Of a stretch of DNA of 63,175 nt, positions 1 through 63,175 are shown one piece after another. The stretch comes from Candidatus Rokuibacteriota bacterium. GTDB lineage: Bacteria; Methylomirabilota; Methylomirabilia; Rokubacteriales; CSP1-6. The stretch covers positions 1 to 63,175 of the forward strand of contig QHSP01000043.1 of assembly GCA_003220495.1 (NCBI GenBank), given 5' to 3'. The notes under the pieces were generated by a model. It was not told the DNA's origin and made no database searches. It was given only the letters and a program-made list of their open reading frames with translations. Each line of letters starts with the position of its first letter. The first letter of the stretch is position 1. Made by a program: the position numbers and the translations under genes.

Positions 1-1642
1 GAACCGCGGCCGCGATGCCGTTGATGGTGACCGAGATCTCCAGGCCACCGGTCGCCACCGTCCCACGCACGAGCCGGAGCCCCGCGGGCACCGTGGCTCC
101 AGCCTCAGGCTCGACGAGCGCGATCCGGGACTGGCTGACCGTGAAGGTCTTGGACGCCGGTGTCGGATCGATGTTCCCCGCTCGATCGCGCGCGACGACC
201 TCGAATCTGTGCGCCCCGTCCGCGAGATCGGTGAGCGTCACAAGCCGCGCGTTCGCGAACTCGCCGAGCGGCTGGTTGTCGAGGCGCCACGCGAATCTCA
301 GGTCGTCCGGCGAAGTGACGTCGTCTGAGCCGGAGAACGAGAATACGGCGGCCGTTTCGCCGGTCGGGCTGGGGGGTCCGCTGAGCAGAGTGGTTTCGGG
401 TGGGACGTTGTCGTGTCTGACGGTCGCTTCGGCAGGCGCGCCGGTCAGGCCATCGCCACGGTGGCTGGTCGTGAAAATCTCCAGCGTGTTCTCGGCGTTC
501 AGCGCCAACGGGATCGCCAGCGCAAACCCTCCATCAGCTTCGCCTTGAGTCGTGAACAAGCTGCTCCCGCCGTCGACCCGCCCATCGAGTCGCGACTCGG
601 GCAGCGTCGTGCCGGTTACACGGATCGATGGCTCGTTCGTGATCGCCGCCAGCGGACCCAGTTCGGGTACTGGCGGCGCCAGGAACCGGAGGATCCGACC
701 CACGGATCCGTCGGCGACATAGAGGTTGCCGGCCGAGTCGAACGCAAGACCCTGCACGCGATCGAGCCCTCCCGCGAACACGTTGACCCGCCCCTCCGGG
801 TGTAGCTTCGCGATCGCGCGCTTGATCGGCTGTTCATCAACAGCGGGCTCTTGGGTGGTCACGAACAATGCCCCCAGACGATCTTGCGCCAGGGCCGTCG
901 GCTTCGTGAACCTGCCTGGAGCTCCCAGTGGCATCGGCGCCCCGGCACGGGCGCCGGGCAGGACCGGGATCTGGAACACGACGCCGCCAACTCTCGGCTC
1001 ACCGCGACGGCCGTCCGTCGCCGCGTAGAGGACGCCGTCGCCGGCCACGATGCCTCGCAGAGCGCGGAATCCGTCGGCGAAGATCGTGAGCGCGCCGGTC
1101 GAAGTCAGCGCCAGAACCACCTCGGGCTCCGCGGATTCGTCGTCGGGCTCGGGATCCGTTCCGCGCGTGAGCCGGCGGGCGGCAATGAACACAGTGGCGT
1201 CTTCCCCGACGTCGAGCCAGCGCGGCTGCTTGACCCCCGACACCAGAATAGTGCGGGAGCCACCCGCTTCGCGCCTGGTGATCCGGCCGGCGCGCTCCTC
1301 AGCGACGAGCAGGCGTCCTTCGAGATCTAAGGCAAGGCCGACCGGCCGGTCGAGTCCTCGCATCACGACGGTCGTGGACTGATCCCGAGCGATGCGTGTG
1401 ACGGTCCCGGCCGCGCGGTCGCTCACGTAGACCACGCCTTGAGAATCCACGGCGACGCCTCGCGGCTGGAGAAAGCCGCGCGCCCAGACGCTGACCGGTG
1501 CCAGAGCCGTCGGCGAGTTACCGCCTGCACTCGGCGCGTGTGCCGCGGCAGGTAAGAGCACCAGGAGACCCAGGCCCACGAGCCGCGCGGGCCATGAAAT
1601 GCGCGCTGACTGATTGACGGGTGCGCTCGCGATGTGGGGCAT
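1..1642 (-). CDS. Secreted NHL-type beta-propeller protein, 3' end outside window
   Basis: About 547 codons are visible and the frame is still open at the left edge, so the C-terminus is missing. The chosen ATG gives a short polar stretch and then a hydrophobic segment (LVGLGLLVLLPAAAHA), consistent with a Sec signal peptide. The body carries repeated blade-like motifs such as QPRGVAVDSQGVVYVSD, RPVGLALDLEGRLLVAE and QGLAFDSAGNLYVADG, typical of NHL/SMP-30-like propellers. It is followed by Ig-like segments (ETTLLSGPPSPTGE, DGAHRFEVVARDRAGNIDP). It is probably an exported or surface protein. The substrate cannot be told. No clear ribosome binding site precedes the ATG, so the start is uncertain. 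Confidence 0.8.
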   Translation of the reverse strand, partial: MPHIASAPVNQSARISWPARLVGLGLLVLLPAAAHAPSAGGNSPTALAPVSVWARGFLQPRGVAVDSQGVVYVSDRAAGTVTRIARDQSTTVVMRGLDRPVGLALDLEGRLLVAEERAGRITRREAGGSRTILVSGVKQPRWLDVGEDATVFIAARRLTRGTDPEPDDESAEPEVVLALTSTGALTIFADGFRALRGIVAGDGVLYAATDGRRGEPRVGGVVFQIPVLPGARAGAPMPLGAPGRFTKPTALAQDRLGALFVTTQEPAVDEQPIKRAIAKLHPEGRVNVFAGGLDRVQGLAFDSAGNLYVADGSVGRILRFLAPPVPELGPLAAITNEPSIRVTGTTLPESRLDGRVDGGSSLFTTQGEADGGFALAIPLALNAENTLEIFTTSHRGDGLTGAPAEATVRHDNVPPETTLLSGPPSPTGETAAVFSFSGSDDVTSPDDLRFAWRLDNQPLGEFANARLVTLTDLADGAHRFEVVARDRAGNIDPTPASKTFTVSQSRIALVEPEAGATVPAGLRLVRGTVATGGLEISVTINGIAAAV

Positions 1643-1736
1643 GCGCGAGCAAGGTGCAGCGACGATGCCAGACGACGACTCGATGAACGACGTCGACTAG
1701 AGCGCGATTCGCGCCGTCACCTCTGGCGGAGCCTCA

Positions 1737-1764
1737 CGCTCTGCCCAAAGTCATGGGCAGAGTG
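1737..1764. terminator. Strong hairpin in gap between two minus-strand genes
   Basis: A perfect 9-bp inverted repeat (CTCTGCCCA / TGGGCAGAG) with a 6-nt loop extends to about 11 bp with one G.U pair. It lies 31-58 nt beyond the stop of the enolase-superfamily gene on the minus strand. There is no U-tract, so it may be a rho-dependent or processing hairpin rather than a classical intrinsic terminator. The rest of the 1643-1794 gap shows nothing else. Confidence 0.5.
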
Positions 1765-1794
1765 CCCAGCGTGCGAGACGCCGAACGCGAGCTC

Positions 1795-3033
1795 TCACCT
1801 CGGCCGCGCGGCCATCTGCCCCGGATCCATCCCGTAGAAGAGCTGCGGCCCGCCATCACCCGGGCGCGGCCAGGGATGCTCGCGCAGCACGCGCTCGTCG
1901 ATGTCGGTGCCCCAGCCCGGCGCGTCGGTCAGCCAGATGTGGCCCTCGCGGATCACCGGCGGGCGCGTGACGAGCGGGCCCTTCCACGGCACGTCGTCGA
2001 TGTCGATCTCCATGATGCGCACGTTCGGGAGCACCGCGCAGAGGTGCAAGGAGTGCAGATCGGCCAGGTGGCTATAGTAGTTGTGCGGGGCGACGTTGAT
2101 CTCGCACGCCTCCGCCAGCCGCCCGATCTGGACAGACTGCGAGAAGCCGTTCCACGGCACGTCGATGATCGCCACGTCGACCGCGTGGCGCTCGAGGAAC
2201 GGCCGGTACTGGCGCAAGGTCACCAGGCTCTCGCACGAGGCCAGGCGGGTCGACGTCGACTGCTTGATCTGCAGCAGCGCGTCCGGGTCCCAGTTGTCGT
2301 ACTCGACCCACTGCATGTCGTATTTCTCGAGCAGCTTGGCGATCCGCAGCACGCCCTCGGTGCGGAAGTTGTAGTTCAGATCGAGACAGAGCCCCACCTT
2401 CGGGCCGACGGCCTCGCGGAACGTGCCAATCAGCCGGTCGATCGCGTCGAGAATCTCGACCGTCGGGGCGCCGTCGGTCGTGTTGATGCCGCTGGCGAAT
2501 CCGGGGAAGTACACGGTCGCTGGCTCGCCCGGGATCACCATGTTGGTCTTGAGCGCGGTGAAGCCGCGCTTCACCACCTCGCGCCCGAGCGCCGCGATGT
2601 CGTCGTAGGTCTTCAGCGGCGGCGTCCCTAAGAATGTTCCCATGCGCGCGCGCGTCGTCCCGCAGTGCGACCAGTAGAGGCGCATGCGATCGCGCATCGG
2701 GCCGCCGAAGAGCTCGTAGACGGGCACGCCGAGGGCCTTGGCCTTGATGTCCCACAAGGCCAGCTCGATGCCGGCCATCGCCTTGTGTGACACCCCGCCG
2801 CTGTTCTGGCGCATGCGCCGCAACATGTCCCAGTAGAGGCGCTCGACGGGCCGCGGGTCCTGTCCGATCAGAAGATCGGCCACGTCGCGGACCGAGCCGG
2901 CGATGCCGTGGGGGCTCCGGTTGTCGCTGCACTCCCCCCAGCCGACCAGGCCGTCGTCAGTCTCGATGCGCACGAACGTCCACGGCCGCCAGCCGCCGTC
3001 GCAATGCAGCGCTTCGACCCGCGCGATTTTCAT
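1795..3033 (-). CDS. Mandelate racemase/muconate-lactonizing (enolase superfamily) protein
   Basis: The 412-aa product has the enolase-superfamily two-domain layout: an N-terminal capping domain (VRIETDDGLVGWGECSDNR) and a TIM barrel. Candidate metal ligands are the Asp in LCLDLNYN, the Glu in WVEYD and the Glu in SCESL. A general-base His sits in NVAPHNYYSHL, as in sugar-acid dehydratases of the galactonate dehydratase type. The D-x-H motif of the classical D-galactonate dehydratases reads D-L-N here, so the exact reaction is uncertain. The ATG at 3033 was chosen because the protein begins MKIARVEALH as in relatives, and because it lies 10 nt after the upstream LLM gene. The pair therefore looks like an operon, probably for acid-sugar or aromatic-acid breakdown. 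Confidence 0.85.
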   Translation of the reverse strand: MKIARVEALHCDGGWRPWTFVRIETDDGLVGWGECSDNRSPHGIAGSVRDVADLLIGQDPRPVERLYWDMLRRMRQNSGGVSHKAMAGIELALWDIKAKALGVPVYELFGGPMRDRMRLYWSHCGTTRARMGTFLGTPPLKTYDDIAALGREVVKRGFTALKTNMVIPGEPATVYFPGFASGINTTDGAPTVEILDAIDRLIGTFREAVGPKVGLCLDLNYNFRTEGVLRIAKLLEKYDMQWVEYDNWDPDALLQIKQSTSTRLASCESLVTLRQYRPFLERHAVDVAIIDVPWNGFSQSVQIGRLAEACEINVAPHNYYSHLADLHSLHLCAVLPNVRIMEIDIDDVPWKGPLVTRPPVIREGHIWLTDAPGWGTDIDERVLREHPWPRPGDGGPQLFYGMDPGQMAARPR

Positions 3034-3043
3034 GGCCGCCGCC

Positions 3044-3904
3044 TCACGCCGTCTGAAGGCCGAGCGCGCGCCCGGTCTCGGCAGCGAAGCGCACGAGCTC
3101 CGCGGCATCCATCTCGGGGCGCGGCCGCAAGATCAGGCGATCGACGCCGGCCGCGGCGTAGGCGTCGATGGTCGCCTTGTCCGGCACGTCGTAGCCCGGC
3201 GGCGTGATGCTGATCTCGAGGCGGCCGAGCTCCGCCGGTCGCGAGTGCTTCTTGGCGGCTTCGCGCAGCGAGGCGAGAACCTTCTGCGTGTCGTCCACGC
3301 TCATGCCGAAACCGTACCAGCCGTGGCCCTGCATCACCGCGCGGCGGTACGCCGGTGCCGTGCGCCCGCCGACGACGATCGGCGGCGTCGGGGTCTGCAC
3401 CGGGCGCGGCATCGCCTGCACGCCGTCGAACGACACGTACGGGCCGCGATACGACGGCTTGGGCTGCGTCCACACCGCGCGCATCGCCGCCAGGTAGTCA
3501 TCGGCCACGCGCCCGCGCTCGGCGAACGGCGCGCCGACCGAGCGCATCTCGGGCTCGCACCAGCCCACGCCGAGCCCGAAGATCAGCCGGCCGTTCGAGA
3601 GCACGTCGAGCGAGGCGAGCTGCTTGGCGAGCACCAGCGCCTGGCGCTGCGGCAGGATGATCACGCCCGTGGCCAGGCGAATGCGCGTGGTGTGCGCGGC
3701 CAGGAACGTCAGGGCCACGATCGGATCGAGCAGCCGCATATCCGGCGCCATCGGCCGGCCGGCCACCGGCGGGTCGGGCAGCACCACGTGGTCAGCCACC
3801 CAGAGCGATTCGAACCCGGCGGCTTCGGCCGCCCAGCCGATGCGCGCGGCGGCGTCGGGATAGCCGCAGGTGTGGAGATTGACGGAGTGCAGTCCGAATT
3901 TCAT
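3044..3904 (-). CDS. LLM-class F420/FMN-dependent oxidoreductase (TIGR03619-like)
   Basis: The 286-aa product has the bacterial luciferase-like TIM-barrel signature: MKFGLHSVNL start, AAEAAGFESLWVADHVVLP, LATGVIILPQRQALVLAKQ, GRLIFGLGVGWCEPE and TPPIVVGGRTAPA. The family uses F420 or FMN to oxidise or reduce small substrates in the cytoplasm. The substrate is unknown. AAAGGA lies upstream of the ATG. It is the first gene of a two-gene unit with the enolase-superfamily gene. It is one of four LLM proteins in the window and is closest in style to the one at 37068. Confidence 0.85.
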   Translation of the reverse strand: MKFGLHSVNLHTCGYPDAAARIGWAAEAAGFESLWVADHVVLPDPPVAGRPMAPDMRLLDPIVALTFLAAHTTRIRLATGVIILPQRQALVLAKQLASLDVLSNGRLIFGLGVGWCEPEMRSVGAPFAERGRVADDYLAAMRAVWTQPKPSYRGPYVSFDGVQAMPRPVQTPTPPIVVGGRTAPAYRRAVMQGHGWYGFGMSVDDTQKVLASLREAAKKHSRPAELGRLEISITPPGYDVPDKATIDAYAAAGVDRLILRPRPEMDAAELVRFAAETGRALGLQTA

Positions 3905-3993
3905 GGCGTGTCCTTTCGCTTGCGCAGTCTCGTCGCGCGCTGCGCGTCGCCCGTCGCGGGCGGGACGTAGTCTATCAGGTGGTATTGCGCGCT

Positions 3994-4034
3994 GCAGGCG
4001 GCCGCGGGGCTGGGGCCCCGCCCGCCGAGGCGCG
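3994..4034. repeat. Palindromic GC-rich intergenic repeat, copy A
   Basis: This is a hairpin-forming element with stem GCGGGGC (4004-4010), loop TGGG and stem GCCCCGC (4015-4021), plus flanking GGCGG/CCGCC arms and a GAGGCGCG tail. A closely related copy lies at 11521-11562, and the left half recurs 65 bp downstream at 4051. It sits between the LLM start and the subtilase stop. It resembles REP-type elements by position and structure. Confidence 0.6.
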
Positions 4035-4050
4035 CCTACAATTCTGGTCG

Positions 4051-4080
4051 TGCGCGCTGCAGGCGGCCGCGGGGCTGGGA
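4051..4080. repeat. Palindromic intergenic repeat, copy B (left half only)
   Basis: The 29 bases TGCGCGCTGCAG...GGGGCTGGG match positions 3986-4014 exactly, but the right arm of the hairpin is absent. It lies 12 nt past the stop of the subtilase gene on the minus strand. The rest of 3905-4091 shows only the two repeat copies. Confidence 0.6.
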
Positions 4081-4091
4081 CCTGAAGGGGT

Positions 4092-7381
<3,290 letters not shown>

Positions 7382-7385
<4 letters not shown>

Positions 7386-7831
7386 CGCGACGGATTCTCG
7401 GCGACGAACGTCACCGAATCGTCAACCCGGGCGAGTTTGATCAGATGGAAAGGCTGGGTCAGCGCCTGGGTCTGCATGGCCGAGGGGTCGGGGTGCCTGG
7501 TCCGATAGCGGATCGAGAGGCCCGCGTCGGTGCGCTCGATCTGCGTCACCTCGATCGCGTAGCCTCCCGTCGGGCGCTCGCCCATGAAGAGGGCGACGAC
7601 CATATCGCGCGAGAAGTCGACCGACGGCGGCGGGGGAGGCGCGCTCGGTGCCCGCATGTGGCGGCTCCAGAGCGCGGTCCACTCGTTCTGGCTGCGAACG
7701 ACGATCTGGGTCGGCTGACCGACGCCGCTGGCGAGCCCCTTCGCCAAGGTCGAAAACGGCACCGTCACGGCGACGGCCGCGCCGGCGGTGCACGAAGCGA
7801 GCAGCAGCACGAAGCTCGCGACGCAGCGCAT
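7382..7831 (-). CDS. PrcB-like protease complex subunit
   Basis: The 149-aa exported protein has a signal peptide [19 protein letters not shown], with a Cys that might also act as a lipidation site. The single C-terminal domain resembles the PrcB C-terminal family ([36 protein letters not shown]). In Treponema denticola PrcB binds and stabilises the subtilisin-family protease PrtP (dentilisin); this is known of the family. Here the gene directly precedes, and overlaps by 4 nt, an S8 protease gene, which supports the same partnership. The start ATG has TAAGGA immediately upstream, which is closer than ideal. Confidence 0.8.
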
Positions 7832-7881
7832 TCCTTACATCCATTGTAGGGTGCGAGGACCGAGATCCGTATGGAACGGGT

Positions 7882-7913
7882 GGTAGTGGCCCGGCGCGGG
7901 CCGAGCCACTACC
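7882..7913. terminator. Terminator-like hairpin after the small 67-aa gene
   Basis: An inverted repeat GGTAGTGGC (7882-7890) / GCCACTACC (7905-7913) encloses a second nested GC-rich stem. It lies 19-50 nt beyond the stop of the minus-strand small gene ending at 7932, and before the prcB-like gene. No U-tract is visible. Confidence 0.5.
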
Positions 7914-7931
7914 CGAGGGTATAGCCCTGGA

Positions 7932-8135
7932 CTATGGCTGGATACCGAGCATCGTCATCGTGCCCGTGGCGGTCTTCTGGGCCTCGGCCATCTTCCCGTC
8001 TTTGCACATCTTGTAGATCTCGTCGACGTCCTGCCGGGCTTTCCAGCCTGCCTCGTCCACGCGGATGCCGGCCTCGGCGTTGATCTTGGCGATCCACTTG
8101 TCACAGTCGCTCACCATCGGCGCCTGCTGAGCCAT
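7932..8135 (-). CDS. Small hypothetical protein, 67 aa
   Basis: I do not recognise this protein. It is a mixed helical sequence with two cysteines (VSDCDKWIAKINAEAG ... EIYKMCKDGKMAEAQ), and the pair could form a disulfide. An in-frame TAG 51 nt upstream of the ATG rules out a longer signal peptide in the same frame. It follows the frameshifted small gene by 55 nt on the same strand and is followed by a hairpin. Codon use (third-position GC) fits a real gene. Confidence 0.5.
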   Translation of the reverse strand: MAQQAPMVSDCDKWIAKINAEAGIRVDEAGWKARQDVDEIYKMCKDGKMAEAQKTATGTMTMLGIQP

Positions 8136-8190
8136 CGCCGCCGCCGAGTCCCGCTGCGACGCAGCTGCGAGGCGCGCCGGCGGTCGCTAG

Positions 8191-8479
8191 TTAGGAGGCG
8201 AGAGAGGGAGGAGCGCGATCCTGGACAGGACGGAGCGGTTCGACCTCAACGTCGAAGCATCGGCTGACGACGATCCCGGCGCCCGTCGGTTGCGGCGCCG
8301 CGATCCCCGCCGGGCCGTGATCGATGGTGGCGACCAGCGGCTGGTCGACCGGCGTGATGGCGTCCATCGCGCCGACGGACTGCGCGGCGACGAAGCCGCC
8401 GCCGAACGAGAGCCCAAAGAGGAGCGGCGCCAGAAAGCCCGCCGCGAGACGACGCGAGGGTCGGCGTCAACCTCGTCAT
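8191..8479 (-). pseudogene. Frameshifted small secreted protein
   Basis: An ATG lying 7 nt after the stop of the upstream ABC permease opens a frame reading MTRLTPTLASSR, which then degenerates. The adjacent frame reads LAAGFLAPLLFGLSFGGGFV and AAQSVGAMDAITPVDQPLV and runs to TAA at 8191. Joined, they give a textbook signal peptide ending AAQ and a mature protein of about 60 aa with one Cys. The second frame has a stop upstream and no start codon of its own. The two halves meet around the GC-rich tract near 8440. This is either a pseudogene or a one-base sequence error. The function is unknown. Confidence 0.6.
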
Positions 8480-8486
8480 GGCTCCC

Positions 8487-9308
8487 TCAGCCCTTCACCG
8501 CGCCCGCGGTCAGCCCCTGAACCATGTACTTGTGCAGATAGATATACACGACGATCACCGGCAGCGACGCCAGGGCGGCCGCCGCCATCAGCTGGCCCCA
8601 GAACGCGAAGTCGGAGACGACGAACTCCGACAGACCCACGGGCAAGGTCTTCAGGCTGTCGTCGGCGATGAAGATCAGGGCATAGAGGAACTCGTTCCAG
8701 GACAAGGTGAAGCAGAACAGGCCCGCCGCCAGGAGGCCCGGCGCGGCCAGCGGCAGCACCACGCGCACCATCGCCTGCAATCGCGTCGCGCCATCGACCA
8801 GCGCCGCTTCCTCCAGCTCGCGCGGGATCGAGCGGAAGAACCCCATCAGCAGCCACGTCACGAACGGGACCAGGAAGGTCGGGTACGCGAGGATCAAGGT
8901 GCCGAGCGAGTTCGTGTAGCCGAGGCCGATGAAGGTCCGGTAGAGCGGGATGAACATCAGCCCGGGCGGGACGAGATAGGTGATGAGCACGATGGCGCCG
9001 AAGGTCCGGCGTCCGGGAAACGAGAGCCGCGTCAGCGAATAGGCGCCGGCGGTGCCGATGGCGAGCGAGAGCAGGGTGCTCGCGATGGCGGTGATGGCGC
9101 TGTTTCGAATCCACAACGCGAAGCGACTCTCCTCGAAGAGGTAGACGTAGTTGTCGACGGTGAACGGCCGCGGCACGTACACGCTCTCCGAGAGGAGGAT
9201 CTGGCGCCCGGTCTTGAACGAGGTCGCGACGATCCAGTACATCGGCACGAAGACGATGGCGAGGATGAGCGCCAGCACCGCCCAGCGCGCGAGCGTGGCG
9301 CCCCGCAT
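8487..9308 (-). CDS. Carbohydrate ABC transporter permease, MalG type
   Basis: The 273-aa inner-membrane permease has six predicted membrane segments and the cytoplasmic EAA loop (RELEEAALVDGATRLQAM) that docks the ATPase. The N-terminus is typical of the UgpE/MalG group (FVPMYWIVATSFK). The ATG at 9308 lies 2 nt after the stop of the MalF-type gene, so the three importer genes form one minus-strand operon. A longer upstream frame exists, but it runs inside the MalF gene and is not credible. Confidence 0.9.
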   Translation of the reverse strand: MRGATLARWAVLALILAIVFVPMYWIVATSFKTGRQILLSESVYVPRPFTVDNYVYLFEESRFALWIRNSAITAIASTLLSLAIGTAGAYSLTRLSFPGRRTFGAIVLITYLVPPGLMFIPLYRTFIGLGYTNSLGTLILAYPTFLVPFVTWLLMGFFRSIPRELEEAALVDGATRLQAMVRVVLPLAAPGLLAAGLFCFTLSWNEFLYALIFIADDSLKTLPVGLSEFVVSDFAFWGQLMAAAALASLPVIVVYIYLHKYMVQGLTAGAVKG

Positions 9309-9310
9309 CG

Positions 9311-10195
9311 TCACTCCTCTTCCCGGTGCAGGTACCGCACGACCGCCACGATGAGCAGCGCGACCAGCGGCAGCGAGGCCATCGACGCGGCCATGGCCAG
9401 GCCCCAGCGCTGCGACATGATGCCGAGCTCGTAGCTGTAGGTGGCGAAGATGTGCGTGGCCGCCCCGGGTCCGCCGCGCGTCATGATGTACACGATGTTG
9501 AAGTCGTTCAGGGTGACGATCGTGCTGAGCAGGGTCACCACCGCGACCACGCCCTTGATGCTCGGCAACGTGATGCGCCAGAACTTCTCCCAGCTCCCGG
9601 CGCCGTCCACCGCGGCGGCGTCGTAGAGCTCCTGGGGCACCGTCTGCATGGCGGCCAGGAACGACACGCCGAAGAACGGAAAGCCACGCCAGACGTTGGC
9701 CGTGATGACCGATGCCATGGCCAGGGTGGGATCGCCGAGCCAGTGCACGCCGCTCCTCACCGCCCCGACGTCGATCAGCGCCACGTTGATGAGCCCGCGG
9801 AAGAGGTCCATCAGCCATTTCCACGTGAGCGCGATGACCACGGTGGGGATCACCCAGGGCAGCAGCAGGATGCCGCGGATGAACTGGTTGCCACGCACGA
9901 CGTTGTGCAGGGCCAGCGCCATGGCCATACCGATCACGAGCTTCACGACGATCGAGCCGACGGTGAAGGCGGCGCTGTTCCAGGCGACGATGCGAAAGCG
10001 CCCGCTCTCGAGGAGCGCTTCGTAGTTTCTGAGCCCCACGAAATGCGCCGGATAGCCCACCGTCTTCTCGGTGAGGCTCAGGTAGATCGCCGAAAGGAAC
10101 GGGTACGCGACGAGCGCGCCGAGGAACATCGCGACGGGAGCGATGAGGGCGTAACCCAGCAGTCGCTCCCGGTGGCGATCGGTCAGCACATTCAC
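9311..10195 (-). CDS. Carbohydrate ABC transporter permease, MalF type
   Basis: The 294-aa permease has six membrane segments and the EAA loop QELYDAAAVDGAGSWEKF. It pairs with the MalG-type protein to form the membrane channel. The GTG start overlaps the stop of the binding-protein gene (GTGA), indicating translational coupling. Substrate specificity cannot be read from the sequence. Confidence 0.9.
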   Translation of the reverse strand: MNVLTDRHRERLLGYALIAPVAMFLGALVAYPFLSAIYLSLTEKTVGYPAHFVGLRNYEALLESGRFRIVAWNSAAFTVGSIVVKLVIGMAMALALHNVVRGNQFIRGILLLPWVIPTVVIALTWKWLMDLFRGLINVALIDVGAVRSGVHWLGDPTLAMASVITANVWRGFPFFGVSFLAAMQTVPQELYDAAAVDGAGSWEKFWRITLPSIKGVVAVVTLLSTIVTLNDFNIVYIMTRGGPGAATHIFATYSYELGIMSQRWGLAMAASMASLPLVALLIVAVVRYLHREEE

Positions 10196-11487
10196 TTCAC
10201 CGGGAGGCGGTCGTAGATCTCCTTGATCCGCTTGTTGGCTTCGTCGATGGCCGCTTCGGGCGTCACCTTGTCGACGATCACGCGCGTGATCATGTCCGTG
10301 AGCACGTTACCGGAGACCACCTCCGCCGCCGCCGGGGTCGTCGGGCCCGGCCAGCCGACTGGATGGCCCTGCTTCACCGTGTCGACGATGATCTTTCCGC
10401 CGGGCGTGTTCCAGTACGGATCGTCGAGCGGCTTGGCGAAGAGCGGCACCATCTGGCGGAACGATCCCGACATGTATTTCACGAAGTTCTCGCGGGCCAT
10501 CACGCACCCGATGAGCGCCTTGGCCTCCTTCGGTGACTTGCCGTCCGTCGGCACCGCCCAGTTCATCACGAACGTGAGCGCGAGATTGCGGCCGGCGGGC
10601 CCCTTGGGCATGACCTTGATCGCCGTGTCCTTGAGGAGCGGGTGCTGGGTCGACTCTTCCTGGTAGAGGATGCTCGGCCCGTTCGGCGTGAACGTGATCT
10701 TGCCGGCCATGAACGCTTCGTTGTTTGTCGCGCCGGACCACGAGAGATAGTCGAAGGCCGAGGTCTTGTCGGCGAGATAGGCTCGCGTCACGACCTTGAG
10801 CGCCTCGACCCCCGCCGCCTTCGGAATGCCCGTGAACTTGCCGCTCTTGTCGACCCAGGCGGCGCCGTAGCTCCAGAACAGGCTCATGGCCGGATCGTAG
10901 CCGTCGCCGGTGCGATTCCACGGAAAGCCGTTGGGATACTCCTGCACGCCCGCCTTCTTGACCTTCTCGGAGACTTTCTGGATGTCCTCCCACGTATCGG
11001 GGGCCTCGGCTCCCACCTTGGTGAGGATGTCGGGTCGATAGAAGAGAACGAGGGGGATCGCGTAATGCGGCACCGCGTAGTATTTCCCGCCGAACTTCAC
11101 CGCGCCGTCGGCGTTGGGCAAGATCGTCCCGAGCTCCTTCGCGGCCGCGGCCACCACGTCCGACACGTCGGCGAGCCGTCCCAGGTTCGCGAGGCGCGCC
11201 GGCCCGACCGCGTCGAGCTCCGCGATGTCCGGCAACGTCTTCGACTCGATCGCCGCGGTGAACTTCGTCCACATGTCGTCGAAGGTGTAGGTCTGGATCG
11301 CGAGCTCGACGCCGGCCTTCTTTGCGCACTCCTGCGCGTTGGTGTCGAGAATCTTGTCCGCGGGCGGAATGTACGTCTTGAGCCGCCAAAGACTCAGCTT
11401 GCCCGCCGCGGCCGGCGGCTCGGGCATCGGCACGAGAACGGTGGTCAACGCGATCAGTACCGCGAGCTTCTTTGCCAGCGTCCCCAT
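10192..11487 (-). CDS. Extracellular solute-binding protein, family 1 (sugar type)
   Basis: The 431-aa protein has a signal peptide (KKLAVLIALTTVLVPMPEPPAAAG) and the two-lobe periplasmic binding fold of family 1 (DNAQECAKKAGVELAIQ, DIAELDAVGPARL, YYAVPHYAIPLVLFYRPD, NGFPWNRTGDGYDPAMSLF). It captures a sugar or polyol for the MalF/MalG-type permeases downstream. GAGGAG precedes the ATG. It is the first gene of the operon. No ATPase gene is present nearby. Confidence 0.9.
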   Translation of the reverse strand: MGTLAKKLAVLIALTTVLVPMPEPPAAAGKLSLWRLKTYIPPADKILDTNAQECAKKAGVELAIQTYTFDDMWTKFTAAIESKTLPDIAELDAVGPARLANLGRLADVSDVVAAAAKELGTILPNADGAVKFGGKYYAVPHYAIPLVLFYRPDILTKVGAEAPDTWEDIQKVSEKVKKAGVQEYPNGFPWNRTGDGYDPAMSLFWSYGAAWVDKSGKFTGIPKAAGVEALKVVTRAYLADKTSAFDYLSWSGATNNEAFMAGKITFTPNGPSILYQEESTQHPLLKDTAIKVMPKGPAGRNLALTFVMNWAVPTDGKSPKEAKALIGCVMARENFVKYMSGSFRQMVPLFAKPLDDPYWNTPGGKIIVDTVKQGHPVGWPGPTTPAAAEVVSGNVLTDMITRVIVDKVTPEAAIDEANKRIKEIYDRLPVK

Positions 11488-11520
11488 GCGCTCCTCCTCT
11501 GATAGGGTGTGTTACGTGCC

Positions 11521-11562
11521 GCAGGCCGCCGCGGGGCTGGGGCCCCGCCGGCCGAGGTGCGG
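11521..11562. repeat. Palindromic GC-rich intergenic repeat, copy C
   Basis: This is the same hairpin core as at 4004-4021: GCGGGGC (11531-11537), TGGG, GCCCCGC (11542-11548), with similar flanks (GCAGG on the left, GCCGAGG on the right). It sits between the divergent solute-binding-protein and amidohydrolase genes, so it lies 5' of both and cannot be a terminator for either. The rest of 11488-11656 shows no other feature. Confidence 0.6.
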
Positions 11563-11656
11563 CGATGAAGGTGCGGGCGCTGCCGGCCGTGACGGCGGTC
11601 GCCCACGTCTAGCAGCGACGTCGCGAAGGTGTCAAGGCAAAAAGGGAGGGCGCCTC

Positions 11657-12655
11657 GTGCGGACCATCGACGTCCACGCGCACCTGATGCCGCAGTGTCT
11701 GTGGCGCACGGTGGATGGCGGAGGCTCCTGGTACGGGACGCGCTTCGAGTCGGGCCCAGGTCTCGGCGCCACCGTGACGAACGGACGGCGCAGCCGCGTC
11801 CCGAACGCGAAGGTGCGCTTCACGCCCGAGGAGCGCTTGCGCGACATGGACGCCCTGCGCATCGACACGCAGGTCGTCTCGATCCATACGCCCCTCTTCG
11901 GCTACGACCTCGAGCCCGCGCAGGGCGGGCAGCTCGCGCGCGACGTCAACGACGAGATCGCCGCGATGACCCGCCACTGGCCTCGACGCTTCGCGGGACT
12001 GGCCACCTTGCCACTTCAGGACGTCGGCGCGGCGATCGACGAGCTCGAGCGCGCGGTGACCGTCCTCGGTCTCAAGGGCGCCGAGCTCGACACGGTGGTG
12101 AACGGCGCCGGGTGGGACGAGCCGCGGTTCCGGCCGCTGTTCAAGGCAGCCGAAGCGATGGGCGCCGTGCTGTTCTTTCACCCTCAGCCCCAGCACAATC
12201 TGCTCTTCAAGGAGACGGACCGCTTCGGCCTCGCCAACAACCTGGGCGTCATCGTCGAGGACGCGCTGATCGTCGCGACCCTCATCTTCGGCGGCGTGCT
12301 CGATGCGTGTCCCGATCTGAAGATCTGCATCGCGCACGGCGGCGGGCCGGCGTGCTTCGGCATGGGGCGCCTCGATCACGGCTGGCGGGTCCGTTCCGAG
12401 GCTCGCGCCAATATCCAGAGGCCGCCGAGCTCCTATCAGCGCCGCCTCTACTACGACTGCGTCACGCACGGCGAGGCCGGACTGCGGCTTCTGCTCGATC
12501 ACGTCGGCGCCGATCGCGTGGTCCTCGGCAGCGATTGGCCGTTCGTCGCCTGGCATCCCTCGCCCGTCGCGTGGGTGCAGGGGCTGCTGGACCTGAGCCA
12601 AGAGGACAAGGACAGGATCCTCTGGCTTAATCTGGAAAGGCTGCTGGACCTCTAG
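11657..12655 (+). CDS. Amidohydrolase-2 family protein (ACMSD-like metal hydrolase/decarboxylase)
   Basis: The 332-aa TIM-barrel protein has the HxH metal site (IDVHAHL), the HGGGP segment and the acidic ligand in GSDWPF. This pattern is that of the aminocarboxymuconate-semialdehyde decarboxylase/amidohydrolase-2 family (PF04909), which decarboxylates or hydrolyses aromatic-derived acids. The GTG at 11657 is preceded by AAAGGGAGGG. Earlier in-frame codons lie in the repeat-bearing intergenic region, so they were rejected. The substrate is unknown. Confidence 0.85.
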   Translation: MRTIDVHAHLMPQCLWRTVDGGGSWYGTRFESGPGLGATVTNGRRSRVPNAKVRFTPEERLRDMDALRIDTQVVSIHTPLFGYDLEPAQGGQLARDVNDEIAAMTRHWPRRFAGLATLPLQDVGAAIDELERAVTVLGLKGAELDTVVNGAGWDEPRFRPLFKAAEAMGAVLFFHPQPQHNLLFKETDRFGLANNLGVIVEDALIVATLIFGGVLDACPDLKICIAHGGGPACFGMGRLDHGWRVRSEARANIQRPPSSYQRRLYYDCVTHGEAGLRLLLDHVGADRVVLGSDWPFVAWHPSPVAWVQGLLDLSQEDKDRILWLNLERLLDL

Positions 12656-12685
12656 TGCCGCGCCGGCGCGGCGGGAGCAAGGACC

Positions 12686-12922
12686 TTAGATGCTGCGAGG
12701 AGCGGATTGGGGTGACGCGATGGGGTTCCGCTGCCGTCGCAGAGCGGGCGGCGCGAGAGCTCGGCGCGCGGCGACGGCGCCCGCGAGGCAGCAGACGATC
12801 AGCGAGAATAGCGCTCCGGCCGTACCCATCAGCACTTGTCCGGCGTTTGCGATACCAGCAAGCCCTGTCGGCAGGACGCCCCCGACGAGACCCAGCGCGA
12901 TCAGACCGATACCCACTCTCAT
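12686..12922 (-). CDS. Small inner-membrane protein, 78 aa
   Basis: The protein has two hydrophobic segments (residues 1-22, IGLIALGLVGGVLPTGLAG, and about 28-50, VLMGTAGALFSLIVCCLAG) and a basic C-terminal tail. I do not recognise the family. GGGAGG lies 8 nt before the ATG. A sigma-54 type promoter lies just upstream and the palindromic GTAA box lies about 85 bp beyond it. That places this gene in the same putative stress regulon as the genes at 22-25 kb. Confidence 0.65.
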   Translation of the reverse strand: MRVGIGLIALGLVGGVLPTGLAGIANAGQVLMGTAGALFSLIVCCLAGAVAARRALAPPALRRQRNPIASPQSAPRSI

Positions 12923-12949
12923 GAGGGCAATCCTCCCACTCGGCCTCTC

Positions 12950-12964
12950 GCAATTGAAGTGCCA
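12950..12964 (-). promoter_or_regulatory. Sigma-54 promoter for the small membrane protein
   Basis: On the minus strand the sequence is TGGCAC-TTCAA-TTGC. This matches the -24/-12 consensus, with GG and GC 12 nt apart. Transcription would start near 12938, giving a very short leader before the ribosome binding site and the ATG at 12922. Confidence 0.75.
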
Positions 12965-13048
12965 TCGTGTCGCATACGAGAGGTGCACATCGAAGCCCAC
13001 GAAATGTCGGACGGTCGTGATCGCACGCTCCACTCGACGAAGCAATCT

Positions 13049-13071
13049 TTACCGGGTAACTCTTACCGGGT
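13049..13071. promoter_or_regulatory. Palindromic enhancer-like box, site A
   Basis: The sequence reads TTAC-CGG-GTAA-CTC-TTAC-CGG-GT: alternating half-sites every 7 bp, including GTAA-N3-TTAC at 13056-13066. It lies about 85 bp upstream of the minus-strand sigma-54 promoter at 12950-12964, a normal place for an enhancer-binding-protein site. It is also 32 bp before the cyclic glucan synthase start and could affect that gene as well. Confidence 0.65.
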
Positions 13072-13102
13072 GTTCGCTTGGCGAACACACACTGATCGCC
13101 CG

Positions 13103-16100
13103 ATGACCCTCTTCGGGGCGGAGCCTATTCGTGCCGAGCTCCTGAGCGTCGAGCGGCTCGAGGAGATGGCCGAGACCATCGCGCGCCATCGCGCATCGTC
13201 GAGCCGACGACCGAACCCCGGGCTGCTGTCCCGCACGCGCGAAAACGGACGCGTGCTGCTTCGCTGCTATCGGACGCTCGCGGCCGTCATCAACGAAGAG
13301 CGCGCGACGACGCCCGCGGCCGAGTGGCTCGTGGACAACTTCTACATCGTCGAGGAAGTGCTGAACGAGATCCGCACCGACCTGCCGCCGGGCTTCTACC
13401 GCCAGCTGCCGACGCTCGAGGAGGGCCCGCTCGCCGGCGCGCCGCGCGCGCTCGAGCTCGCGTGGACGTTCGTCGCCCATACGGACAGCCGCTTCGATCC
13501 GGCGACCCTGCAGCGCTTCGTCCTGGCCTTTCAGCACACCGAAGCGCTTCGCATCAGCGAGCTGTGGGCGGTGCCGATCGCGCTTCGATTGACTCTGATC
13601 GAGAACCTCCGCCGACTCGCGGTCGAGATCGTCGAGAGCCGCGCCGCGCGCCTCGAGGCCGACCGCCTCGCGAACCTCCTCCTGGGGCAAACGGATCTTC
13701 CGGCCGATCCGCAGGCGTTCCGCACGCTCGGCGACTCGGTCCTCACCATGTCGTTCGCGGTGCGGCTCGCCCAGCGCCTCCGTGATCAAGACCCGAACAC
13801 GACGCCGGCGGCGCGCTGGCTCGACGAGCGGCTCGCTGCTCGCGGCACCTCCACGCACGACCTCGTCCGCATCGAGCACCACCGCCAGGCCGCGGCCAAC
13901 GTGACGGTGCGAAACGTGATCACCAGCCTTCGCGTCATGGCGACCTTCGACTGGACCGACTTCGTCGAGAAGGTGAGCCTGATCGACCGTCTCTTCCGCG
14001 CCGAGAGCGAGTTCGGCGCGATGGACTTCGCCACCCGCGACCGCTATCGCCACGCGGTCGAAGATCTGGCCCGCGGATCGGGACGCTCGGAGATCAACGT
14101 GGCCCGCCAGGCCCTGACCCTCGCGGGCCACCGCGAGCGACGCACGGAGGATCTCGGCTACTACCTGATCTCGAAGGGGCGGCCGAGTCTCGAGCACGCG
14201 CTCGGCTACCAAATCTCGCTGCGGCAGCGACTGACCCGCGCCTACATGGCCTCGGCGACGTGGAGCTATCTGGGGTCGATCGCGATCGTGACGGCCTTTC
14301 TCCTGTGCCTGCCGATCCTGTTCACGAACACCCTCGGCGTGAGCCTGATCGTCGTCCTCGCCGTCGCGGCGCTCGCGGCGCTGCCCGCCTCGGACGCGGC
14401 GACCGCGCTCGTCAACCGCGCCGTCGTCGAGATGCTGCCGCCGCGCGCCCTGCCGCGGTTCGAGCTGGCCGACGGCGTGCCGCCCGAGCTCAAGACCCTG
14501 GTCGTCGTGCCGACGCTCCTCACCGGCGCGGCGCAGATCGCCGAGCAGATCGCGCGACTGGGCGTCCACTATCTCGCGAACGACGACGGCGAGCTACGCT
14601 TCGCGCTGCTGTCGGACTGGACGGATTCCGCCGCGGAGCACGCGCCCGACGACGAGCCCCTGCTCGCGGCCGCGCGCGCGGGCATCGACGAGCTGAACCG
14701 GCGGTACGGCCCAGCCGGCGGAGGCGAAGCGCGCTTCCATCTGTTCCACCGCCGACGCCTCTGGAGCAAGAGCGAGGCGCGCTGGATGGGCTGGGAGCGC
14801 AAGCGCGGCAAGCTGCACGAGCTCAATCGCCTCTTGCGCGGCGCGACCGACACCTCGTTCATCGTCGAGACGTCCAACGTCCCGTCGTCGATTCGCTTCG
14901 TGATCACGCTGGACGCCGATACCCAGCTTCCGCGCGGCGCCGCGTCGCGGCTCGTCGGCACCCTGGCGCACCCGCTGAACCGGCCCCGGCTCGAGCCGCG
15001 CGAAGGTCGCGTCGTCGAGGGCTACGGCATCCTCCAGCCGCGGATCGCGCCGACCCTGCCCACCGAGCGCGAGGGCTCGCTCTTTCGGCGCGTGTTTTCC
15101 GGTCCCGCCGGCGTCGATCCCTATGCCGCCGCGGTCTCGGACGTCTACCAGGATCTCTTCGCCGAGGGCTCGTACACCGGCAAGGGGATCTACGACATCG
15201 ACGCCTTCGAGCGAGCGCTCGAGGGACGGGTGCCGGAAAACACGCTGCTCAGCCACGATCTCTTCGAGGGGCTCTTCGCGCGGGCCGCGCTCGTCACCGA
15301 CATCGAGCTCTTCGAGGACTTTCCCGCTCGTTACGAGGTCGCGGCGGCGCGTCAGCACCGCTGGGCGCGCGGCGACTGGCAGCTCTTGCCGTGGCTGATC
15401 CGCGGCGCCGCCGGCGCGGGCGCTTCGCGGGCCAGGATCCCGACGATCGGCCGCTGGAAGATGCTCGACAACTTGCGGCGGACGCTCTCGGCTCCCGGCG
15501 CCTATCTCACGCTCCTGCTCGCGTGGACCTTGCCGGCCGGCGCGCCGCTGGTCTGGACCAAGCTGGTTCTTCTCTGCCTCGCGCTGCCCGCGCTCGTTCC
15601 GGTATCGGCGGAGCTGATTCCGCGGCGGCCCGGCGGCTCCAAGCGCGCTTACCTCCGCGGCCTCGGCGAGAGCCTGGCGCTGGCCGGCGCCCAGATCGCG
15701 CTCGGCCTCACCTTCCTCGCGCACCAGGCATGGCTCATGGGCGACGCCGTCGTCCGGACATTGCTCCGCCTCGTCGTGACCCGACGGCGGATGCTCGAGT
15801 GGGTCTCGGCCGCGCAGGTGAAGTCGAGCGCCCGGCTCGACCTCGGCCGGACCTACTCGGACATGTCGGGCGCCCTCGTGCTGGCGTCCGTGGCCGGGCT
15901 GGTCGCAGCCTTCAGCGCGGGCGAGATCCGGGCGGTCGCGGTGACGTTCGTCATCCTCTGGTTTCTTTCACCCGTGGTAGCGCGCTGGATCAGCCGCCCG
16001 GTGGCCACGCGACCACCCGACCAGCTGAGCGTGGACGAGCGGCAGCGCATCGTGGCGACGGCGAGAAGGAGCTGGCGCTTCTTCGAGACGTTCGTGACCG

Positions 16101-19100
16101 CCGAAGACCATGCCCTGCCTCCCGACAACTTCCAGGAGGATCCACGGCCCGTCGTGGCGCACCGGACTTCGCCGACCAACATGGGCGTCTATCTGCTGTC
16201 GACCGTGGCCGCGCGGGATCTCGGCTTCATCGGAACGCTCGACGCGATCGATCGGCTCCAGGCCACCCTGGCGACGATCTCGGACCTCGAACGCTACCGC
16301 GGGCATCTCTACAACTGGTACGACACGCGCTCGCTCCGGCCCCTGGAGCCCCGCTACGTGTCTTCCGTCGACAGCGGCAATCTTGCCGGCCACCTGAGCG
16401 TCCTCGCCGTCGCCGCCCGCGAGCGCGTTCGCCGTCCGATCGTCGGAGTCGAGATCCACCGGGGCATCGATGCCGCGCTCGCCCTCCTGCGTGAGGCGCT
16501 TGCGTCGGAGTCTCGCGCTCCTGTGGACGAGCTCCGCGCCGCCCTGGCCGCCGAGCCGCCCACGATCGCCGCCTGGCCGAGCCGTCTTCGCGAGCTCGCG
16601 ACCGCCGTCCGGGGACTCGGCGATCGGGCCAGGACACTGCCCGCCGTTGCGGGAGCGGATGCCGTCGTGTGGGCGGACGTCGCCCTGGCGACGATCGCGT
16701 CCCATCAGCGCGACTTCGACGCGATCGCGCCATGGTTCGAAGGGCTCGACGACGTTCGACGCGCGCTTCCCGCCGACCGGCAGGAGGCGGCGAGCGCCGT
16801 CGCGAGTTTGCTCGACGCCCCGGCCCCGCTCTGCGATCTGCCGGAGCTCGCGCGCGCGGCGGCACGCGAGCTCGCCGGCGGCCCCCTCGACCGCGGCCTT
16901 CTTGCGCCGACACTCGAGGCGCTCGAGGAGTCGGCGCGAGCCGCCGAGAGCCTGCTGAAGAGTCTCGACGAGGTGGCGCACGCCGCGCGCGAGCTCTTCG
17001 ACGGGATGGATTTCGCATTCCTGTTCGACCAGCCCCGCCGGATCTTCGCCATCGGCTATCGAGTCGCCGACGGATCGCTCGACGAAGGGGGCTACGATCT
17101 CCTGGCCTCGGAGGCGCGGCTCACGAGCTTCGTCGCGATCGCCCGGGGCGACGTGCCGGCCGTGCACTGGTTCCGGCTCGCGCGCCCGATGACGCCGGTC
17201 GAGTCCGGCATCGCGCTGGTCTCGTGGTCGGGCTCGATGTTCGAGTACCTGATGCCCGGGCTCGTCATGCGGGAGCCCGACGGCAGCCTGCTCGAGCAGA
17301 CGTGCCGCCTCGCCGTCCAGCGCCAGATCTCCTACGCGCAGGCCCGCGGCGTCCCCTGGGGCATCTCGGAATCGGCCTACAACGTCCGCGACCTCGACCT
17401 GACCTACCAGTACTCGAGCTTCGGCGTGCCGGGGCTCGGTCTCGAGCGGGGGCTCGGCGACGATCTCGTGATCGCGCCCTACGCCACGGCGCTGGCGGCG
17501 ATGGTCGATTCCGCCGCGGCGGCCCGCAACTTCGGCGAGCTCGAGCGCGCCGGCGGGCTGGGGCCGTACGGCTTCTACGAGGCGCTCGACTACACGCGCT
17601 CACGCCTGCCGGAGGGCGCACGCGTGGCCGTGATCCGCACCTACATGGCGCACCACCAGGGCATGACGATCGTCGCGCTCGCCAACGTGCTCCTCGACGG
17701 CCTCATGCGCGAGCGGTTCCATAGCCAGGCGATGGTGCAGGCCACCGAGCTCATCTTGCAGGAGCGCGCGCCGCGTGACGTCCCGGTGATGCGGCCCCGG
17801 GCGAAGGAAATTCCGGCGCCCGAGGCCACACGGGCGCTGGTGGCGCCGACCTCGCGGCACTTCACTTCGGCCTCCGATCCGGTGCCGCACACCCACCTGC
17901 TCTCCAACGGCCACTATTTCGTGATGCTGACGGCGGCCGGCGGCGGCTACAGCCACTGCGGCGGGCTCGCCGTGACCCGCTGGCGCGAGGACACGACGCG
18001 GGATCATTGGGGGACTTTCATCTTCCTGCGCGACACGCGGAGCGGCGCCGTGTGGTCGGCCGGCTTCCAGCCTTCGGGCGTCGAGCCCGACCACTACGAG
18101 GTGACGTTCCTGGAGGACCGCGTCGAGATCCAGCGCCGCGACGGGAATCTCCTGACGCGGCTCGAGGTGCTCGTCTCACCGGAGGACGACGCCGAGATCC
18201 GCCGCGTCACCTTGACGAACCTCGACAGCGAGCCGCGCGAGATCGAGGTGACGTCGTACGCCGAGGTCGTGCTGGCGCCGCCCCGAGACGACGCGGCTCA
18301 TCCGACGTTCTCCAACCTGTTCGTCCAGACCGAGGCCGTGGCCGAGCTCGACACGCTCCTGGCCACGCGCCGGCCGCGGACGCCCGACGAGCCGCGAGTC
18401 TGGGCCGCGCACGTCGTCTTCGTGGAGGGCACGAGCACCGGCGGCTCGCAGTACGAGACCGAGCGCGGGCGGTTCCTCGGACGCGGCCGCGGCATCCGCA
18501 CGCCGATGTCGATGATCGAGGGCCGGCCCCTCTCGAACACGACGGGCGCCGTGCTCGATCCGATCTTCAGCCTGAGGCGCCGCCTGCGGCTGGCGCCCGG
18601 GCGAAGCGGGCGCGTCGTGTTCTCGACGCTGGTGGCCGGCTCGCGGGTGGCCGCGCTCGCCAGGGCCGACAAGTACCGCGACCCCGCGACGTTCGAGCGC
18701 ATCGCCACCCTGGCGTGGACGCAGGCGCAGGTCCAGCTCCATCACCTGAGCGTCACGCCGGAGGAGGCGCACGTCTTTCAGCAGATCGCCAACCGGATCC
18801 TCTACGCCGATCCACGGCTCCGCGCCCCCGCCGCGGTCCTCGCGCGCAACACGCTCGGGCCCGCGGCCCTCTGGGCGCACCGGATCTCCGGCGACCTGCC
18901 CATCGTGCTCGTGCGCATCGACGAGATCGAGGATCGCGAGATCGTGCGCCAGCTCTTGCGCGCGCACGAATACTGGCGGATGAAAGGGCTCGCGGTCGAT
19001 CTCGTGATCCTGAACGAGAAGCCGCCCTCCTACCTGCAGGATCTCCAGGCTGCGCTCGAAGGACTGGTGCGCGCCGGACGGCCCACGCTCGGCGCCACGC

Positions 19101-21724
19101 CGGAGGGATCGATCGTGGTCCTGCGCGCCGACCTCCTGTCCGCCGCCGAGCGCGACGGTCTCGCGGCGGCGGCGCGGGTGATGCTGCCGAGTCGGCTGGG
19201 CACGCTGGCCGAGCAGGTCGGCCGCGCCGAGCGCGCGGCGGCGCCGCGGCGCCGCGAGCGGCGGCCGCCACAAGACCGGGAGCCAGCCCTCGAGGCGCCG
19301 CCCGCGCGGCCGCATCGCGAATTCGACAACGACCTCGGCGGCTTCGTCGAGGACGGCCGCGAGTACTCGATCGTGCTCGACGAAGGTCACTGGACGCCGG
19401 CGCCGTGGATCAACGTGATCGCCAACGAGCGCCTCGGCTTTCAGGTGTCGGAGTCGGGCGCCGGTTACACGTGGGCCCTCAACAGCCGCGAGAATCAGCT
19501 CACGCCGTGGTCGAACGATCCGGTCAGCGACCAGCCGGGCGAGGTGATCTACGTGCGCGACGACGAGAGCGGCCGGCTCTGGGGCCCGACGCTCCTGCCG
19601 ATCCGGGAGGACGCCTGGTCGTACGAGTGTCGTCACGGGCACGGCTACAGTCGATTCACCCACGACTCGCACGGCATCGCGCTCGAGCTCCTGCAGTACG
19701 TGCCGCTCGACGACCCGGTGAAGATCTCGCGCCTGCGGATCACCAACCGCTCGCGCCGCTCCCGGCGCCTGACCGTCACCGCGTACGTCGAGTGGGTGCT
19801 CGGCGCCGCGCGGACGATCACGGCGCCCCACGTGGTGACCGAGCTGGACGAAGCGACCGGCGCGCTCTTCGCGCGCAACGCCTGGACGCTCGACTTCGCC
19901 GGTCGCGTCGCGTTCCTCGATCTCGCGGGCAAGCAGACGGCGTGGACGGGGGATCGCGCCGAGATCCTCGGCCGCAACGGGACCCTCGATCATCCCGACG
20001 CGCTCGAGCGTGGCGAGCGGCTCTCGGGCCGGCTCGGCGGCGGGCTGGACCCCTGCGGCGCGCTGCAAGTCACACGCCTGCTCGCCGCGGGCGCCAGCAC
20101 GGAAGTCGTCGTCTTCCTGGGTCAGGGCTCGTCGGTCGACGAGGCGCGCGCAGTCGTCCAGCGCTATCGCGCCGTCGACCTGGATGGCGTCCTCGACGCG
20201 GTCACCACCCGGTGGGACGATCTGCTGGCGGCCGTGCTGGTCAAGACCCCCGATCGATCCTTCGACCTCATGCTCAACCGCTGGCTCCTCTACCAGGCGC
20301 TCGCCTGCCGGCTGTGGGCCCGCGCGGGCTTCTATCAGGCGAGCGGCGCGTACGGCTTCCGCGATCAGCTCCAGGACGTCATGGCCTTGACCGTGGCGGC
20401 CCGTGACGTCACGCGCGCGCATCTCTGCCGGGCCGCGGCGCGACAGTTTCGCGAGGGGGACGTGCAGCACTGGTGGCATCCACCCTCGGGCCGCGGCGTG
20501 CGGACGCGGATCTCCGACGATCGGGTCTGGCTCGCGTTCGCGACGGCGCACTACATGGCGGTCACCGGGGATACGACCGTCCTCGACGAGCAGATCCCGT
20601 TCGTCGAGGGGCCCGTGCTGGCCGACGAGAGCCTCGAGGCGTACTTCGAGCCCACGGTGTCAGTCGAGCGCGCGTCGCTCTTCGAGCACTGCGCCCGCGC
20701 GCTCGACCGGAGCCTGGCCGTTGGAAGTCACGGCCTTCCGCTCATCGGGACCGGCGACTGGAACGACGGGATGAACCGAGTCGGCGAGAAGGGGCGGGGC
20801 GAGAGCATCTGGCTCGGCTGGTTCCTCCACACGACCTTGGCCCAGTGGGCCCCGATCGCGCAAGCGCGCGGCGACGCCGAGCGCGCGAGAGCATGGCGTA
20901 AGCACCTCGAGACGCTCGGACACGCGCTCGAGACCGCGGGCTGGGACGGCGACTGGTACCGGCGAGCGTACTTCGACGACGGCGCGCCGCTGGGCTCCAC
21001 CGAGAACGCGGAGTGTCGCATCGACTCGATCGCGCAGTCGTGGGCCGTGCTCTCCGGGGCCGCCGACCCCCAGCGCGCCGCGCGCGCCATGAACGCGGTC
21101 GAAGAATATCTCGTGCACCGGGAGCAGGCGATCGTTCTGCTCTTCACGCCGCCCTTCCTGCGCGGCGCGAAGGACCCGGGCTACGTCAAAGGCTATCCGC
21201 CGGGCGTCAGGGAGAACGGCGGTCAGTACACGCACGCCGCCATCTGGGCGATCATGGCCTTCGCCGCCCTCGGCGACGGCGACCGAGCCGGCGAGCTCTT
21301 CGCGCTCCTGAATCCCATCAATCACACGAGCACGCGCGCCGGGCTCTATCGCTATCGGGTCGAGCCCTACGTGGTCGCCGGCGACGTGTACGCCGAGGCG
21401 CCCCATTCGGGCCGCGGCGGCTGGACCTGGTACACGGGCTCGGCGGGCTGGATGTATCGGGCGGGGATCGAGTGGCTGCTGGGCTTCCGGCTCCGGGGCG
21501 CGTTGCTCTTCGTCGACCCGTGTATCCCGCGGACCTGGAGCGGCTTTTCAATCACCTTTCGCTACCACGCGTCGCGCTACGAGGTGCGCGTCGAGAATCC
21601 TCACGGTGTCACTCGCGGTGTGTCGCGCGTCGAGATCGACGGCGTGCAGGCCGAGGCCGGGCAAGCGGCCCTGCCCCTGGTCGACGACGGCGCGACCCAT
21701 CAGGTGCGGGTCTGGCTCGGCTGA
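13103..21724 (+). CDS. ndvB: Cyclic beta-1,2-glucan synthase (NdvB/ChvB type)
   Basis: The 2873-aa inner-membrane enzyme is close in length to rhizobial NdvB/ChvB and Brucella Cgs. Paired membrane segments (about 388-430) precede a GT84 glucosyltransferase domain with FVITLDADTQLP (near 596) and QHRWARGDW (near 752). Further membrane spans lie at about 795-835, 855-880 and 920-965. A large glucoamylase-like region follows, then beta-sandwich domains and a C-terminal GH94 phosphorylase-like domain with TGDWNDGMNRVG (near 2550), which sets chain length. The product, a periplasmic cyclic glucan, serves osmoadaptation and envelope functions. The ATG at 13103 was chosen because earlier in-frame codons lie in the regulatory region. 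No Cgt/NdvA-type exporter gene is adjacent. Confidence 0.95.
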   Translation: MTLFGAEPIRAELLSVERLEEMAETIARHRASSSRRPNPGLLSRTRENGRVLLRCYRTLAAVINEERATTPAAEWLVDNFYIVEEVLNEIRTDLPPGFYRQLPTLEEGPLAGAPRALELAWTFVAHTDSRFDPATLQRFVLAFQHTEALRISELWAVPIALRLTLIENLRRLAVEIVESRAARLEADRLANLLLGQTDLPADPQAFRTLGDSVLTMSFAVRLAQRLRDQDPNTTPAARWLDERLAARGTSTHDLVRIEHHRQAAANVTVRNVITSLRVMATFDWTDFVEKVSLIDRLFRAESEFGAMDFATRDRYRHAVEDLARGSGRSEINVARQALTLAGHRERRTEDLGYYLISKGRPSLEHALGYQISLRQRLTRAYMASATWSYLGSIAIVTAFLLCLPILFTNTLGVSLIVVLAVAALAALPASDAATALVNRAVVEMLPPRALPRFELADGVPPELKTLVVVPTLLTGAAQIAEQIARLGVHYLANDDGELRFALLSDWTDSAAEHAPDDEPLLAAARAGIDELNRRYGPAGGGEARFHLFHRRRLWSKSEARWMGWERKRGKLHELNRLLRGATDTSFIVETSNVPSSIRFVITLDADTQLPRGAASRLVGTLAHPLNRPRLEPREGRVVEGYGILQPRIAPTLPTEREGSLFRRVFSGPAGVDPYAAAVSDVYQDLFAEGSYTGKGIYDIDAFERALEGRVPENTLLSHDLFEGLFARAALVTDIELFEDFPARYEVAAARQHRWARGDWQLLPWLIRGAAGAGASRARIPTIGRWKMLDNLRRTLSAPGAYLTLLLAWTLPAGAPLVWTKLVLLCLALPALVPVSAELIPRRPGGSKRAYLRGLGESLALAGAQIALGLTFLAHQAWLMGDAVVRTLLRLVVTRRRMLEWVSAAQVKSSARLDLGRTYSDMSGALVLASVAGLVAAFSAGEIRAVAVTFVILWFLSPVVARWISRPVATRPPDQLSVDERQRIVATARRSWRFFETFVTAEDHALPPDNFQEDPRPVVAHRTSPTNMGVYLLSTVAARDLGFIGTLDAIDRLQATLATISDLERYRGHLYNWYDTRSLRPLEPRYVSSVDSGNLAGHLSVLAVAARERVRRPIVGVEIHRGIDAALALLREALASESRAPVDELRAALAAEPPTIAAWPSRLRELATAVRGLGDRARTLPAVAGADAVVWADVALATIASHQRDFDAIAPWFEGLDDVRRALPADRQEAASAVASLLDAPAPLCDLPELARAAARELAGGPLDRGLLAPTLEALEESARAAESLLKSLDEVAHAARELFDGMDFAFLFDQPRRIFAIGYRVADGSLDEGGYDLLASEARLTSFVAIARGDVPAVHWFRLARPMTPVESGIALVSWSGSMFEYLMPGLVMREPDGSLLEQTCRLAVQRQISYAQARGVPWGISESAYNVRDLDLTYQYSSFGVPGLGLERGLGDDLVIAPYATALAAMVDSAAAARNFGELERAGGLGPYGFYEALDYTRSRLPEGARVAVIRTYMAHHQGMTIVALANVLLDGLMRERFHSQAMVQATELILQERAPRDVPVMRPRAKEIPAPEATRALVAPTSRHFTSASDPVPHTHLLSNGHYFVMLTAAGGGYSHCGGLAVTRWREDTTRDHWGTFIFLRDTRSGAVWSAGFQPSGVEPDHYEVTFLEDRVEIQRRDGNLLTRLEVLVSPEDDAEIRRVTLTNLDSEPREIEVTSYAEVVLAPPRDDAAHPTFSNLFVQTEAVAELDTLLATRRPRTPDEPRVWAAHVVFVEGTSTGGSQYETERGRFLGRGRGIRTPMSMIEGRPLSNTTGAVLDPIFSLRRRLRLAPGRSGRVVFSTLVAGSRVAALARADKYRDPATFERIATLAWTQAQVQLHHLSVTPEEAHVFQQIANRILYADPRLRAPAAVLARNTLGPAALWAHRISGDLPIVLVRIDEIEDREIVRQLLRAHEYWRMKGLAVDLVILNEKPPSYLQDLQAALEGLVRAGRPTLGATPEGSIVVLRADLLSAAERDGLAAAARVMLPSRLGTLAEQVGRAERAAAPRRRERRPPQDREPALEAPPARPHREFDNDLGGFVEDGREYSIVLDEGHWTPAPWINVIANERLGFQVSESGAGYTWALNSRENQLTPWSNDPVSDQPGEVIYVRDDESGRLWGPTLLPIREDAWSYECRHGHGYSRFTHDSHGIALELLQYVPLDDPVKISRLRITNRSRRSRRLTVTAYVEWVLGAARTITAPHVVTELDEATGALFARNAWTLDFAGRVAFLDLAGKQTAWTGDRAEILGRNGTLDHPDALERGERLSGRLGGGLDPCGALQVTRLLAAGASTEVVVFLGQGSSVDEARAVVQRYRAVDLDGVLDAVTTRWDDLLAAVLVKTPDRSFDLMLNRWLLYQALACRLWARAGFYQASGAYGFRDQLQDVMALTVAARDVTRAHLCRAAARQFREGDVQHWWHPPSGRGVRTRISDDRVWLAFATAHYMAVTGDTTVLDEQIPFVEGPVLADESLEAYFEPTVSVERASLFEHCARALDRSLAVGSHGLPLIGTGDWNDGMNRVGEKGRGESIWLGWFLHTTLAQWAPIAQARGDAERARAWRKHLETLGHALETAGWDGDWYRRAYFDDGAPLGSTENAECRIDSIAQSWAVLSGAADPQRAARAMNAVEEYLVHREQAIVLLFTPPFLRGAKDPGYVKGYPPGVRENGGQYTHAAIWAIMAFAALGDGDRAGELFALLNPINHTSTRAGLYRYRVEPYVVAGDVYAEAPHSGRGGWTWYTGSAGWMYRAGIEWLLGFRLRGALLFVDPCIPRTWSGFSITFRYHASRYEVRVENPHGVTRGVSRVEIDGVQAEAGQAALPLVDDGATHQVRVWLG

Positions 21725-21751
21725 ACCGCGCGCCGCGAGTACCGCGCGCGC

Positions 21752-21970
21752 CTAGCGGCGGGCCGTGGCGATCAGCAAGACCACGCCGCAGACGAGCGCC
21801 GCGCCGCCCAGGATCGGCGGCAGCGGGATGGTCTCTTTCGTTTCCTTGGTGGCCGTGATCGGGCCGACCTCGAGTACCTTTTCGCGCTTCGTGTAGGTGA
21901 TCCCCTCATAGGCGAGGCCGACCAGGCCGACCACGATCAGCACGATCGCGACGATCTTGATCGCTTGCAT
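21752..21970 (-). CDS. DUF3185-like small membrane protein, 72 aa
   Basis: An N-terminal hydrophobic segment (AIKIVAIVLIVVGLVGLAYE) is followed by a polar middle (TYTKREKVLEVGPITATKE) and a second hydrophobic segment (LPPILGGAALVCGVVLLIA). This two-span pattern with the YTK..K..LGP-like middle matches DUF3185 proteins, whose function is unknown. GGGTGGGAG precedes the ATG. It lies downstream of the 54-aa hydrophilic gene on the same strand, with a strong hairpin between them. Confidence 0.7.
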   Translation of the reverse strand: MQAIKIVAIVLIVVGLVGLAYEGITYTKREKVLEVGPITATKETKETIPLPPILGGAALVCGVVLLIATARR

Positions 21971-22019
21971 GCTCCCACCCTCTTTTCGTCCGACTGGACG
22001 CCGTGGCCCTTCGTGCGTC

Positions 22020-22060
22020 GAGCTGGAGACCCCGGCCCGGCGGGCCGAGATCTCCAGCTC
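22020..22060. terminator. Large nested hairpin
   Basis: A perfect 10-bp outer stem (GAGCTGGAGA at 22020-22029 / TCTCCAGCTC at 22051-22060) encloses an inner GGCCC/GGGCC stem. It lies 67-107 nt beyond the stop of the minus-strand 54-aa gene and upstream of the DUF3185-like gene, and could act as a terminator or mRNA-stability element. No U-tract is visible. Confidence 0.55.
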
Positions 22061-22126
22061 TCTATGCAATGCGCCCGGAGTCGCGACGGGCCGAGCGCTG
22101 TATTTTCCCGCTGGTAGTCGAAAACG

Positions 22127-22291
22127 TCAGCGACGGGGCTGCGGGCGCTCGGCACGATCCGCGTCCTCGGGGTCCGCGTGCCATTCCTCGCGCCGATCGT
22201 CCGGACGACGCCGCTCGTCCCTTTGCGCCTTCTGATCGCCGCGGCTCGGATCGCTCCGCTGCTCGCGCGGCTTGTCGTGGGCCTGCTGCAC
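22127..22291 (-). CDS. Small highly charged hydrophilic protein, 54 aa
   Basis: The sequence is almost entirely Arg, Asp, Glu, Gln, Pro and Ala (SRGDQKAQRDERRRPDDRRE), with a single Trp and no hydrophobic core, so it should be intrinsically disordered, like stress hydrophilins. The GTG start has GAGGAGAG 6 nt upstream. A sigma-54 type promoter lies 78 nt upstream. The family is not recognised and the stress role is inferred from composition and promoter. Confidence 0.55.
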   Translation of the reverse strand: MQQAHDKPREQRSDPSRGDQKAQRDERRRPDDRREEWHADPEDADRAERPQPRR

Positions 22292-22368
22292 GGATCTCTC
22301 CTCTACGCGAGAGATCGCCTGTGTGGTGCTTCTGGAGGGCCGGACGATACACACGGCGACGTGCTGTG

Positions 22369-22383
22369 GCAAAGGCCGTGCCG
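22369..22383 (-). promoter_or_regulatory. Sigma-54 promoter for the hydrophilic small gene
   Basis: On the minus strand the sequence is CGGCAC-GGCCT-TTGC, with the invariant GG/GC spacing of 12 nt. The expected start site is near 22357, leaving a leader of about 65 nt. Site B lies about 100 bp upstream, and the plus-strand DUF748 promoter shares it. Confidence 0.6.
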
Positions 22384-22484
22384 AGATCGCCGTCACGCCG
22401 GGAGTGACCGGAGAACGCGCAACGCGACGCGAACTTGCGGAGCTCTCCGGCTTCCGCGTTCGCGCCAGTCGACGCGACGGGCTT

Positions 22485-22503
22485 GTAACTCTTACCGAGA
22501 AGG
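22485..22503. promoter_or_regulatory. Palindromic enhancer-like box, site B (shared by divergent promoters)
   Basis: The sequence GTAA-CTC-TTAC-CGA-GAAG contains the GTAA-N3-TTAC core at 22485-22495. It is flanked by a plus-strand sigma-54 promoter (22540-22555) and a minus-strand one (22369-22383). Confidence 0.65.
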
Positions 22504-22539
22504 ATTGTCCTGCCTCGCGCTTTTTCCACGCTTCACGCC

Positions 22540-22555
22540 GGGCACATGTCTTGCT
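22540..22555 (+). promoter_or_regulatory. Sigma-54 promoter for the DUF748 gene
   Basis: The sequence is GGGCAC-ATGTC-TTGCT, with correct -24/-12 spacing. Initiation would fall near 22566. That excludes the in-frame GTG at 22566 as a translation start and favours the TTG at 22584. Confidence 0.7.
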
Positions 22556-22583
22556 CGCGTGAGTCGTGCTGGAGGAGGCGGAG

Positions 22584-24221
22584 TTGTATACCCGATCCCG
22601 GTTCTCGACGATCTCGCGCGCCGTGCTACGCGGCGCTCGCCGGCACTGGATCGCGATCGGCATTCCGATCGCGGTCGTGCTGGTCATCGCCTACACCATC
22701 GCGTTTCTGATCGACGAGCCGCTGCGCCGGTACACCGAGGCGAAGATGAACCACGCGCTCAAGGGCTACACCGCGCGCATCGGCAAGCTCGACTTCCACC
22801 CGCTGGGCTACGCGCTCGACCTGTACGACGTGGTGATCACGCAAGACGCCTATCCCGACCCTCCGGTGCTCCGCATCGCGAGCCTGAGCGCGAGCGTCCA
22901 CTGGCCCGCGCTGCTCGATGGGCGCCTCGTCGGCGACGTCGAGCTCGAAAAGCCCGAAGTCTACCTCAACCTGCCGCAAGCGAGGAAGGAGATCGCCGAC
23001 CCAACCCCGGTGAAGGAGCGCGGCTGGCAGGACGCGCTGGAGGCCGTCTACCCGCTGAAGATCAACCATTTCGAGATTCGCGACGGCGACATCACCTACG
23101 TCGACGAGGGCCCGTTCAAGCCGTTGCGCATCCGCAACCTCGAGCTCGTGGCGACCAATATCCGCAACCGTCCCGCCGAGCGTCCCTATCCATCCGACGT
23201 CCGGTTCTCGGCGCTCGTGTTCGAGTCGGGGCGCCTCTCCGCTGACGGTCAGGCCGACTTCCTGGCGGAGCCCAATCCGGCCTTCCGGGGTGACGTCGAG
23301 CTCGCCGACATCGAGCTCGACTACTTCAAGCCGATCACGAATCGCTACAACCTCTGGGTCGACAAGGGCGTGCTCTCGGCGACGGGCCATGCCGAGTACG
23401 CCCAGGAGACGAAGACGGTCGCGTTGTCACGCGCAGCCATCGACGGGATTCATGTGGACTACGTGCACACGGCGCCGACGGCCGGCGCCGAGCGCGAGAC
23501 GCGCGCACAGGCCGCGACCGCCGCCAAGCAGGCGAGCAACGCCCCTGATCTGGTCGTTCGGATCAGCGAGCTGCGCCTCACGAAGAGCACGGTCGGGTTC
23601 GTCAACAAGGCGACCACGCCGTCGTACCGCGTCTTCCTCGCGGACACCGACGGCACATTGACGAATCTCAGCAACCAGCAGATCGAGGGCAGCGCCGTGG
23701 CCAAGCTCAAAGGCGCCTTCATGGGGACCGGCACGGCCACCGCCGACGCGACCTTCAGGGCGGACAAGGCCGGCCCGAGCTTCGACATCGGCGTGCGCAT
23801 CGAAGAAGTCGACGTCACCAAGCTGAACGACATCTTCCGCGCGTACGGGCGGTTCGACACATCGGCCGGGCACTTCCACCTCTATTCCGAGCTCGACGCG
23901 AAGGATGGCGTCGTCACGGGATACATCAAGCCGTTGTTCAACGACCTCAAGATCTACGACAAGCGGCAGGACAAGTCGAAGCCGCTCGTTCGGAAGATGT
24001 ACGAGCGCGTCGTGAGCGGGGTGGCCAAGGTTCTCAAGAATCGGCCGCGTGAGGAAGTCGCCACCAAGGCCCAGGTGCTCGGGCGGATCGACAACCCCAA
24101 GGTCGGCACCGTGGCCGCCGTGGTCCGCCTCGTCCAGAACGCCCTCTTCAAGGCCATCCTGCCCGGCTTCGACCTCGAAGTTTCGCGAGCCGGCCGCGAG
24201 GAGAGTCGGGCGGAGAAATGA
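22584..24221 (+). CDS. DUF748/AsmA-like envelope protein
   Basis: The 545-aa protein has one N-terminal membrane anchor (HWIAIGIPIAVVLVIAYTIAFLID) and a long periplasmic beta-rich region typical of DUF748 (YTARIGKLDFHPLGYALDL, INHFEIRDGDITYVDEG, AHFHLYSELDAKDG-like strands, VTGYIKPLFNDLKIYDK). The family is related to AsmA/TamB-type envelope proteins. GGAGGAGG (22571-22578) sits 5 nt before TTG at 22584, and the predicted transcript starts near 22566, so I prefer TTG over the upstream GTG. Its promoter is of sigma-54 type. Confidence 0.85.
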   Translation: MYTRSRFSTISRAVLRGARRHWIAIGIPIAVVLVIAYTIAFLIDEPLRRYTEAKMNHALKGYTARIGKLDFHPLGYALDLYDVVITQDAYPDPPVLRIASLSASVHWPALLDGRLVGDVELEKPEVYLNLPQARKEIADPTPVKERGWQDALEAVYPLKINHFEIRDGDITYVDEGPFKPLRIRNLELVATNIRNRPAERPYPSDVRFSALVFESGRLSADGQADFLAEPNPAFRGDVELADIELDYFKPITNRYNLWVDKGVLSATGHAEYAQETKTVALSRAAIDGIHVDYVHTAPTAGAERETRAQAATAAKQASNAPDLVVRISELRLTKSTVGFVNKATTPSYRVFLADTDGTLTNLSNQQIEGSAVAKLKGAFMGTGTATADATFRADKAGPSFDIGVRIEEVDVTKLNDIFRAYGRFDTSAGHFHLYSELDAKDGVVTGYIKPLFNDLKIYDKRQDKSKPLVRKMYERVVSGVAKVLKNRPREEVATKAQVLGRIDNPKVGTVAAVVRLVQNALFKAILPGFDLEVSRAGREESRAEK

Positions 24222-24229
24222 CCGGGCCG

Positions 24230-24247
24230 GTAAGACTTACCGAGTAA
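24230..24247. promoter_or_regulatory. Palindromic enhancer-like box, site C
   Basis: The sequence GTAA-GAC-TTAC-CGA-GTAA is the most perfect copy: three half-sites at 7-bp spacing. It begins 9 nt after the DUF748 stop and lies 72 bp upstream of the sigma-54 promoter of the YtxH-like gene. Confidence 0.7.
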
Positions 24248-24319
24248 GAATGCGCGGATGGACTCTACGTTTCCACCGTCGTCCACAGGATTTCCACCGC
24301 GGTCGACGCCCGCGAGGTG

Positions 24320-24335
24320 TGGCACCCCTCTTGCT
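24320..24335 (+). promoter_or_regulatory. Sigma-54 promoter for the YtxH-like gene
   Basis: The sequence is TGGCAC-CCCTC-TTGCT, a full match to the -24/-12 consensus core. It lies 58 nt before the ATG at 24393. Confidence 0.8.
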
Positions 24336-24392
24336 CGGCGAACAGACTCGACGTCTCGACGAGGGACGCCTCAACGAGAAAGGAGGAGGGCG

Positions 24393-24623
24393 ATGTTTCG
24401 ATTCGTCTTCGGAGCGCTCATCGGAGGGTTCGCCGTCTGGTACTGGGGCGAGGAAATCCGCGCATACACCGAAAGCCGAACGGTCGGCGTTCGCCGGAGC
24501 GCGGCCGACGCGATCCGCTCGGTCGGCAAGAAGGCCGAAGACGTGCTGGATCGGACGAAGGAACACGTGAGCGCCGTGTCTCAGTCAGGACAGGACGCGA
24601 TCCGTCCGCCCCAGCATCACTGA
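24393..24623 (+). CDS. YtxH-like small membrane protein, 76 aa
   Basis: A glycine-containing membrane helix at residues 3-20 (RFVFGALIGGFAVWYWG) is followed by a charged amphipathic helix (AADAIRSVGKKAEDVLDRTK). This is the layout of YtxH-type general stress proteins. AGGAGGAGGG sits directly before the ATG. It is followed by the 56-aa basic gene 32 nt downstream, probably on the same transcript. Expression is expected to be sigma-54 dependent. Confidence 0.7.
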   Translation: MFRFVFGALIGGFAVWYWGEEIRAYTESRTVGVRRSAADAIRSVGKKAEDVLDRTKEHVSAVSQSGQDAIRPPQHH

Positions 24624-24655
24624 TCGACAGGCTTTCGCACCCGGAAGGAAGGATC

Positions 24656-24826
24656 ATGCCGAAAGGTAGGCGTTTGCGCGGCGTCGGCGCGAAGGAGCGA
24701 CGCCAGTACGAGCACATCAAGGCATCCGCCCGGAAGTCCGGCCGCTATGGCCGGCGTGCCAAGGAAGTCGCGGCGCGGACGGTCATGAAGCAGCACAAGG
24801 CGAAGGGCCACGCCAAGGGCCGCTAG
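24656..24826 (+). CDS. Small basic protein, 56 aa (resembles the so-called plasmid stabilization protein family)
   Basis: The protein is rich in Lys, Arg and His (KERRQYEHIKASARKSGR, AKGHAKGR). The spacing of KERRQYEHI, a Gly/Tyr turn, KEVAARTV and a Lys/Gly tail recalls small proteins annotated as plasmid stabilization proteins. Those have no proven role in plasmid maintenance, and nothing here suggests a plasmid. GGAAGGA precedes the ATG. The likely properties are nucleic-acid binding or disorder. Confidence 0.6.
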   Translation: MPKGRRLRGVGAKERRQYEHIKASARKSGRYGRRAKEVAARTVMKQHKAKGHAKGR

Positions 24827-24896
24827 ACCCGCCGCCGGCGACCACGCGGCGCGCTCTCCCGCGGGGCCGCCGCCGTCGGCGCCGACCCCGCCCCTC

Positions 24897-24914
24897 GTAA
24901 GAATTACCAGGTAG
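24897..24914. promoter_or_regulatory. Palindromic enhancer-like box, site D
   Basis: The sequence GTAA-GAA-TTAC-CAG-GTAG lies 82 bp upstream of the sigma-54 promoter of the BON lipoprotein gene. The surrounding 24827-25043 gap holds this box, the promoter and the ribosome binding site. Confidence 0.65.
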
Positions 24915-24996
24915 GGTTTTCGCGCCTCGGGGCATTCATCGAGGCGCCGGCGTCGACCGACCCCGTCGACACAAGGGATCGCGTGCGTGTCGTCAC

Positions 24997-25012
24997 TGGC
25001 ACAGGGTTTGCC
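24997..25012 (+). promoter_or_regulatory. Sigma-54 promoter for the BON lipoprotein operon
   Basis: The sequence is TGGCAC-AGGGT-TTGCC with exact -24/-12 spacing. Initiation near 25023 leaves AAGGAGG (25026-25032) and the ATG at 25044 on a short leader. Confidence 0.8.
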
Positions 25013-25043
25013 GCTTCAATCGATCAAGGAGGTCAGAGAAACC

Positions 25044-25361
25044 ATGCGTTCCCTCAGAGCCCTCACGGCGCTCACGCTCCTCGCGCTCACCTCGGTCGTT
25101 CTGGTCGCCTGCGCGTCGACGACCGGCAAAAGTGTCGGTGAGAACGTCGACGATGTGACGATCACCAGCGAGGTCAAGGCCAAGCTCGCCGCCGAGAAAA
25201 TCTCGACCCTGACCAACATCAGCGTGGACACGGATCGACGCACCGTCTATCTGGCCGGGACGGTCGACGATGCCGAGATGCGCGCCAGGGCCGAAGCGAT
25301 CGCGCGGAGCGTGACGCACGTCAGCAGCGTCGTCAACAACCTCACGGTACGAACCCAGTAG
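25044..25361 (+). CDS. BON-domain lipoprotein (OsmY-like)
   Basis: The 105-aa lipoprotein has a signal peptide ending in lipobox LVAC (Cys23), then one BON domain (DDVTITSEVKAKLAAEKI, RRTVYLAGTVDDAEMRARAE, THVSSVVNNLTV). BON domains bind lipids and are found in osmotic-shock proteins such as OsmY and in envelope-maintenance lipoproteins. AAGGAGG precedes the ATG. Its stop is 13 nt before the AI-2E-family gene, so it likely leads an operon with that gene and the penicillin-binding protein. It is controlled by a sigma-54 type promoter. Confidence 0.85.
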   Translation: MRSLRALTALTLLALTSVVLVACASTTGKSVGENVDDVTITSEVKAKLAAEKISTLTNISVDTDRRTVYLAGTVDDAEMRARAEAIARSVTHVSSVVNNLTVRTQ

Positions 25362-25374
25362 CGCTCCGGCGCGA

Positions 25375-27207
25375 GTGACCCCTCTCAAGCCGCTCGACGC
25401 GTCCGGGACCTCGCGGCTCGCCGTCCTGGGCGCGCTGATCCTGGCGATCGCGTGCCTCTACTGGGCACGCATCGTGTTCATCCCGATCGCGCTGGCGCTG
25501 CTGGCAACGTTCCTCCTGAGCCCAGTGGTCGCGCTGCTGCGTCGGATGGGGCTGCATCACGTCGCCGCGGTCGTCATCGTCTTCGTGCTGACGGTCCTGC
25601 TGGTCGCGGGGCTCGGGTGGGGGCTGTTCAGCCAGCTCACCACGCTCACCGACGATCTGCCGCAGTACCGCGCGACCATCGCACGCAAGATCGCTGACGT
25701 GCAGCGCGTGGGCCGCGGCGGCCCGCTCCAGAAGGTGGAGGAAACCGCGCATGACGTGATGGCGCAGATCGAGCGCGTGCACCCGTCCACCACCAAGCCG
25801 CTGCCGGTCGTCGTGACCTCGCCCAATCCGCTCTGGCAGATCCCGAAGATCGTCGAGCCGGTCGGGGGCGCGGTCTTCGTCCTGGTGCTCGTCGTCTTCA
25901 TGCTCATCCAGCAGCAGGAGCTCCGCGCGCGCGTCGTCCGACTCTTCGGTTCCGACCGGCTCGCCGAGACGACCCGCGCGCTCGACGAGGCCAGCGCGCG
26001 GATCAGCAGCTACCTGCTGACCCAGACCGCGCTCAACGCGAGCTTCGGCGTCACGATCGCGCTCGGTCTGTTCGTGCTGGGCTTGCCCTTCGCGCTGACG
26101 TGGGGCGTCTTCGGCGCGCTCATGCGTTTCATTCCGTACGCCGGTGCCTGGGTGGCCGCCTCGGTTCCGGTGCTGGTGAGCCTGGCGGTCTTCGACGGCT
26201 GGGTGAAGCCCCTGCTCATCGTCGGGCTTTTCGCCGCCACGGAGGCGATCATCGCCTTCATCCTGGAGCCCCTGTTCTTCGCCCGCAGCGCCGGCGTGTC
26301 GTCGATCGCCCTGCTGATCTCGGTCGCCTTCTGGACGTGGCTCTGGGGTCCGATCGGCCTCGCGCTCGCGATCCCTCTCACCGTGTGGCTCGTGGTGTTC
26401 TCGCACACGATCAAGGGCCTCGAGTTCATCGGGATCCTGGTCGACGACGATCCGGGCTTCGCTCCGCACGTCATCTTCTATCAGCGCGCCCTGGCCGGCG
26501 ACGCTCAGGAGGCGGCCGAGCTCGTCGCCGAGGCGGTGAAGTCCGGCTCTGACCTGGCGGCCTACGACTCGATCCTGGTGCCGGCGCTCGCCCGCGCCCG
26601 TCGCGATCACGACGTGGGTCAGCTGCCGGCCGCCGAGTACGCCCACGTGATCGAGACGACGCGCGCGGTGCTCGACCGGGCGATCGCGGAGGGGCCGGCG
26701 CGCGGGCCGGAGGCGCCGGGCGAAGCGCCCCGGCGCGTGATCATCGCGGGCTGTCCAGTCCAGGACGAAGCCGACCGCGTCGTGCTCACGACGTTGCGCC
26801 GTCTCCTCGAGCGCGACGGCTACGCGGTGCAGATCGCGCCGGCCGGCGCGCTCGTCGCGGAGACGATCGCCGCCGTCGTGGCGATGACGCCCGTGGCGAT
26901 CATCGTGAGCTCCGTGGAAGAGCGCGGGCGCGCGCGCCATTTCGTGAAGCGGCTCCGCGCGGCGTGTCCGGAGAGTGTGATCGTCGTCGGATGCTGGGGG
27001 CTTCAGGGCTCGGCGAAGCTCCGAGCCGACCTCTGCGCGGCGGGCGCCGACGATGTCGTCACCACGCTGGGCCAGGCGCGGAGCGACCTGCTCCGCTTGA
27101 CGCCGGCGCCGGAGCGGGCGCCCACGAAAGACAGCGAGCCGACTTCTTCCCGAGCACTCGCGCGGGACGGCGTCGGTCTCGCGACGTCGGCAAGCGGAGC
27201 GTCATGA
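25375..27207 (+). CDS. AI-2E family permease with an extra C-terminal soluble domain
   Basis: The 610-aa protein has an N-terminal region (about 15-355) with the AI-2E/PerM topology: paired N-terminal helices, a soluble loop, and the conserved ALMRFIPYAGAWVAA and FILEPLFFARSAGVSS regions. Family members range from signal exporters to Na+/H+ antiporters, so the cargo is unknown. After a linker, residues about 450-575 form a soluble alpha/beta domain (RVIIAGCPVQDEADRVVL, LLERDGYAVQIAPAG, VAMTPVAIIVSS, GCWGLQGSAKL). It resembles a B12-binding or receiver-like Rossmann fold without the DxHxxG motif. The start is GTG, 13 nt after the BON gene. Confidence 0.8.
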   Translation: MTPLKPLDASGTSRLAVLGALILAIACLYWARIVFIPIALALLATFLLSPVVALLRRMGLHHVAAVVIVFVLTVLLVAGLGWGLFSQLTTLTDDLPQYRATIARKIADVQRVGRGGPLQKVEETAHDVMAQIERVHPSTTKPLPVVVTSPNPLWQIPKIVEPVGGAVFVLVLVVFMLIQQQELRARVVRLFGSDRLAETTRALDEASARISSYLLTQTALNASFGVTIALGLFVLGLPFALTWGVFGALMRFIPYAGAWVAASVPVLVSLAVFDGWVKPLLIVGLFAATEAIIAFILEPLFFARSAGVSSIALLISVAFWTWLWGPIGLALAIPLTVWLVVFSHTIKGLEFIGILVDDDPGFAPHVIFYQRALAGDAQEAAELVAEAVKSGSDLAAYDSILVPALARARRDHDVGQLPAAEYAHVIETTRAVLDRAIAEGPARGPEAPGEAPRRVIIAGCPVQDEADRVVLTTLRRLLERDGYAVQIAPAGALVAETIAAVVAMTPVAIIVSSVEERGRARHFVKRLRAACPESVIVVGCWGLQGSAKLRADLCAAGADDVVTTLGQARSDLLRLTPAPERAPTKDSEPTSSRALARDGVGLATSASGAS

Positions 27208-27314
27208 CACTCTCTTTCGAGACCCGCCGTCGCGGTGGCGGCGATGATGGCGCAGGTCCTGGCGACGAGCATTCTCCGCACGATGGTCAGGCAGCGCCGG
27301 CGCTGATCCAGTGA
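27204..27314 (+). CDS. Possible 36-aa linker gene, doubtful
   Basis: A short frame begins with ATG overlapping the AI-2E stop (ATGA). It ends in a TGA that overlaps the GTG start of the penicillin-binding protein (GTGA). This arrangement would couple all three genes translationally. The peptide is Gly/Asp/Pro-rich with no recognisable domain (FETRRRGGGDDGAGPGDE). It could simply be an untranslated spacer. Confidence 0.3.
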   Translation: MTLSFETRRRGGGDDGAGPGDEHSPHDGQAAPALIQ

Positions 27315-29281
27315 AGAGACCTCGCACCCTCCTCGGGTTCGCCATGCTGGCCGCGCCGGTCCTCGGCGTGATCGTGCTGGCCTGGGGATGGTGGGCCCTG
27401 TCGCTGCCGAGACGCGGAGTGCCGCCGATCGGCTATCTCGACATCGACGGCCGGGAGATCACGTCGTTCGAGAGTGAGTCCGGGCGCGTCCAGATCTGGA
27501 TGCCGCTCGAGCACATGCCGCCCGCCGTCGCCGCCGCCGTCATCGCCGCCGAGGACCGACGGTTCATGCGACATCACGGCGTGGACCTGCTGGCGGTCGC
27601 CCGGGCCGCGTTCACCAACGCCCGCGAGGCCAATGTCGTGCGCGGCGCCAGCACGATCACGCAGCAGCTCACGCGCGGGCTCTTCCTGACGCGCGAGCGA
27701 ACCTGGTGGCGCAAGGCGCGCGAGATCGCGATCGCTCTCGTGCTCGAGCTGCGCTACTCGAAGCCGCAGATCCTCGAGGCGTACCTCAACACCGTGTATC
27801 TCGGCCAGCAGCGCGGCGCCGCGGTTCATGGCGTCGGCGCGGGCGCGCGTCACCTCTTCGGCAAGAGCCTCGAGGCGCTCCAGCTCGACGAGGTCGCGCT
27901 GCTCGCCGCCGCGATCCGGGCGCCGAATCGCATCTTCGTCGAGCCACCCGCGCTCCTCCGGGGCCGCCGCGACCGCGTTCTGGAAGCGATGGTCAAAGAC
28001 GGCGCGGCCAGCGCGGCGGAGGCGCGCGCCGCCATGACACGGCCGACGCGACCGGCGCAGAAGGTCGCGGCCGTGGCGCCCTGGTTCATGGAGCTCGTGC
28101 GCGGCGAGGTCGCCCAGCGCGGCGGCGAGGCGCTCGGCGGGGTGCAGCTGGTGACGAGCCTCGACCGTCGCCTCCAGGAGGCCGCGGAGACGGCCGTGCG
28201 AGACCGTCTGGCGCAGGTCGAACGCTCCCGGCGCCTGCCGGCGAACTCGCTCCAGGCCGCGGTGGTGGCGATCGAGCCCGTGTCGGGGCAGATCCGCGCG
28301 CTCGTCGGCGGCCGGCGCTTCGCGCAAAGCGAGTTCAACCGGGCGACGAAGGCGCGGCGCCAGCCCGGCTCGCTCTTCAAGCCGCTCGTGTATCTCGCCG
28401 CCTTCGAGGGGCGCGCGCGCGAGATCACCCCGGCGACGCTCGTCGACGACGAGCCCGTCGTGATTCCGGCGCGCGGCGGCGGGTGGACGCCGCACAACAT
28501 CGACGGACAGTTCCACGGCCCGGTGACGATCCGACGCGCCCTCGAGGAGTCGCTGAACGTGCCGGCCGCGCTCGTGGCGCAGGGCGTCGGTCTGGGCTAC
28601 GTGACGCGCGTCGCTCACGCGGCCGGCATCACCAGCTCGCTCGCCGCGGTGCCCTCGCTCGCGCTCGGCACCTCGGAAGTGACCCTCCTGGAGATGACCA
28701 CGGCCTTCGCGACGATCGCCAACGGCGGCATACGAGTGCGGCCAACCACGCTCGGCTCCGCCGGCGCGGTCGCGCTCAAACCGCTGCCGGAGCCCGCGCG
28801 CGTCGTCTCCTCCGAGTCGGCCTTCATCATCACGCATCTCATGCGCGGCGTCATGCGCCGCGGCACCGGCGGCTCGAGCGCCCGCTGGGGCTTGCAGGAA
28901 ATCACCGCCGGGAAGACCGGGACGACCGACGGCCTGCGCGACGCGTGGTTCATCGGCTACACGCCGAATCTCGTCGTGGGCGTGTGGGTCGGCGCCGACG
29001 ACGCGCACGCGATCGGGCTCGCCGGGGCGGACATCGCGCTCCCGATCTGGGCCGACGTCATGATGAAGGCGACCCGCTGGACGCCGCCCCCGCCGTTCAT
29101 GCCGCCGCCCGGCATCGTCATGACGCCCGTCGACTCGGCCACCGGCCGCCGGGTCTGCGGCAGCGAAGAGGCGATCAGCGAGGCCTTCCGTCAGGGCAGC
29201 GAGCCCGCGGCGTGCGACTCGATGGCCGACGCGCCCGGCCTCCGCGACGTCGGGAACTGGTTTCGCGGGATCTTTCGCTGA
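27311..29281 (+). CDS. Class A penicillin-binding protein (transglycosylase/transpeptidase)
   Basis: The 656-aa bifunctional peptidoglycan synthase has an N-terminal membrane anchor (about 5-30). The GT51 transglycosylase domain carries the catalytic Glu in AAEDRRFMRHHGVD (near 80), GASTITQQLTRGLF and LEAYLNTVYLGQQRGA. The transpeptidase domain has SxxK in RQPGSLFKP (near 353), SxN in ESLNVPAA and KTG in GKTGTTDGLRDAWF. All catalytic motifs are intact. The GTG start overlaps the preceding short frame. It is likely the distal gene of the BON/AI-2E operon, tying wall synthesis to the same regulation. Confidence 0.93.
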   Translation: MKRPRTLLGFAMLAAPVLGVIVLAWGWWALSLPRRGVPPIGYLDIDGREITSFESESGRVQIWMPLEHMPPAVAAAVIAAEDRRFMRHHGVDLLAVARAAFTNAREANVVRGASTITQQLTRGLFLTRERTWWRKAREIAIALVLELRYSKPQILEAYLNTVYLGQQRGAAVHGVGAGARHLFGKSLEALQLDEVALLAAAIRAPNRIFVEPPALLRGRRDRVLEAMVKDGAASAAEARAAMTRPTRPAQKVAAVAPWFMELVRGEVAQRGGEALGGVQLVTSLDRRLQEAAETAVRDRLAQVERSRRLPANSLQAAVVAIEPVSGQIRALVGGRRFAQSEFNRATKARRQPGSLFKPLVYLAAFEGRAREITPATLVDDEPVVIPARGGGWTPHNIDGQFHGPVTIRRALEESLNVPAALVAQGVGLGYVTRVAHAAGITSSLAAVPSLALGTSEVTLLEMTTAFATIANGGIRVRPTTLGSAGAVALKPLPEPARVVSSESAFIITHLMRGVMRRGTGGSSARWGLQEITAGKTGTTDGLRDAWFIGYTPNLVVGVWVGADDAHAIGLAGADIALPIWADVMMKATRWTPPPPFMPPPGIVMTPVDSATGRRVCGSEEAISEAFRQGSEPAACDSMADAPGLRDVGNWFRGIFR

Positions 29282-29334
29282 CGGGCTAGCCGTCGAGCGT
29301 TGACAGACCGCCGCCGGGGCGGTATGTCTCGGCC

Positions 29335-30714
29335 GTGCAACCCGGTTCCTGGGCGGCGCTGCGCCGGCCGCCTCACGTCTTCTCCGCGGTCGTCGTCGTC
29401 CTGAGCATCCTCGCGCCCGCGTTCAGCACGTTCATCACCGCGACGGTCTTGCCCTCGGCGATCGCCGAGATCGGTGGGCTCGCGATCTATGCGTGGGCCT
29501 CGACCGCGTACGCCGTCGGCTCGATTCTGGGCAGCGCCGGGAGCTCGGTGGCCGTGCGCAGGATGGGAATGCGGCACGCGGTCGTGCTCGCGGTCTGCGT
29601 GTTCGTCGTGGGCGCGGCCATCTGCGCCTCGGCGCCCAGCATGCCCGTCGTGGTCGCGGGTCGCGCGCTGCAAGGTCTCGGCGGCGGCACGCTGATCGCG
29701 TCGGCGCACAGCATGGTGCGCGAGCTCTTCCCCGAAGCCCTGTGGCAGCGCATGCTCACCACGATCTCCTGCGCCTGGGCGATCCCGGCGCTCGGCGGGC
29801 CGGTCGTGGGCGGCGTGCTGGCGGGGCTCGGCCACTGGCGCGCGGCGTTCTGGGCCATGGCGCCGATCGCGGTCATCGCCGGCGCCCTGACGTGGCGCAT
29901 TCTTCCCGGGTCCGAGCCCCGCGACACAATGTCGACACGAGTTCCGCTCGGACGGCTCGCGCTCATCTGCGCGAGCGTGCTCTGCATCGGCTCGATCGCC
30001 AACACGCCCGCGGCCGCCGCGCGCGCCGCGCTCGTCGTCGGCGCCGTGGCGGCCGTGGCGCTCATGCTGCGTCTCGACGCCAACGCCGCCGCGCGCCTCT
30101 TCCCGACGGGCATGCTCTCGCTCGGGAGCCGGATCGGAAAAGGGTTCTGGATGGTCTTTCTCCTCGGAATGTCGACCACACCAGGCGGCGTCTACGTCCC
30201 GCTGCTGGTGCAGGTGCTCCACGGCGTCACGCCCGCCGCCGCCGGATACCTCTACGCGGTCCAGTCGCTCTCGTGGACGACGGGCACGATCCTGAGCGCC
30301 CAGGTGTCCCCCGTTCGAGCGCGTGCGGTGCTCATCCTCGGCCCGCTGCTGACGACGACCGGATTCACCGGCCTCTTCTTCACGATCGGCTCGGGCCCGG
30401 TCGCGGCCATCGCGGCATCGCTCATGCTCGTCGGCATCGGGATCGGGACGTGCTGGGCGCACATCGGCACCGCCATCCTCTCGTCGGCGCGCCCGGACGA
30501 GGGCGCGTTGACGGCGTCGATGATCCCCAGCACGCAGCTCTTCGCGGTCGCGCTCGGCGCCGCGCTCTCCGGCGTCATCGCCAACGCCGCCGGCCTCGGC
30601 GGCGGCGCGTCGGCGGGGGCGGCCGCGCTCGCCGGCACGTGGCTCTTCGGCAGCTTCGTGGCGGCGCCGCTCAGCGCCTTCGTCATCGGCTCGCGCCTTC
30701 GTCCGGCTCGCTGA
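29335..30714 (+). CDS. MFS transporter, DHA2-like drug exporter family
   Basis: The 459-aa integral membrane protein has about 12-14 hydrophobic segments. The motif-A-like loop is GSSVAVRRMGMRHAV, and the motif-C-like helix ISCAWAIPALGGPVVGGVL matches the antiporter signature of drug exporters (AWAIPALGGPxxGG). The GTG start was taken 54 nt after the penicillin-binding-protein stop. It converges with the ABC-2 genes. The substrate is unknown. Confidence 0.85.
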   Translation: MQPGSWAALRRPPHVFSAVVVVLSILAPAFSTFITATVLPSAIAEIGGLAIYAWASTAYAVGSILGSAGSSVAVRRMGMRHAVVLAVCVFVVGAAICASAPSMPVVVAGRALQGLGGGTLIASAHSMVRELFPEALWQRMLTTISCAWAIPALGGPVVGGVLAGLGHWRAAFWAMAPIAVIAGALTWRILPGSEPRDTMSTRVPLGRLALICASVLCIGSIANTPAAAARAALVVGAVAAVALMLRLDANAAARLFPTGMLSLGSRIGKGFWMVFLLGMSTTPGGVYVPLLVQVLHGVTPAAAGYLYAVQSLSWTTGTILSAQVSPVRARAVLILGPLLTTTGFTGLFFTIGSGPVAAIAASLMLVGIGIGTCWAHIGTAILSSARPDEGALTASMIPSTQLFAVALGAALSGVIANAAGLGGGASAGAAALAGTWLFGSFVAAPLSAFVIGSRLRPAR

Positions 30715-30730
30715 GACGCACCCGCCGCCG

Positions 30731-31555
30731 TCAGCCCGTTCGCTTCAAGCGTCCCGTGCGCTTGGCCCAGCTCTCGACACGACCGAAGACCCAGAGCCCC
30801 AGCGGAATCAGCACGAAACCCATCGCGACGAGAACGACGAGCTCGCCGGTGACCGCCGAGAGCGGCGCGGCCGCCAGCCGCTCGGCCGTCGTTGCCGGGT
30901 TCCCGATGCCGACGAGCTTGCGGCACGCTGACAAGGTGTAGGTCGCCGGCGACAGCGCCGAGAGCGGTTGCACCCAGGTCGGCAGGACGTCGACTGGATA
31001 GTAGACGCCGGACACGAGCAGGAGCGAGCCCTGAAAGATGTGCGTGCCCTCGGCGCCGCGCTCGGGGCTCAGCACCGGCAGCGCGGCGGCCATCACGCCG
31101 AGACCGACGAAGGCCAGCGTGCTCGCCAGGATCACGACGAGGACGCCCGGGAGGTTGGCGCCCGTCAGGCTCAGCGGGGTGAACAGCATGAGCCCGCCCA
31201 GCACGACCGTGGTGTTGACGATGCTGTTGCAGAGCGCGAACAGACTGATCCCCAGCAGGTGCACGAGCCGGGACACCGGCGCCATGAACGTGTACTCGAG
31301 GGTGCCCTCCCAGCGCTCGTACGCGATCGACATGGCGATCTCGTTGTAGAGGACCGACAGGAAGTTCCACAGCAACGCGCCGACCACCAGCGTGAGCGTC
31401 AGCTGATGGTCGTGGGCGGCCACGCCGATGAGCGCGACCGCGGCCGCCCCGGTCAGCGCATAGAAATTGAAGACGACCACCCAGGAGAGATAGCGGCGCG
31501 TCAGGTGATAGCCGCGAAACATGAAGGCCCACGTCTGGCGGAGCCCGCGCTCCAT
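30731..31555 (-). CDS. ABC-2 type transporter permease
   Basis: The 274-aa protein has six membrane segments in the ABC-2 layout, including the conserved QGSLLLVSGVYYPVDVLPTWVQPLSALSP near the C-terminal third. It forms the membrane half of an exporter with the ATPase encoded directly upstream. I start it at the ATG with GGAGGG 5 nt upstream. In-frame GTG/ATG codons 12-15 nt earlier overlap the ATPase stop and are possible alternatives. Confidence 0.85.
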   Translation of the reverse strand: MERGLRQTWAFMFRGYHLTRRYLSWVVVFNFYALTGAAAVALIGVAAHDHQLTLTLVVGALLWNFLSVLYNEIAMSIAYERWEGTLEYTFMAPVSRLVHLLGISLFALCNSIVNTTVVLGGLMLFTPLSLTGANLPGVLVVILASTLAFVGLGVMAAALPVLSPERGAEGTHIFQGSLLLVSGVYYPVDVLPTWVQPLSALSPATYTLSACRKLVGIGNPATTAERLAAAPLSAVTGELVVLVAMGFVLIPLGLWVFGRVESWAKRTGRLKRTG

Positions 31556-31566
31556 CGTGCCCTCCA

Positions 31567-32379
31567 TCACCGGTCCGTCGGCGCCCCGGTCGGCGTGTCG
31601 CCGGCCGCCGCCGTCTCCTCCGTGAGCCCGATGAAGGCGTCGTCGAGCGTCGCGGCCGACGCCTGACGCCGGAGCCCTTCCGCGGTGCCCTCGGCGACCA
31701 GGCGTCCGTGAGCGAGAAATCCGATGCGAGCGCAGAGCCGCTCGGCCTCGGCCATGTCGTGCGTCGTCAGCAAGATCGTCGTGCCCTCGCGGCGTCGAAG
31801 ATCTTCCAGGAACGCCTGCACATCGCGCCGACTCTTCGGGTCGAGGCCCGTCGTCGGCTCGTCGAGCAGGAGCAACGGCGGATTGATCATCAAGGCGCGC
31901 GCGATGCTGATCTTCTGCTGCATGCCGCGACTCATCTCCTCGAGCGGGGCCGAGAAGGTGCGCTGTTCCATCCCCAGCTGCTCGAGGACGTGCATCGCCT
32001 TCCGCTCGGCGCTCGCGGGATCGAGCCCGTAGAGCAGGGCCGTGTAGAGCAGGTTCTCGCGGGTCGACAGCTTCTTGTAGAACGCGGCGTCCACGCTCAC
32101 CCGCCCGATCAGCCAGCGCACCCGGGCCTGCTCCTCGGGCAGGCGGTGTCCCAGCAGCCGGACGTCGCCGCCGTCAGCGACGAGCAAGGTCGACAGAATG
32201 CGGATCAAGGTCGACTTGCCCGACCCGTTGGGGCCGAGGAGGCCGTAGGTGTCTCCGCGCGCCACCTCGAAGGAGACGCCGGCGAGCGCCCACGCCTCCG
32301 GCGCGTCCGTGCGGCGCCGTTTTCGGCGCCGGTGAAACTGCTTTCTCAAGTTACATACCTGAATAGCCGGCAACGTCAT
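31567..32379 (-). CDS. ABC-2 transporter ATP-binding protein
   Basis: The 270-aa ATPase has Walker A GPNGSGKST, Q-loop region VSVDAAFYKKLS, a divergent signature EEMSRGMQQKI (instead of LSGGQ), Walker B LLLLDEPTTGLD and switch His LLTTHD. The divergent signature is common in the CcmA/DrrA/NodI exporter subgroup. GGGAGGT precedes the ATG. It exports lipids, polysaccharide or drugs; which of these cannot be told. The 32380-32606 gap upstream holds presumed promoter DNA with no motif I can name. Confidence 0.9.
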   Translation of the reverse strand: MTLPAIQVCNLRKQFHRRRKRRRTDAPEAWALAGVSFEVARGDTYGLLGPNGSGKSTLIRILSTLLVADGGDVRLLGHRLPEEQARVRWLIGRVSVDAAFYKKLSTRENLLYTALLYGLDPASAERKAMHVLEQLGMEQRTFSAPLEEMSRGMQQKISIARALMINPPLLLLDEPTTGLDPKSRRDVQAFLEDLRRREGTTILLTTHDMAEAERLCARIGFLAHGRLVAEGTAEGLRRQASAATLDDAFIGLTEETAAAGDTPTGAPTDR

Positions 32380-32606
32380 CAGACGACCTCCCGCGCAGCG
32401 GGGACACCGATGCGCGCAAACGTGAAGCGACGAGATCGAGCTCGGGAGGGACCGAAGTAAGCGGCGAGCGCAGGGCGCGCAGGGAGCGCGCCGTCTTGTG
32501 CGGCTGGCTTACTCGGTCAGGTCAATGAGGAATGTGCATCGACTTCACCGAACAATGTGGAAGCCTACATCCGCCGCGGACCCGTTGCAAGCGCCCGCGT
32601 CGTCGG

Positions 32607-33812
32607 TTACAGCAGCAGCCCAAACAGCGCCTTGATGATCTCGTCCGCCGGCACGATCGAGAGCGCCAGCGGCAGGAGCGGAATGACGGCGGCGCTCACG
32701 ATCTGGACGATCGTGTCCCGGCCGAACGGCACCGGCTTCATCTCGCCCACGACGTCATAGCTGTTGGCGAGGTCCGCGAGGGACTGGATGTCGGCGCTCC
32801 CGATCAGCGGCTCGCCCGCCGGCGCGGTCCCCTGGATCCACTTCGCGTGGAACTCGGCCGTGTAGCGGGCGGCCAGCGCGCCGTACTCCTGCCGGCCCTG
32901 ACGCTTGAGCGCGAGCAGGGTCTTCGAGAAGACGCACGGCGGCCCGAGGACGAGGAGAAGCTGCAAGACAACGAAGGCGACGATCTCGTACTGGAACGAG
33001 ACCAGGGTTTTGCCCTGAAAGAGGATGCGGCTGCCGACGACCGCCGAGAGCACGATGCTCTGCGCCAGGATGACCGGGACGAACGCGTGTGAGGCCAAGC
33101 CCAGAAACCCCAGGCCGCCAGCTCGGTCAGGGTGTGTCGGAGTGAGACGGAGCGGCAGGCGCGACACGCTCCGGAGGAACACGAACCAGACGATGAGCCG
33201 GAAGTACCATCGGAAGAGAAGGAACTGAAAGATCGGGATGCTCACGTGGCGGTACCACCAGCCCGCCAAGGTCAAACGGCTCTGGGCGCCGTCCACGATC
33301 GCGAACCAAGTCGAGCTGCTGAGCGCGCTATCACCTCTCCAGATCGTCCATCCGAAGCCGAAGACGAACACGACCATGCCCACTTCGACGATCAGGGAAT
33401 TCCTCAGGCGCGTGGCACGGTCGATGGCGGCCTGAAGTCCCGGAAGCGTCTCGGACGTGACGAGACCGGCATCCACGAAGTTCCGGACCACCCCCCGGAT
33501 CCGTTGGTGAACCACAACCTCGGCCAGGAGGAGGATCGGGATGGCGACGAGAAAGCGGGCATGGACCTCGAGGTCGTAGAGAAACGGGACCGGAACGGCG
33601 TGCCCGACGGCGAAGCGCTCGTAGGAGGTCAGCAACAAGAGCGGCAGCCACGCGATTGCGGGAGTCGTGATCATCCGGCGCGCCAGCAGCTCGAGGGCGG
33701 GTCCGGTCAAGAACAGGCGCTGCCAAAGTTGATACAGAGGACCGCCGAGCACGAGCGAGAAGTCGTGCGGGTCCGAGAACAGCGCCGGCGATTTCACCGT
33801 CGTCCGCGTCAC
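32607..33812 (-). CDS. Multi-pass membrane protein of unknown function
   Basis: The 401-aa protein has about seven or eight hydrophobic segments (AIAWLPLLLLTSYERF, FLVAIPILLLAEVVVHQ, SIPIFQFLLFRWYFRLIVWF, FVPVILAQSIVLSAVVG, EIVAFVVLQLLLVLGPP, IPLLPLALSIVP). It carries polar motifs (YDLEVHARFL, LTPTHPDRAGGLGFLG) that look conserved rather than random. I recognise no named family. The GTG start lies 4 nt after the amidase stop, so the two form an operon. Confidence 0.75.
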   Translation of the reverse strand: MTRTTVKSPALFSDPHDFSLVLGGPLYQLWQRLFLTGPALELLARRMITTPAIAWLPLLLLTSYERFAVGHAVPVPFLYDLEVHARFLVAIPILLLAEVVVHQRIRGVVRNFVDAGLVTSETLPGLQAAIDRATRLRNSLIVEVGMVVFVFGFGWTIWRGDSALSSSTWFAIVDGAQSRLTLAGWWYRHVSIPIFQFLLFRWYFRLIVWFVFLRSVSRLPLRLTPTHPDRAGGLGFLGLASHAFVPVILAQSIVLSAVVGSRILFQGKTLVSFQYEIVAFVVLQLLLVLGPPCVFSKTLLALKRQGRQEYGALAARYTAEFHAKWIQGTAPAGEPLIGSADIQSLADLANSYDVVGEMKPVPFGRDTIVQIVSAAVIPLLPLALSIVPADEIIKALFGLLL

Positions 33813-33816
33813 GTCC

Positions 33817-35322
33817 CTAACGTCCCGGTGGCGGCGTCCGGCCGAGCACGCGCTCGATCGCGATCCCGATCGCGAGGAGCCGCTGATCGCTGCCGCGCGG
33901 GCCGTCGAGCGAGATGCCGACCGGCAGCCCGGACGAGGACCCGAGCCCCGCGGGGATCGTCAGCCCGGGAATCCCGGCGTTGCTCCCGGGATCCGTGTTG
34001 CGGATGAACAGCAGGAACGTCGGTAGGCTGCTCGCGTCCGGGCCCTGCGTGGCGGCGACCGCCGGCGTGGTCGGCCCGATCAGCGCGTCGATGCCGTACC
34101 GCTGGAACGCGTCGGTGAAGATCTTGAGCAACGCCGGGCGCGCCTCCCGCATGGCCGCCGCGTAGAGCGGCGCCGCATCGACGACACCGTTCGGAGCGGG
34201 GAGCTTTCGCGGCACGACCAGGCCGTCGTAGGTCGCTTTCACGTCTTTGCTGGCGATCTGCGCGGCCACCTGCTCGACGCTCACGCCGGTCTGGTACTTC
34301 GCGAGATAGGCCTTGAGGTCGTCGTAGGCCTCGTAGAGCGCGACGGGAAAGCTGGCCGCGTCGTTCGCCTTCTGCAGATCCGGCATGTCCACGTCGACGA
34401 TGGTGACGCCGACCCGGCGGAGCTTCTCGAAGACGGTCTCCGTCACGGCGCGCGTGTCCACGTCCAGATCCTTGAAGAAGTAGGCCCGGTTGACGCCGAG
34501 CCTCACGCCGCTGAGCGGCGCCGGCGCCGGTGGGCGGCCGCCGGTGATGACCGCGTCGAGCAGCGCGACGTCGGCGACCGTCTGCCCCATGGGACCGACG
34601 GTGTCCCGCGAGTGCGAGATCGGCGTGACGCCGTCCTGGCTGTAGCGGCCGATGGTCGGCCGGAGCCCGGCGCCGCCCGACACCGCTGCGGGGATCCGGA
34701 CCGAGCCGCCGGTGTCGCTGCCGAGCCCGCCCGGCGCCAGCCGGGCGCCGATCGCCGCGCCCGTTCCGCTGGAGCTACCGCCCGCGAAGCGCGTCCGGTC
34801 GTACGGGTTGCGCGTCCCGATCGGCTGCGATGTGAAGAATGCCTCGTTGTAGCCCGAGATGCCGAAGGCGAGCTCGTGCATGTTCGTCTTGCCGAGGATG
34901 ACCGCGCCCGCGTCCACGAGCTTCTGGACGGTCGGCGCGTTTTCCTTCGGGACGAACCCGCGCAGGGCCGGTGTCCCCGCGGTGTTCGGCAGGCCGGCGA
35001 CGTGCGTGTTGTCTTTCACGACCAGCGGCACGCCGTGCAATCGGCCCAGCCGCTTGACGGTATCGAGATCGGCGTCGGCCCGCTGCGCCGCGGCGAGCGC
35101 CCCGGCGCGGTCCAGGGTGACGTAGACGTTGAGACCCAGGTTCGCGTCCGCGCGCGTGATGTACGCCTGGGTCAGCTCGACGCTCGTCACTTGCCTCGCG
35201 CGAACCAAGGTCGCGGCGTCGCTCAGGCTGAGCTGGGTCAGGTCGGCCGGGCGTGGCGGGAGGCTCGCGCAACCCGCGGCGGCGAGCGCGAGCGTCAGCA
35301 CGGCGGCGGATCGTCGGAACAT
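33817..35322 (-). CDS. Amidase-signature hydrolase, lipoprotein
   Basis: The 501-aa protein has a lipoprotein signal (LTLALAAAGC, Cys18). The amidase-signature domain shows catalytic Lys in VPLVVKDNTHV and the Ser-rich core FAGGSSSGTGAAIGARLA with GSDTGGSVRIPA, which supplies the cis-Ser and nucleophile Ser. The family hydrolyses amide bonds; the lipoprotein form would act outside the cytoplasmic membrane. AAGGAG precedes the ATG. The substrate is unknown. The gap 35323-35476 contains only divergent promoter DNA. Confidence 0.9.
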   Translation of the reverse strand: MFRRSAAVLTLALAAAGCASLPPRPADLTQLSLSDAATLVRARQVTSVELTQAYITRADANLGLNVYVTLDRAGALAAAQRADADLDTVKRLGRLHGVPLVVKDNTHVAGLPNTAGTPALRGFVPKENAPTVQKLVDAGAVILGKTNMHELAFGISGYNEAFFTSQPIGTRNPYDRTRFAGGSSSGTGAAIGARLAPGGLGSDTGGSVRIPAAVSGGAGLRPTIGRYSQDGVTPISHSRDTVGPMGQTVADVALLDAVITGGRPPAPAPLSGVRLGVNRAYFFKDLDVDTRAVTETVFEKLRRVGVTIVDVDMPDLQKANDAASFPVALYEAYDDLKAYLAKYQTGVSVEQVAAQIASKDVKATYDGLVVPRKLPAPNGVVDAAPLYAAAMREARPALLKIFTDAFQRYGIDALIGPTTPAVAATQGPDASSLPTFLLFIRNTDPGSNAGIPGLTIPAGLGSSSGLPVGISLDGPRGSDQRLLAIGIAIERVLGRTPPPGR

Positions 35323-35476
35323 GGTCGTCTCCTTGATGAGAGCTACGCCCGGCTACCCGGTCTGGTCGGTTCTCGGCACGAGAGTACGGCCTCAGGCTAA
35401 CGATGTCGAGACAGGTCGGGGCTATCGCTCGTGGGCGGAGGATCGTATAGTCTTACGCAACCTAAGGAGGCTCCCC

Positions 35477-36595
35477 ATGGCGCGCACGTACAACGTCATC
35501 GACGCCGACGGTCATATCCTCGAGCCGGTCGACATCTGGGAGAAGTACATCGACCCTGCGTACCGCGAACGCGCGCCGCGGATGATCGTCGACACCGACG
35601 GCAAGGAGCGGCTGCTCGTCGAAGGCAAGGTCCTCGGCAGTCCGAAGGGGCTCGGCCTCATCGGCGGGATCGGCGCGCGCCAGGGCACGATCGACGATGT
35701 CACCATGAAGTACGTCGAAGGGCGCCCGGGCGGCTTCGATCCGCACGCCCGGATTCCTGACATGGATCTCGACGGCATCGACGCCGCCTTCCTCTATCCG
35801 AGCCTCGGCCTGTTCAGCGGCGCGGTGCAGGATCCCGGGTTGGCCGCCGCGATGTGCCGCGCGTACAACCGCTGGCTCGCGGACTATTGCAAGCCCTACC
35901 CCGACCGGCTGTTCGGCGTCGCCATGCTGCCGATGCAGTCGATCCCGATGGCGATCGAAGAGATGCGCTTCGCGCGTAAAGAGCTCGGCATGCGCGGGGG
36001 CTTCCTGCGCCCCAATCCGTACAACAACCGCATGCTCCACCATCCGGACTACACGCCGTTCTGGAACGAGGTCGAGGAGCTCGACTTCTCCATCGGCCTG
36101 CACGAGGGCGCCAGCGGCGGCATGCCCCAGGTGGGCGTCGATCGTTTCGCGAACCGCGGCGCGCGGCACATCATCTCGCACACGATGGAGATGATGCTGG
36201 CGGCGATGAGCGTGATCTGGGAGGGCGTGTGCGACCGCCATCCCAAGGTGCGCGTCGGCTTCCTCGAATCGGGCGGCGGATGGATTGCGCCGTGGCTCGA
36301 CCGGATGGACCGCCACTTCGACGACCAGGGCTTCAACGATTCGGGGCTCACGATGCGCCCGAGCGAGCTGTTCCAGCGCAACTGCTGGATCTCGTTCGAG
36401 CCCGTCGAGGGCAGCCTCTCGGTGCTCGCCGACTACATCGGCCCGCACAAGATCCTCTGGGCGACCGACTATCCGCACCCCGACGGCTTCTTCCCCGGTG
36501 CGCCGAAGCTGATCGCCGACCGGCCCGAGCTGTCGGCGGAGACGAAGCGCCAGATCCTGGCCGGTGGGGCCAAGGGGTTCTACGGCCTGAAGTAG
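35477..36595 (+). CDS. Amidohydrolase-2 family protein
   Basis: The 372-aa metal-dependent hydrolase/decarboxylase differs from its paralogue at 11657. Metal-site motifs are VIDADGHILEP (D-x-D-x-H variant of HxH), the His in IISHTMEMMLA and ATDYPHPDGFF. The fold includes the conserved RFANRGARHIISH and LESGGGWIAPWLDRMD. Relatives are often found beside LLM oxidoreductases in soil bacteria. TAAGGAGG lies 6 nt before the ATG. It heads a plus-strand run with a CMD-like and an LLM gene. Confidence 0.87.
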   Translation: MARTYNVIDADGHILEPVDIWEKYIDPAYRERAPRMIVDTDGKERLLVEGKVLGSPKGLGLIGGIGARQGTIDDVTMKYVEGRPGGFDPHARIPDMDLDGIDAAFLYPSLGLFSGAVQDPGLAAAMCRAYNRWLADYCKPYPDRLFGVAMLPMQSIPMAIEEMRFARKELGMRGGFLRPNPYNNRMLHHPDYTPFWNEVEELDFSIGLHEGASGGMPQVGVDRFANRGARHIISHTMEMMLAAMSVIWEGVCDRHPKVRVGFLESGGGWIAPWLDRMDRHFDDQGFNDSGLTMRPSELFQRNCWISFEPVEGSLSVLADYIGPHKILWATDYPHPDGFFPGAPKLIADRPELSAETKRQILAGGAKGFYGLK

Positions 36596-36737
36596 GCGCA
36601 GCGCAGCGGCAGTAGGCGAGCGCACAATCGTCGGCGCCATCGGCATCGCGGACGGCCAGCAGCACGTGCTCGTCGCCGCCCGGCGCGCGCGACGCCGGCG
36701 CCGTTGCGCGAGCGCATCGACACACAAGGAGGCAGCC

Positions 36738-37067
36738 ATGCAGTTCCACGACGTCGACGTGAAGACGCAGTTCAAGAAAATGCGCGAGCTCGTTCCAGAC
36801 GTCTACCGGGCGTTTCTCGAGTTCGATCAGAAGGCGTTCAAGGACGGCGCGATCCCGGGCAAGACCAAGGAGCTCATCGCGCTCGGCATCGCCCAGATCA
36901 CGCAGTGTCCGTGGTGCATCGACGCCCACACGAAGAAGGCGGCGACCGCGGGCGCCTCGGACGCGGAGATCGCCGAGACGACCTTCGTAGCCATGGCAAT
37001 GGCCGCCGGCGCGGCGTGGAGCCACGGCGGCCTGGCCCTCCAGTGCCTGCAAGAGCACAAGGGCTGA
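36738..37067 (+). CDS. Carboxymuconolactone decarboxylase/AhpD-like protein
   Basis: The 109-aa all-helical protein has the AhpD-like redox motif QCPWCIDAHTKKA, in which CxxC and the nearby His are complete, and KTKELIALGIAQ. AhpD-type members are peroxidase-linked disulfide reductases; others are lactone decarboxylases. CxxC argues for a redox role. AAGGAGG precedes the ATG. The stop directly abuts the ATG of the LLM gene. Confidence 0.88.
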   Translation: MQFHDVDVKTQFKKMRELVPDVYRAFLEFDQKAFKDGAIPGKTKELIALGIAQITQCPWCIDAHTKKAATAGASDAEIAETTFVAMAMAAGAAWSHGGLALQCLQEHKG

Positions 37068-37940
37068 ATGAAATTCGGCCTGCGCTACGCGAGTCTCGGT
37101 CGCTACGCCAGCGGGCCGGCGGCCGTCGAGCTTGCGCAGGCCGCCGAGGCGGCCGGGTTCGATTCGATCTGGACCGTCGAGCACGTCGTGGTGCCGCACG
37201 GGTATCAATCGCGCTATCCGTACTCGGAGACCGGTCGCATGGGCTCCGGGCTCGAGGACTTCCCGATTCCGGATCCGTTGATCTGGCTCGCGTACATCGC
37301 GTCCGCGACGCGCACGCTCAAGCTCGGCACCGCGATCCTGATCCTGCCGCAGCGCAATCCGGTGGTCACGGCGAAGGCCGTCGCCACGCTCGACCATCTG
37401 GCCGGCGGGCGCCGCGTGCTCCTCGGCATCGGCGTCGGCTGGCTCGCCGAGGAATTCGCCACCCTGGGAGTGCCGTTCGAAGATCGCGGGCCGCGCACCG
37501 ACGAGTACGTCGCGGCCATGCGCGCCCTGTGGAGCCAGGAGCGTGCGAGCTTCGCCGGCCGCTTCGTCTCGTTCCGTGAGGTTTTCTGCCGGCCGCGCCC
37601 GGCGGACGGGCGGATTCCGATCGTCGTGGGCGGCGACACGCGCGCGGCCGCCCGGAGAGCGGGGCGTCTGGGCGACGGTTACTTTCCGGCGCGAGCCGCG
37701 TCGGACGAGCTCCTGAACGAGATGCGGCGGGCCGCCGTCGAGGCGGGGCGAGATCCGGCCGACATCGAGATCACGGTCTCGGCGCCGACCGAGCCCGAGG
37801 CGATCGAGGCGCTCGCCCGGCGAGGCGTGAAACGTGTTGCCGTCCCAGTGAGCTCAGCCGCCGGGCTTCCGGCCCAGGTGAGGACGCCCGACGATGTGCT
37901 GCGCTACGGCAAGACGATGATCGAGCGCTTCGGCGAGTGA
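37068..37940 (+). CDS. LLM-class F420/FMN-dependent oxidoreductase (TIGR03619-like)
   Basis: The 290-aa luciferase-like protein (MKFGLRYASLGRYA, EAAGFDSIWTVEHVVVPHG, LGTAILILPQRNPVVTAK, VLLGIGVGWLAEEF, RIPIVVGGDTRAA) starts immediately after the CMD stop with no spacer, so it is coupled to it. The close match in layout to the protein at 3044 suggests paralogues. The substrate is unknown. Confidence 0.87.
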   Translation: MKFGLRYASLGRYASGPAAVELAQAAEAAGFDSIWTVEHVVVPHGYQSRYPYSETGRMGSGLEDFPIPDPLIWLAYIASATRTLKLGTAILILPQRNPVVTAKAVATLDHLAGGRRVLLGIGVGWLAEEFATLGVPFEDRGPRTDEYVAAMRALWSQERASFAGRFVSFREVFCRPRPADGRIPIVVGGDTRAAARRAGRLGDGYFPARAASDELLNEMRRAAVEAGRDPADIEITVSAPTEPEAIEALARRGVKRVAVPVSSAAGLPAQVRTPDDVLRYGKTMIERFGE

Positions 37941-37956
37941 CGCGCGCGCGCGAGCC

Positions 37957-38823
37957 ATGACGACGACGCTCGACCTCGGCGACCTGCGATCGCACATCGG
38001 CCGGACACAGACCACGACCGACGTGATCCATGCCGGCCCCGCCAATTTCTTGCGCCTGGCCTTCGGCCGCTCCGAGCCCGAGTACCGCGAGGGGGACGTC
38101 CTGCCGCCGGCGTGGCTCGGGCTCTACTTCCTGCCCAAGGTCCCGGCGGACGCGCTGCGACCCGACGGAAGTCCGCGGGACACGGGCGTGGTCCCGCCGC
38201 TGGCGCTCCCGCGCCGGATGTTCGCTGGCGAGCGCGTGCGGCTCCACGGCGGCGTGCGCATCGGCGAGACCCTGCGGCGCGAGACGCGGCTCGCCGACCT
38301 CTCGGTGAAGCGCGGCGGCACCGGAACGCTGGTGTTCGCCACGGTGACCAGCCGCGTGTTCGGGCCCAATGGCCTGACGCTCGAGGAGGAGCGGCGAACG
38401 GTCTTCCGCGAGGAGGTCAAGGCGGGCGAGCGCAATCAGGCGCCACGCCGCGAGGCGCCGCCGAGCGACGCGCCGTGGCGGCGGAGCGTCACCCCCGATC
38501 CCGTCCTGCTCTTCCGCTTCTCAGCCTTGACCTTCAACAGCCACCGGATCCACTACGACCGCGCGTGGGCGATGGAGGTCGAAGGCTACCCGGGGCTCGT
38601 CGTCCACGGTCCGCTGACGACCACCTTGCTCATCGATTTCGCGCGCGATCAGAATCCGGCGCGGCGGATCGCCGCCTACGCGACTCAGGCGCGGGCGCCC
38701 CTGTTCGACACCGCGCCGTTCGAGCTGCGCGGACGCCCGTCGGCGAACGGCCGCGCCTGCGAGCTCTGGGCCGTCACGCCCGAGGGAACCATCGCGATGA
38801 GCGCCGAGGTCGAGCTCGACTAG
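37957..38823 (+). CDS. MaoC-like hydratase (mesaconyl/3-methylfumaryl-CoA hydratase type)
   Basis: The 288-aa protein has two hot-dog domains. The N-terminal half is FAS1-like dehydratase (DVIHAGPANFLRLAFG, PPLALPRRMFAGE). The C-terminal half has the HTD2-type motif LTFNSHRIHYDRAWA followed by YPGLVVHGPL. Such proteins hydrate branched unsaturated acyl-CoAs. It follows the LLM gene by 16 nt. The last 4 nt overlap the end of the convergent LLM gene at 38820. Confidence 0.85.
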   Translation: MTTTLDLGDLRSHIGRTQTTTDVIHAGPANFLRLAFGRSEPEYREGDVLPPAWLGLYFLPKVPADALRPDGSPRDTGVVPPLALPRRMFAGERVRLHGGVRIGETLRRETRLADLSVKRGGTGTLVFATVTSRVFGPNGLTLEEERRTVFREEVKAGERNQAPRREAPPSDAPWRRSVTPDPVLLFRFSALTFNSHRIHYDRAWAMEVEGYPGLVVHGPLTTTLLIDFARDQNPARRIAAYATQARAPLFDTAPFELRGRPSANGRACELWAVTPEGTIAMSAEVELD

Positions 38824-39767
38824 CCGCGCTTGAGCCTCGGTAAGAGCTTGGCCGCGGCCTCGTCCACCTGAGCGAGCTGGTCGCCGCCGGCGAAGCGCAA
38901 CGTGAAATGGCGCCCGCCGGCATCGATCCAGCGCTGGAGCCACTCCGCGCAGCCCTCGATCGGCCCCGCGTACGTCGCCTGGCGCGCCAGGATCGTCCGC
39001 GCCGGTGCCGAGTAGTACGTCTCGAGAAACGTGTTCAGCCGCTGCTCGGCCGCCGCACGTTTCGCGTCCAGCGCCAGGGTGACGTATGCCGCGCCGGTCA
39101 CCGCGTCGGCCGGACGCCCGGCGGCGCGCGCCGCCTTCTGCACGCGCGGGAAGTGCTCCGCGAAGAACTCCACGCTGGGCCCGGTCGGGAACCAGGCGTC
39201 GAACCGCGCCGCCTCTCGCAGCGCCGTCGGGCCGCTGCCGCCGATCCAGATGGGCGGGCCGCCCGGGCGGTGAGGCTTCGGCTCCATCGTGACGTCGTCG
39301 AGCGTGAAGTGCTTGCCGCTGAAGCTCACGTGGTCCCGCCGCCAGAGCGCCTGACAGATCTCGATCGTCTCGAGGAATCGCCCGATGCGCCGCTCGAACG
39401 GAACGCCGGCGGCCGCGAACTCTTTGCGGATCGACGGATTGTCGGCGGCGAAGCCGACGCCGAGGATGACGCGGCCCTCCGCGGCGCGGTCGAGCGTGCC
39501 GACGATGTGCGCCAGGACGACGGGGTTGCGCAGCGCCGGCAGGAGCACGCCGGTGCCGAGACGGACGTGCCGCGTGCGGCCGGCTATCGCGGCCATCAAC
39601 GTCAGCGGCTCGTGTCGCGGCCGGGCGATCAGCGAGTCCCCGATCCATACCGAGTCGAAGCCCACGGCCTCCGCGCGCTCGGCCATGGTGAGCAGCGGCG
39701 CCGTCTCCGGATGGCCGGACATGACGGCCTCGCGCGTGGGGATCAGCACACCGAATTCGACAGCCAT
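38820..39767 (-). CDS. LLM-class flavin-dependent oxidoreductase
   Basis: The 315-aa luciferase-like protein is of a different subgroup from those at 3044 and 37068 (ERAEAVGFDSVWIGDSLIAR, LGTGVLLPALRNPVVLAH, GRVILGVGFAADNPSIRKE, GGPPIWIGGSGPTALREA). GGGAGGTAG precedes the ATG. It lies downstream of the rhodanese gene with only 39 nt between, and may be cotranscribed with it. Confidence 0.87.
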   Translation of the reverse strand: MAVEFGVLIPTREAVMSGHPETAPLLTMAERAEAVGFDSVWIGDSLIARPRHEPLTLMAAIAGRTRHVRLGTGVLLPALRNPVVLAHIVGTLDRAAEGRVILGVGFAADNPSIRKEFAAAGVPFERRIGRFLETIEICQALWRRDHVSFSGKHFTLDDVTMEPKPHRPGGPPIWIGGSGPTALREAARFDAWFPTGPSVEFFAEHFPRVQKAARAAGRPADAVTGAAYVTLALDAKRAAAEQRLNTFLETYYSAPARTILARQATYAGPIEGCAEWLQRWIDAGGRHFTLRFAGGDQLAQVDEAAAKLLPRLKRG

Positions 39768-39806
39768 CGCTACCTCCCCTCGGCTCGTGCCGCGCGGTCC
39801 TGCTCG

Positions 39807-41396
39807 CTACGCCGGTTGGCCTGGCGCGTACTTGTGGCCGAGCGCCTCTTCCCACCTGAGGTAGTTCTGCATGTCGGCGAAGTTCCGATCCGGTCCCGCC
39901 GGTACGACGTCGGTCGGTGGCGCCATCACGCCGGAAAGCCCCTTCTCCACCGGCAGACCTGCCTTCTGCCAGGCCGCCATGCCGCCGTCGAGAATCGAGA
40001 CGCGCTGGTAGCCGAGCTCGCCGAGGGTCACGGCGGCGAGCGCCGAGCCGCGTCCGTCGGCGCACGTGACCGCGATCGACGACGTCTTCGAGGGCACGAC
40101 GTCGCCGATCCAGAGCTCGAGCCAGCCGCGGGGCACCCAGCGGGCGCCGGGCACGTGGCCGCGCGCGAAGTCCTGGCTCGTGTCGACGAAGATCACCGCC
40201 GGCGGCGGCGAAGCTTGCAGATCGCGCGGCGAGACCACCTTCACCGTTGCGCGCGCTTCCTGATCGCCGGCTGGAATCTCCTCCGGCATACCCGCCTCCA
40301 GCGAGCCGCCGCTCGCCACCCAGGCGGTCGTGCCGCCGTCCACGGCGAAGACCTCGCGGAATCCCATCTGCCGATACCACGAGGCGATCAGGGTGGCCCG
40401 CGCCTTCCTGTCGCACGCGAAGACGATCTGACAGTTCTTCACGACCGCAAGGTCGTCGGAGCGCTGCACGGCCTGACCGCCGGGGAACCAGCGGAAGCCG
40501 GGGATGTGGCCCGCGGCGTATTCCTCGGAGGTGCGCACGTCGATGCAGTAGATCGTCGCCTGGCCGCGGCGAGCCATCACGCTCTTCAGAGCCGTGATAT
40601 CGAGGTAGCGAACGCCGTCTTCCGCGGCCAGCTTGGCGGCATAGGCTTCGGCCGCCGCGACTCCCGCCGCCGACGGCTCGGGCAGCTGCACGCGATCGGC
40701 GCCGGTCTCGAGTTTGTGCCCGGCGAGCACCCAGCCGGCGGTCCCGTTCTTCAGGCCGTAGACCTTCGGGATACCCATGCGCTGGAGCACGCGGGCGCCG
40801 ATGATGCTGCGCGTGCGCCCGGCGCAGTTCACGATGATCGTCGTGTCGCGGTCGAGATCCTTCGCGATGTCGGTGATGCGCAGCGCCAGCTCGCCCCCGG
40901 GTACGCTGCGTCCGCCGGGAATGCAGAAGCGCCGAAATTCCTCGGGCGTGCGCGAGTCGAGGATGACGAACTTCTCGCCCTGCTGGATGCGCGCCGCGAG
41001 ATCCTTGCACTCGACCTCGGGCACGTGGTGGACCACCTCGACCTTCTCGCCGAAGTCCTTGCTGGGGACGTTCATGCCCCACTCGGTCTCGAATCCGTCC
41101 GTGACCCAGCGGTTGATCCCGCCGTCGAGCATCGACACCTGGCGATAGCCCAGCCGCTCCAGGGTTGTCGCCGCGAGCCGGGCCCGCCGGCCGTCGTCGT
41201 CGCACACCACGATCGGAGTGCCCTTGAAGGGCACCGCCGGCGGCACCAGATACTCGAGCTGCCGCCGTGCCATCAGGCTCGCGCCCGGGATGTGGCTCGC
41301 GTTGTACTCGCCGGCCTCCCTGACGTCGATCAGGGCGAACGGCTCCTTGCCCTCGAGCAGGCTCTTGAGTGACGCGGGAGCGATCGTCGCGGCCAT
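39807..41396 (-). CDS. Four-domain rhodanese (sulfurtransferase)
   Basis: The 529-aa protein consists of four tandem rhodanese domains. Each has its active-site Cys loop: CDDDGRRAR (domain 1), NCAGRTRS (domain 2), ACDRKARA (domain 3) and TCADGRGSA (domain 4). Each also has the DVRxxxEYxxGHIPGA-type entry motif (DVREAGEYNASHIPGA, DSRTPEEFRRFCIPGG, DVRTSEEYAAGHIPGF, DTSQDFARGHVPGA). Rhodaneses move sulfane sulfur; most have one or two domains. There is no signal peptide. GGAGGT precedes the ATG, close behind the PIG-L gene. Confidence 0.9.
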   Translation of the reverse strand: MAATIAPASLKSLLEGKEPFALIDVREAGEYNASHIPGASLMARRQLEYLVPPAVPFKGTPIVVCDDDGRRARLAATTLERLGYRQVSMLDGGINRWVTDGFETEWGMNVPSKDFGEKVEVVHHVPEVECKDLAARIQQGEKFVILDSRTPEEFRRFCIPGGRSVPGGELALRITDIAKDLDRDTTIIVNCAGRTRSIIGARVLQRMGIPKVYGLKNGTAGWVLAGHKLETGADRVQLPEPSAAGVAAAEAYAAKLAAEDGVRYLDITALKSVMARRGQATIYCIDVRTSEEYAAGHIPGFRWFPGGQAVQRSDDLAVVKNCQIVFACDRKARATLIASWYRQMGFREVFAVDGGTTAWVASGGSLEAGMPEEIPAGDQEARATVKVVSPRDLQASPPPAVIFVDTSQDFARGHVPGARWVPRGWLELWIGDVVPSKTSSIAVTCADGRGSALAAVTLGELGYQRVSILDGGMAAWQKAGLPVEKGLSGVMAPPTDVVPAGPDRNFADMQNYLRWEEALGHKYAPGQPA

Positions 41397-41402
41397 GGGT
41401 GC

Positions 41403-42152
41403 TTACCTCCGCGCCATGAGGCGTCTGAAGACTGCGCCGTACTGGAATCCGTAGCCCTCCGCGTGCTCGGCGGCGTTCTTTTTCACGCGCTCGCCGATGG
41501 TGTGGCCCTCCGGCACGTTGAAGCCGGGCACCTGGCTTTCGTGGCGAATCAATCCGGCGATCTGGCGATCGATCGAGTCGGTGACGTCGACGATCGTATC
41601 GGGCTCGTCGGCCCCCCAGTACCAGAGCTCGCGCACCTTGTGAGGCTCGAGCCCGTCCCGCGTGATCTGCTCGGGAAAATGCAGATGATCGCGCGCGAAC
41701 GGATAGACGGCGTCGGTCGCCGCGATCCCGGCCTTGCGATGGTCGCGATGCTGGAAGCCGCGGATGCGGTACGGATCGTGAACGAAGACGGTGTGCGGCC
41801 GATAGCGGCGGATCGCGCCCACGACGTCGCCGAGAAACTCGCGCGTGTCCTCGAGCCCGCCATCGGGATAGCCGAGCATGACGACGTGCCGCACGCCCAT
41901 GAAGTCCGCGGCGGCGCGCTGCTCATCCGCGCGCTTGCGCGCGAGCGCGGCCGGCGTCAACGCGCGGTCGGCGGTGCCGGCGGCGCCGTTGGTGCAGAGC
42001 ACGTAGGTCACCTCGCACCCCGCGGCCGCCCACTTCGCCACGACGCCTCCGGAGCCGATCTCAGCATCGTCGGGGTGCGCGAAGATCACCATCGCCTTGT
42101 CGGGAATTTCGGTCACGATCTCGAGCTTGGAAGGCGTCGCGTCTCTGGGCAT
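41403..42152 (-). CDS. PIG-L family deacetylase
   Basis: The 249-aa metal-dependent deacetylase has the zinc-site motif VIFAHPDDAEIGSGG (residues 23-37) and the second metal His region GFQHRDHRKAG. The family removes acetyl groups from N-acetylglucosamine conjugates, as in mycothiol or bacillithiol synthesis. No partner for thiol synthesis is seen here. It precedes the rhodanese gene by 6 nt, so a sulfur or low-molecular-weight thiol connection is possible but inferred. Confidence 0.88.
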   Translation of the reverse strand: MPRDATPSKLEIVTEIPDKAMVIFAHPDDAEIGSGGVVAKWAAAGCEVTYVLCTNGAAGTADRALTPAALARKRADEQRAAADFMGVRHVVMLGYPDGGLEDTREFLGDVVGAIRRYRPHTVFVHDPYRIRGFQHRDHRKAGIAATDAVYPFARDHLHFPEQITRDGLEPHKVRELWYWGADEPDTIVDVTDSIDRQIAGLIRHESQVPGFNVPEGHTIGERVKKNAAEHAEGYGFQYGAVFRRLMARR

Positions 42153-42223
42153 GAGGGGATTCTACAGGAGTGCCCAAGCTCCGGCGCCATCGGGCGCGGC
42201 GAAGCGGTATTATAGCCGCCACC

Positions 42224-43408
42224 ATGACGACCAACTCGTTCCCCCTGGCCCGATTCAAAGTCCTCGACCTGACCCGAGCCCGGGCCGGCCCTACGTGCGT
42301 GAGGCAGCTGGTCGACTGGGGGGCCCAGGCCATCAAGATCGAGATGCCCGGCGGCCGCACCGGCGACGGCATGGGCGGCAATCGCCACGGCTTCGATTTC
42401 CAGAATCTCCACCGCAACAAGCGGAGCATGACACTCAACCTCAGGGATCCTGAGGGGGTGGCGATCTTCAAGAAGCTCGCGCGTGACGCCGACATCGTCG
42501 TGGAGAACTACCGCCCGGGCGTGAAAGAGCGTCTGGGCATCGATTACAAGACTCTGCGGGCGATCAACCCCCGCCTGATCTACGGCAGCATCTCCGGCTT
42601 CGGCCAGAGCGGGCCGTACCGGGACCGCCCCGGTGTCGACCAGATCGCCCAGGGCATGGGCGGCTTGATGTCGATCACGGGTATCCCGGGCCAGGGGCCG
42701 GTACGGGTCGGCATCCCGATCGCGGACCTCTGTTCCGGGATCTTCCTAGCTCAGGGCATTCTGGTCGCGCTCATCGAGCGCGAGACCACCGGCGAGGGCA
42801 AGTGGGTGCACACCTCGCTGCTGGAGGCGATGCTCTCGATGCTCGACTTCCAGGCCTCGCGGTGGCTGATGAGCCACGAGGTGCCGCCGCAAGCGGGCAA
42901 CAATCATCCGACCGGGATTCCGACCGGCGTCTTCGAGACCAAGGACGGCCACATCAACATCGCCGCCGCCGGCGACGACATCTACGGTCGGTTCTGCCGC
43001 GCGATCGAGCGGCCGGATCTGTTGACCGATCCGCGCTTCTCGACCTCGAAGGCGCGCTCGACGAACCGCGAGACGATCATGGAAGTGATCATGCCGGTGA
43101 CGCGGCAGAAGACCAGCACCGAGTGGATCAAGCTCCTGAACGACGCAGGCGTGCCGTGCGGTCCGATCTACAAGATCAACGAGTCGTTCGCGGATCCTCA
43201 GGTGCAGCACCTCGAGATGGCTCAACCGGTTCACTCACCGGCGCTCGGCGATCTCACGATCCTCGGGCATCCCGTCTCGCACGGCGACAAGCGCCTGCCG
43301 CTGAGAAGCGCGGCGCCCGAGCTCGGCGAGGCCAACGAGGAGCTTTTGACGGCACTGGGCTATACGAAGGAACAGATCGCAGATCTGGCGAAGCGCGCCG
43401 TGATTTGA
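42224..43408 (+). CDS. CaiB/BaiF family III CoA-transferase
   Basis: The 394-aa protein carries the family III CoA-transferase pattern: FKVLDLTRARAGPTCVRQL, DWGAQAIKIEMPGG, LHRNKRSMTLNLRDPEG, YRPGVKERLGIDY, and the catalytic Asp in VGIPIADLCSGIF. It moves CoA between carboxylic acids, activating a substrate for breakdown. It is the first gene of the plus-strand cluster to 50556. The ATG follows GCCGCCACC, and no strong ribosome binding site is visible. Confidence 0.9.
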   Translation: MTTNSFPLARFKVLDLTRARAGPTCVRQLVDWGAQAIKIEMPGGRTGDGMGGNRHGFDFQNLHRNKRSMTLNLRDPEGVAIFKKLARDADIVVENYRPGVKERLGIDYKTLRAINPRLIYGSISGFGQSGPYRDRPGVDQIAQGMGGLMSITGIPGQGPVRVGIPIADLCSGIFLAQGILVALIERETTGEGKWVHTSLLEAMLSMLDFQASRWLMSHEVPPQAGNNHPTGIPTGVFETKDGHINIAAAGDDIYGRFCRAIERPDLLTDPRFSTSKARSTNRETIMEVIMPVTRQKTSTEWIKLLNDAGVPCGPIYKINESFADPQVQHLEMAQPVHSPALGDLTILGHPVSHGDKRLPLRSAAPELGEANEELLTALGYTKEQIADLAKRAVI

Positions 43409-43420
43409 AGGGAGGCGGGC

Positions 43421-44457
43421 ATGGGAGACATCCTGGGGATCGGTACCACGCACTATCCGCCCGGTCTCGTGCCCGATGAGCTCAAGCCCTGGCCGCTCGC
43501 CCGAATGCTCCACACCGACCCGCGCATCCCAGATCACCTACGAAATCCCGCGAGCTGGCCCGAGCCGATGCGCGCGGAGTGGGGGAACGACGAAGGCATC
43601 ACCTCGTTCAAGGCGCATCGGGCCCGGGTGTTCAGCTCGTTCCGTACGCTGAGGGACGAGATCGCCGCCTTTCGGCCCGACTTCATCTTGATGTGGGGCG
43701 ATGATCAGTACGAGAACTTCCGCGAAGACGTGATTCCGCCGTTCTGCGTGCTGGCTTACGACGCGCTCACGTTTCAGCCGTTCAAGCGGCTCGGCAACCG
43801 GCCGAACATCTGGGGCGAGCCCAGCGACAAGACGTTCACCTGGCCGGGACAGCCGGCCGCCGGCCGCTTCCTCGCGAGCCGCCTGCTCGAGGCCGGCATC
43901 GACATGCCCTACGCCTACCGGCCGCTCCATGGCGACGGCGTGGCCCACGCGTTCGCGAACACGTTGCTCTACCTCGATCTCGACCGCCAGGGATTCTCAT
44001 ATCCGGTGCTACCGGTGACGGTCAACTGCTACGGCCGCGACGTGATCCGCTACCAGGGCGGCGGCACGCAGCACGCGGAGGAAGCCGATCCTCCGGCACC
44101 GTCGCCGCGGCGCTGCTTCGAGCTCGGGCGGCTCACTGCGCGCATCTTGCGCGAGAGCCCCTGGCGCGTCGTGCTCATGGCCTCGTCGAGCTGGTCTCAC
44201 GCGTTCCTGACCGCGAAGAACCACTTCCTCTATCCCGACCTCGAGGCCGATCGCGTGCTGCTCGAGCATCTGCAGACGGGCGACTACGAGACCTGGCGCG
44301 AGCTGCCGCTCGAACGGCTCGAAGCCTCCGGCCAGCACGAGGTCCTGAACTGGGTCTGTCTGGCGGGCGCCATGGCCGAGCTCGGCGCCAAGATGGAGCT
44401 CGTCGACTGGGTCGAGACCTGGATCTTCAACGCGCCCAAGTGCCAGGCGATCTTCCG

Positions 44458-44461
<4 letters not shown>
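43421..44461 (+). CDS. LigB-like class III extradiol dioxygenase protein, paralogue 1
   Basis: The 346-aa protein has the LigB fold signature. It has an N-terminal metal His in GIGTTHYPPG (His11), the proposed catalytic His in ASSSWSHAFLT, and the Glu ligand region GQHEVLNWVCLAGAM. The second canonical metal His, normally in GNDH, is replaced: the motif reads MWGDDQYENF (near residue 93). The same change occurs in the paralogue at 45856, so it is not an error. The reaction may be extradiol ring cleavage or a related non-oxidative step. GGGAGG precedes the ATG, and the end overlaps the next gene. Confidence 0.75.
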
Positions 44462-45489
<1,028 letters not shown>

Positions 45490-45504
45490 CGAGGAGACTC
45501 GGGC

Positions 45505-45843
45505 ATGAACATGATTCGTCTCTACACCGGGAACGACGGCCAGACCCACATCGAAGAGCTGGATCTCGCCACGCACCCGAAGCTGACGACCATGCAGGCG
45601 ACCAAGGGCATCGTGTTCAGGACGACGAAGCCCGGGCACTTCTCCGACTGGCACAACGCGCCCCGCCGACAGTTCGTCATCACGCTGGCCGGCGAAGTGG
45701 AAATCGGCCTCGGCGACGGCACCGTGCACCGCTATGGTCCGGGCCACGTCACGCTCGCGGAAGACCTCACCGGCCGCGGCCACACGACACGCGTAGTTGG
45801 AAGCCAACCCCGGTTGTCAGTCACCATCCCACTGGCAGACTGA
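45505..45843 (+). CDS. Small cupin protein
   Basis: The 112-aa single-domain cupin has the motif-1 region FSDWHNAPRRQFVITLAGEVE and motif 2 YGPGHVTLAEDLTGRGH. The conserved His and Glu residues are partly present (one His in motif 1, and the R-Q-F replacement), so metal binding is uncertain. GAGGAG lies before the ATG. It is flanked by the MDR and second LigB-like genes. Confidence 0.8.
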   Translation: MNMIRLYTGNDGQTHIEELDLATHPKLTTMQATKGIVFRTTKPGHFSDWHNAPRRQFVITLAGEVEIGLGDGTVHRYGPGHVTLAEDLTGRGHTTRVVGSQPRLSVTIPLAD

Positions 45844-45855
45844 AGAGGAGGACCC

Positions 45856-46914
45856 ATGGGCCAGATCCTCGGCCTCGGCATCACGCACTACCCCCCTCTT
45901 TCCTACAAGGGCAACATGACCAGCCGCATCAAGCTCCTGGTCGCCGACCCGATGCTCCCCGAACATCTGCGCACACCGGCCGGCTGGCATCCGACGATGC
46001 GCGCGCAGTGGAGCACCGACGAGGGCCACGAGCACTCCGAGAAGCATCGGAATGATCTCATCCATCACTTCAGAAAGATCCGCGCCGAGCTCGACGCCTT
46101 CGAGCCCGATTTCGTGCTGCTCTGGGGCGATGATCAATACGAGAACTACCGCGAGGACTGCGTGCCGCCGTTCTCGATCCTGGCGTACGAGTCCGTCGAG
46201 GTGCAGCCCTGGAAAGGCCACCGCGGCGAAAACTGGTGGGACGAGCCGAAGGACAAGGCGTTCACGATCACCGGTCATCGCGCGGGCGCCAAGTATCTCG
46301 CGTCCGCGTTGCTCGGCGACGGGGTCGACATCGCCTATTCGTACAAGCCCCTGCACCATCCGCTCGGCCACGCGTTCGTGAACTCCATCCTGTATCTCGA
46401 CATCGACCGCAAGGGGTTCCCCTATCCGGTGGTGCCCTTCACCGTGAACTCGTACGGGCGCTGGCTGATCGGGGCCCACGGCGCGCCGATGACCCCCTCG
46501 CAGGCGGCGAAGCTCGCCGGTCAGAGCGACCTCGATCCGCCCGGGCCGCAGCCGTGGCGGTGCTTCCAGGTCGGCGGCGCCATCGCGCGCGCGCTGAGCG
46601 CCAGCCCGTGGAAAGTGGCCGTGATCGCGTCGTCGAGCTGGAGCCACTCGTTTCTGGTCGCGAAGAACTCGTTGATGTTCCCGGACGTCGACTCGGACAA
46701 GCGCTACTACGAGGCGCTGCGCGAGGGCGACTGGACGACCTGGCGCAACACCTCGATCGAGGAGGCCGAGGATCGCGGCCATCACGAGCTCCTGAACTGG
46801 TTCTGCCTCGCCGGCGCGATGGCGGAGCTTCGCCGCAAGCCCGACGAGTCGGTGTTCCTGGAGTCGTGGATCTCGAACTCCGACAAAGTGTTCGCCGTGT
46901 TCAGGCCGCAGTAA
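45856..46914 (+). CDS. LigB-like class III extradiol dioxygenase protein, paralogue 2
   Basis: The 352-aa protein is clearly homologous over its whole length to the one at 43421: GLGITHYPPL with His11, LLWGDDQYENYRED, IASSSWSHSFLV and GHHELLNWFCLAGAM. It shares the GDDQ change at the second metal position. Either the two form a hetero-oligomer or they act on successive intermediates. AGAGGAGG precedes the ATG. Confidence 0.75.
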   Translation: MGQILGLGITHYPPLSYKGNMTSRIKLLVADPMLPEHLRTPAGWHPTMRAQWSTDEGHEHSEKHRNDLIHHFRKIRAELDAFEPDFVLLWGDDQYENYREDCVPPFSILAYESVEVQPWKGHRGENWWDEPKDKAFTITGHRAGAKYLASALLGDGVDIAYSYKPLHHPLGHAFVNSILYLDIDRKGFPYPVVPFTVNSYGRWLIGAHGAPMTPSQAAKLAGQSDLDPPGPQPWRCFQVGGAIARALSASPWKVAVIASSSWSHSFLVAKNSLMFPDVDSDKRYYEALREGDWTTWRNTSIEEAEDRGHHELLNWFCLAGAMAELRRKPDESVFLESWISNSDKVFAVFRPQ

Positions 46915-46934
46915 CTCACGAAAGGGGAGCAGAG

Positions 46935-47561
46935 ATGATTTACGAAGTTCGCACCTACACCCTGCGCACCGGAGCCGTGGCCGAGTTCGAGGACCGCTTC
47001 GCCAAGCGGAAGCCGCTTCGCGAGAAGCACTCGGCCCTCGGCGCCTTCTGGCACACCGACTTCGGTCCGCTCAACCAGGTCGTTCACGTCTGGCCGTACG
47101 AGGACCTGAAGCAGCGCACCGCGGTCCGCGACGCGATGGCGAAGGACAAGGATCTCCAGCAGCTTCCGGGCGGGCGCGATCTGATCGTCGAGCAGCAGGC
47201 CGACATCATGATCCCGGCTCCGTTCATGCAGCCGCTCGGCAGCCGCGACTTCGGCACCGGCAACTTCTACGAGATGCGGATCTACACCTACGCGCCCGGC
47301 GACCTTCCGGCGGTTCTCGAGGCGTGGGGCAAGGCCGTGCCCATTCGCGAAAAGCTCTCGCCGCTGGCCGCGTGCTGGACGAGCGAGCTCGGCGGCCTCA
47401 ACAAGTTCGTGCACGTGTGGCCGTACAAGGACTCCAACGAGCGCACGCGCATCCGCGAAGAATCCCGGAAGGGCGGCCAGTGGCCACCGCAGTCCGGCGT
47501 CCGGCCGGTCCGGCAAGAGAACAAGATGCTGATCCCGGCGGCGTTCTCGCCCCTGCGGTAA
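46935..47561 (+). CDS. NIPSNAP family protein with two domains
   Basis: The 208-aa protein consists of two ferredoxin-like NIPSNAP repeats (MIYEVRTYTLRTGAVAEFED and FYEMRIYTYAPGDLPAVLEA), each followed by a WHT/WTS-LGxLNxxVHVWPY segment. The family's biochemical role is unresolved, but it often accompanies aromatic and terpenoid catabolic genes. AAAGGGGAG precedes the ATG. Confidence 0.88.
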   Translation: MIYEVRTYTLRTGAVAEFEDRFAKRKPLREKHSALGAFWHTDFGPLNQVVHVWPYEDLKQRTAVRDAMAKDKDLQQLPGGRDLIVEQQADIMIPAPFMQPLGSRDFGTGNFYEMRIYTYAPGDLPAVLEAWGKAVPIREKLSPLAACWTSELGGLNKFVHVWPYKDSNERTRIREESRKGGQWPPQSGVRPVRQENKMLIPAAFSPLR

Positions 47562-47672
47562 CCTCCCCACGGTGAACCAGCGCCCGGGCGGGCTCTGGCC
47601 GCGAGCCCGACGCTCCGCCCGGGCGGCATCTCGACGCTCCATCCCTCCTGCACGACGAAGGAGACGAACGCG

Positions 47673-49070
47673 ATGGCATCGCTCAGCCGGCAGCTCGCAC
47701 AGTGGGTCGTCGGACTTCGTTACGAAGATCTCCCGCCGGAAGTGGTCGATCGCGCCAAGGGGGTCACGCTTCACGGGCTCGCGTCCGTGCTGCTCGGCTC
47801 ACTGACGCCGGGCGGCCGCCAGGCGGTGAAGCTGATCAGCGACGAGGAAGCCGGCGTGAAGCACGGCGCCACCATCATGGTGGACGGCGCCAGGGTGACG
47901 AGGGGTGGCGCCGCGTTCGCGAACGCCGAGATGGCGATGGCGGGCGGCAAGTGGGATACCTTCCGCATGCTGACGCACCCGGGGACGAGCATCATCCCCG
48001 GCGCCTTCGTCGCCGCGGAGACGGCCAGCGCCTCGGGACGCGACTTCCTCACCGGCCTCGCGGCGGGCTACGAAGTCATGGAGCGGATGGCCGCCGACTT
48101 CATTCCCACGGTGATGGCGCGAGGCTTCCACTCCGGGGTGGTGTTCGGCATCTTCGGACCCGCCGTCGCCGCCGCGAAGATCATGGGCTTCACCGAAGAT
48201 CAGGTGAACAGCACGATCGCGCTCTGCGCGAGCCTGGCGGCCGGCAACCTCGAGGGGGCGCGTAGCGGCGGCCGCGCGCTGCGCGAAGGCGCCGCCGTGC
48301 GTAACGCGATGCTGGCCGTCGCGCTGGCCCGGCAAGGACACGTCGGTGGCGAGACGGTGCTCGAGGGCGACGCCGGCTTCTACCACGCGTATGCCGGCAA
48401 CAACCAGGGCCGGCTCACCCACAGCTTCGTCGGCGACACGCAGACGAGCCTCGACAAGATCACGGTCGCGCTCGGCAAGAACTGGATGTTCCTCGAGACG
48501 CTCTACCGCATCTACTCGACGGCCGGCTACAACATCGCCCACGTCGACGTCACCGCCAAGCTCTGCGAGGAGCACGACATCGCCTACAAGGACGTCGAGC
48601 GCGTCGAGGCGGTGGTGAACTGGCTCGAGACCCAGTATCCGAGCCCCGCATTTCCGAGCCGTCGCGAAGATCTGGAGTCCAGGCCGGGCAGCACGGCGTA
48701 CTACGCCGCCTACGGCGTGGTGAAGCGCGGCTTCCCCGTGCTGAAGGCGCAGGTCGATCCGGCCGGCGCCGACGACCCGCCCGAGGTGCTCGATCTGATG
48801 AAGCGCGTGACCTTGATCCCCTCCCACACGATGACGCTCTTTGGTCCGCGGATCACGATCTTCACCCGGGACGGCAAGAGCTACACGAAGCAGTCCACCG
48901 GCCGCGAGTTCATCTGGACCTTCGCCGAAGAGACGCGGAGGATTCGCGACGTGATCCCAGGGCTGCCGATTCCGGCGGCGCAGTTCGAGGAGATCATTGC
49001 GACCTGCCGCGATCTCGACCGCCAGGACCGAGCCGACCGGCTCGTTCAGCTCACCTTGAAGAAGGCCTGA
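47673..49070 (+). CDS. MmgE/PrpD family protein (paralogue 1)
   Basis: The 465-aa protein has the MmgE/PrpD fold of 2-methylcitrate dehydratase-like enzymes (RQLAQWVVGLRYEDLPPE, AFANAEMAMAGGKWDTF, LTGLAAGYEVMERMA, FHSGVVFGIFGPAVAAAKI, MTLFGPRITIF). The usual D(D/T)xx..GHPS region is altered to MLTHPGTSIIPG. The family includes dehydratases, isomerases and cis-aconitate decarboxylase, so the reaction is open. AAGGAGA precedes the ATG. The gap 47562-47672 shows nothing. Confidence 0.85.
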   Translation: MASLSRQLAQWVVGLRYEDLPPEVVDRAKGVTLHGLASVLLGSLTPGGRQAVKLISDEEAGVKHGATIMVDGARVTRGGAAFANAEMAMAGGKWDTFRMLTHPGTSIIPGAFVAAETASASGRDFLTGLAAGYEVMERMAADFIPTVMARGFHSGVVFGIFGPAVAAAKIMGFTEDQVNSTIALCASLAAGNLEGARSGGRALREGAAVRNAMLAVALARQGHVGGETVLEGDAGFYHAYAGNNQGRLTHSFVGDTQTSLDKITVALGKNWMFLETLYRIYSTAGYNIAHVDVTAKLCEEHDIAYKDVERVEAVVNWLETQYPSPAFPSRREDLESRPGSTAYYAAYGVVKRGFPVLKAQVDPAGADDPPEVLDLMKRVTLIPSHTMTLFGPRITIFTRDGKSYTKQSTGREFIWTFAEETRRIRDVIPGLPIPAAQFEEIIATCRDLDRQDRADRLVQLTLKKA

Positions 49071-49083
49071 GGGAGAACCGGGG

Positions 49084-49614
49084 ATGCCGGGGAAAGTGCG
49101 CAGGATCGTGACAGGCGTCAACGGGGCCGGTCGCTCTTGCATCGTCTCCGACACGATGCTCCCCGCCGCGCCGGTGGCGCCGGGCGCGCCCGTGCGTACG
49201 GGCTTGTGGACCACCAGCTCCGCGCCCGCCTCCAACCAGGTGAACGACCCCGTGCCGGACGGTGTGATCATGCAGACGCCGCCCGCCCACCGCGGCGGCA
49301 CCGTCGTGCGCATCACCGACATCGTGCCCGATTCCCGGCACGCCTACGATCCGGAAGAGCTCCGCCGGCGCAACTGCAAGACGACACCCGATCGCTCGGC
49401 GCGCCATCCGGGCTTCCACGCCACCGACACGGTCGACTACGCGATCTGCCTCGAGGGCGAGGTGTGGGCGGTCCTCGACGAGGGCGAGACGCTCATGCGC
49501 CCGGGCGAGGTGCTGATCCAGCGCGGCACCTACCATGCCTGGTCCAATCGCAGCGACCGGATCTGCCGCATGCTGTTCGTGCTGATCGACGCCGAGCCGC
49601 TGAAGAACCACTAG
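49084..49614 (+). CDS. Cupin-domain protein
   Basis: The 176-aa protein has a C-terminal cupin (GFHATDTVDYAICLEGEVWAVL, LMRPGEVLIQRGTYHAWSN), with His and Glu positions suited to metal binding. The N-terminal part (VRRIVTGVNGAGRSC) also occurs in cupins beside catabolic genes. It lies 13 nt after the MmgE/PrpD stop and is probably in the same operon. Confidence 0.85.
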   Translation: MPGKVRRIVTGVNGAGRSCIVSDTMLPAAPVAPGAPVRTGLWTTSSAPASNQVNDPVPDGVIMQTPPAHRGGTVVRITDIVPDSRHAYDPEELRRRNCKTTPDRSARHPGFHATDTVDYAICLEGEVWAVLDEGETLMRPGEVLIQRGTYHAWSNRSDRICRMLFVLIDAEPLKNH

Positions 49615-49635
49615 GCCGTCAGGAGGCGAGAACCC

Positions 49636-50556
49636 ATGGCCCTGAAAGACGCGATCGCGCTCGGCATGTCGCTGCCCCATCGCTCGCCGGAGCCGATCGA
49701 TATGCGCGTCGTGCGCCAGGTCGCGCAGCGCGCCGACGCGCTCGGCTTCCGCGACCTGTGGGTGACCGAGAACACCCTGGATCACGTCTTCTCCTTCGAC
49801 CCGATGATCGTCCTGACGTACGCGGCGGCGATCACGACGTCGATCCGCGTGGGCGTTTCGGTCGTCGTGCTGCCCATCCAGAACCCCATTCACGTGGCGC
49901 ATCAGATTGCCACGCTCGACTACGCGAGCAACGGCCGCGCGATCCTCGGTGTGGGATTGGGTCGCGACCAGCACTACGCGCAGTTCCAGGTGCCGCGCGA
50001 GCGCCGCGTGCGCCGCTTCCGCGAGGAAGTCGAGCTGATCAAGGCGCTCTGGACCGAGCCGAAGATCAGCTACCACGGCAGCATCTATCAGCTCGACGCC
50101 GGCGCCATGAGCCCGAAGCCGGTGCAGAAGCCGCATCCGCCGATCTGGTTCGGCGGCGGGCACCCCGACGCGATCCGGCGCGCCGCCGCGATGGCCGACG
50201 CGTGGATGGGATCCGGCGGCTCGAGCAACGCCGAGTTCGCGCGCTCGGTCCCCTTGCTACGCGAGCAGCTCGAGAAGGCGCGGCGCGATCCGAAAACGTT
50301 TCCGATCTCGAAGCGCGTGTTCCTGTCCGTGCACGAGCGCGCCGACGTCGCGCGGACCGAGCTTCACCGCTGGTTCAGCGTCGTCTACCACAATCCCGCC
50401 GGCACCGACGCGTCCGGAATCCACGGCACGCCCGAGCAGGTGCGCGAGCGGCTCGAAGAGCTTGTCGCGGGTGGTGCGAACCATCTCCTGCTCAACCCCG
50501 TTTGTCGCCACGCCGAGCAGCTGGAAGCCCTGGCGTCGATCACCGGCTTGCTCTAG
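49636..50556 (+). CDS. LLM-class flavin-dependent oxidoreductase
   Basis: The 306-aa luciferase-like protein (ALGFRDLWVTENTLDHVF, RVGVSVVVLPIQNPIHVAH, RAILGVGLGRDQHYAQF, HPPIWFGGGHPDAIRRA) is the last gene of the plus-strand catabolic cluster. AGGAGG precedes the ATG. It could supply a monooxygenase or dehydrogenase step ahead of the LigB-like proteins. Confidence 0.88.
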   Translation: MALKDAIALGMSLPHRSPEPIDMRVVRQVAQRADALGFRDLWVTENTLDHVFSFDPMIVLTYAAAITTSIRVGVSVVVLPIQNPIHVAHQIATLDYASNGRAILGVGLGRDQHYAQFQVPRERRVRRFREEVELIKALWTEPKISYHGSIYQLDAGAMSPKPVQKPHPPIWFGGGHPDAIRRAAAMADAWMGSGGSSNAEFARSVPLLREQLEKARRDPKTFPISKRVFLSVHERADVARTELHRWFSVVYHNPAGTDASGIHGTPEQVRERLEELVAGGANHLLLNPVCRHAEQLEALASITGLL

Positions 50557-50582
50557 CCCGGACGCTCATCCGGCCTCCGGGG

Positions 50583-51266
50583 TCAGAGCAGACTCTCGAC
50601 CGTTCTCAGTAGCGGGCTGCTCAGGAGCGAGGGCTGGTGGGCCGGGAGGTCGACCCAGACGGGGAACTCACGCCCCGTGATCTTGCGGATCTTGGTCGGG
50701 CCGCCCAGGGACATCAGCGTTTGCCACGTTTCTGCGAGACCGGGATGCGCCAATAGCAGCAAGGCGCGCCCGAGGTAGCCGTCGGCTATGCCGGACGGGG
50801 TTAGACTCGCTTCCGCTGTCGCGGCGGTCAATTCATCCGGCCCCAGGAGCCGCCGGGTTACGCCCGTCTCCCACGCGAGGACCGGGCAGAGGCCAGGGCC
50901 TGTTTGACCCAGGGCGGCGATCCAGTGGCGGCGAGCGATGGCGAGAAAGCGGCGATAAGTATCGCCAATGCCATCGGGAGCGTCCTCGTGCTCCCTCAAG
51001 AGGATCGACGGAAACGGGGCGTCCGGCAAGCTATAGGCTCGGATCAGCGACCCGGGCACCGGGCACCCGAAGGGAGCGACCTGCGACAAAAAGCTCGTCA
51101 GTGTCTCACCACCGAGGACGGCCTGCGGGATAGCCAGTACGTAGGACTTCACGTCCGGTCGGGTGACGGCGGCGACCAGCACCTCGCCCGCCGGCCAGGC
51201 GCGCCCATTGCCGTTCTCGGCCGCGCCGATTTCGGCCGCGCTGCAACGCCGTTGCCGGACGCTCAT
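50583..51266 (-). CDS. Hypothetical protein, 227 aa
   Basis: I do not recognise this protein. It is a soluble mixed sequence with motifs such as PGSLIRAYSLPDAPFPSILL, RRHWIAALGQTGPGLCPVLAW and KIRKITGREFPVWVDLP. The frame continues upstream to 51599, but that part is antisense to the selenoprotein gene, so the ATG at 51266 is preferred. It is divergent from the selenoprotein with 42 nt between. Its base composition looks slightly less GC-extreme than that of its neighbours, which may point to a different origin. Confidence 0.55.
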   Translation of the reverse strand: MSVRQRRCSAAEIGAAENGNGRAWPAGEVLVAAVTRPDVKSYVLAIPQAVLGGETLTSFLSQVAPFGCPVPGSLIRAYSLPDAPFPSILLREHEDAPDGIGDTYRRFLAIARRHWIAALGQTGPGLCPVLAWETGVTRRLLGPDELTAATAEASLTPSGIADGYLGRALLLLAHPGLAETWQTLMSLGGPTKIRKITGREFPVWVDLPAHQPSLLSSPLLRTVESLL

Positions 51267-51308
51267 GCTCCGGGTAACATGCCAGACATCATCTCCAAGG
51301 AGGGCCAA

Positions 51309-51602
51309 ATGGCCGAAGGCAAATGTCACGTCGAGATCGTGTACTGCGTCGTCTGAGGGTACCTCCCCGTAGCCGTCAGTGTGGCGGCTGAGCTGTCCTC
51401 GATCAACTACCGGGAAACGGCGATCACCCTCACCCCGTCCGACAGCGGCAGGTTCGAAGTGTACCTCGACGGCAAGAAGCTCTACGACCGGAAGGCACCG
51501 GGAGCCGTCGACTTCCTGCCGGCGCTGAAGGAGATCCACAAGATCCGCGACGCGATCAAGGAGATATTCGGCCAGGCGCCAGCGACGACGGCGGCCCACT
51601 AG
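51309..51602 (+). CDS. SelW-like (Rdx family) selenoprotein with in-frame UGA
   Basis: The 97-residue thioredoxin-like protein is read through a UGA at 51354-51356 as selenocysteine. The redox motif is IVYC-V-V-U-GYL (Cys13, Sec16), the CxxU/CxxC motif of the SelW/SelT/SelH (Rdx) family. Downstream the family pattern continues in frame: LPVAVSVAAEL, TAITLTPSDSGRFEVYLDG and KKLYDR. AAGGAGG (51297-51303) lies 5 nt before the ATG. Read conventionally, this gives a 15-aa stub plus a separate GTG-started 73-aa frame that lacks the active site. A SECIS-like hairpin follows the UGA. The role is thiol-based redox chemistry in the cytoplasm. It is followed by VOC and methyltransferase genes at short spacing. 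Confidence 0.88.
51371..51389 (+). promoter_or_regulatory. Bacterial SECIS-like hairpin
   Basis: The stem AGCCGUC / GGCGGCU (7 bp with one U.G) closes a 5-nt loop AGUGU. The loop starts 22 nt after the UGA, and its second base is G. Bacterial SECIS elements lie in the coding region directly after the UGA, with an apical loop 16-37 nt away and a G among its first two bases, so the geometry fits. Confidence 0.7.
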
Positions 51603-51613
51603 GGAGAGCGCTC

Positions 51614-51970
51614 ATGGCTTTCGGTACGCATCACGTCCACGTGAAGACGCGAGACCCCAAGCAGACGATGCAGTTCTATGTCGACAATCTGGGCGCGACC
51701 CTCGCCGCCGACATGGGCGCGCGCGGCTATCGCGTGAACCTGCACGGGTTGCAGCTGAACATCACCGGGCTGATCGACTCGCAACGCCGCGAGCAGCACT
51801 ACGGCCTCGAGCACATCGCGGTCGACACCGACGACTATGCGGGAACTCTCGCCCAGTTCCGGGCCAAGGGCATCCGCATCCTCGAAGAGCTTCCGCCCAA
51901 CAACGGCCGGCGCGTCTGCTTCCTGGAGGCGCCCGACGGCGTGCAGATCGAAGTGATCGAGAAGGTGTAA
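51614..51970 (+). CDS. VOC superfamily (glyoxalase/bleomycin-resistance-like) protein
   Basis: The 118-aa vicinal-oxygen-chelate protein has two beta-alpha-beta-beta-beta halves. Candidate metal ligands are His in THHVHVKT, His in YGLEHIAVDT and the C-terminal Glu in VQIEVIEK. Activity could be dioxygenase, isomerase or resistance. It starts 11 nt after the selenoprotein stop with AGGGAGAG before the ATG. Confidence 0.87.
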   Translation: MAFGTHHVHVKTRDPKQTMQFYVDNLGATLAADMGARGYRVNLHGLQLNITGLIDSQRREQHYGLEHIAVDTDDYAGTLAQFRAKGIRILEELPPNNGRRVCFLEAPDGVQIEVIEKV

Positions 51971-51973
51971 GCC

Positions 51974-52717
51974 GTGGGTGCCCGCCGGTCTGGTGAGCCC
52001 GACCGCGTCAAGCAGGAGGTCGCGGCACACTGGAACCGGCGGGCGCCCGGATTCGACGCAGATTTCGGCCACAGCATCCGCACGCCGGCCGAGCGCGCCG
52101 CGTGGGATCGCATCCTCGACCTCGTGGTTCCCGCCCGCGGCAAGCTCGACGCGCTCGACGTCGGCTGCGGCACCGGCTTTCTCGTCTTCGAGCTCGCGGC
52201 GCGCGGCCATCGCGTCACCGGCGTCGATTTCGCGCCCGCGATGATCGCCGAAGCCCGGCGCAAAGCGGCCGACCGCGCCATCGCGGTCCGGCTCGAGGAG
52301 GCCGACGCCGAGCAGCTTCCGTTCGCGCCGGCCAGCTTCGATCTGGTCATCAGTCGCCATTTGCTCTGGACGCTCCCGCACCCGGAAGCAGCCATCGACG
52401 AGTGGATCCGTGTCCTGCGCCCGGGGGCGCGCCTGGTCGTCGTGGACGGCCAGTTCGATCCTTCTGCCCTGACCCCGCCGGCCGGAAGCGCGCGATCGAG
52501 CCAGGAGTACGCGGCGGTCGGCGATCAGCTTCCCTTCCTGGGCGGACGGTCGCGCGAAGAGATCGAGCGGCTCCTCACGGCCCACGGCCTCGGCAGTGTT
52601 TGCAGCGACCCGCTGCACGATCTGGTCGCCGCGCAGGCGCAGCGGATGGTCGACGAGGGGCTCGAGCGGCGCACGCACCGGCGCTACGTCGTGTGGGGCG
52701 ACCTCGCGTCTCGCTAG
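51974..52717 (+). CDS. Class I SAM-dependent methyltransferase
   Basis: The 247-aa protein has SAM motif I LDVGCGTGFLVFEL, the acidic loop VTGVDFAPAMI, motif II-like ADAEQLPFAPASFDLVISRH and RVLRPGARLVVVDG. These are of the UbiE/Methyltransf_11 type. It starts at GTG only 3 nt after the VOC stop, with GAGAAGG inside the VOC end, so the two are coupled. The substrate is unknown. Confidence 0.88.
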   Translation: MGARRSGEPDRVKQEVAAHWNRRAPGFDADFGHSIRTPAERAAWDRILDLVVPARGKLDALDVGCGTGFLVFELAARGHRVTGVDFAPAMIAEARRKAADRAIAVRLEEADAEQLPFAPASFDLVISRHLLWTLPHPEAAIDEWIRVLRPGARLVVVDGQFDPSALTPPAGSARSSQEYAAVGDQLPFLGGRSREEIERLLTAHGLGSVCSDPLHDLVAAQAQRMVDEGLERRTHRRYVVWGDLASR

Positions 52718-52739
52718 GCCTGGACGGAGCCAATCACCG

Positions 52740-54281
52740 ATGATCCGACTCTTGCTCACTCTCGTGCTCGTGGTCGCGCTCGTCACGAACGTCGCGGCCC
52801 AGCCGAAGCCCACGCCTCAAGCCAAGCCCGAGAGCGAGATGCGCTGGGCGCTCTACGTGACCCTGGCGCCGGCCTGGTTCGACCCGGGCGAGACGACCGC
52901 CGGCTTCATCACGCCGTTCTGGATCCTCTACGCGCTGCACGACGCGCTCGTGAAGCCGATGCCAGGCAATCTGATGGCGCCGAGCCTGGCCGAGTCGTGG
53001 ACGGTGAGCGCCGATCAGCGCGTCTACGAGTTCAAGCTGCGCGAGGGCGTCAAGTTCCACAACGGCGACCCGTTCACCGCCGATGATGTGAAGTTCAGCT
53101 TCCAGCGGTCCAAGGTCGGCAAGGTTCTGAAGGACCGCGTGCGCGACGTGGAGATTGTCGGCCCCTCCCGGGTGCGCTTCCACCTGCACGAGCCCTTCCC
53201 CGACTTCATGGCTTTCTACGGCACGCTGGCCACGGGCGCCGGCTGGATCGTGCCGAAGAAGTACGTCGAGAGCGTCGGCGACGACGGCTTCAAGAAGCGG
53301 CCGATCGGGCTCGGGCCGTACAAGTTCGTGAGCCACACGCCCGGCATCGAGCTGATCATGGAGGCGTACGAGGGCTACTGGCGCAAGATGCCCGCCGTGA
53401 AGCGGCTCGTGTTCAAGACGGTGCCCGACGCCACCACCCGCGCGGCGATGCTGAAGAACGGCGAGGTGGACGTGGCCTACATGCTCGACGCGCCGACCGC
53501 GCTCGAGCTCAAGCGCGATTCGTCGATCCGGCTGGCCTTCTCCGGCGCGATCGGCATCCACTATCTGGATTTCTTCGACCAGTGGGATCCGAAATCGCCC
53601 TGGCACGACCGGCGGGTCCGGCTGGCCGCGGTCACGGCGATCGACCGCCGGGCGCTCAACGAGGCCGAGACCCTCGGCGCCTCGCGCCTGACCGGCGCGA
53701 TGGTGCCCCGCAAGTTCGAGTTCGCGCTGGCGCTCGAGCCCTATCCCTACGATCCGGCGAAGGCCCGACAGCTCCTCGCCGAAGCCGGCTATCCGAACGG
53801 CTTCGACGCCGGCGACCTCTATCCCTACCCGCCCTACTTCTCGACGGGCGAGACCATCGCGGGCTATCTCGGCGCGGTTGGGATCAAGATCAAGGTGCGC
53901 ACGATGGAGCGCGCGGCGCTGCAGACCGCGTGGTCCAGCAAGAAGCTCCACGGCCTCTGCATGTGCACGGTCGCGAGCTACGGCAACGCGGCCACCCGTC
54001 TGGCCGACACGGTGCCGGCTGACGGCGCCTACGCGCGCGGCGCGGATCCGGACATCGACGCGCTCTACCGCCAGCAGTCGCGTGAGACCGACCGGCGCAA
54101 GCGCGAGGCGACCTTGCACCAGATCCAGCAGCTCCTCTACGAGCGCGTGCGCTTCGGTCCGCTGTGGGAGTTCATCTGGCCGAGCGGCATCGGGCCGCGG
54201 GTGGCGGAGCCGGCGTTGATGTTGATCGATCCGTATCCGTGGTCGGCGCCGCTGGAAGAGGTGCGGCTGAAGCCTCGCTAG
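52740..54281 (+). CDS. ABC transporter substrate-binding protein, family 5 (oligopeptide type)
   Basis: The 513-aa secreted protein has a signal peptide (IRLLLTLVLVVALVTNVAA). Family-5 signatures are SLAESWTVSADQRVYEFKL, GVKFHNGDPFTADDVKFSF and HDRRVRLAAVTAIDRRAL. It binds peptides, glycosides or similar solutes in the periplasm. No permease or ATPase gene accompanies it. It is a full-length paralogue of the protein at 59046. It lies 22 nt after the methyltransferase stop. Confidence 0.9.
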   Translation: MIRLLLTLVLVVALVTNVAAQPKPTPQAKPESEMRWALYVTLAPAWFDPGETTAGFITPFWILYALHDALVKPMPGNLMAPSLAESWTVSADQRVYEFKLREGVKFHNGDPFTADDVKFSFQRSKVGKVLKDRVRDVEIVGPSRVRFHLHEPFPDFMAFYGTLATGAGWIVPKKYVESVGDDGFKKRPIGLGPYKFVSHTPGIELIMEAYEGYWRKMPAVKRLVFKTVPDATTRAAMLKNGEVDVAYMLDAPTALELKRDSSIRLAFSGAIGIHYLDFFDQWDPKSPWHDRRVRLAAVTAIDRRALNEAETLGASRLTGAMVPRKFEFALALEPYPYDPAKARQLLAEAGYPNGFDAGDLYPYPPYFSTGETIAGYLGAVGIKIKVRTMERAALQTAWSSKKLHGLCMCTVASYGNAATRLADTVPADGAYARGADPDIDALYRQQSRETDRRKREATLHQIQQLLYERVRFGPLWEFIWPSGIGPRVAEPALMLIDPYPWSAPLEEVRLKPR

Positions 54282-54289
54282 TCGGCGCG

Positions 54290-55648
54290 CTATACAGCGA
54301 CTACCAGGCTCTCGAACAGCCTGTCCAGGGTTGCGGCGCGTTCCAGACCTCGTACTTCCGCCAAGACGTGATCGCACCGCTCGGCGCCGAGCACTCGGGC
54401 CGCCAGGCCTCTGAACTTTTCCTCGACCTCGGTGTCCGTCAGCGGATTGCGGGAGTGCCCCTTCGGGTGGCTCGTCTCGGCCGTCACGCGCTGCCCGTCG
54501 GTGGTCGTCACCTCGACGCGGGTGCACGACTCTGCCGGGTAGCGGCGGGTGAACTCGGGCTCCTCGACCACCGTGAGCTTCTTGATCACCGGCCGCAGTG
54601 CCGGATCCTTGATCCGCGACGGCGTGAAGGTGGCCGGCGTGACGCCGCCGTCTCGAATCGCCGCCGCCACCAGGTACGGAATGCTGTGGTCCGCGGTCTC
54701 CCGCGTCTCGGGATCCCACTTCTCCGCCTCTGCGGCCGTGCGCCGCACCGCCTCGCCGTAGGTCGCGACCCGAACCGACTCGATCCGAGCCACGGAGACC
54801 TGCCGCCGCAGCTCCAGCATCAGCCCGATGGGCCCCTGCGTGTGAATCACCGACGGGTACGCCTTGAAGCTCGTGGCGTTGATCCGGAAGGGCTCGCCCT
54901 TTCCGCCGAAGCGCTCCCACTTCGGGGCCTCGATGCCGAGGTGCTGCCAGAGCCCGTCGCGTCCTTCGAAGGGATGGCCCGGGCCCGTCAGTCCCTCTGC
55001 GGCCAGCTCTGCCGCGAACACGCCGGTTCGAATCGCTGCCGCGGTCGCGCAGCCCTTCCACATCGAGAGCTCACCGATCCGCGTGACGCCGAGCGGGACG
55101 CCCGACGTGATCGCGATGGAGATCGCGTTCCCCATGGCCGCACGATCGAGTCCGAGGACCTTGCCGGCGCCGCACGCCGCCCCGATGGCGGCGAACATGC
55201 CCTGATCCCAGCCCTTGAGGGCGACCCGGTCGGCCATGCGACAGAACGCTTCGTACGCGACCGCGATCGCGGTGATCACCGATCGGCCGTCGGCTTGGCG
55301 CGCGTCGGCGGCCGCCAGCACGGCGGGAATCATGTCACTCGGGTGGCCGGTTCCGCGCGCGGCGTAGGTGTCGTTGCAGTCCAGGTAGCGGACGAGAACG
55401 GTGTTCACGAAGGCCGCCTGATCTGCCGACGTCGTCGTGCGCGCGCCAAGGACTCGCACCGGCGGGTTCCCCTGCACGCGGGACGCGACACGTCGCGCGA
55501 TCGCCGCCGGCTCGCCGTCGAACGCGCCGGCCGCGCATCCCAGGGTGTCGACCAGAGTGCGCTTCACCTGGTGCACTGTCTCGGGCGTGAGGTCGTCGAA
55601 CGTCAGACGACACGCGTAGTCGCTCAGGAGCTCGGTCGTCGCATCCAT
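54290..55648 (-). CDS. MmgE/PrpD family protein (paralogue 2)
   Basis: The 452-aa protein has the more classical MmgE/PrpD pattern, with VRYLDCNDTYAARGTGHPSDMIPA (the D-x-N-D-x..GHPSD active region), LKGWDQGMFAAIGAACGAGK and SFKAYPSVIHTQGPI. The likely activity is dehydration or isomerisation of a methylcitrate-like tricarboxylate. The ATG at 55648 has GGAGG 6 nt upstream. It converges with the family-5 binding-protein gene, with 8 nt between the stops. Confidence 0.9.
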   Translation of the reverse strand: MDATTELLSDYACRLTFDDLTPETVHQVKRTLVDTLGCAAGAFDGEPAAIARRVASRVQGNPPVRVLGARTTTSADQAAFVNTVLVRYLDCNDTYAARGTGHPSDMIPAVLAAADARQADGRSVITAIAVAYEAFCRMADRVALKGWDQGMFAAIGAACGAGKVLGLDRAAMGNAISIAITSGVPLGVTRIGELSMWKGCATAAAIRTGVFAAELAAEGLTGPGHPFEGRDGLWQHLGIEAPKWERFGGKGEPFRINATSFKAYPSVIHTQGPIGLMLELRRQVSVARIESVRVATYGEAVRRTAAEAEKWDPETRETADHSIPYLVAAAIRDGGVTPATFTPSRIKDPALRPVIKKLTVVEEPEFTRRYPAESCTRVEVTTTDGQRVTAETSHPKGHSRNPLTDTEVEEKFRGLAARVLGAERCDHVLAEVRGLERAATLDRLFESLVVAV

Positions 55649-55747
55649 GAGAATCCTCCGCGGCATGATGGGCGCCATTGTACGACTCGCGGCGTTGACG
55701 CTGCTGGCCGGCCCCGCTAAGCTTTGAGCCGGCACGAGGGAGGGAAC

Positions 55748-56908
55748 ATGGCGCGCGTGAAGCTCATCGTCAGCAGGGATGACATCGCCGCCGAGCACCA
55801 CGCTATTTTCGACGAGCTTGCCGCCCTGCGCGGCAGGATCAGCGGCCCGTCCACGGTCGTGCTGCACAGCCCGGGCCTCGCCAGGCCCTGGAACGAGATC
55901 AGCGAGTATCTGCACCGGCACAGCATCGTCGAGGCGCAGCACGCCGAGCTCGCCGTCTGCGCGACGGCCCGCGAGAAGGACTGCAGCTACATCTGGAACG
56001 CGCACGTGCCGCTGGCGCGCAAGGCCGGCGTGTCCGCGACGACCATCGACCTCGTTCGCGATCGGCGTGGTGTGATCGGAATGTCGGGCCCCGAGATGGC
56101 CGTCGTTCAGTACGTCCGCCAGCTCGTCCAGAACAATCGCGTCGAGTCCACCGTGTTCGACCAGCTCCTGCAGGCCCACGGCCCGCAGTGGCTGGTGGAG
56201 CTGACGGTGTGGATCGGCCGCTACCAGGCGCTGGCCGGCATCTTGAACGGGTTCGACGTCAGGCCCACCATGGCCGCCGAAGAGCTGCCCGTTGTCCCTT
56301 CCGCTGCGACGACAGTGCCGACACCCTCACTGCGGTCCACGCCGCGCGTCGAGCCGATTACCCGGCGAGAGCAAGTGCCCCAGGCGCATCGCGCCATCTT
56401 CGACACGGTCGCCGAAGGCCGGGGCAGCGTGCGTGGCCCCTTCAGCATCCTGATGTACAGCCCCGTGCTTTGCCGGCGTCATCTCGATGTCGGAACCTTT
56501 CTGAGGTTCAACTCCCGGCTCGAGGCCGATTCGCACGAGCTGGCGATCATCGCCACCGCGCGCGAGAAGGATTGCCCCTACATCTGGGCGGCGCATGCGC
56601 CCGCGGCCCGACAGGCCGGCATCAGCGACGCCGTCGTCTCGGTCGTGCGCGACCGCCGGGATCTCGCGGGCGTGCCGGCGGCCGAGCGAGACATCGTCGA
56701 CTACACTCGACAGCTCACGAAGCGCAACGCCGTCGCCCCTGTTCTGTTCGACAGTCTCCACGGTCGGCACGGCGTGCCCTGGCTCGTGGAGCTCACCTGT
56801 CTGATCGGCCATTACGGCATTGTCGCCGCCATCCTCAACGCGTTCGAGGTCGCGCCGGCACCCGACGCCGAGCAGCTCCCCCTGGCCGCGAGTACGAAAG
56901 GAACATGA
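55748..56908 (+). CDS. Tandem carboxymuconolactone-decarboxylase-like protein
   Basis: The 386-aa protein has two similar CMD-like halves joined by a Pro/Ala linker. Each has a matching core: VCATAREKDCSYIWNAHVPLARKAG and IATAREKDCPYIWAAHAPAARQAG, then VRDRRGVIGMSGPE and VRDRRDLAGVPAAE. Only one Cys of the AhpD CxxC motif remains (C-x-Y-I-W), while the His is kept. A lactone decarboxylase-type or other function is therefore more likely than AhpD redox activity. GAGGGAGGG precedes the ATG. The end overlaps the lyase gene. Confidence 0.85.
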   Translation: MARVKLIVSRDDIAAEHHAIFDELAALRGRISGPSTVVLHSPGLARPWNEISEYLHRHSIVEAQHAELAVCATAREKDCSYIWNAHVPLARKAGVSATTIDLVRDRRGVIGMSGPEMAVVQYVRQLVQNNRVESTVFDQLLQAHGPQWLVELTVWIGRYQALAGILNGFDVRPTMAAEELPVVPSAATTVPTPSLRSTPRVEPITRREQVPQAHRAIFDTVAEGRGSVRGPFSILMYSPVLCRRHLDVGTFLRFNSRLEADSHELAIIATAREKDCPYIWAAHAPAARQAGISDAVVSVVRDRRDLAGVPAAERDIVDYTRQLTKRNAVAPVLFDSLHGRHGVPWLVELTCLIGHYGIVAAILNAFEVAPAPDAEQLPLAASTKGT

Positions 56909-57768
56909 TGCTCCTCACCGAACGACGCAAACAGTATCGGCGGGTCCTCGAAGGCGGTGTCTGCGTTCACCCCGCGTCGGTGTTCGACGCGATGTCCGCG
57001 CGCATGGCGGAATCGTTGGGGTTCGAGGTCGGCATGTTCGCGGGCTCGATCGCCTCCGGCACGGTTCTCGGGGCGCCCGATCTCGTCGTCTTGACCCTGA
57101 CCGAGTTCGCCGAGCAGATTCGCCGCATTGCGCGCGGGAGCGATCTGCCCCTGATGGTCGACGCCGACCACGGCTACGGGAACGCGCTCAACGTCATGCG
57201 AACGGTCGAAGAGCTGGAGACGGCGGGCGTCGCCGCGCTGACGATCGAGGATACGGTGCTGCCCTCGCCGTTCGGCGGGCAAAGCGACGGCCTGGTGTCG
57301 GTCGAAGAAATGCTCGGCAAGCTCCGGGGCGCGGTGGCGGCGCGCCAGGATCCGTCGCTGGTCGTCATCGGCCGCACCGGCGCCCTGCGCGGCGGCGGCA
57401 TCGCCGAGGCGGAGAAGCGCGTCCGGGCGTATCAGGAGACCGGGATCGACGCCATTTTCCTCGCGGGGGCCAGCAAGCGCGAGGAGGTCGAAGCCATGCA
57501 TCGCGCCACGCGGCTGCCGCTGATGCTGGGCGGCGCGCCGCCCGCGCTATCCGACCGCGCGTTCCTGGCGAGCCAGGGAGTGCGCATCGCGCTGCAGGGA
57601 CATCATCCCTTCTACGCCGCGGCCAAGGCCGTGTACGACACGCTGAAGTACCTGCGCGAAGGTGGGGCGCCCGCCGGCCTCAAGGACCGCGTCGCCTCGG
57701 AAGAGCTCCTGAAGGTTGCCCTCCGGCAGGACGAGTACAAGCGGCGCCAGGCCACCTACCTTCGCTGA
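56905..57768 (+). CDS. PEP mutase/isocitrate lyase family protein (oxaloacetate decarboxylase-like)
   Basis: The 287-aa TIM-barrel lyase has metal-site motifs FDAMSARMAESLGF, LMVDADHGYGNALNVMRTV and LTIEDTVLPSPFG. It lacks the lyase KKCGH signature, which fits the PA4872-type oxaloacetate decarboxylase branch better than isocitrate or methylisocitrate lyase. The ATG overlaps the stop of the tandem CMD gene (ATGA), so the two are cotranslated and may act on one pathway. Confidence 0.85.
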   Translation: MMLLTERRKQYRRVLEGGVCVHPASVFDAMSARMAESLGFEVGMFAGSIASGTVLGAPDLVVLTLTEFAEQIRRIARGSDLPLMVDADHGYGNALNVMRTVEELETAGVAALTIEDTVLPSPFGGQSDGLVSVEEMLGKLRGAVAARQDPSLVVIGRTGALRGGGIAEAEKRVRAYQETGIDAIFLAGASKREEVEAMHRATRLPLMLGGAPPALSDRAFLASQGVRIALQGHHPFYAAAKAVYDTLKYLREGGAPAGLKDRVASEELLKVALRQDEYKRRQATYLR

Positions 57769-57787
57769 GGCCGGGCTCGGCGCGTGC

Positions 57788-58201
57788 TCACGCCACCGAG
57801 GCGATGTAGTCGGGCGGAAAGCCGAGCTTGGTGAGCGCGCGCCGAAGCCGCTCCGCGTAGTCCGGATTGCGCTCGTGGGCCCGCGGGGCTTCGCGCAGGT
57901 TGTAACACAAGGCCGGCGTCGGCGTGCCTCCCAGAGGGAGCGCGAGCACCGCTTCCGGCCGATAGTGCTCGAGGCCCGGCGCGGTATAGAGCCGCTCGAG
58001 CTCGGCGTGCGTGAGCGCGTAGAGCATGCCGTAGGCGCGACCGCCCGCCGACGGAAGCAACGTGGCCCGCTGGCCGATCCGGAGCACGAAGTCGTCGACG
58101 TAGGCGCGACGCGGATTGCTCGGCGCCACGCCGGCCTCGCGGAGAATCTCGAGGTCCATGTAGAGGCCGTAGAAGAAGCCGTCGATGCGGCGGTCACTCA
58201 C
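57788..58201 (-). CDS. Gamma-glutamylcyclotransferase-like (AIG2/GGCT fold) protein
   Basis: The product is about 137 aa, beginning with the family's substrate loop GFFYGLYMD (normally YGTLM). It continues with RAYVDDFVLRIGQRATLLPS, RAYGMLYALTHAELERLY and the C-terminal YNLRE. The family cyclises gamma-glutamyl compounds. The start is uncertain: GTG at 58201 or 58213, neither with a good ribosome binding site. It follows the nitrilase gene closely on the same strand. Confidence 0.75.
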   Translation of the reverse strand: MSDRRIDGFFYGLYMDLEILREAGVAPSNPRRAYVDDFVLRIGQRATLLPSAGGRAYGMLYALTHAELERLYTAPGLEHYRPEAVLALPLGGTPTPALCYNLREAPRAHERNPDYAERLRRALTKLGFPPDYIASVA

Positions 58202-58230
58202 CGATGAGGACACCGCGCGTGCAACGCCGC

Positions 58231-59034
58231 TCAGATCGAGCGAGATTCCCGATACCGCTCCGGCGCATATCGGTTGGCCAGCAAGCCGGTTGCCTCCTCC
58301 ACCTTGATGGCCTGCACCAGCACGCCCTCCTGCCCATAGGGTAAGTACGCCTGCACCTGGCCAGACGGCGCGACGAGAGTCGTCGCCGATTCCTGGAAGC
58401 GCAAGCCGTAGTTGACGCTGGCGAAGTAGATCGCGTTTTCGATGCTGCGCATCATCATCGCCTTCTCGTAGTACGGCGCGTCGGTCGAGCCCCACTGCGT
58501 CAGGCGGACGCCTGTCTGATCGCTTCCCGTGTGGTGGGGGTGAAAGACGATCCTGGCGCCCCGCACCGCCGCCCATCGCACGGTCTCGGGATAGCGCCAG
58601 CCCTCGTGGCAAATCGAGATTCCAAACTTGGTCCCGTTGATCTCGAAGAGCTGGCGGGTGGTGCCCGGCACATAGAACTGATCCTCGCTCGGAGCGAGTT
58701 GGTTCTTGGTCTGGTATCCCTGGATCTGGCCCCGAGCGTCGATGACGACGGCGACGATCTGCCGGCCGGCGTCCACGAGCCGCTCCATCCCGAGGATCGT
58801 CGCCACCGCGTAGGTCCGCGCCAACTGCGCCCCGGCCTGGAGCACGCGTTCCTGCTGCGAACGATCGAAGGGCAACACGTCGAAGTCCTGTCCCCGCAGA
58901 CCGGGGAGGTAGGCCTCCGGGAAACACACGATCTCCGCGCCCTGGGCCGAAGCCTCGGACAGGAGCCGCTTCATCCTGTCCAGGCCGTCCTCGACGGTGG
59001 TGGCGATCCCAGGCGACGCCAGGCCAATGATCAT
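58231..59034 (-). CDS. Carbon-nitrogen hydrolase (nitrilase superfamily)
   Basis: The 267-aa product has the complete Glu-Lys-Cys triad: Glu40 in VCFPEAYLPG, Lys110 in YQTKNQL and Cys142 in GISICHEGWRYPE. It cleaves amides or nitriles in the cytoplasm. The ATG at 59034 with GAGAGG upstream was chosen. A GTG 15 nt earlier overlaps the stop of the binding-protein gene and is an alternative. The three minus-strand genes (binding protein, nitrilase, GGCT-like) form one operon. Confidence 0.9.
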   Translation of the reverse strand: MIIGLASPGIATTVEDGLDRMKRLLSEASAQGAEIVCFPEAYLPGLRGQDFDVLPFDRSQQERVLQAGAQLARTYAVATILGMERLVDAGRQIVAVVIDARGQIQGYQTKNQLAPSEDQFYVPGTTRQLFEINGTKFGISICHEGWRYPETVRWAAVRGARIVFHPHHTGSDQTGVRLTQWGSTDAPYYEKAMMMRSIENAIYFASVNYGLRFQESATTLVAPSGQVQAYLPYGQEGVLVQAIKVEEATGLLANRYAPERYRESRSI

Positions 59035-59045
59035 GGATGCCTCTC

Positions 59046-60581
59046 TCACTTCGCCTTGAGCTTCACGTCTTCATAAGGACCGGAGAACGGAAAGCCGGTG
59101 ATGAGCCCGAGCCCCGACTCCTCCACCCGCGGTCCGAAGCCGCCCATCGCCGCGAACTGCCAGATCGGCGCGAACATCGCCTTCTCGTGGACGAGCTGCT
59201 GGATGCGATGCAGCGTTGCCTCGCGGCGCTTGCGATCAAGCTCGGTCGCCTGCTCCCGGAACAGCCCGTCGATGTCGGAGTAGCTGCCGTACACGTAGGC
59301 GCCGCCCGCCACGACGAATGCCTCGAGCCTGGTCGGCGCGTTGCCGAAGGCGGCGCTCGCGCTCAGCACGAGATTCTTGAACGTCTTCTCGACCTGCCCC
59401 TTGTTGTACGACGCCCGCTCGAGCGGCCGGAGCTTCAGGCGAAAGCCGGCCGCCTGAAGGTCGTTGGCCACGGGCTCGGCGATGCCGGTGTGCACGGCGT
59501 CGCAGGTGAAGTCTCCCGCATCGAACCCGTTGGGATACCCCGCCTCCGCCAGGAGCTGCTTCGCCCGGGCCCGATCGTAAGGAATGGCGGGCGGCTGCCA
59601 GAAGAACTCGAAGTGCGACGGGATGAGGCTGTAGGTCATGCGCGAGTATCCGAGCGTCTCGGCCTGGTTGATTGCCTGCCGATCGATCGCGTAGTTCGCG
59701 GCGAGCCGCACCCGGCGGTCGTGCCAGGGGGATTTCGGATCCCACTGATCGACGAAGTAGACCCAGTAGGAATTGTTCGCGAGCGCGGGCTTGAGCGTGA
59801 GCCCCGGCGTTCGCCGGAGCTCTTCGCCAAGCGATGCCGTCATCCAGTAGCTGACGTCGATCTCGCCGCGCTTGAGCGCGGCGAACCGTGTCGACGGGTC
59901 GGGGATCGTTCTGAAGACGAGCCGCTTCACCTGCGGGACCTTGCGCCAGTACTGGTCGACGGCCTCGAGCACGAGCTCGACGCCCGGCGTGAACGAGACG
60001 AAGCGATAGGGCCCGGCGCCGATCGGCGCCTTCTTGAACCCGTCGTCGCCGACCTTCTCGACGTATTTCTTGGGCACGATCCACCCCGCGCCGGTCGCGC
60101 TGGAGTAAAAAGTGAGGAAATCGGGCCACGGCTCCTTGAGGCGGAAACGGACGCGCGTCGAGCCCGAGGTCTCGACCGCCGCCACCCGCTCCTTGAACGT
60201 CTTGCTCGCCGCCCCCCGGTAGCGCTCGAACGAGAACTTGACGTCCTCGGCGGTGACCGGATCGCCGTTGTGGAACCGCACGCCGTTGCGCAGGACGAAC
60301 TCGTACGCGAGCCCGTCCGTCGAGAGCGTCCACGACTCGGCCAGACTGGGCGCCAGCGGATTGCCCGGGAGCGGCTTCACCATCGCGTCGTGAATCGCGT
60401 ACATCAGCATGAACGGCGTCACGATGCCCGTCGTTTCGGCCGGATCGAACCACGTGGGCACGAGGGAGACGTGAATGCCCCAGGTCATCTGCCCTTCCGG
60501 CGCCGCCGCGGCCCCCACGACGCCACCAGCCAGGATCATCAGAACGAGCACCGCCGTCGCGATACCGAGGATCCTTCTCAT
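59046..60581 (-). CDS. ABC transporter substrate-binding protein, family 5 (oligopeptide type)
   Basis: The 511-aa exported protein has a signal peptide (GIATAVLVLMILAGGVVGAAAA). Family-5 motifs are SLAESWTLSTDGLAYEFVL, GVRFHNGDPVTAEDVKFSF and HDRRVRLAANYAIDRQAI. It is a paralogue of the protein at 52740 along its whole length. GGGAGG lies upstream of the ATG. It is first in an operon with nitrilase and GGCT-like genes, suggesting uptake and hydrolysis of an amide- or gamma-glutamyl-containing compound. The gap 60582-60793 shows nothing I can support. Confidence 0.9.
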   Translation of the reverse strand: MRRILGIATAVLVLMILAGGVVGAAAAPEGQMTWGIHVSLVPTWFDPAETTGIVTPFMLMYAIHDAMVKPLPGNPLAPSLAESWTLSTDGLAYEFVLRNGVRFHNGDPVTAEDVKFSFERYRGAASKTFKERVAAVETSGSTRVRFRLKEPWPDFLTFYSSATGAGWIVPKKYVEKVGDDGFKKAPIGAGPYRFVSFTPGVELVLEAVDQYWRKVPQVKRLVFRTIPDPSTRFAALKRGEIDVSYWMTASLGEELRRTPGLTLKPALANNSYWVYFVDQWDPKSPWHDRRVRLAANYAIDRQAINQAETLGYSRMTYSLIPSHFEFFWQPPAIPYDRARAKQLLAEAGYPNGFDAGDFTCDAVHTGIAEPVANDLQAAGFRLKLRPLERASYNKGQVEKTFKNLVLSASAAFGNAPTRLEAFVVAGGAYVYGSYSDIDGLFREQATELDRKRREATLHRIQQLVHEKAMFAPIWQFAAMGGFGPRVEESGLGLITGFPFSGPYEDVKLKAK

Positions 60582-60793
60582 GGTTGAGCACCTCCCTCGC
60601 GTCGACATTATGAGCCCAGTGGAGCTCGATCAGTCGACTATCGACGGTCCTGCGCCTTCGCCCAGGGGAACGCTGAGGTTCGGTCCCATCACTGAACGAG
60701 CGGCCCGCGAACGCGCGCGCGGTGAGAGACCTGATCGCGTCCTGGTCGGCCCCGGACTCAGGACGAATCAGGACCGGTAGGCGCGCGAACGCT

Positions 60794-61288
60794 CTAACCA
60801 TCCCCTACTGCCGTGTCCGGCCCAGCGCGCTGCCGTTCATGCAGCGCTTGTAGACGGAGTCGCTCCCGCAATCCGCCGACCGTCTCGTCGGGCCAACCCG
60901 CATCGATTCCGAGATGATAGAGATTCGTGCATCGCAGTCCGCGCAAGAATGCCCGGAAGACCCGGCGCGGCGCAAGAAAGAGGCCGGTCGAGGCGGCGCC
61001 CAGGTTGAGGATCCACGCCGCATAGTAGTGGCGACAACCGCTCCCGAGCTCCCAGGCCCCAATCTCTGCCTCGCCAACCAGCGTCGTATCGCAACCAGTG
61101 GCCACGTGATGAAGATCGTGCGGTAGCAAGGCGGCACGACGTCCGTTCGTGTTCGGGAACACGAACGGCACCGGCCCGATCTTGATCCGCACCCAGTTGC
61201 GGGCGTAGCCTCCGTCCTCCTCGAGGCCGTTCTCGCGGAGGTATCGGGCCCGCGCCTCACGAAGCGTCCAGTGTCGGGGCGCAGCCAT
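60794..61288 (-). CDS. Coq4-like protein
   Basis: The 164-aa helical protein contains the zinc-ligand motif of ubiquinone-biosynthesis protein Coq4, HDxxH-x11-E: His57-Asp58, His61 and Glu73 in LPHDLHHVATGCDTTLVGE. Coq4 organises the Q-biosynthesis complex and, in recent work, takes part in oxidative decarboxylation of the ring. The rest of the sequence is divergent. The start is taken at ATG 61288; a TTG 30 nt upstream is possible. It lies just after the HIT/GNAT region. Confidence 0.65.
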   Translation of the reverse strand: MAAPRHWTLREARARYLRENGLEEDGGYARNWVRIKIGPVPFVFPNTNGRRAALLPHDLHHVATGCDTTLVGEAEIGAWELGSGCRHYYAAWILNLGAASTGLFLAPRRVFRAFLRGLRCTNLYHLGIDAGWPDETVGGLRERLRLQALHERQRAGPDTAVGDG

Positions 61289-61328
61289 TCGATCTTTGCG
61301 TGGCGTCTGAGAGCTCAAATGCTCTTCG

Positions 61329-61560
61329 TCATCCCCTGAGATTCACCATCTCGAGGTCGTGGCGCATGATCGGGCGAGGCGGCACGCGGCGCGCCACGGT
61401 CCTGAATCCGGCGCGCGCGAAGGTCGAGGCATAGCCAGTGCCCGAAGCGCTCGGCGTCAAATCGCAGAAATCAGCGCGGACGTAACGCCCCGCTTGCGAT
61501 AGCCCTTGCGCACATAGAAACAGGAGAGCGACCAGACACGACCACCACCGATTTGCCGGC
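61329..61560 (-). pseudogene. Degraded GNAT acetyltransferase fragment
   Basis: Two pieces of a GCN5-type acetyltransferase are visible in different frames of the minus strand. The CoA-binding core VWSLSCFYVRKGYRKRGVT (followed by SALISAI and a stop) lies in one frame. The C-terminal GYASTFARAGFRTVARRVP lies in the frame shared with the HIT gene. The 30-40 residues that normally join them are missing, so there has been a deletion as well as a frameshift. No N-terminal part is present. Confidence 0.7.
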
Positions 61561-61940
61561 TGCTTCAGCCAATACCGAATGCCACGTCCCGCATAGGGTT
61601 CTTGCCGAAAGCGCGGCATGACGTGCATGTGGGCGTGCATGGTGATCTGTCCTCCAACCGTCCAGCAGTTCCACCCAACGTTGTACCCGTCGGGATGGTA
61701 GTGCTCGTCCATCCACGATTTGACGTGTTTGAGTAGTACGAAGGTCGCGTCGACTTCTTCCGGTGTCAGGTCAAAGACGGTCTCGGCGTGCCTCGCAGGA
61801 ATGATGACGCCTGAGCCAAGCAGAGCACCTTGTGCCTTCTCATTCTGCAGAAATAGCACCGTGTCGTTGCGAAGAATGACTCTCTGATCCGCATTCGCAT
61901 CCAGACGACAGAAGTCGCAGTCATTCCGCGGATTGCTCAT
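61329..61940 (-). CDS. HIT-family protein, C-terminus fused to GNAT debris
   Basis: The 203-aa frame has residues 1-131 as a normal HIT nucleotide hydrolase: two CxxC-like N-terminal Cys (CDFC), VIIPARHAETVFDLTPEE and the HxHxH triad MHAHMHVMPRF (His102, 104, 106). Relatives end soon after GIRYxLKQPANR. Here the frame runs on for about 70 residues that are not HIT. The final part (ASTFARAGFRTVARRVP, PRPIMRHDLEM) is the C-terminus of a GNAT acetyltransferase. The fusion therefore looks accidental. Confidence 0.8.
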   Translation of the reverse strand: MSNPRNDCDFCRLDANADQRVILRNDTVLFLQNEKAQGALLGSGVIIPARHAETVFDLTPEEVDATFVLLKHVKSWMDEHYHPDGYNVGWNCWTVGGQITMHAHMHVMPRFRQEPYAGRGIRYWLKQPANRWWSCLVALLFLCAQGLSQAGRYVRADFCDLTPSASGTGYASTFARAGFRTVARRVPPRPIMRHDLEMVNLRG

Positions 61941-61984
61941 TCCTCGACTCCTTCCGGCGCGTCTGGTTGTTGGCCGGTGTTCGC

Positions 61985-62824
61985 TCAGGCCCGCCGCGCC
62001 ACGGTGAGCAGGTGCGCGCTCACGCCGAGAAGCGTCGGCTCGGCCTCGAGCGGGGCGAGCGCGGCGAGCAACACCGCCCGGCGCCGCTCGTCGGCGAGTC
62101 GGGCGTCCAAGTCCGGCAGGAGCCAGCCAGCCCCCTCCACGGCAAGCGTCGCCTCGTGCGCCAGGCCGGCCGCCGAGCACTCGACCGCCAGGTCCTCCGG
62201 CCGATGGAAGTAGGCGGTCGTAAAGTACGCCGGGTCGCCCGTCGGATTGCGGTGCCGGCCGTCCCGCCGGTCGCCGGCGGCGACGGCCGCGAATGCCGGG
62301 TCCTCGAGGTACCCACCCCGGAGGCCGTCCAAGGTCGAGGCAAAGCGCGGGATCGCCGCGGCGATGATGACCCCGCCCCGCCGACACACGCGACGGGCCT
62401 CGGCGAGTGCCTGCAGCCGCTCGGCGCGCTCTGGCAAGTGGTAGAGGGGTCCGAGAAGGAGCACGGCGTCGGCGCTCGCATCCGGCAGTCGGAGCGCACG
62501 CGCGTCGCCCACCTCGGCACTGGCGAGCGTCACGCCACGCCGACCGTCGGCCGTGGCGCGCGCCTGCTCGACGTGCAGCGGCACGGGATCCACCAGGTGG
62601 ACGCGGTACCCGCGTTCCGCCAGCCAGACGGCGTATCGCCCGGGGCCGCCGCCGACATCCACGATCACGGCGGGCGGCGCCGGCAGATATCGCTCGAGCA
62701 GCGCCTGGGTGCGTGCGTACTCGAGCGCGCCAGCCCCGCCGGCGAGTCGGTCGCGTTCGAGTCCGCGGGCGTAGTATGCCGCGATCTCCTCGGCATCGCG
62801 CGACGCGTCGTTAGATCTAGACAT
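61985..62824 (-). CDS. Class I SAM-dependent methyltransferase
   Basis: The 279-aa protein has motif I VIVDVGGGPGRYAVWLAE, the acidic VHLVDPVPLHVEQA, GDARALRLPDASADAVLLLG, PLYHLPERAERLQALAEARR and RGGVIIAAAIPRFAS. Such proteins modify small molecules; the substrate is unknown. GAGGA lies 5 nt before the ATG. The start overlaps by 8 nt the stop region of a 42-aa gene. Confidence 0.87.
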   Translation of the reverse strand: MSRSNDASRDAEEIAAYYARGLERDRLAGGAGALEYARTQALLERYLPAPPAVIVDVGGGPGRYAVWLAERGYRVHLVDPVPLHVEQARATADGRRGVTLASAEVGDARALRLPDASADAVLLLGPLYHLPERAERLQALAEARRVCRRGGVIIAAAIPRFASTLDGLRGGYLEDPAFAAVAAGDRRDGRHRNPTGDPAYFTTAYFHRPEDLAVECSAAGLAHEATLAVEGAGWLLPDLDARLADERRRAVLLAALAPLEAEPTLLGVSAHLLTVARRA

Positions 62825-62945
62825 AGAGATCCTCGGCGCTGTGCCACACGTGCCCGAGATTCCGCATGACGAGAGCGCAGTCGAACTCCACACTTCCGTT
62901 CGGAGATCTCGTCTCGTCCGAGAAGTAACTGACCGGGAGCCGCAT
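62817..62945 (-). CDS. Small hypothetical protein, 42 aa
   Basis: A short frame lies between the TrmL-like and methyltransferase genes: 7 nt after the first and overlapping the second by 8 nt. GAGG precedes the ATG. The peptide is well mixed, with aromatic and charged residues (RLPVSYFSDETRSPNG, VMRNLGHVWHSAEDLYV), rather than the Arg/Ala-rich noise of shadow frames. I do not recognise it. Confidence 0.5.
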   Translation of the reverse strand: MRLPVSYFSDETRSPNGSVEFDCALVMRNLGHVWHSAEDLYV

Positions 62946-62952
62946 GGTCGCC

Positions 62953-63175
62953 TCACCCGCAAGTTAATTGGTCGTTGGACCGGCGCTGCCGGAGCACCTC
63001 GTACACCGCCACCGCCACGCTCGTCGACAGATTGAGTGACCGGACGCGCGGCGACAGGATCGGCATCGCGACAAACCGATCGCGATATCGCTCGTGAAGT
63101 GCGGCCGGCAGTCCGCCGGTTTCGCACCCAAAGACAAGTACGACACCATTCGATGCACCGAGCGGCGCATCCCAG
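62953..63175 (-). CDS. trmL: TrmL-type (SpoU) tRNA 2'-O-methyltransferase, 5' part outside window
   Basis: The last 74 codons are visible. They include the SPOUT knot motifs VVLVFGCETGGLP and MPILSPRVRSLNLSTSVAVA followed by VYEVLRQ, diagnostic of TrmL, which methylates the wobble ribose of tRNA-Leu. The protein ends shortly after VLRQRRSNDQ. The N-terminus lies beyond the right edge. Confidence 0.88.
   Translation of the reverse strand, partial: WDAPLGASNGVVLVFGCETGGLPAALHERYRDRFVAMPILSPRVRSLNLSTSVAVAVYEVLRQRRSNDQLTCG

Follow-up and report, generated by a model that had tools for sequence, protein, structure and literature searches.

A probable sigma-54 regulon of Rokubacteria with GTAA-N3-TTAC enhancer boxes and a candidate two-component activator

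Introduction

The PrsK/PrsR regulon of PEP-CTERM genes is built on a 17-nt motif (motif 1), ending in TTTACA, that is followed after a spacer of 62.8 nt on average by a -24/-12 motif, and its activator PrsR was found by phylogenetic profile (Haft et al. 2006, PMC1569441). In Escherichia coli, ZraR binds the spacer between zraP and zraS, and a single ZraR target was reported by genomic SELEX (PMC8249747). Two response-regulator activators of Desulfovibrio vulgaris, DVU1419 and DVU3381, have been assigned to envelope stress and count their own operons among their targets (PMC4641369). Rokubacteria are an uncultured lineage (PMC5712423), so their regulation must be read from sequence.

Here we analyse a window of 63,175 nucleotides, contig C97 of a 5.98-Mb Candidatus Rokuibacteriota genome (G000), and compare it with 57 genomes of the family. 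A sequence-only reading of this window had proposed a sigma-54 regulon built on a repeated GTAA-N3-TTAC enhancer box; the present analysis supports that interpretation and adds weight to it by naming a candidate activator. With a probability of roughly 0.8, the boxes are enhancers of one Rokubacteria sigma-54 regulon that has mostly envelope targets and, as its activator, a kinase/regulator pair encoded on contig C130.

The PrsK/PrsR regulon (PMC1569441) is the closest conceptual precedent: the same motif-spacer-(-24/-12) architecture precedes many scattered genes and the activator was found by the same route, but the PrsR spacer, with its mean of 62.8 nt, is shorter than the 90-bp mean gap in Rokubacteria. 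The C130 regulator scores below the PrsR cut-off (TIGR02915; 410.9 bits against 502.6), and there were no PEP-CTERM proteins among the Pfam-scanned targets, a subset of all targets. The best-scoring NCBIfam model for both the C130 regulator and its kinase is that of E. coli AtoSC; however, the kinase scores 293 against 646 and the regulon targets are unrelated to acetoacetate metabolism. The regulator's score with the AtoC model (NF008469), 460, is likewise below the cut-off of 714. The D. vulgaris activators (PMC4641369), likened here by description and not by site sequence, differ in having small regulons.

ZraSR resembles the C130 system in pairing an autoregulated sigma-54 response regulator with a histidine kinase, in its extracytoplasmic stress context and in a similar helix-turn-helix. 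It differs in that the C130 kinase also falls under the ZraS cut-off, no ZraP-like protein is present, and a multi-gene regulon stands against one target. A literature search for the box as a written sequence, beyond whose reach lie logos existing as figures only (PrsR, Desulfovibrio), found no paper. The regulon is previously undescribed and new for the lineage, though the two-component sigma-54 kind to which it belongs is well known.

Boxes and promoters in the window

The four GTAA-N3-TTAC palindromes of the sequence-only reading lie exactly where it had placed them (Table 1), against 0.03 expected from shuffles, none of 100 shuffles reaching four. Its five sigma-54 elements are all perfect GGCAC-N5-TTGC matches, with limits that had been off by about one base; shuffles predict 0.58 such elements in the window. 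Every box does have a promoter, but the distances, put earlier at about 37-100 bp, are 45-102 bp when measured edge to edge. From the local density of sigma-54 elements, 0.015 promoters would be expected beside the four boxes and five are seen (P ~6e-12). One correction concerns the box at 22485, which by itself serves two divergent promoters. The only sigma-54 promoter of box 1 is directed away from the glucan synthase gene that begins 37 bp after the box, and no sigma-54 promoter directed at that gene was found.

Table 1. Boxes, sigma-54 promoters and genes, in window coordinates except for the last row
Feature	Position	Strand	Remarks
Box 1 GTAACTCTTAC	13056..13066	no strand	extra half-site on upstream side (TTACCGG-GTAA)
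Box 2 GTAACTCTTAC	22485..22495	no strand	common to two divergent sigma-54 promoters; invariant across 4 species
Box 3 GTAAGACTTAC	24230..24240	no strand	then third half-site CGA-GTAA
Box 4 GTAAGAATTAC	24897..24907	no strand	then CAG-GTAG
Sigma-54 promoter GGCACTTCAATTGC	12950..12963	-	92 bp off box 1
Sigma-54 promoter GGCACGGCCTTTGC	22369..22382	-	102 bp off box 2
Sigma-54 promoter GGCACATGTCTTGC	22541..22554	+	45 bp off box 2
Sigma-54 promoter GGCACCCCTCTTGC	24321..24334	+	80 bp off box 3
Sigma-54 promoter GGCACAGGGTTTGC	24998..25011	+	90 bp off box 4
78-aa small membrane protein	12686..12922	-	under 12950 promoter; no Pfam family
2873-aa GH94/glycoamylase-domain protein, cyclic-glucan-synthase type	13103..21724	+	start 37 bp past box 1
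72-aa small membrane protein	21752..21970	-	second gene behind 22369 promoter
~55-aa charged hydrophilic protein	22127..22291	-	probable GTG start, from the sequence
DUF748 protein (PF05359)	22566..24221	+	ORF opens 22566; likely start TTG 22584
76-aa YtxH-like protein	24393..24623	+	no Pfam match
56-aa basic protein	24656..24826	+	no Pfam match
BON-domain lipoprotein (PF04972)	25044..25361	+	
AI-2E family transporter (PF01594)	25375..27207	+	
PBP1A-family penicillin-binding protein	27311..29281	+	TIGR02074 above cut-off
NtrC-type response regulator, candidate activator	G000:C130 16867-18375	-	preceded by box and TGGCACGACCGATGC promoter

A third half-site, described earlier as present at most boxes, does occur at three of the four in the window (TTAC before 13056, GTAA after 24230, GTAG after 24897; none at 22485) but is rare in the wider regulon, where it stands on the downstream side of eight of 90 sites. 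All eight come from the source genus, and the third half-site is no general feature of the regulon.

The regulon across genomes

A scan of the source genome for the palindrome alone gives 15 sites, against seven for a reversed control, so the box by itself is only mildly enriched and some lone boxes are chance occurrences. Eleven of the 15 have a -24/-12 element at 45-144 bp on the right side and strand, and a twelfth, on contig C53, lies just past the promoter of a neighbouring box. Four boxes are without a promoter of their own, and possibly spurious pairs exist, as on contig C21, where a convergent gene comes next. At G000:C53:18612-18809 (L084 8613-8810) the sigma-54 promoter of a DUF1344-protein gene sits between two boxes, the second of which is in the leader.

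The control count is what speaks for a chance coincidence of an AT-rich palindrome with promoter-like strings. The genome-wide scan suggested by the sequence-only reading, which had itself named a chance-level frequency of pairs as its refuting condition, excludes it: pairs at 50-110 bp number nine in the source genome against 0.08 expected, and the combined box and promoter pattern has 88 matches across the 57 family genomes, against none for the reversed pattern and four for a 4-bp box spacer. With the conservation of boxes and promoters across species, these counts have already refuted the chance reading. The 88-to-4 ratio also indicates that the 3-bp spacing of the box is itself selected.

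A consensus was drawn from 90 distinct pairs, in which the box and promoter cores and most of the gap ranges were preset by the search and so are uninformative; the mean gap in this set is 90 bp (SD 16). The unfixed positions show the preferences to be expected of genuine elements. At those of the promoter, T precedes GGCAC in 78% and G follows GGCAY in 54%; at those of the box, K (T/G) precedes GTAA in 89% and M (A/C) follows TTAC in 76%, flank preferences from which the operator becomes KGTAA-N3-TTACM. The marks of a sigma-54 regulon are found here: promoters of the TGGCAC-N5-TTGC -24/-12 type with a common enhancer site 45-144 bp away. The genome has one RpoN gene (PF04552 at G000:C131:51927-52400, E 8.6e-61).

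Phylogenetic footprinting, also proposed earlier, showed that boxes and promoters are kept at orthologous genes. The orthologous DUF748 and YtxH promoters retain their boxes and GGCAY-N5-TTGC elements despite diverging flanks. Four species compared over the DUF748 promoter region have identical 11-bp boxes and retain the sigma-54 elements on both sides, while the flanks have diverged. At the YtxH promoter, boxes like GGTAAGAYTTACCGAGTAAGAA are retained, altered at one or two positions in two species; box 3 is kept in four species, its spacer and third half-site differing by one or two bases. Remoter DUF748 homologues have retained the sigma-54 promoters and mostly not the exact boxes. Sequence statistics and conservation together establish the box, the promoter and their association.

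Target genes

The window's targets are the 78-aa small membrane protein, the charged hydrophilic protein together with the 72-aa small membrane protein, the DUF748 protein, the YtxH-like protein together with the basic protein, and the BON lipoprotein followed by the AI-2E transporter and PBP1A. The expected transcription start near 22566 makes TTG 22584 the likely start of the DUF748 protein, and gene order suggests that the penicillin-binding protein gene is co-transcribed with the BON and AI-2E genes. The 72-aa small membrane protein has a homologue that is a direct target in a relative (G007). Elsewhere in the source genome the targets are DUF1344-type and similar small secreted proteins (C1, C53), a glycosyltransferase fused to a glycoside-hydrolase-2 domain (C131) and the candidate regulator operon itself (C130). 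Those of the relatives include many DUF1344-like proteins, a trehalose-phosphatase, a DksA/TraR zinc-finger protein, bactofilin, CHRD, BrkB, a transglycosylase-associated protein and several lipoproteins. The target starts are calls of a script written for this analysis and may in some cases be incorrect.

The targets had been described as all of envelope or stress type. Over the whole set, most are small proteins that are secreted or sit in the membrane, together with enzymes acting on glycan, trehalose-phosphate and peptidoglycan. Judged from the targets, an envelope/osmotic stress role for the regulon is plausible and such stress may be its signal; by themselves the targets identify no signal.

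Candidate activator

The activator was said to lie outside the window, and a search of the contig for sigma-54 activator domains found none; the genome as a whole encodes about 30 proteins with a Sigma54_activat domain. The search for an enhancer-binding protein that co-occurs with the box, another check proposed earlier, yielded a strong candidate in the C130 regulator. Its operon reads, in order, box, promoter, small secreted protein, 73-aa protein, response-regulator activator and histidine kinase. The regulator has a receiver domain (PF00072), an AAA+ Sigma54_activat domain (PF00158) and a Fis-type helix-turn-helix (PF02954), which place it in the NtrC type, and its GAFTGA-type loop reads GSFTGA. 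The kinase has sCache_3, HAMP, PAS, HisKA and HATPase_c domains. The distance from the box of this operon to the promoter downstream is 113-116 bp (start to start) in seven species of the source genus and 90-99 bp in three species of genus g18, where the regulator is 56-58% identical.

With presence defined as a match at E up to 1e-150 in the 57 family genomes, the regulator is found in 28 genomes and the box-promoter pair in 27, and 26 have both (Fisher 8e-13). When pairs unlinked to the regulator locus are counted alone, they occur in 17 of 28 genomes with the regulator and in one of 29 without it (P 2e-6). Six genera (g7, g9, g13, g17, g19 and g23) each have members with both regulator and pair and members with neither. 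The genome-level P values are inflated because the genomes are related and not independent, and the association is weaker at genus level (12/14 vs 1/10, P 5e-4). Exceptions are G017 and G018, regulator-positive and without an exact pair, and G015, which has a pair and no regulator at the threshold; in G017 a GTAG variant of the box lies upstream of the regulator. Three control regulators among the roughly 30 activators, L016 (54/57), L028 (46/57, P 0.74) and L039 (1/57), do not track the pairs. A search for the regulator in viral contigs found none.

Some genomes hold two or three paralogues of the regulator, namely G010 (C105, C162, C83) and G056 (C19, C32), and in G010 a box-promoter pair lies upstream of the C162 paralogue. 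Pairs at G001:C209:4224-4346 and G019:C87:292492-292615 precede the gene of a different sigma-54 activator. With such paralogues and pairs, several box-reading proteins or a cascade are possible. The same observations, together with the number of activator genes and the shortness and similarity of Fis-type helix-turn-helix domains, favour the alternative that the regulon is real and is activated by another of the roughly 30 proteins, the C130 regulator sharing its site or distribution by chance. We consider this unlikely: the C130 gene is the only activator gene found in the source genome with a box before its operon, that box is conserved across genera, and the three controls, out of roughly 30 activators, fail the co-occurrence comparison.

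The conserved box before its own operon and the co-occurrence thus point to the C130 regulator as the activator. In the mechanism that we propose, the membrane histidine kinase and the NtrC-type regulator, encoded together at G000:C130, would sense an extracytoplasmic condition. The regulator would bind KGTAA-N3-TTACM, 45-144 bp from the -24/-12 promoters, and once bound would make sigma-54 polymerase open them, turning on mostly envelope genes and, by positive autoregulation, its own operon.

Comparison with ZraSR

The sites might instead belong to a ZraSR-type zinc/envelope-stress system, the C130 regulator being a ZraR orthologue and the box a known one. The E. coli K-12 zraP-zraS spacer (L258:2283-2328) has two inverted 15-bp palindromes, GAGTAAAAATGACTC and GAGTCATTTTTACTC, whose geometry is near that of the Rokubacteria box, with a matching 3-bp spacer and GTAA/GTCA half-sites; the tails of the two helix-turn-helix domains, GGNKTRAAEILGISLKTLHNKL and GGNKTEAARQLGITRKTLLAKL, resemble each other, and the targets are of envelope type. 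We nevertheless regard this as very improbable. Against the ZraR model (NF007689) the regulator scores 398 bits with a cut-off of 760, and in the tree E. coli ZraR falls outside the separate, well supported clade of the C130 regulator and its orthologues; strict membership in ZraR is thus disfavoured by scores and phylogeny. ZraP is a helical protein, unlike the operon's small secreted protein, which has no Pfam match and is predicted to fold as beta-alpha-beta-beta. Genomic SELEX reported one ZraR target (PMC8249747), and the regulon is far larger than that.

The conserved small secreted protein, first gene of the regulator operon (L078:8594-8893, minus strand), has an acidic tail and belongs to no Pfam family. 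The predicted fold (mean pLDDT 72.5, one of five models good) had no PDB match with E <0.2. The protein may act as a partner in feedback or sensing.

Discussion

Rokubacteria gain a regulon with a defined operator, a promoter class, a gene list and a named candidate activator, and small envelope proteins that had been uncharacterised, dozens in number (DUF748, DUF1344, YtxH-like, BON, CHRD), gain a common context. Purified protein would suffice for an in vitro test of the pairing of regulator and box, so culture of the organism is unnecessary.

A wider reading, which we find doubtful, would make this the core general response of Rokubacteria to envelope and desiccation/osmotic stress, in which sigma-54 and one autoregulated two-component system replace a general stress response of the ECF or sigma-B type and one genus has acquired a third half-site at some envelope promoters. 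In five genomes from other families of the class (G058, G061, G065, G073 and G086), a few box-promoter pairs are present too.

Follow-up and report, generated by a model that had tools for sequence, protein, structure and literature searches.

A predicted SelW-like selenoprotein gene with a conserved in-frame UGA in a Rokubacterial genome

Introduction

Bacterial SelW-like selenoproteins with a CxxU redox motif go back in the literature to 2006 or earlier; the portion of PMC1794560 drawn on here gives 10 such sequences. In ocean samples, SelW-like proteins and SelD are the most widespread selenoprotein families, and the selenocysteine (Sec) form of SelW-like proteins far outnumbers the Cys form (427 versus 56; PMC2398784, relevant parts). 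Table 1 of a review (PMC13188914) describes SelW-like proteins as CxxU with one Sec and gives UxxU for other families. Neither that table nor the relevant parts of PMC9312934 and PMC2398784 list UxxU for SelW-like proteins: CxxU is the only form named. Section 7 of PMC13188914 calls the biological role of the prokaryotic proteins largely uncharacterised.

The same review, pointing to Cell Rep 2026 45:116760, mentions a Methylomirabilota metagenome-assembled genome predicted to carry 63 selenoprotein genes. We found no title or abstract dedicated to Rokubacterial selenoproteins in the open literature (subscription papers fell mostly outside this scope), and the sections of PMC9012183 that we consulted hold nothing on them.

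Here we describe a gene in a stretch of 63,175 nucleotides from a Candidatus Rokuibacteriota bacterium (contig QHSP01000043.1, assembly GCA_003220495.1), analysed as a whole and referred to as the window. Because SelW-like CxxU proteins have long been known in bacteria, the gene adds a member to the family and is unsurprising as a kind; what makes it of interest is its lineage, the set of three SelW-like selenoproteins that its genome encodes, and the UxxU variants found in relatives.

Results

Reading frame, family and fold

The gene (51309-51602, plus strand) opens at ATG 51309, meets an in-frame TGA at 51354-51356 and closes at TAG 51600-51602, giving 97 residues when the TGA is read as U. 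Its AGGAGG ribosome binding site (51298-51303, plus strand) has the ATG 5 bases downstream, and all 10 genes of its type (type A, below) have a GGAGG-type site ahead of the ATG. The redox motif C-V-V-U (51345-51356, plus strand), whose last codon is the TGA, continues into GYLPVAV. A sequence-only reading of the window had proposed precisely this frame and motif, a well-placed ribosome binding site, and a conventional outcome limited to a 73-residue piece from GTG 51381 or an antisense minus frame, and the sequence matches it in every detail: the list of open reading frames under the conventional code (no gene caller was run) holds a 73-aa frame from that GTG and a 338-aa minus-strand frame at 50583-51599. 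Conventional annotation would truncate genes of this type at the UGA.

The proposed SelW-like (Rdx) identity has support from Pfam, NCBIfam, a PDB sequence search and Foldseek. The Pfam Rdx model (PF10262) scores 52.6 bits against a cut-off of 22.6 (E 5.4e-14) over residues 7-73, a match that spans the UGA; NCBIfam TIGR02174 is barely passed (35.5 bits, cut-off 34.2), and the narrower equivalog NF041051 (SelTWH_Campy) is missed (61.4 bits, cut-off 88). Six distinct sequences were returned from the PDB, the best of them annotated as SelW-related. An AlphaFold model built from 29 aligned Rokubacterial proteins is of moderate confidence (pLDDT 71, pTM 0.61) and sets C13-V-V-U16 after the first strand (residues 5-13) and ahead of a helix (19-31); among the Foldseek matches listed for it, the top 22 are SelW-family chains, mouse SelW (2npb) included. 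Cys13 and the Sec column are invariant in all 29 proteins, and the UGA falls on the Cys/Sec column of both the PDB chains and the Rokubacterial proteins. These results support a SelW-like (Rdx) product with the thioredoxin-like SelW fold.

Conservation through the UGA

The window protein was searched against 99 genomes, its own included, and matches in 30 of them were read singly: 10 are type A (the window gene itself plus nine relatives, 75-97% identical), 18 are type B and two are Cys forms with CTQC (L035, L044). Loci L055-L063 are the same as L024-L032 and were counted once. TGA stands at the Sec codon in every one of the 10 type A genes and of the 19 type B genes (the 18 plus a copy in the window's own genome, L053). 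Past it, each of the 10, the window's among them, runs on for another 80-83 codons; homologues in close relatives that stop at this UGA with no downstream conservation had been named beforehand as a refutation, and none of the type A genes is of that kind. Downstream of the UGA, dN is 0.042 and dS 0.529, a ratio of about 0.08 (45 pairs), compared with 0.15 upstream, where one pair with no dS value was dropped. Third codon positions account for 45 variable columns, against 13 and 8 for the other two, of 69. Type A is under strong purifying selection downstream of the UGA.

A true stop at 51354, produced by a recent nonsense mutation or a sequencing error in a Cys gene and leaving a pseudogene or an artefact, would need only one base, the distance between UGA and the Cys codons UGU and UGC, and errors do occur in draft metagenome assemblies. 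Such an accident is refuted by the TGA shared by 10 type A genomes and by all the type B genes; moreover, no type A gene with Cys at the Sec codon was found in the 99 genomes searched, and selection persists past the UGA. We consider it very unlikely.

The substitution pattern also bears on the minus strand. The 338-aa minus-strand frame runs antisense through the selenoprotein gene, and if it were the real gene the plus-strand reading would be its shadow. It is open across the selenoprotein in eight of the 10 loci, and its portion beyond the selenoprotein is conserved; in the other two (L030, L031), however, a stop interrupts it within the selenoprotein region, and the substitutions follow the third positions of the plus frame. 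A divergent minus-strand gene of 227 aa (50583-51266), found upstream in nine of 10 type A loci, can start from ATG 51266, clear of the selenoprotein, and has no Pfam or NCBIfam match. That the longer minus frame is the true gene is therefore extremely improbable.

The SECIS hairpin

The bacterial SECIS apical hairpin (51371-51389, plus strand, loop AGUGU), whose geometry the sequence-only reading called SECIS-like, is real and fits the published bacterial rule. Folded alone, AGCCGUC-AGUGU-GGCGGCU reaches -10.9 kcal/mol. Under our own implementation of the bSECIS rule of PMC13188914 (as set out in its section 5 and Figure 2 legend), it lies 22 bases from the UGA with a 3-base loop after an A-U inner pair, 9 bp and -11.9 kcal/mol, and the G for which the rule asks within the first two loop positions comes first here. 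Geometry alone is weak evidence, because the rule is also passed by 190 of the window's 1383 other TGAs, counted on both strands, and 42 of these do so at least as strongly; the single-sequence RNA fold of 51350-51400 gives a z of only -1.49, and Rfam has no match anywhere in the window.

Conservation across the 10 genomes is what lifts the hairpin above chance. Among codons with a fixed residue, two of eight vary in the hairpin (codons 5-12 past the UGA), compared with 30 of 44 in the remaining downstream part (Fisher p 0.043), and these two form both sides of the outer pair, their third positions covarying in 10 of 10 genes (A-U in five, G-C in five). The best tree calls for two changes to explain the paired switch, though just one is required by well-supported branches. 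The FdhA-like gene on contig C38 of the same genome has a nearly identical apical hairpin, GUC-AGU-CU-GGC compared with GUC-AGU-GU-GGC in the window, at 18 rather than 21 bases past its UGA.

The same region speaks to the idea that the UGA closes a 15-residue leader and that a second, independent protein of 73 aa begins at GTG 51381. The GTG-started frame is indeed open. Nevertheless, the eight codons between UGA and GTG keep their residues (apart from one Leu/Phe change) and show some synonymous changes, which is how coding sequence behaves; the GTG itself begins in the hairpin loop, and a start there would remove the redox motif and the first strand. We give this arrangement very little credence.

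Selenocysteine machinery and other UGA-containing genes

The window's own genome (G000; 5.98 Mb in 159 contigs, 98% complete) carries the complete gene set of the selenocysteine system that the in-frame UGA had been taken to imply, and the lack of which had been named as fatal to the claim. On contig C152, selB (29930-31813; 357 bits, cut-off 242), selA (31858-33210; 591 bits, cut-off 268) and tRNA-Sec (34565-34658; 69.8 bits, cut-off 47, anticodon tca, that is UCA) share one strand, and selD is found on contig C1 (77537-78481, L019; 337 bits, cut-off 125).

Several other genes in this genome contain an in-frame TGA. The selD gene itself encodes a selenoprotein (SCAGUASK), and a strong, perfect 8-bp hairpin lies 21 bases past its UGA. 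Two FdhA-like genes (C41:4923-6800, L064; C38:24673-25467, L065) have a TGA at the U-H-A/G-P position, and neither reaches the TIGR01591 cut-off. Two further SelW-like genes lie on C130 (4993-5214, L097, type C) and C120 (55163-55372, L053, type B).

Any code in which UGA is read would keep the frame open, which speaks for insertion of some other amino acid, by general reassignment of the stop or by plain readthrough. Against it, TGA still terminates the nearby genes at 45505-45843 and 47673-49070, the genome holds the full Sec set, and in the ocean samples the family commonly takes the CxxU form with Sec (PMC2398784, relevant parts); we regard this option as having scarcely any likelihood.

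Among the 99 genomes, selA exceeds its cut-off in 84, and tRNA-Sec does so in 51 of 59; the Sec trait is therefore common in the class. For this class-wide trait, selA presence is a weak discriminator: of the 51 genomes in which an Rdx match contains a UGA, 47 have it above cut-off, versus 37 of the 48 others. The four of the 51 in which selA was not found above cut-off are G005, G029, G038 and G055. G029, G038 and G055 have a UGA-containing Rdx gene and no selA match at all, and G038 is rated 100% complete. No tRNA-Sec above cut-off was found in G001 and G008, both fragmented drafts, which keep the gene.

Neighbouring genes

Following the selenoprotein stop by an 11-base gap is a gene for a VOC/glyoxalase-superfamily protein (51614-51970, plus strand; Pfam PF00903, 1.9e-12), and next in the row is a class I SAM-dependent methyltransferase (51974-52717, plus strand; Pfam PF08241, 2.9e-28). 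By tblastn of the neighbours, the VOC gene is adjacent in nine of 10 type A loci, the window counted, and in the eight homologous loci measured it comes 11-17 bases on (stop codon included); the methyltransferase is present in eight of 10, with the copy in L059 cut by a contig end. Of the type A loci, L063 (G048) has neither gene and L060 (G056) has no methyltransferase. Arsenite- and selenoprotein-methyltransferase models do score on the latter, but far under every cut-off, and for this reason we assign it to neither. The conserved VOC-methyltransferase row suggests, by gene order, an operon with the selenoprotein gene, from which no function follows.

Further Rdx types in Rokubacteria

Type B (L053 in the window's own genome) shares with the window protein the Sec column, the Rdx domain and a SECIS-like hairpin with its AGU at equal distance. 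It differs in sequence (33-41% identity), in its YCGEUNYLPQASSLQAA-type motif, in its length (75-77 residues) and in its occurrence in many genera of the family. An ungapped SECIS scan finds no hairpin that passes in 18 of 19 type B genes and a weak one (-5.1 kcal/mol) in the remaining gene; for most of these genes RNAfold gives a stem that contains a 1x1 mismatch.

A search with the Rdx family returned 75 matches in 53 of the 99 genomes; 60 of these matches contain a single TGA and the other 15 contain no TGA. We looked closely at 13 of the 75: 11 of the 15 that lacked a TGA, plus G023:C109 and G058:C41. Of the other four lacking one, G072 and G050:C92 are the two Cys forms described above, and G025:C15 and G018 were left unread. 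Eleven of the 13 belong to a third, divergent type C with the motif KRC-x-x-U-x-DLRREA, in which the UGA mostly lies outside the match of the Rdx profile; L081 (G058) and L082 (G008) are type B-like. A type C profile made from 10 genes picks out 17 genomes at 81 bits or more, the window's own (G000:C130) included. The type C alignment (A3) covers 10 of the 17 type C genes and leaves out L089, L091, L097, L098 and the UxxU genes L100-L102; L076 and L091 are one gene.

Like the window protein, type C (L097 in the own genome) has an Rdx domain, above the Pfam cut-off in the two members scanned, and Sec at the second motif position. It differs in its KRCxxU-DLRREA motif and in that, in four relatives, the Cys codon is likewise UGA. 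These UxxU genes, with two in-frame TGAs, are L099 in G059 (RRULIURDL), L100 in G042 (RRULFUGDL), L101 in G025 (RRULVUGDH) and L102 in G050 (RRULFUGEH), and their sequence is kept past both TGAs. Three of the genomes belong to one genus and G059 to another family, so that at least two lineages are involved. As read from these four drafts, UxxU type C is possibly a SelW-like protein with a diselenide, and it is the most novel thing that we observed.

Discussion

With frame, family and fold, the genomic Sec machinery, and the conservation of UGA, protein and hairpin established by computation, the window gene is almost certainly a SelW-like (Rdx) selenoprotein gene in which UGA 51354 is decoded as Sec and translation continues to UAG 51600. 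From these findings we infer Sec insertion itself, the redox cycle and the operon. Ribosomes would initiate at ATG 51309; SelB, acting on the hairpin at 51371-51389, would bring selenocysteyl-tRNA(Sec) to UGA 51354, and translation would proceed to the UAG. The product would be a small thioredoxin-like redox protein with Cys13-Val-Val-Sec16 between the first strand and the first helix, most likely alternating between a selenenylsulfide and a reduced selenolate/thiol pair as it donates electrons to a partner or accepts them from one. The VOC and methyltransferase genes are likely co-transcribed with the selenoprotein gene.

The result adds a hidden gene to genomes from a soil lineage that has been little studied and shows that this lineage encodes a Sec system and several SelW-like selenoproteins. 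It seems probable that the SelW fold is a selenium speciality of Rokubacteria: at least three SelW-like selenoproteins (types A, B and C) would occur in a single genome, type A would be tied to the VOC-methyltransferase row, and in some relatives the Cys of type C would have become a second Sec (UxxU), working through a diselenide. The clade offers a natural series (CxxC, CxxU, UxxU) in which to ask why cells pay for selenium in a SelW fold.

Among known systems, mouse SelW (2npb) and the bacterial Cys forms (2oka, 2fa8, 2obk, 3dex, 2p0g) have the same fold as the window protein by Foldseek, at low sequence identity (24-33%); in the bacterial chains seen residue by residue (2obk, 2p0g, 2oka), Cys stands at the position of its Sec. 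With the bacterial SelW-like proteins (SELENOW-like, PF10262, CxxU), as described in PMC13188914 (Table 1) and the part of PMC1794560 drawn on here, it has in common the Rdx domain, a CxxU motif near the start of the domain, a UGA-encoded Sec and a bacterial SECIS within the gene. It differs from them in its CVVU followed by GY, its 97 residues with a variable C-terminal tail, its score below the NF041051 cut-off, its Rokubacterial host and its adjoining VOC gene.
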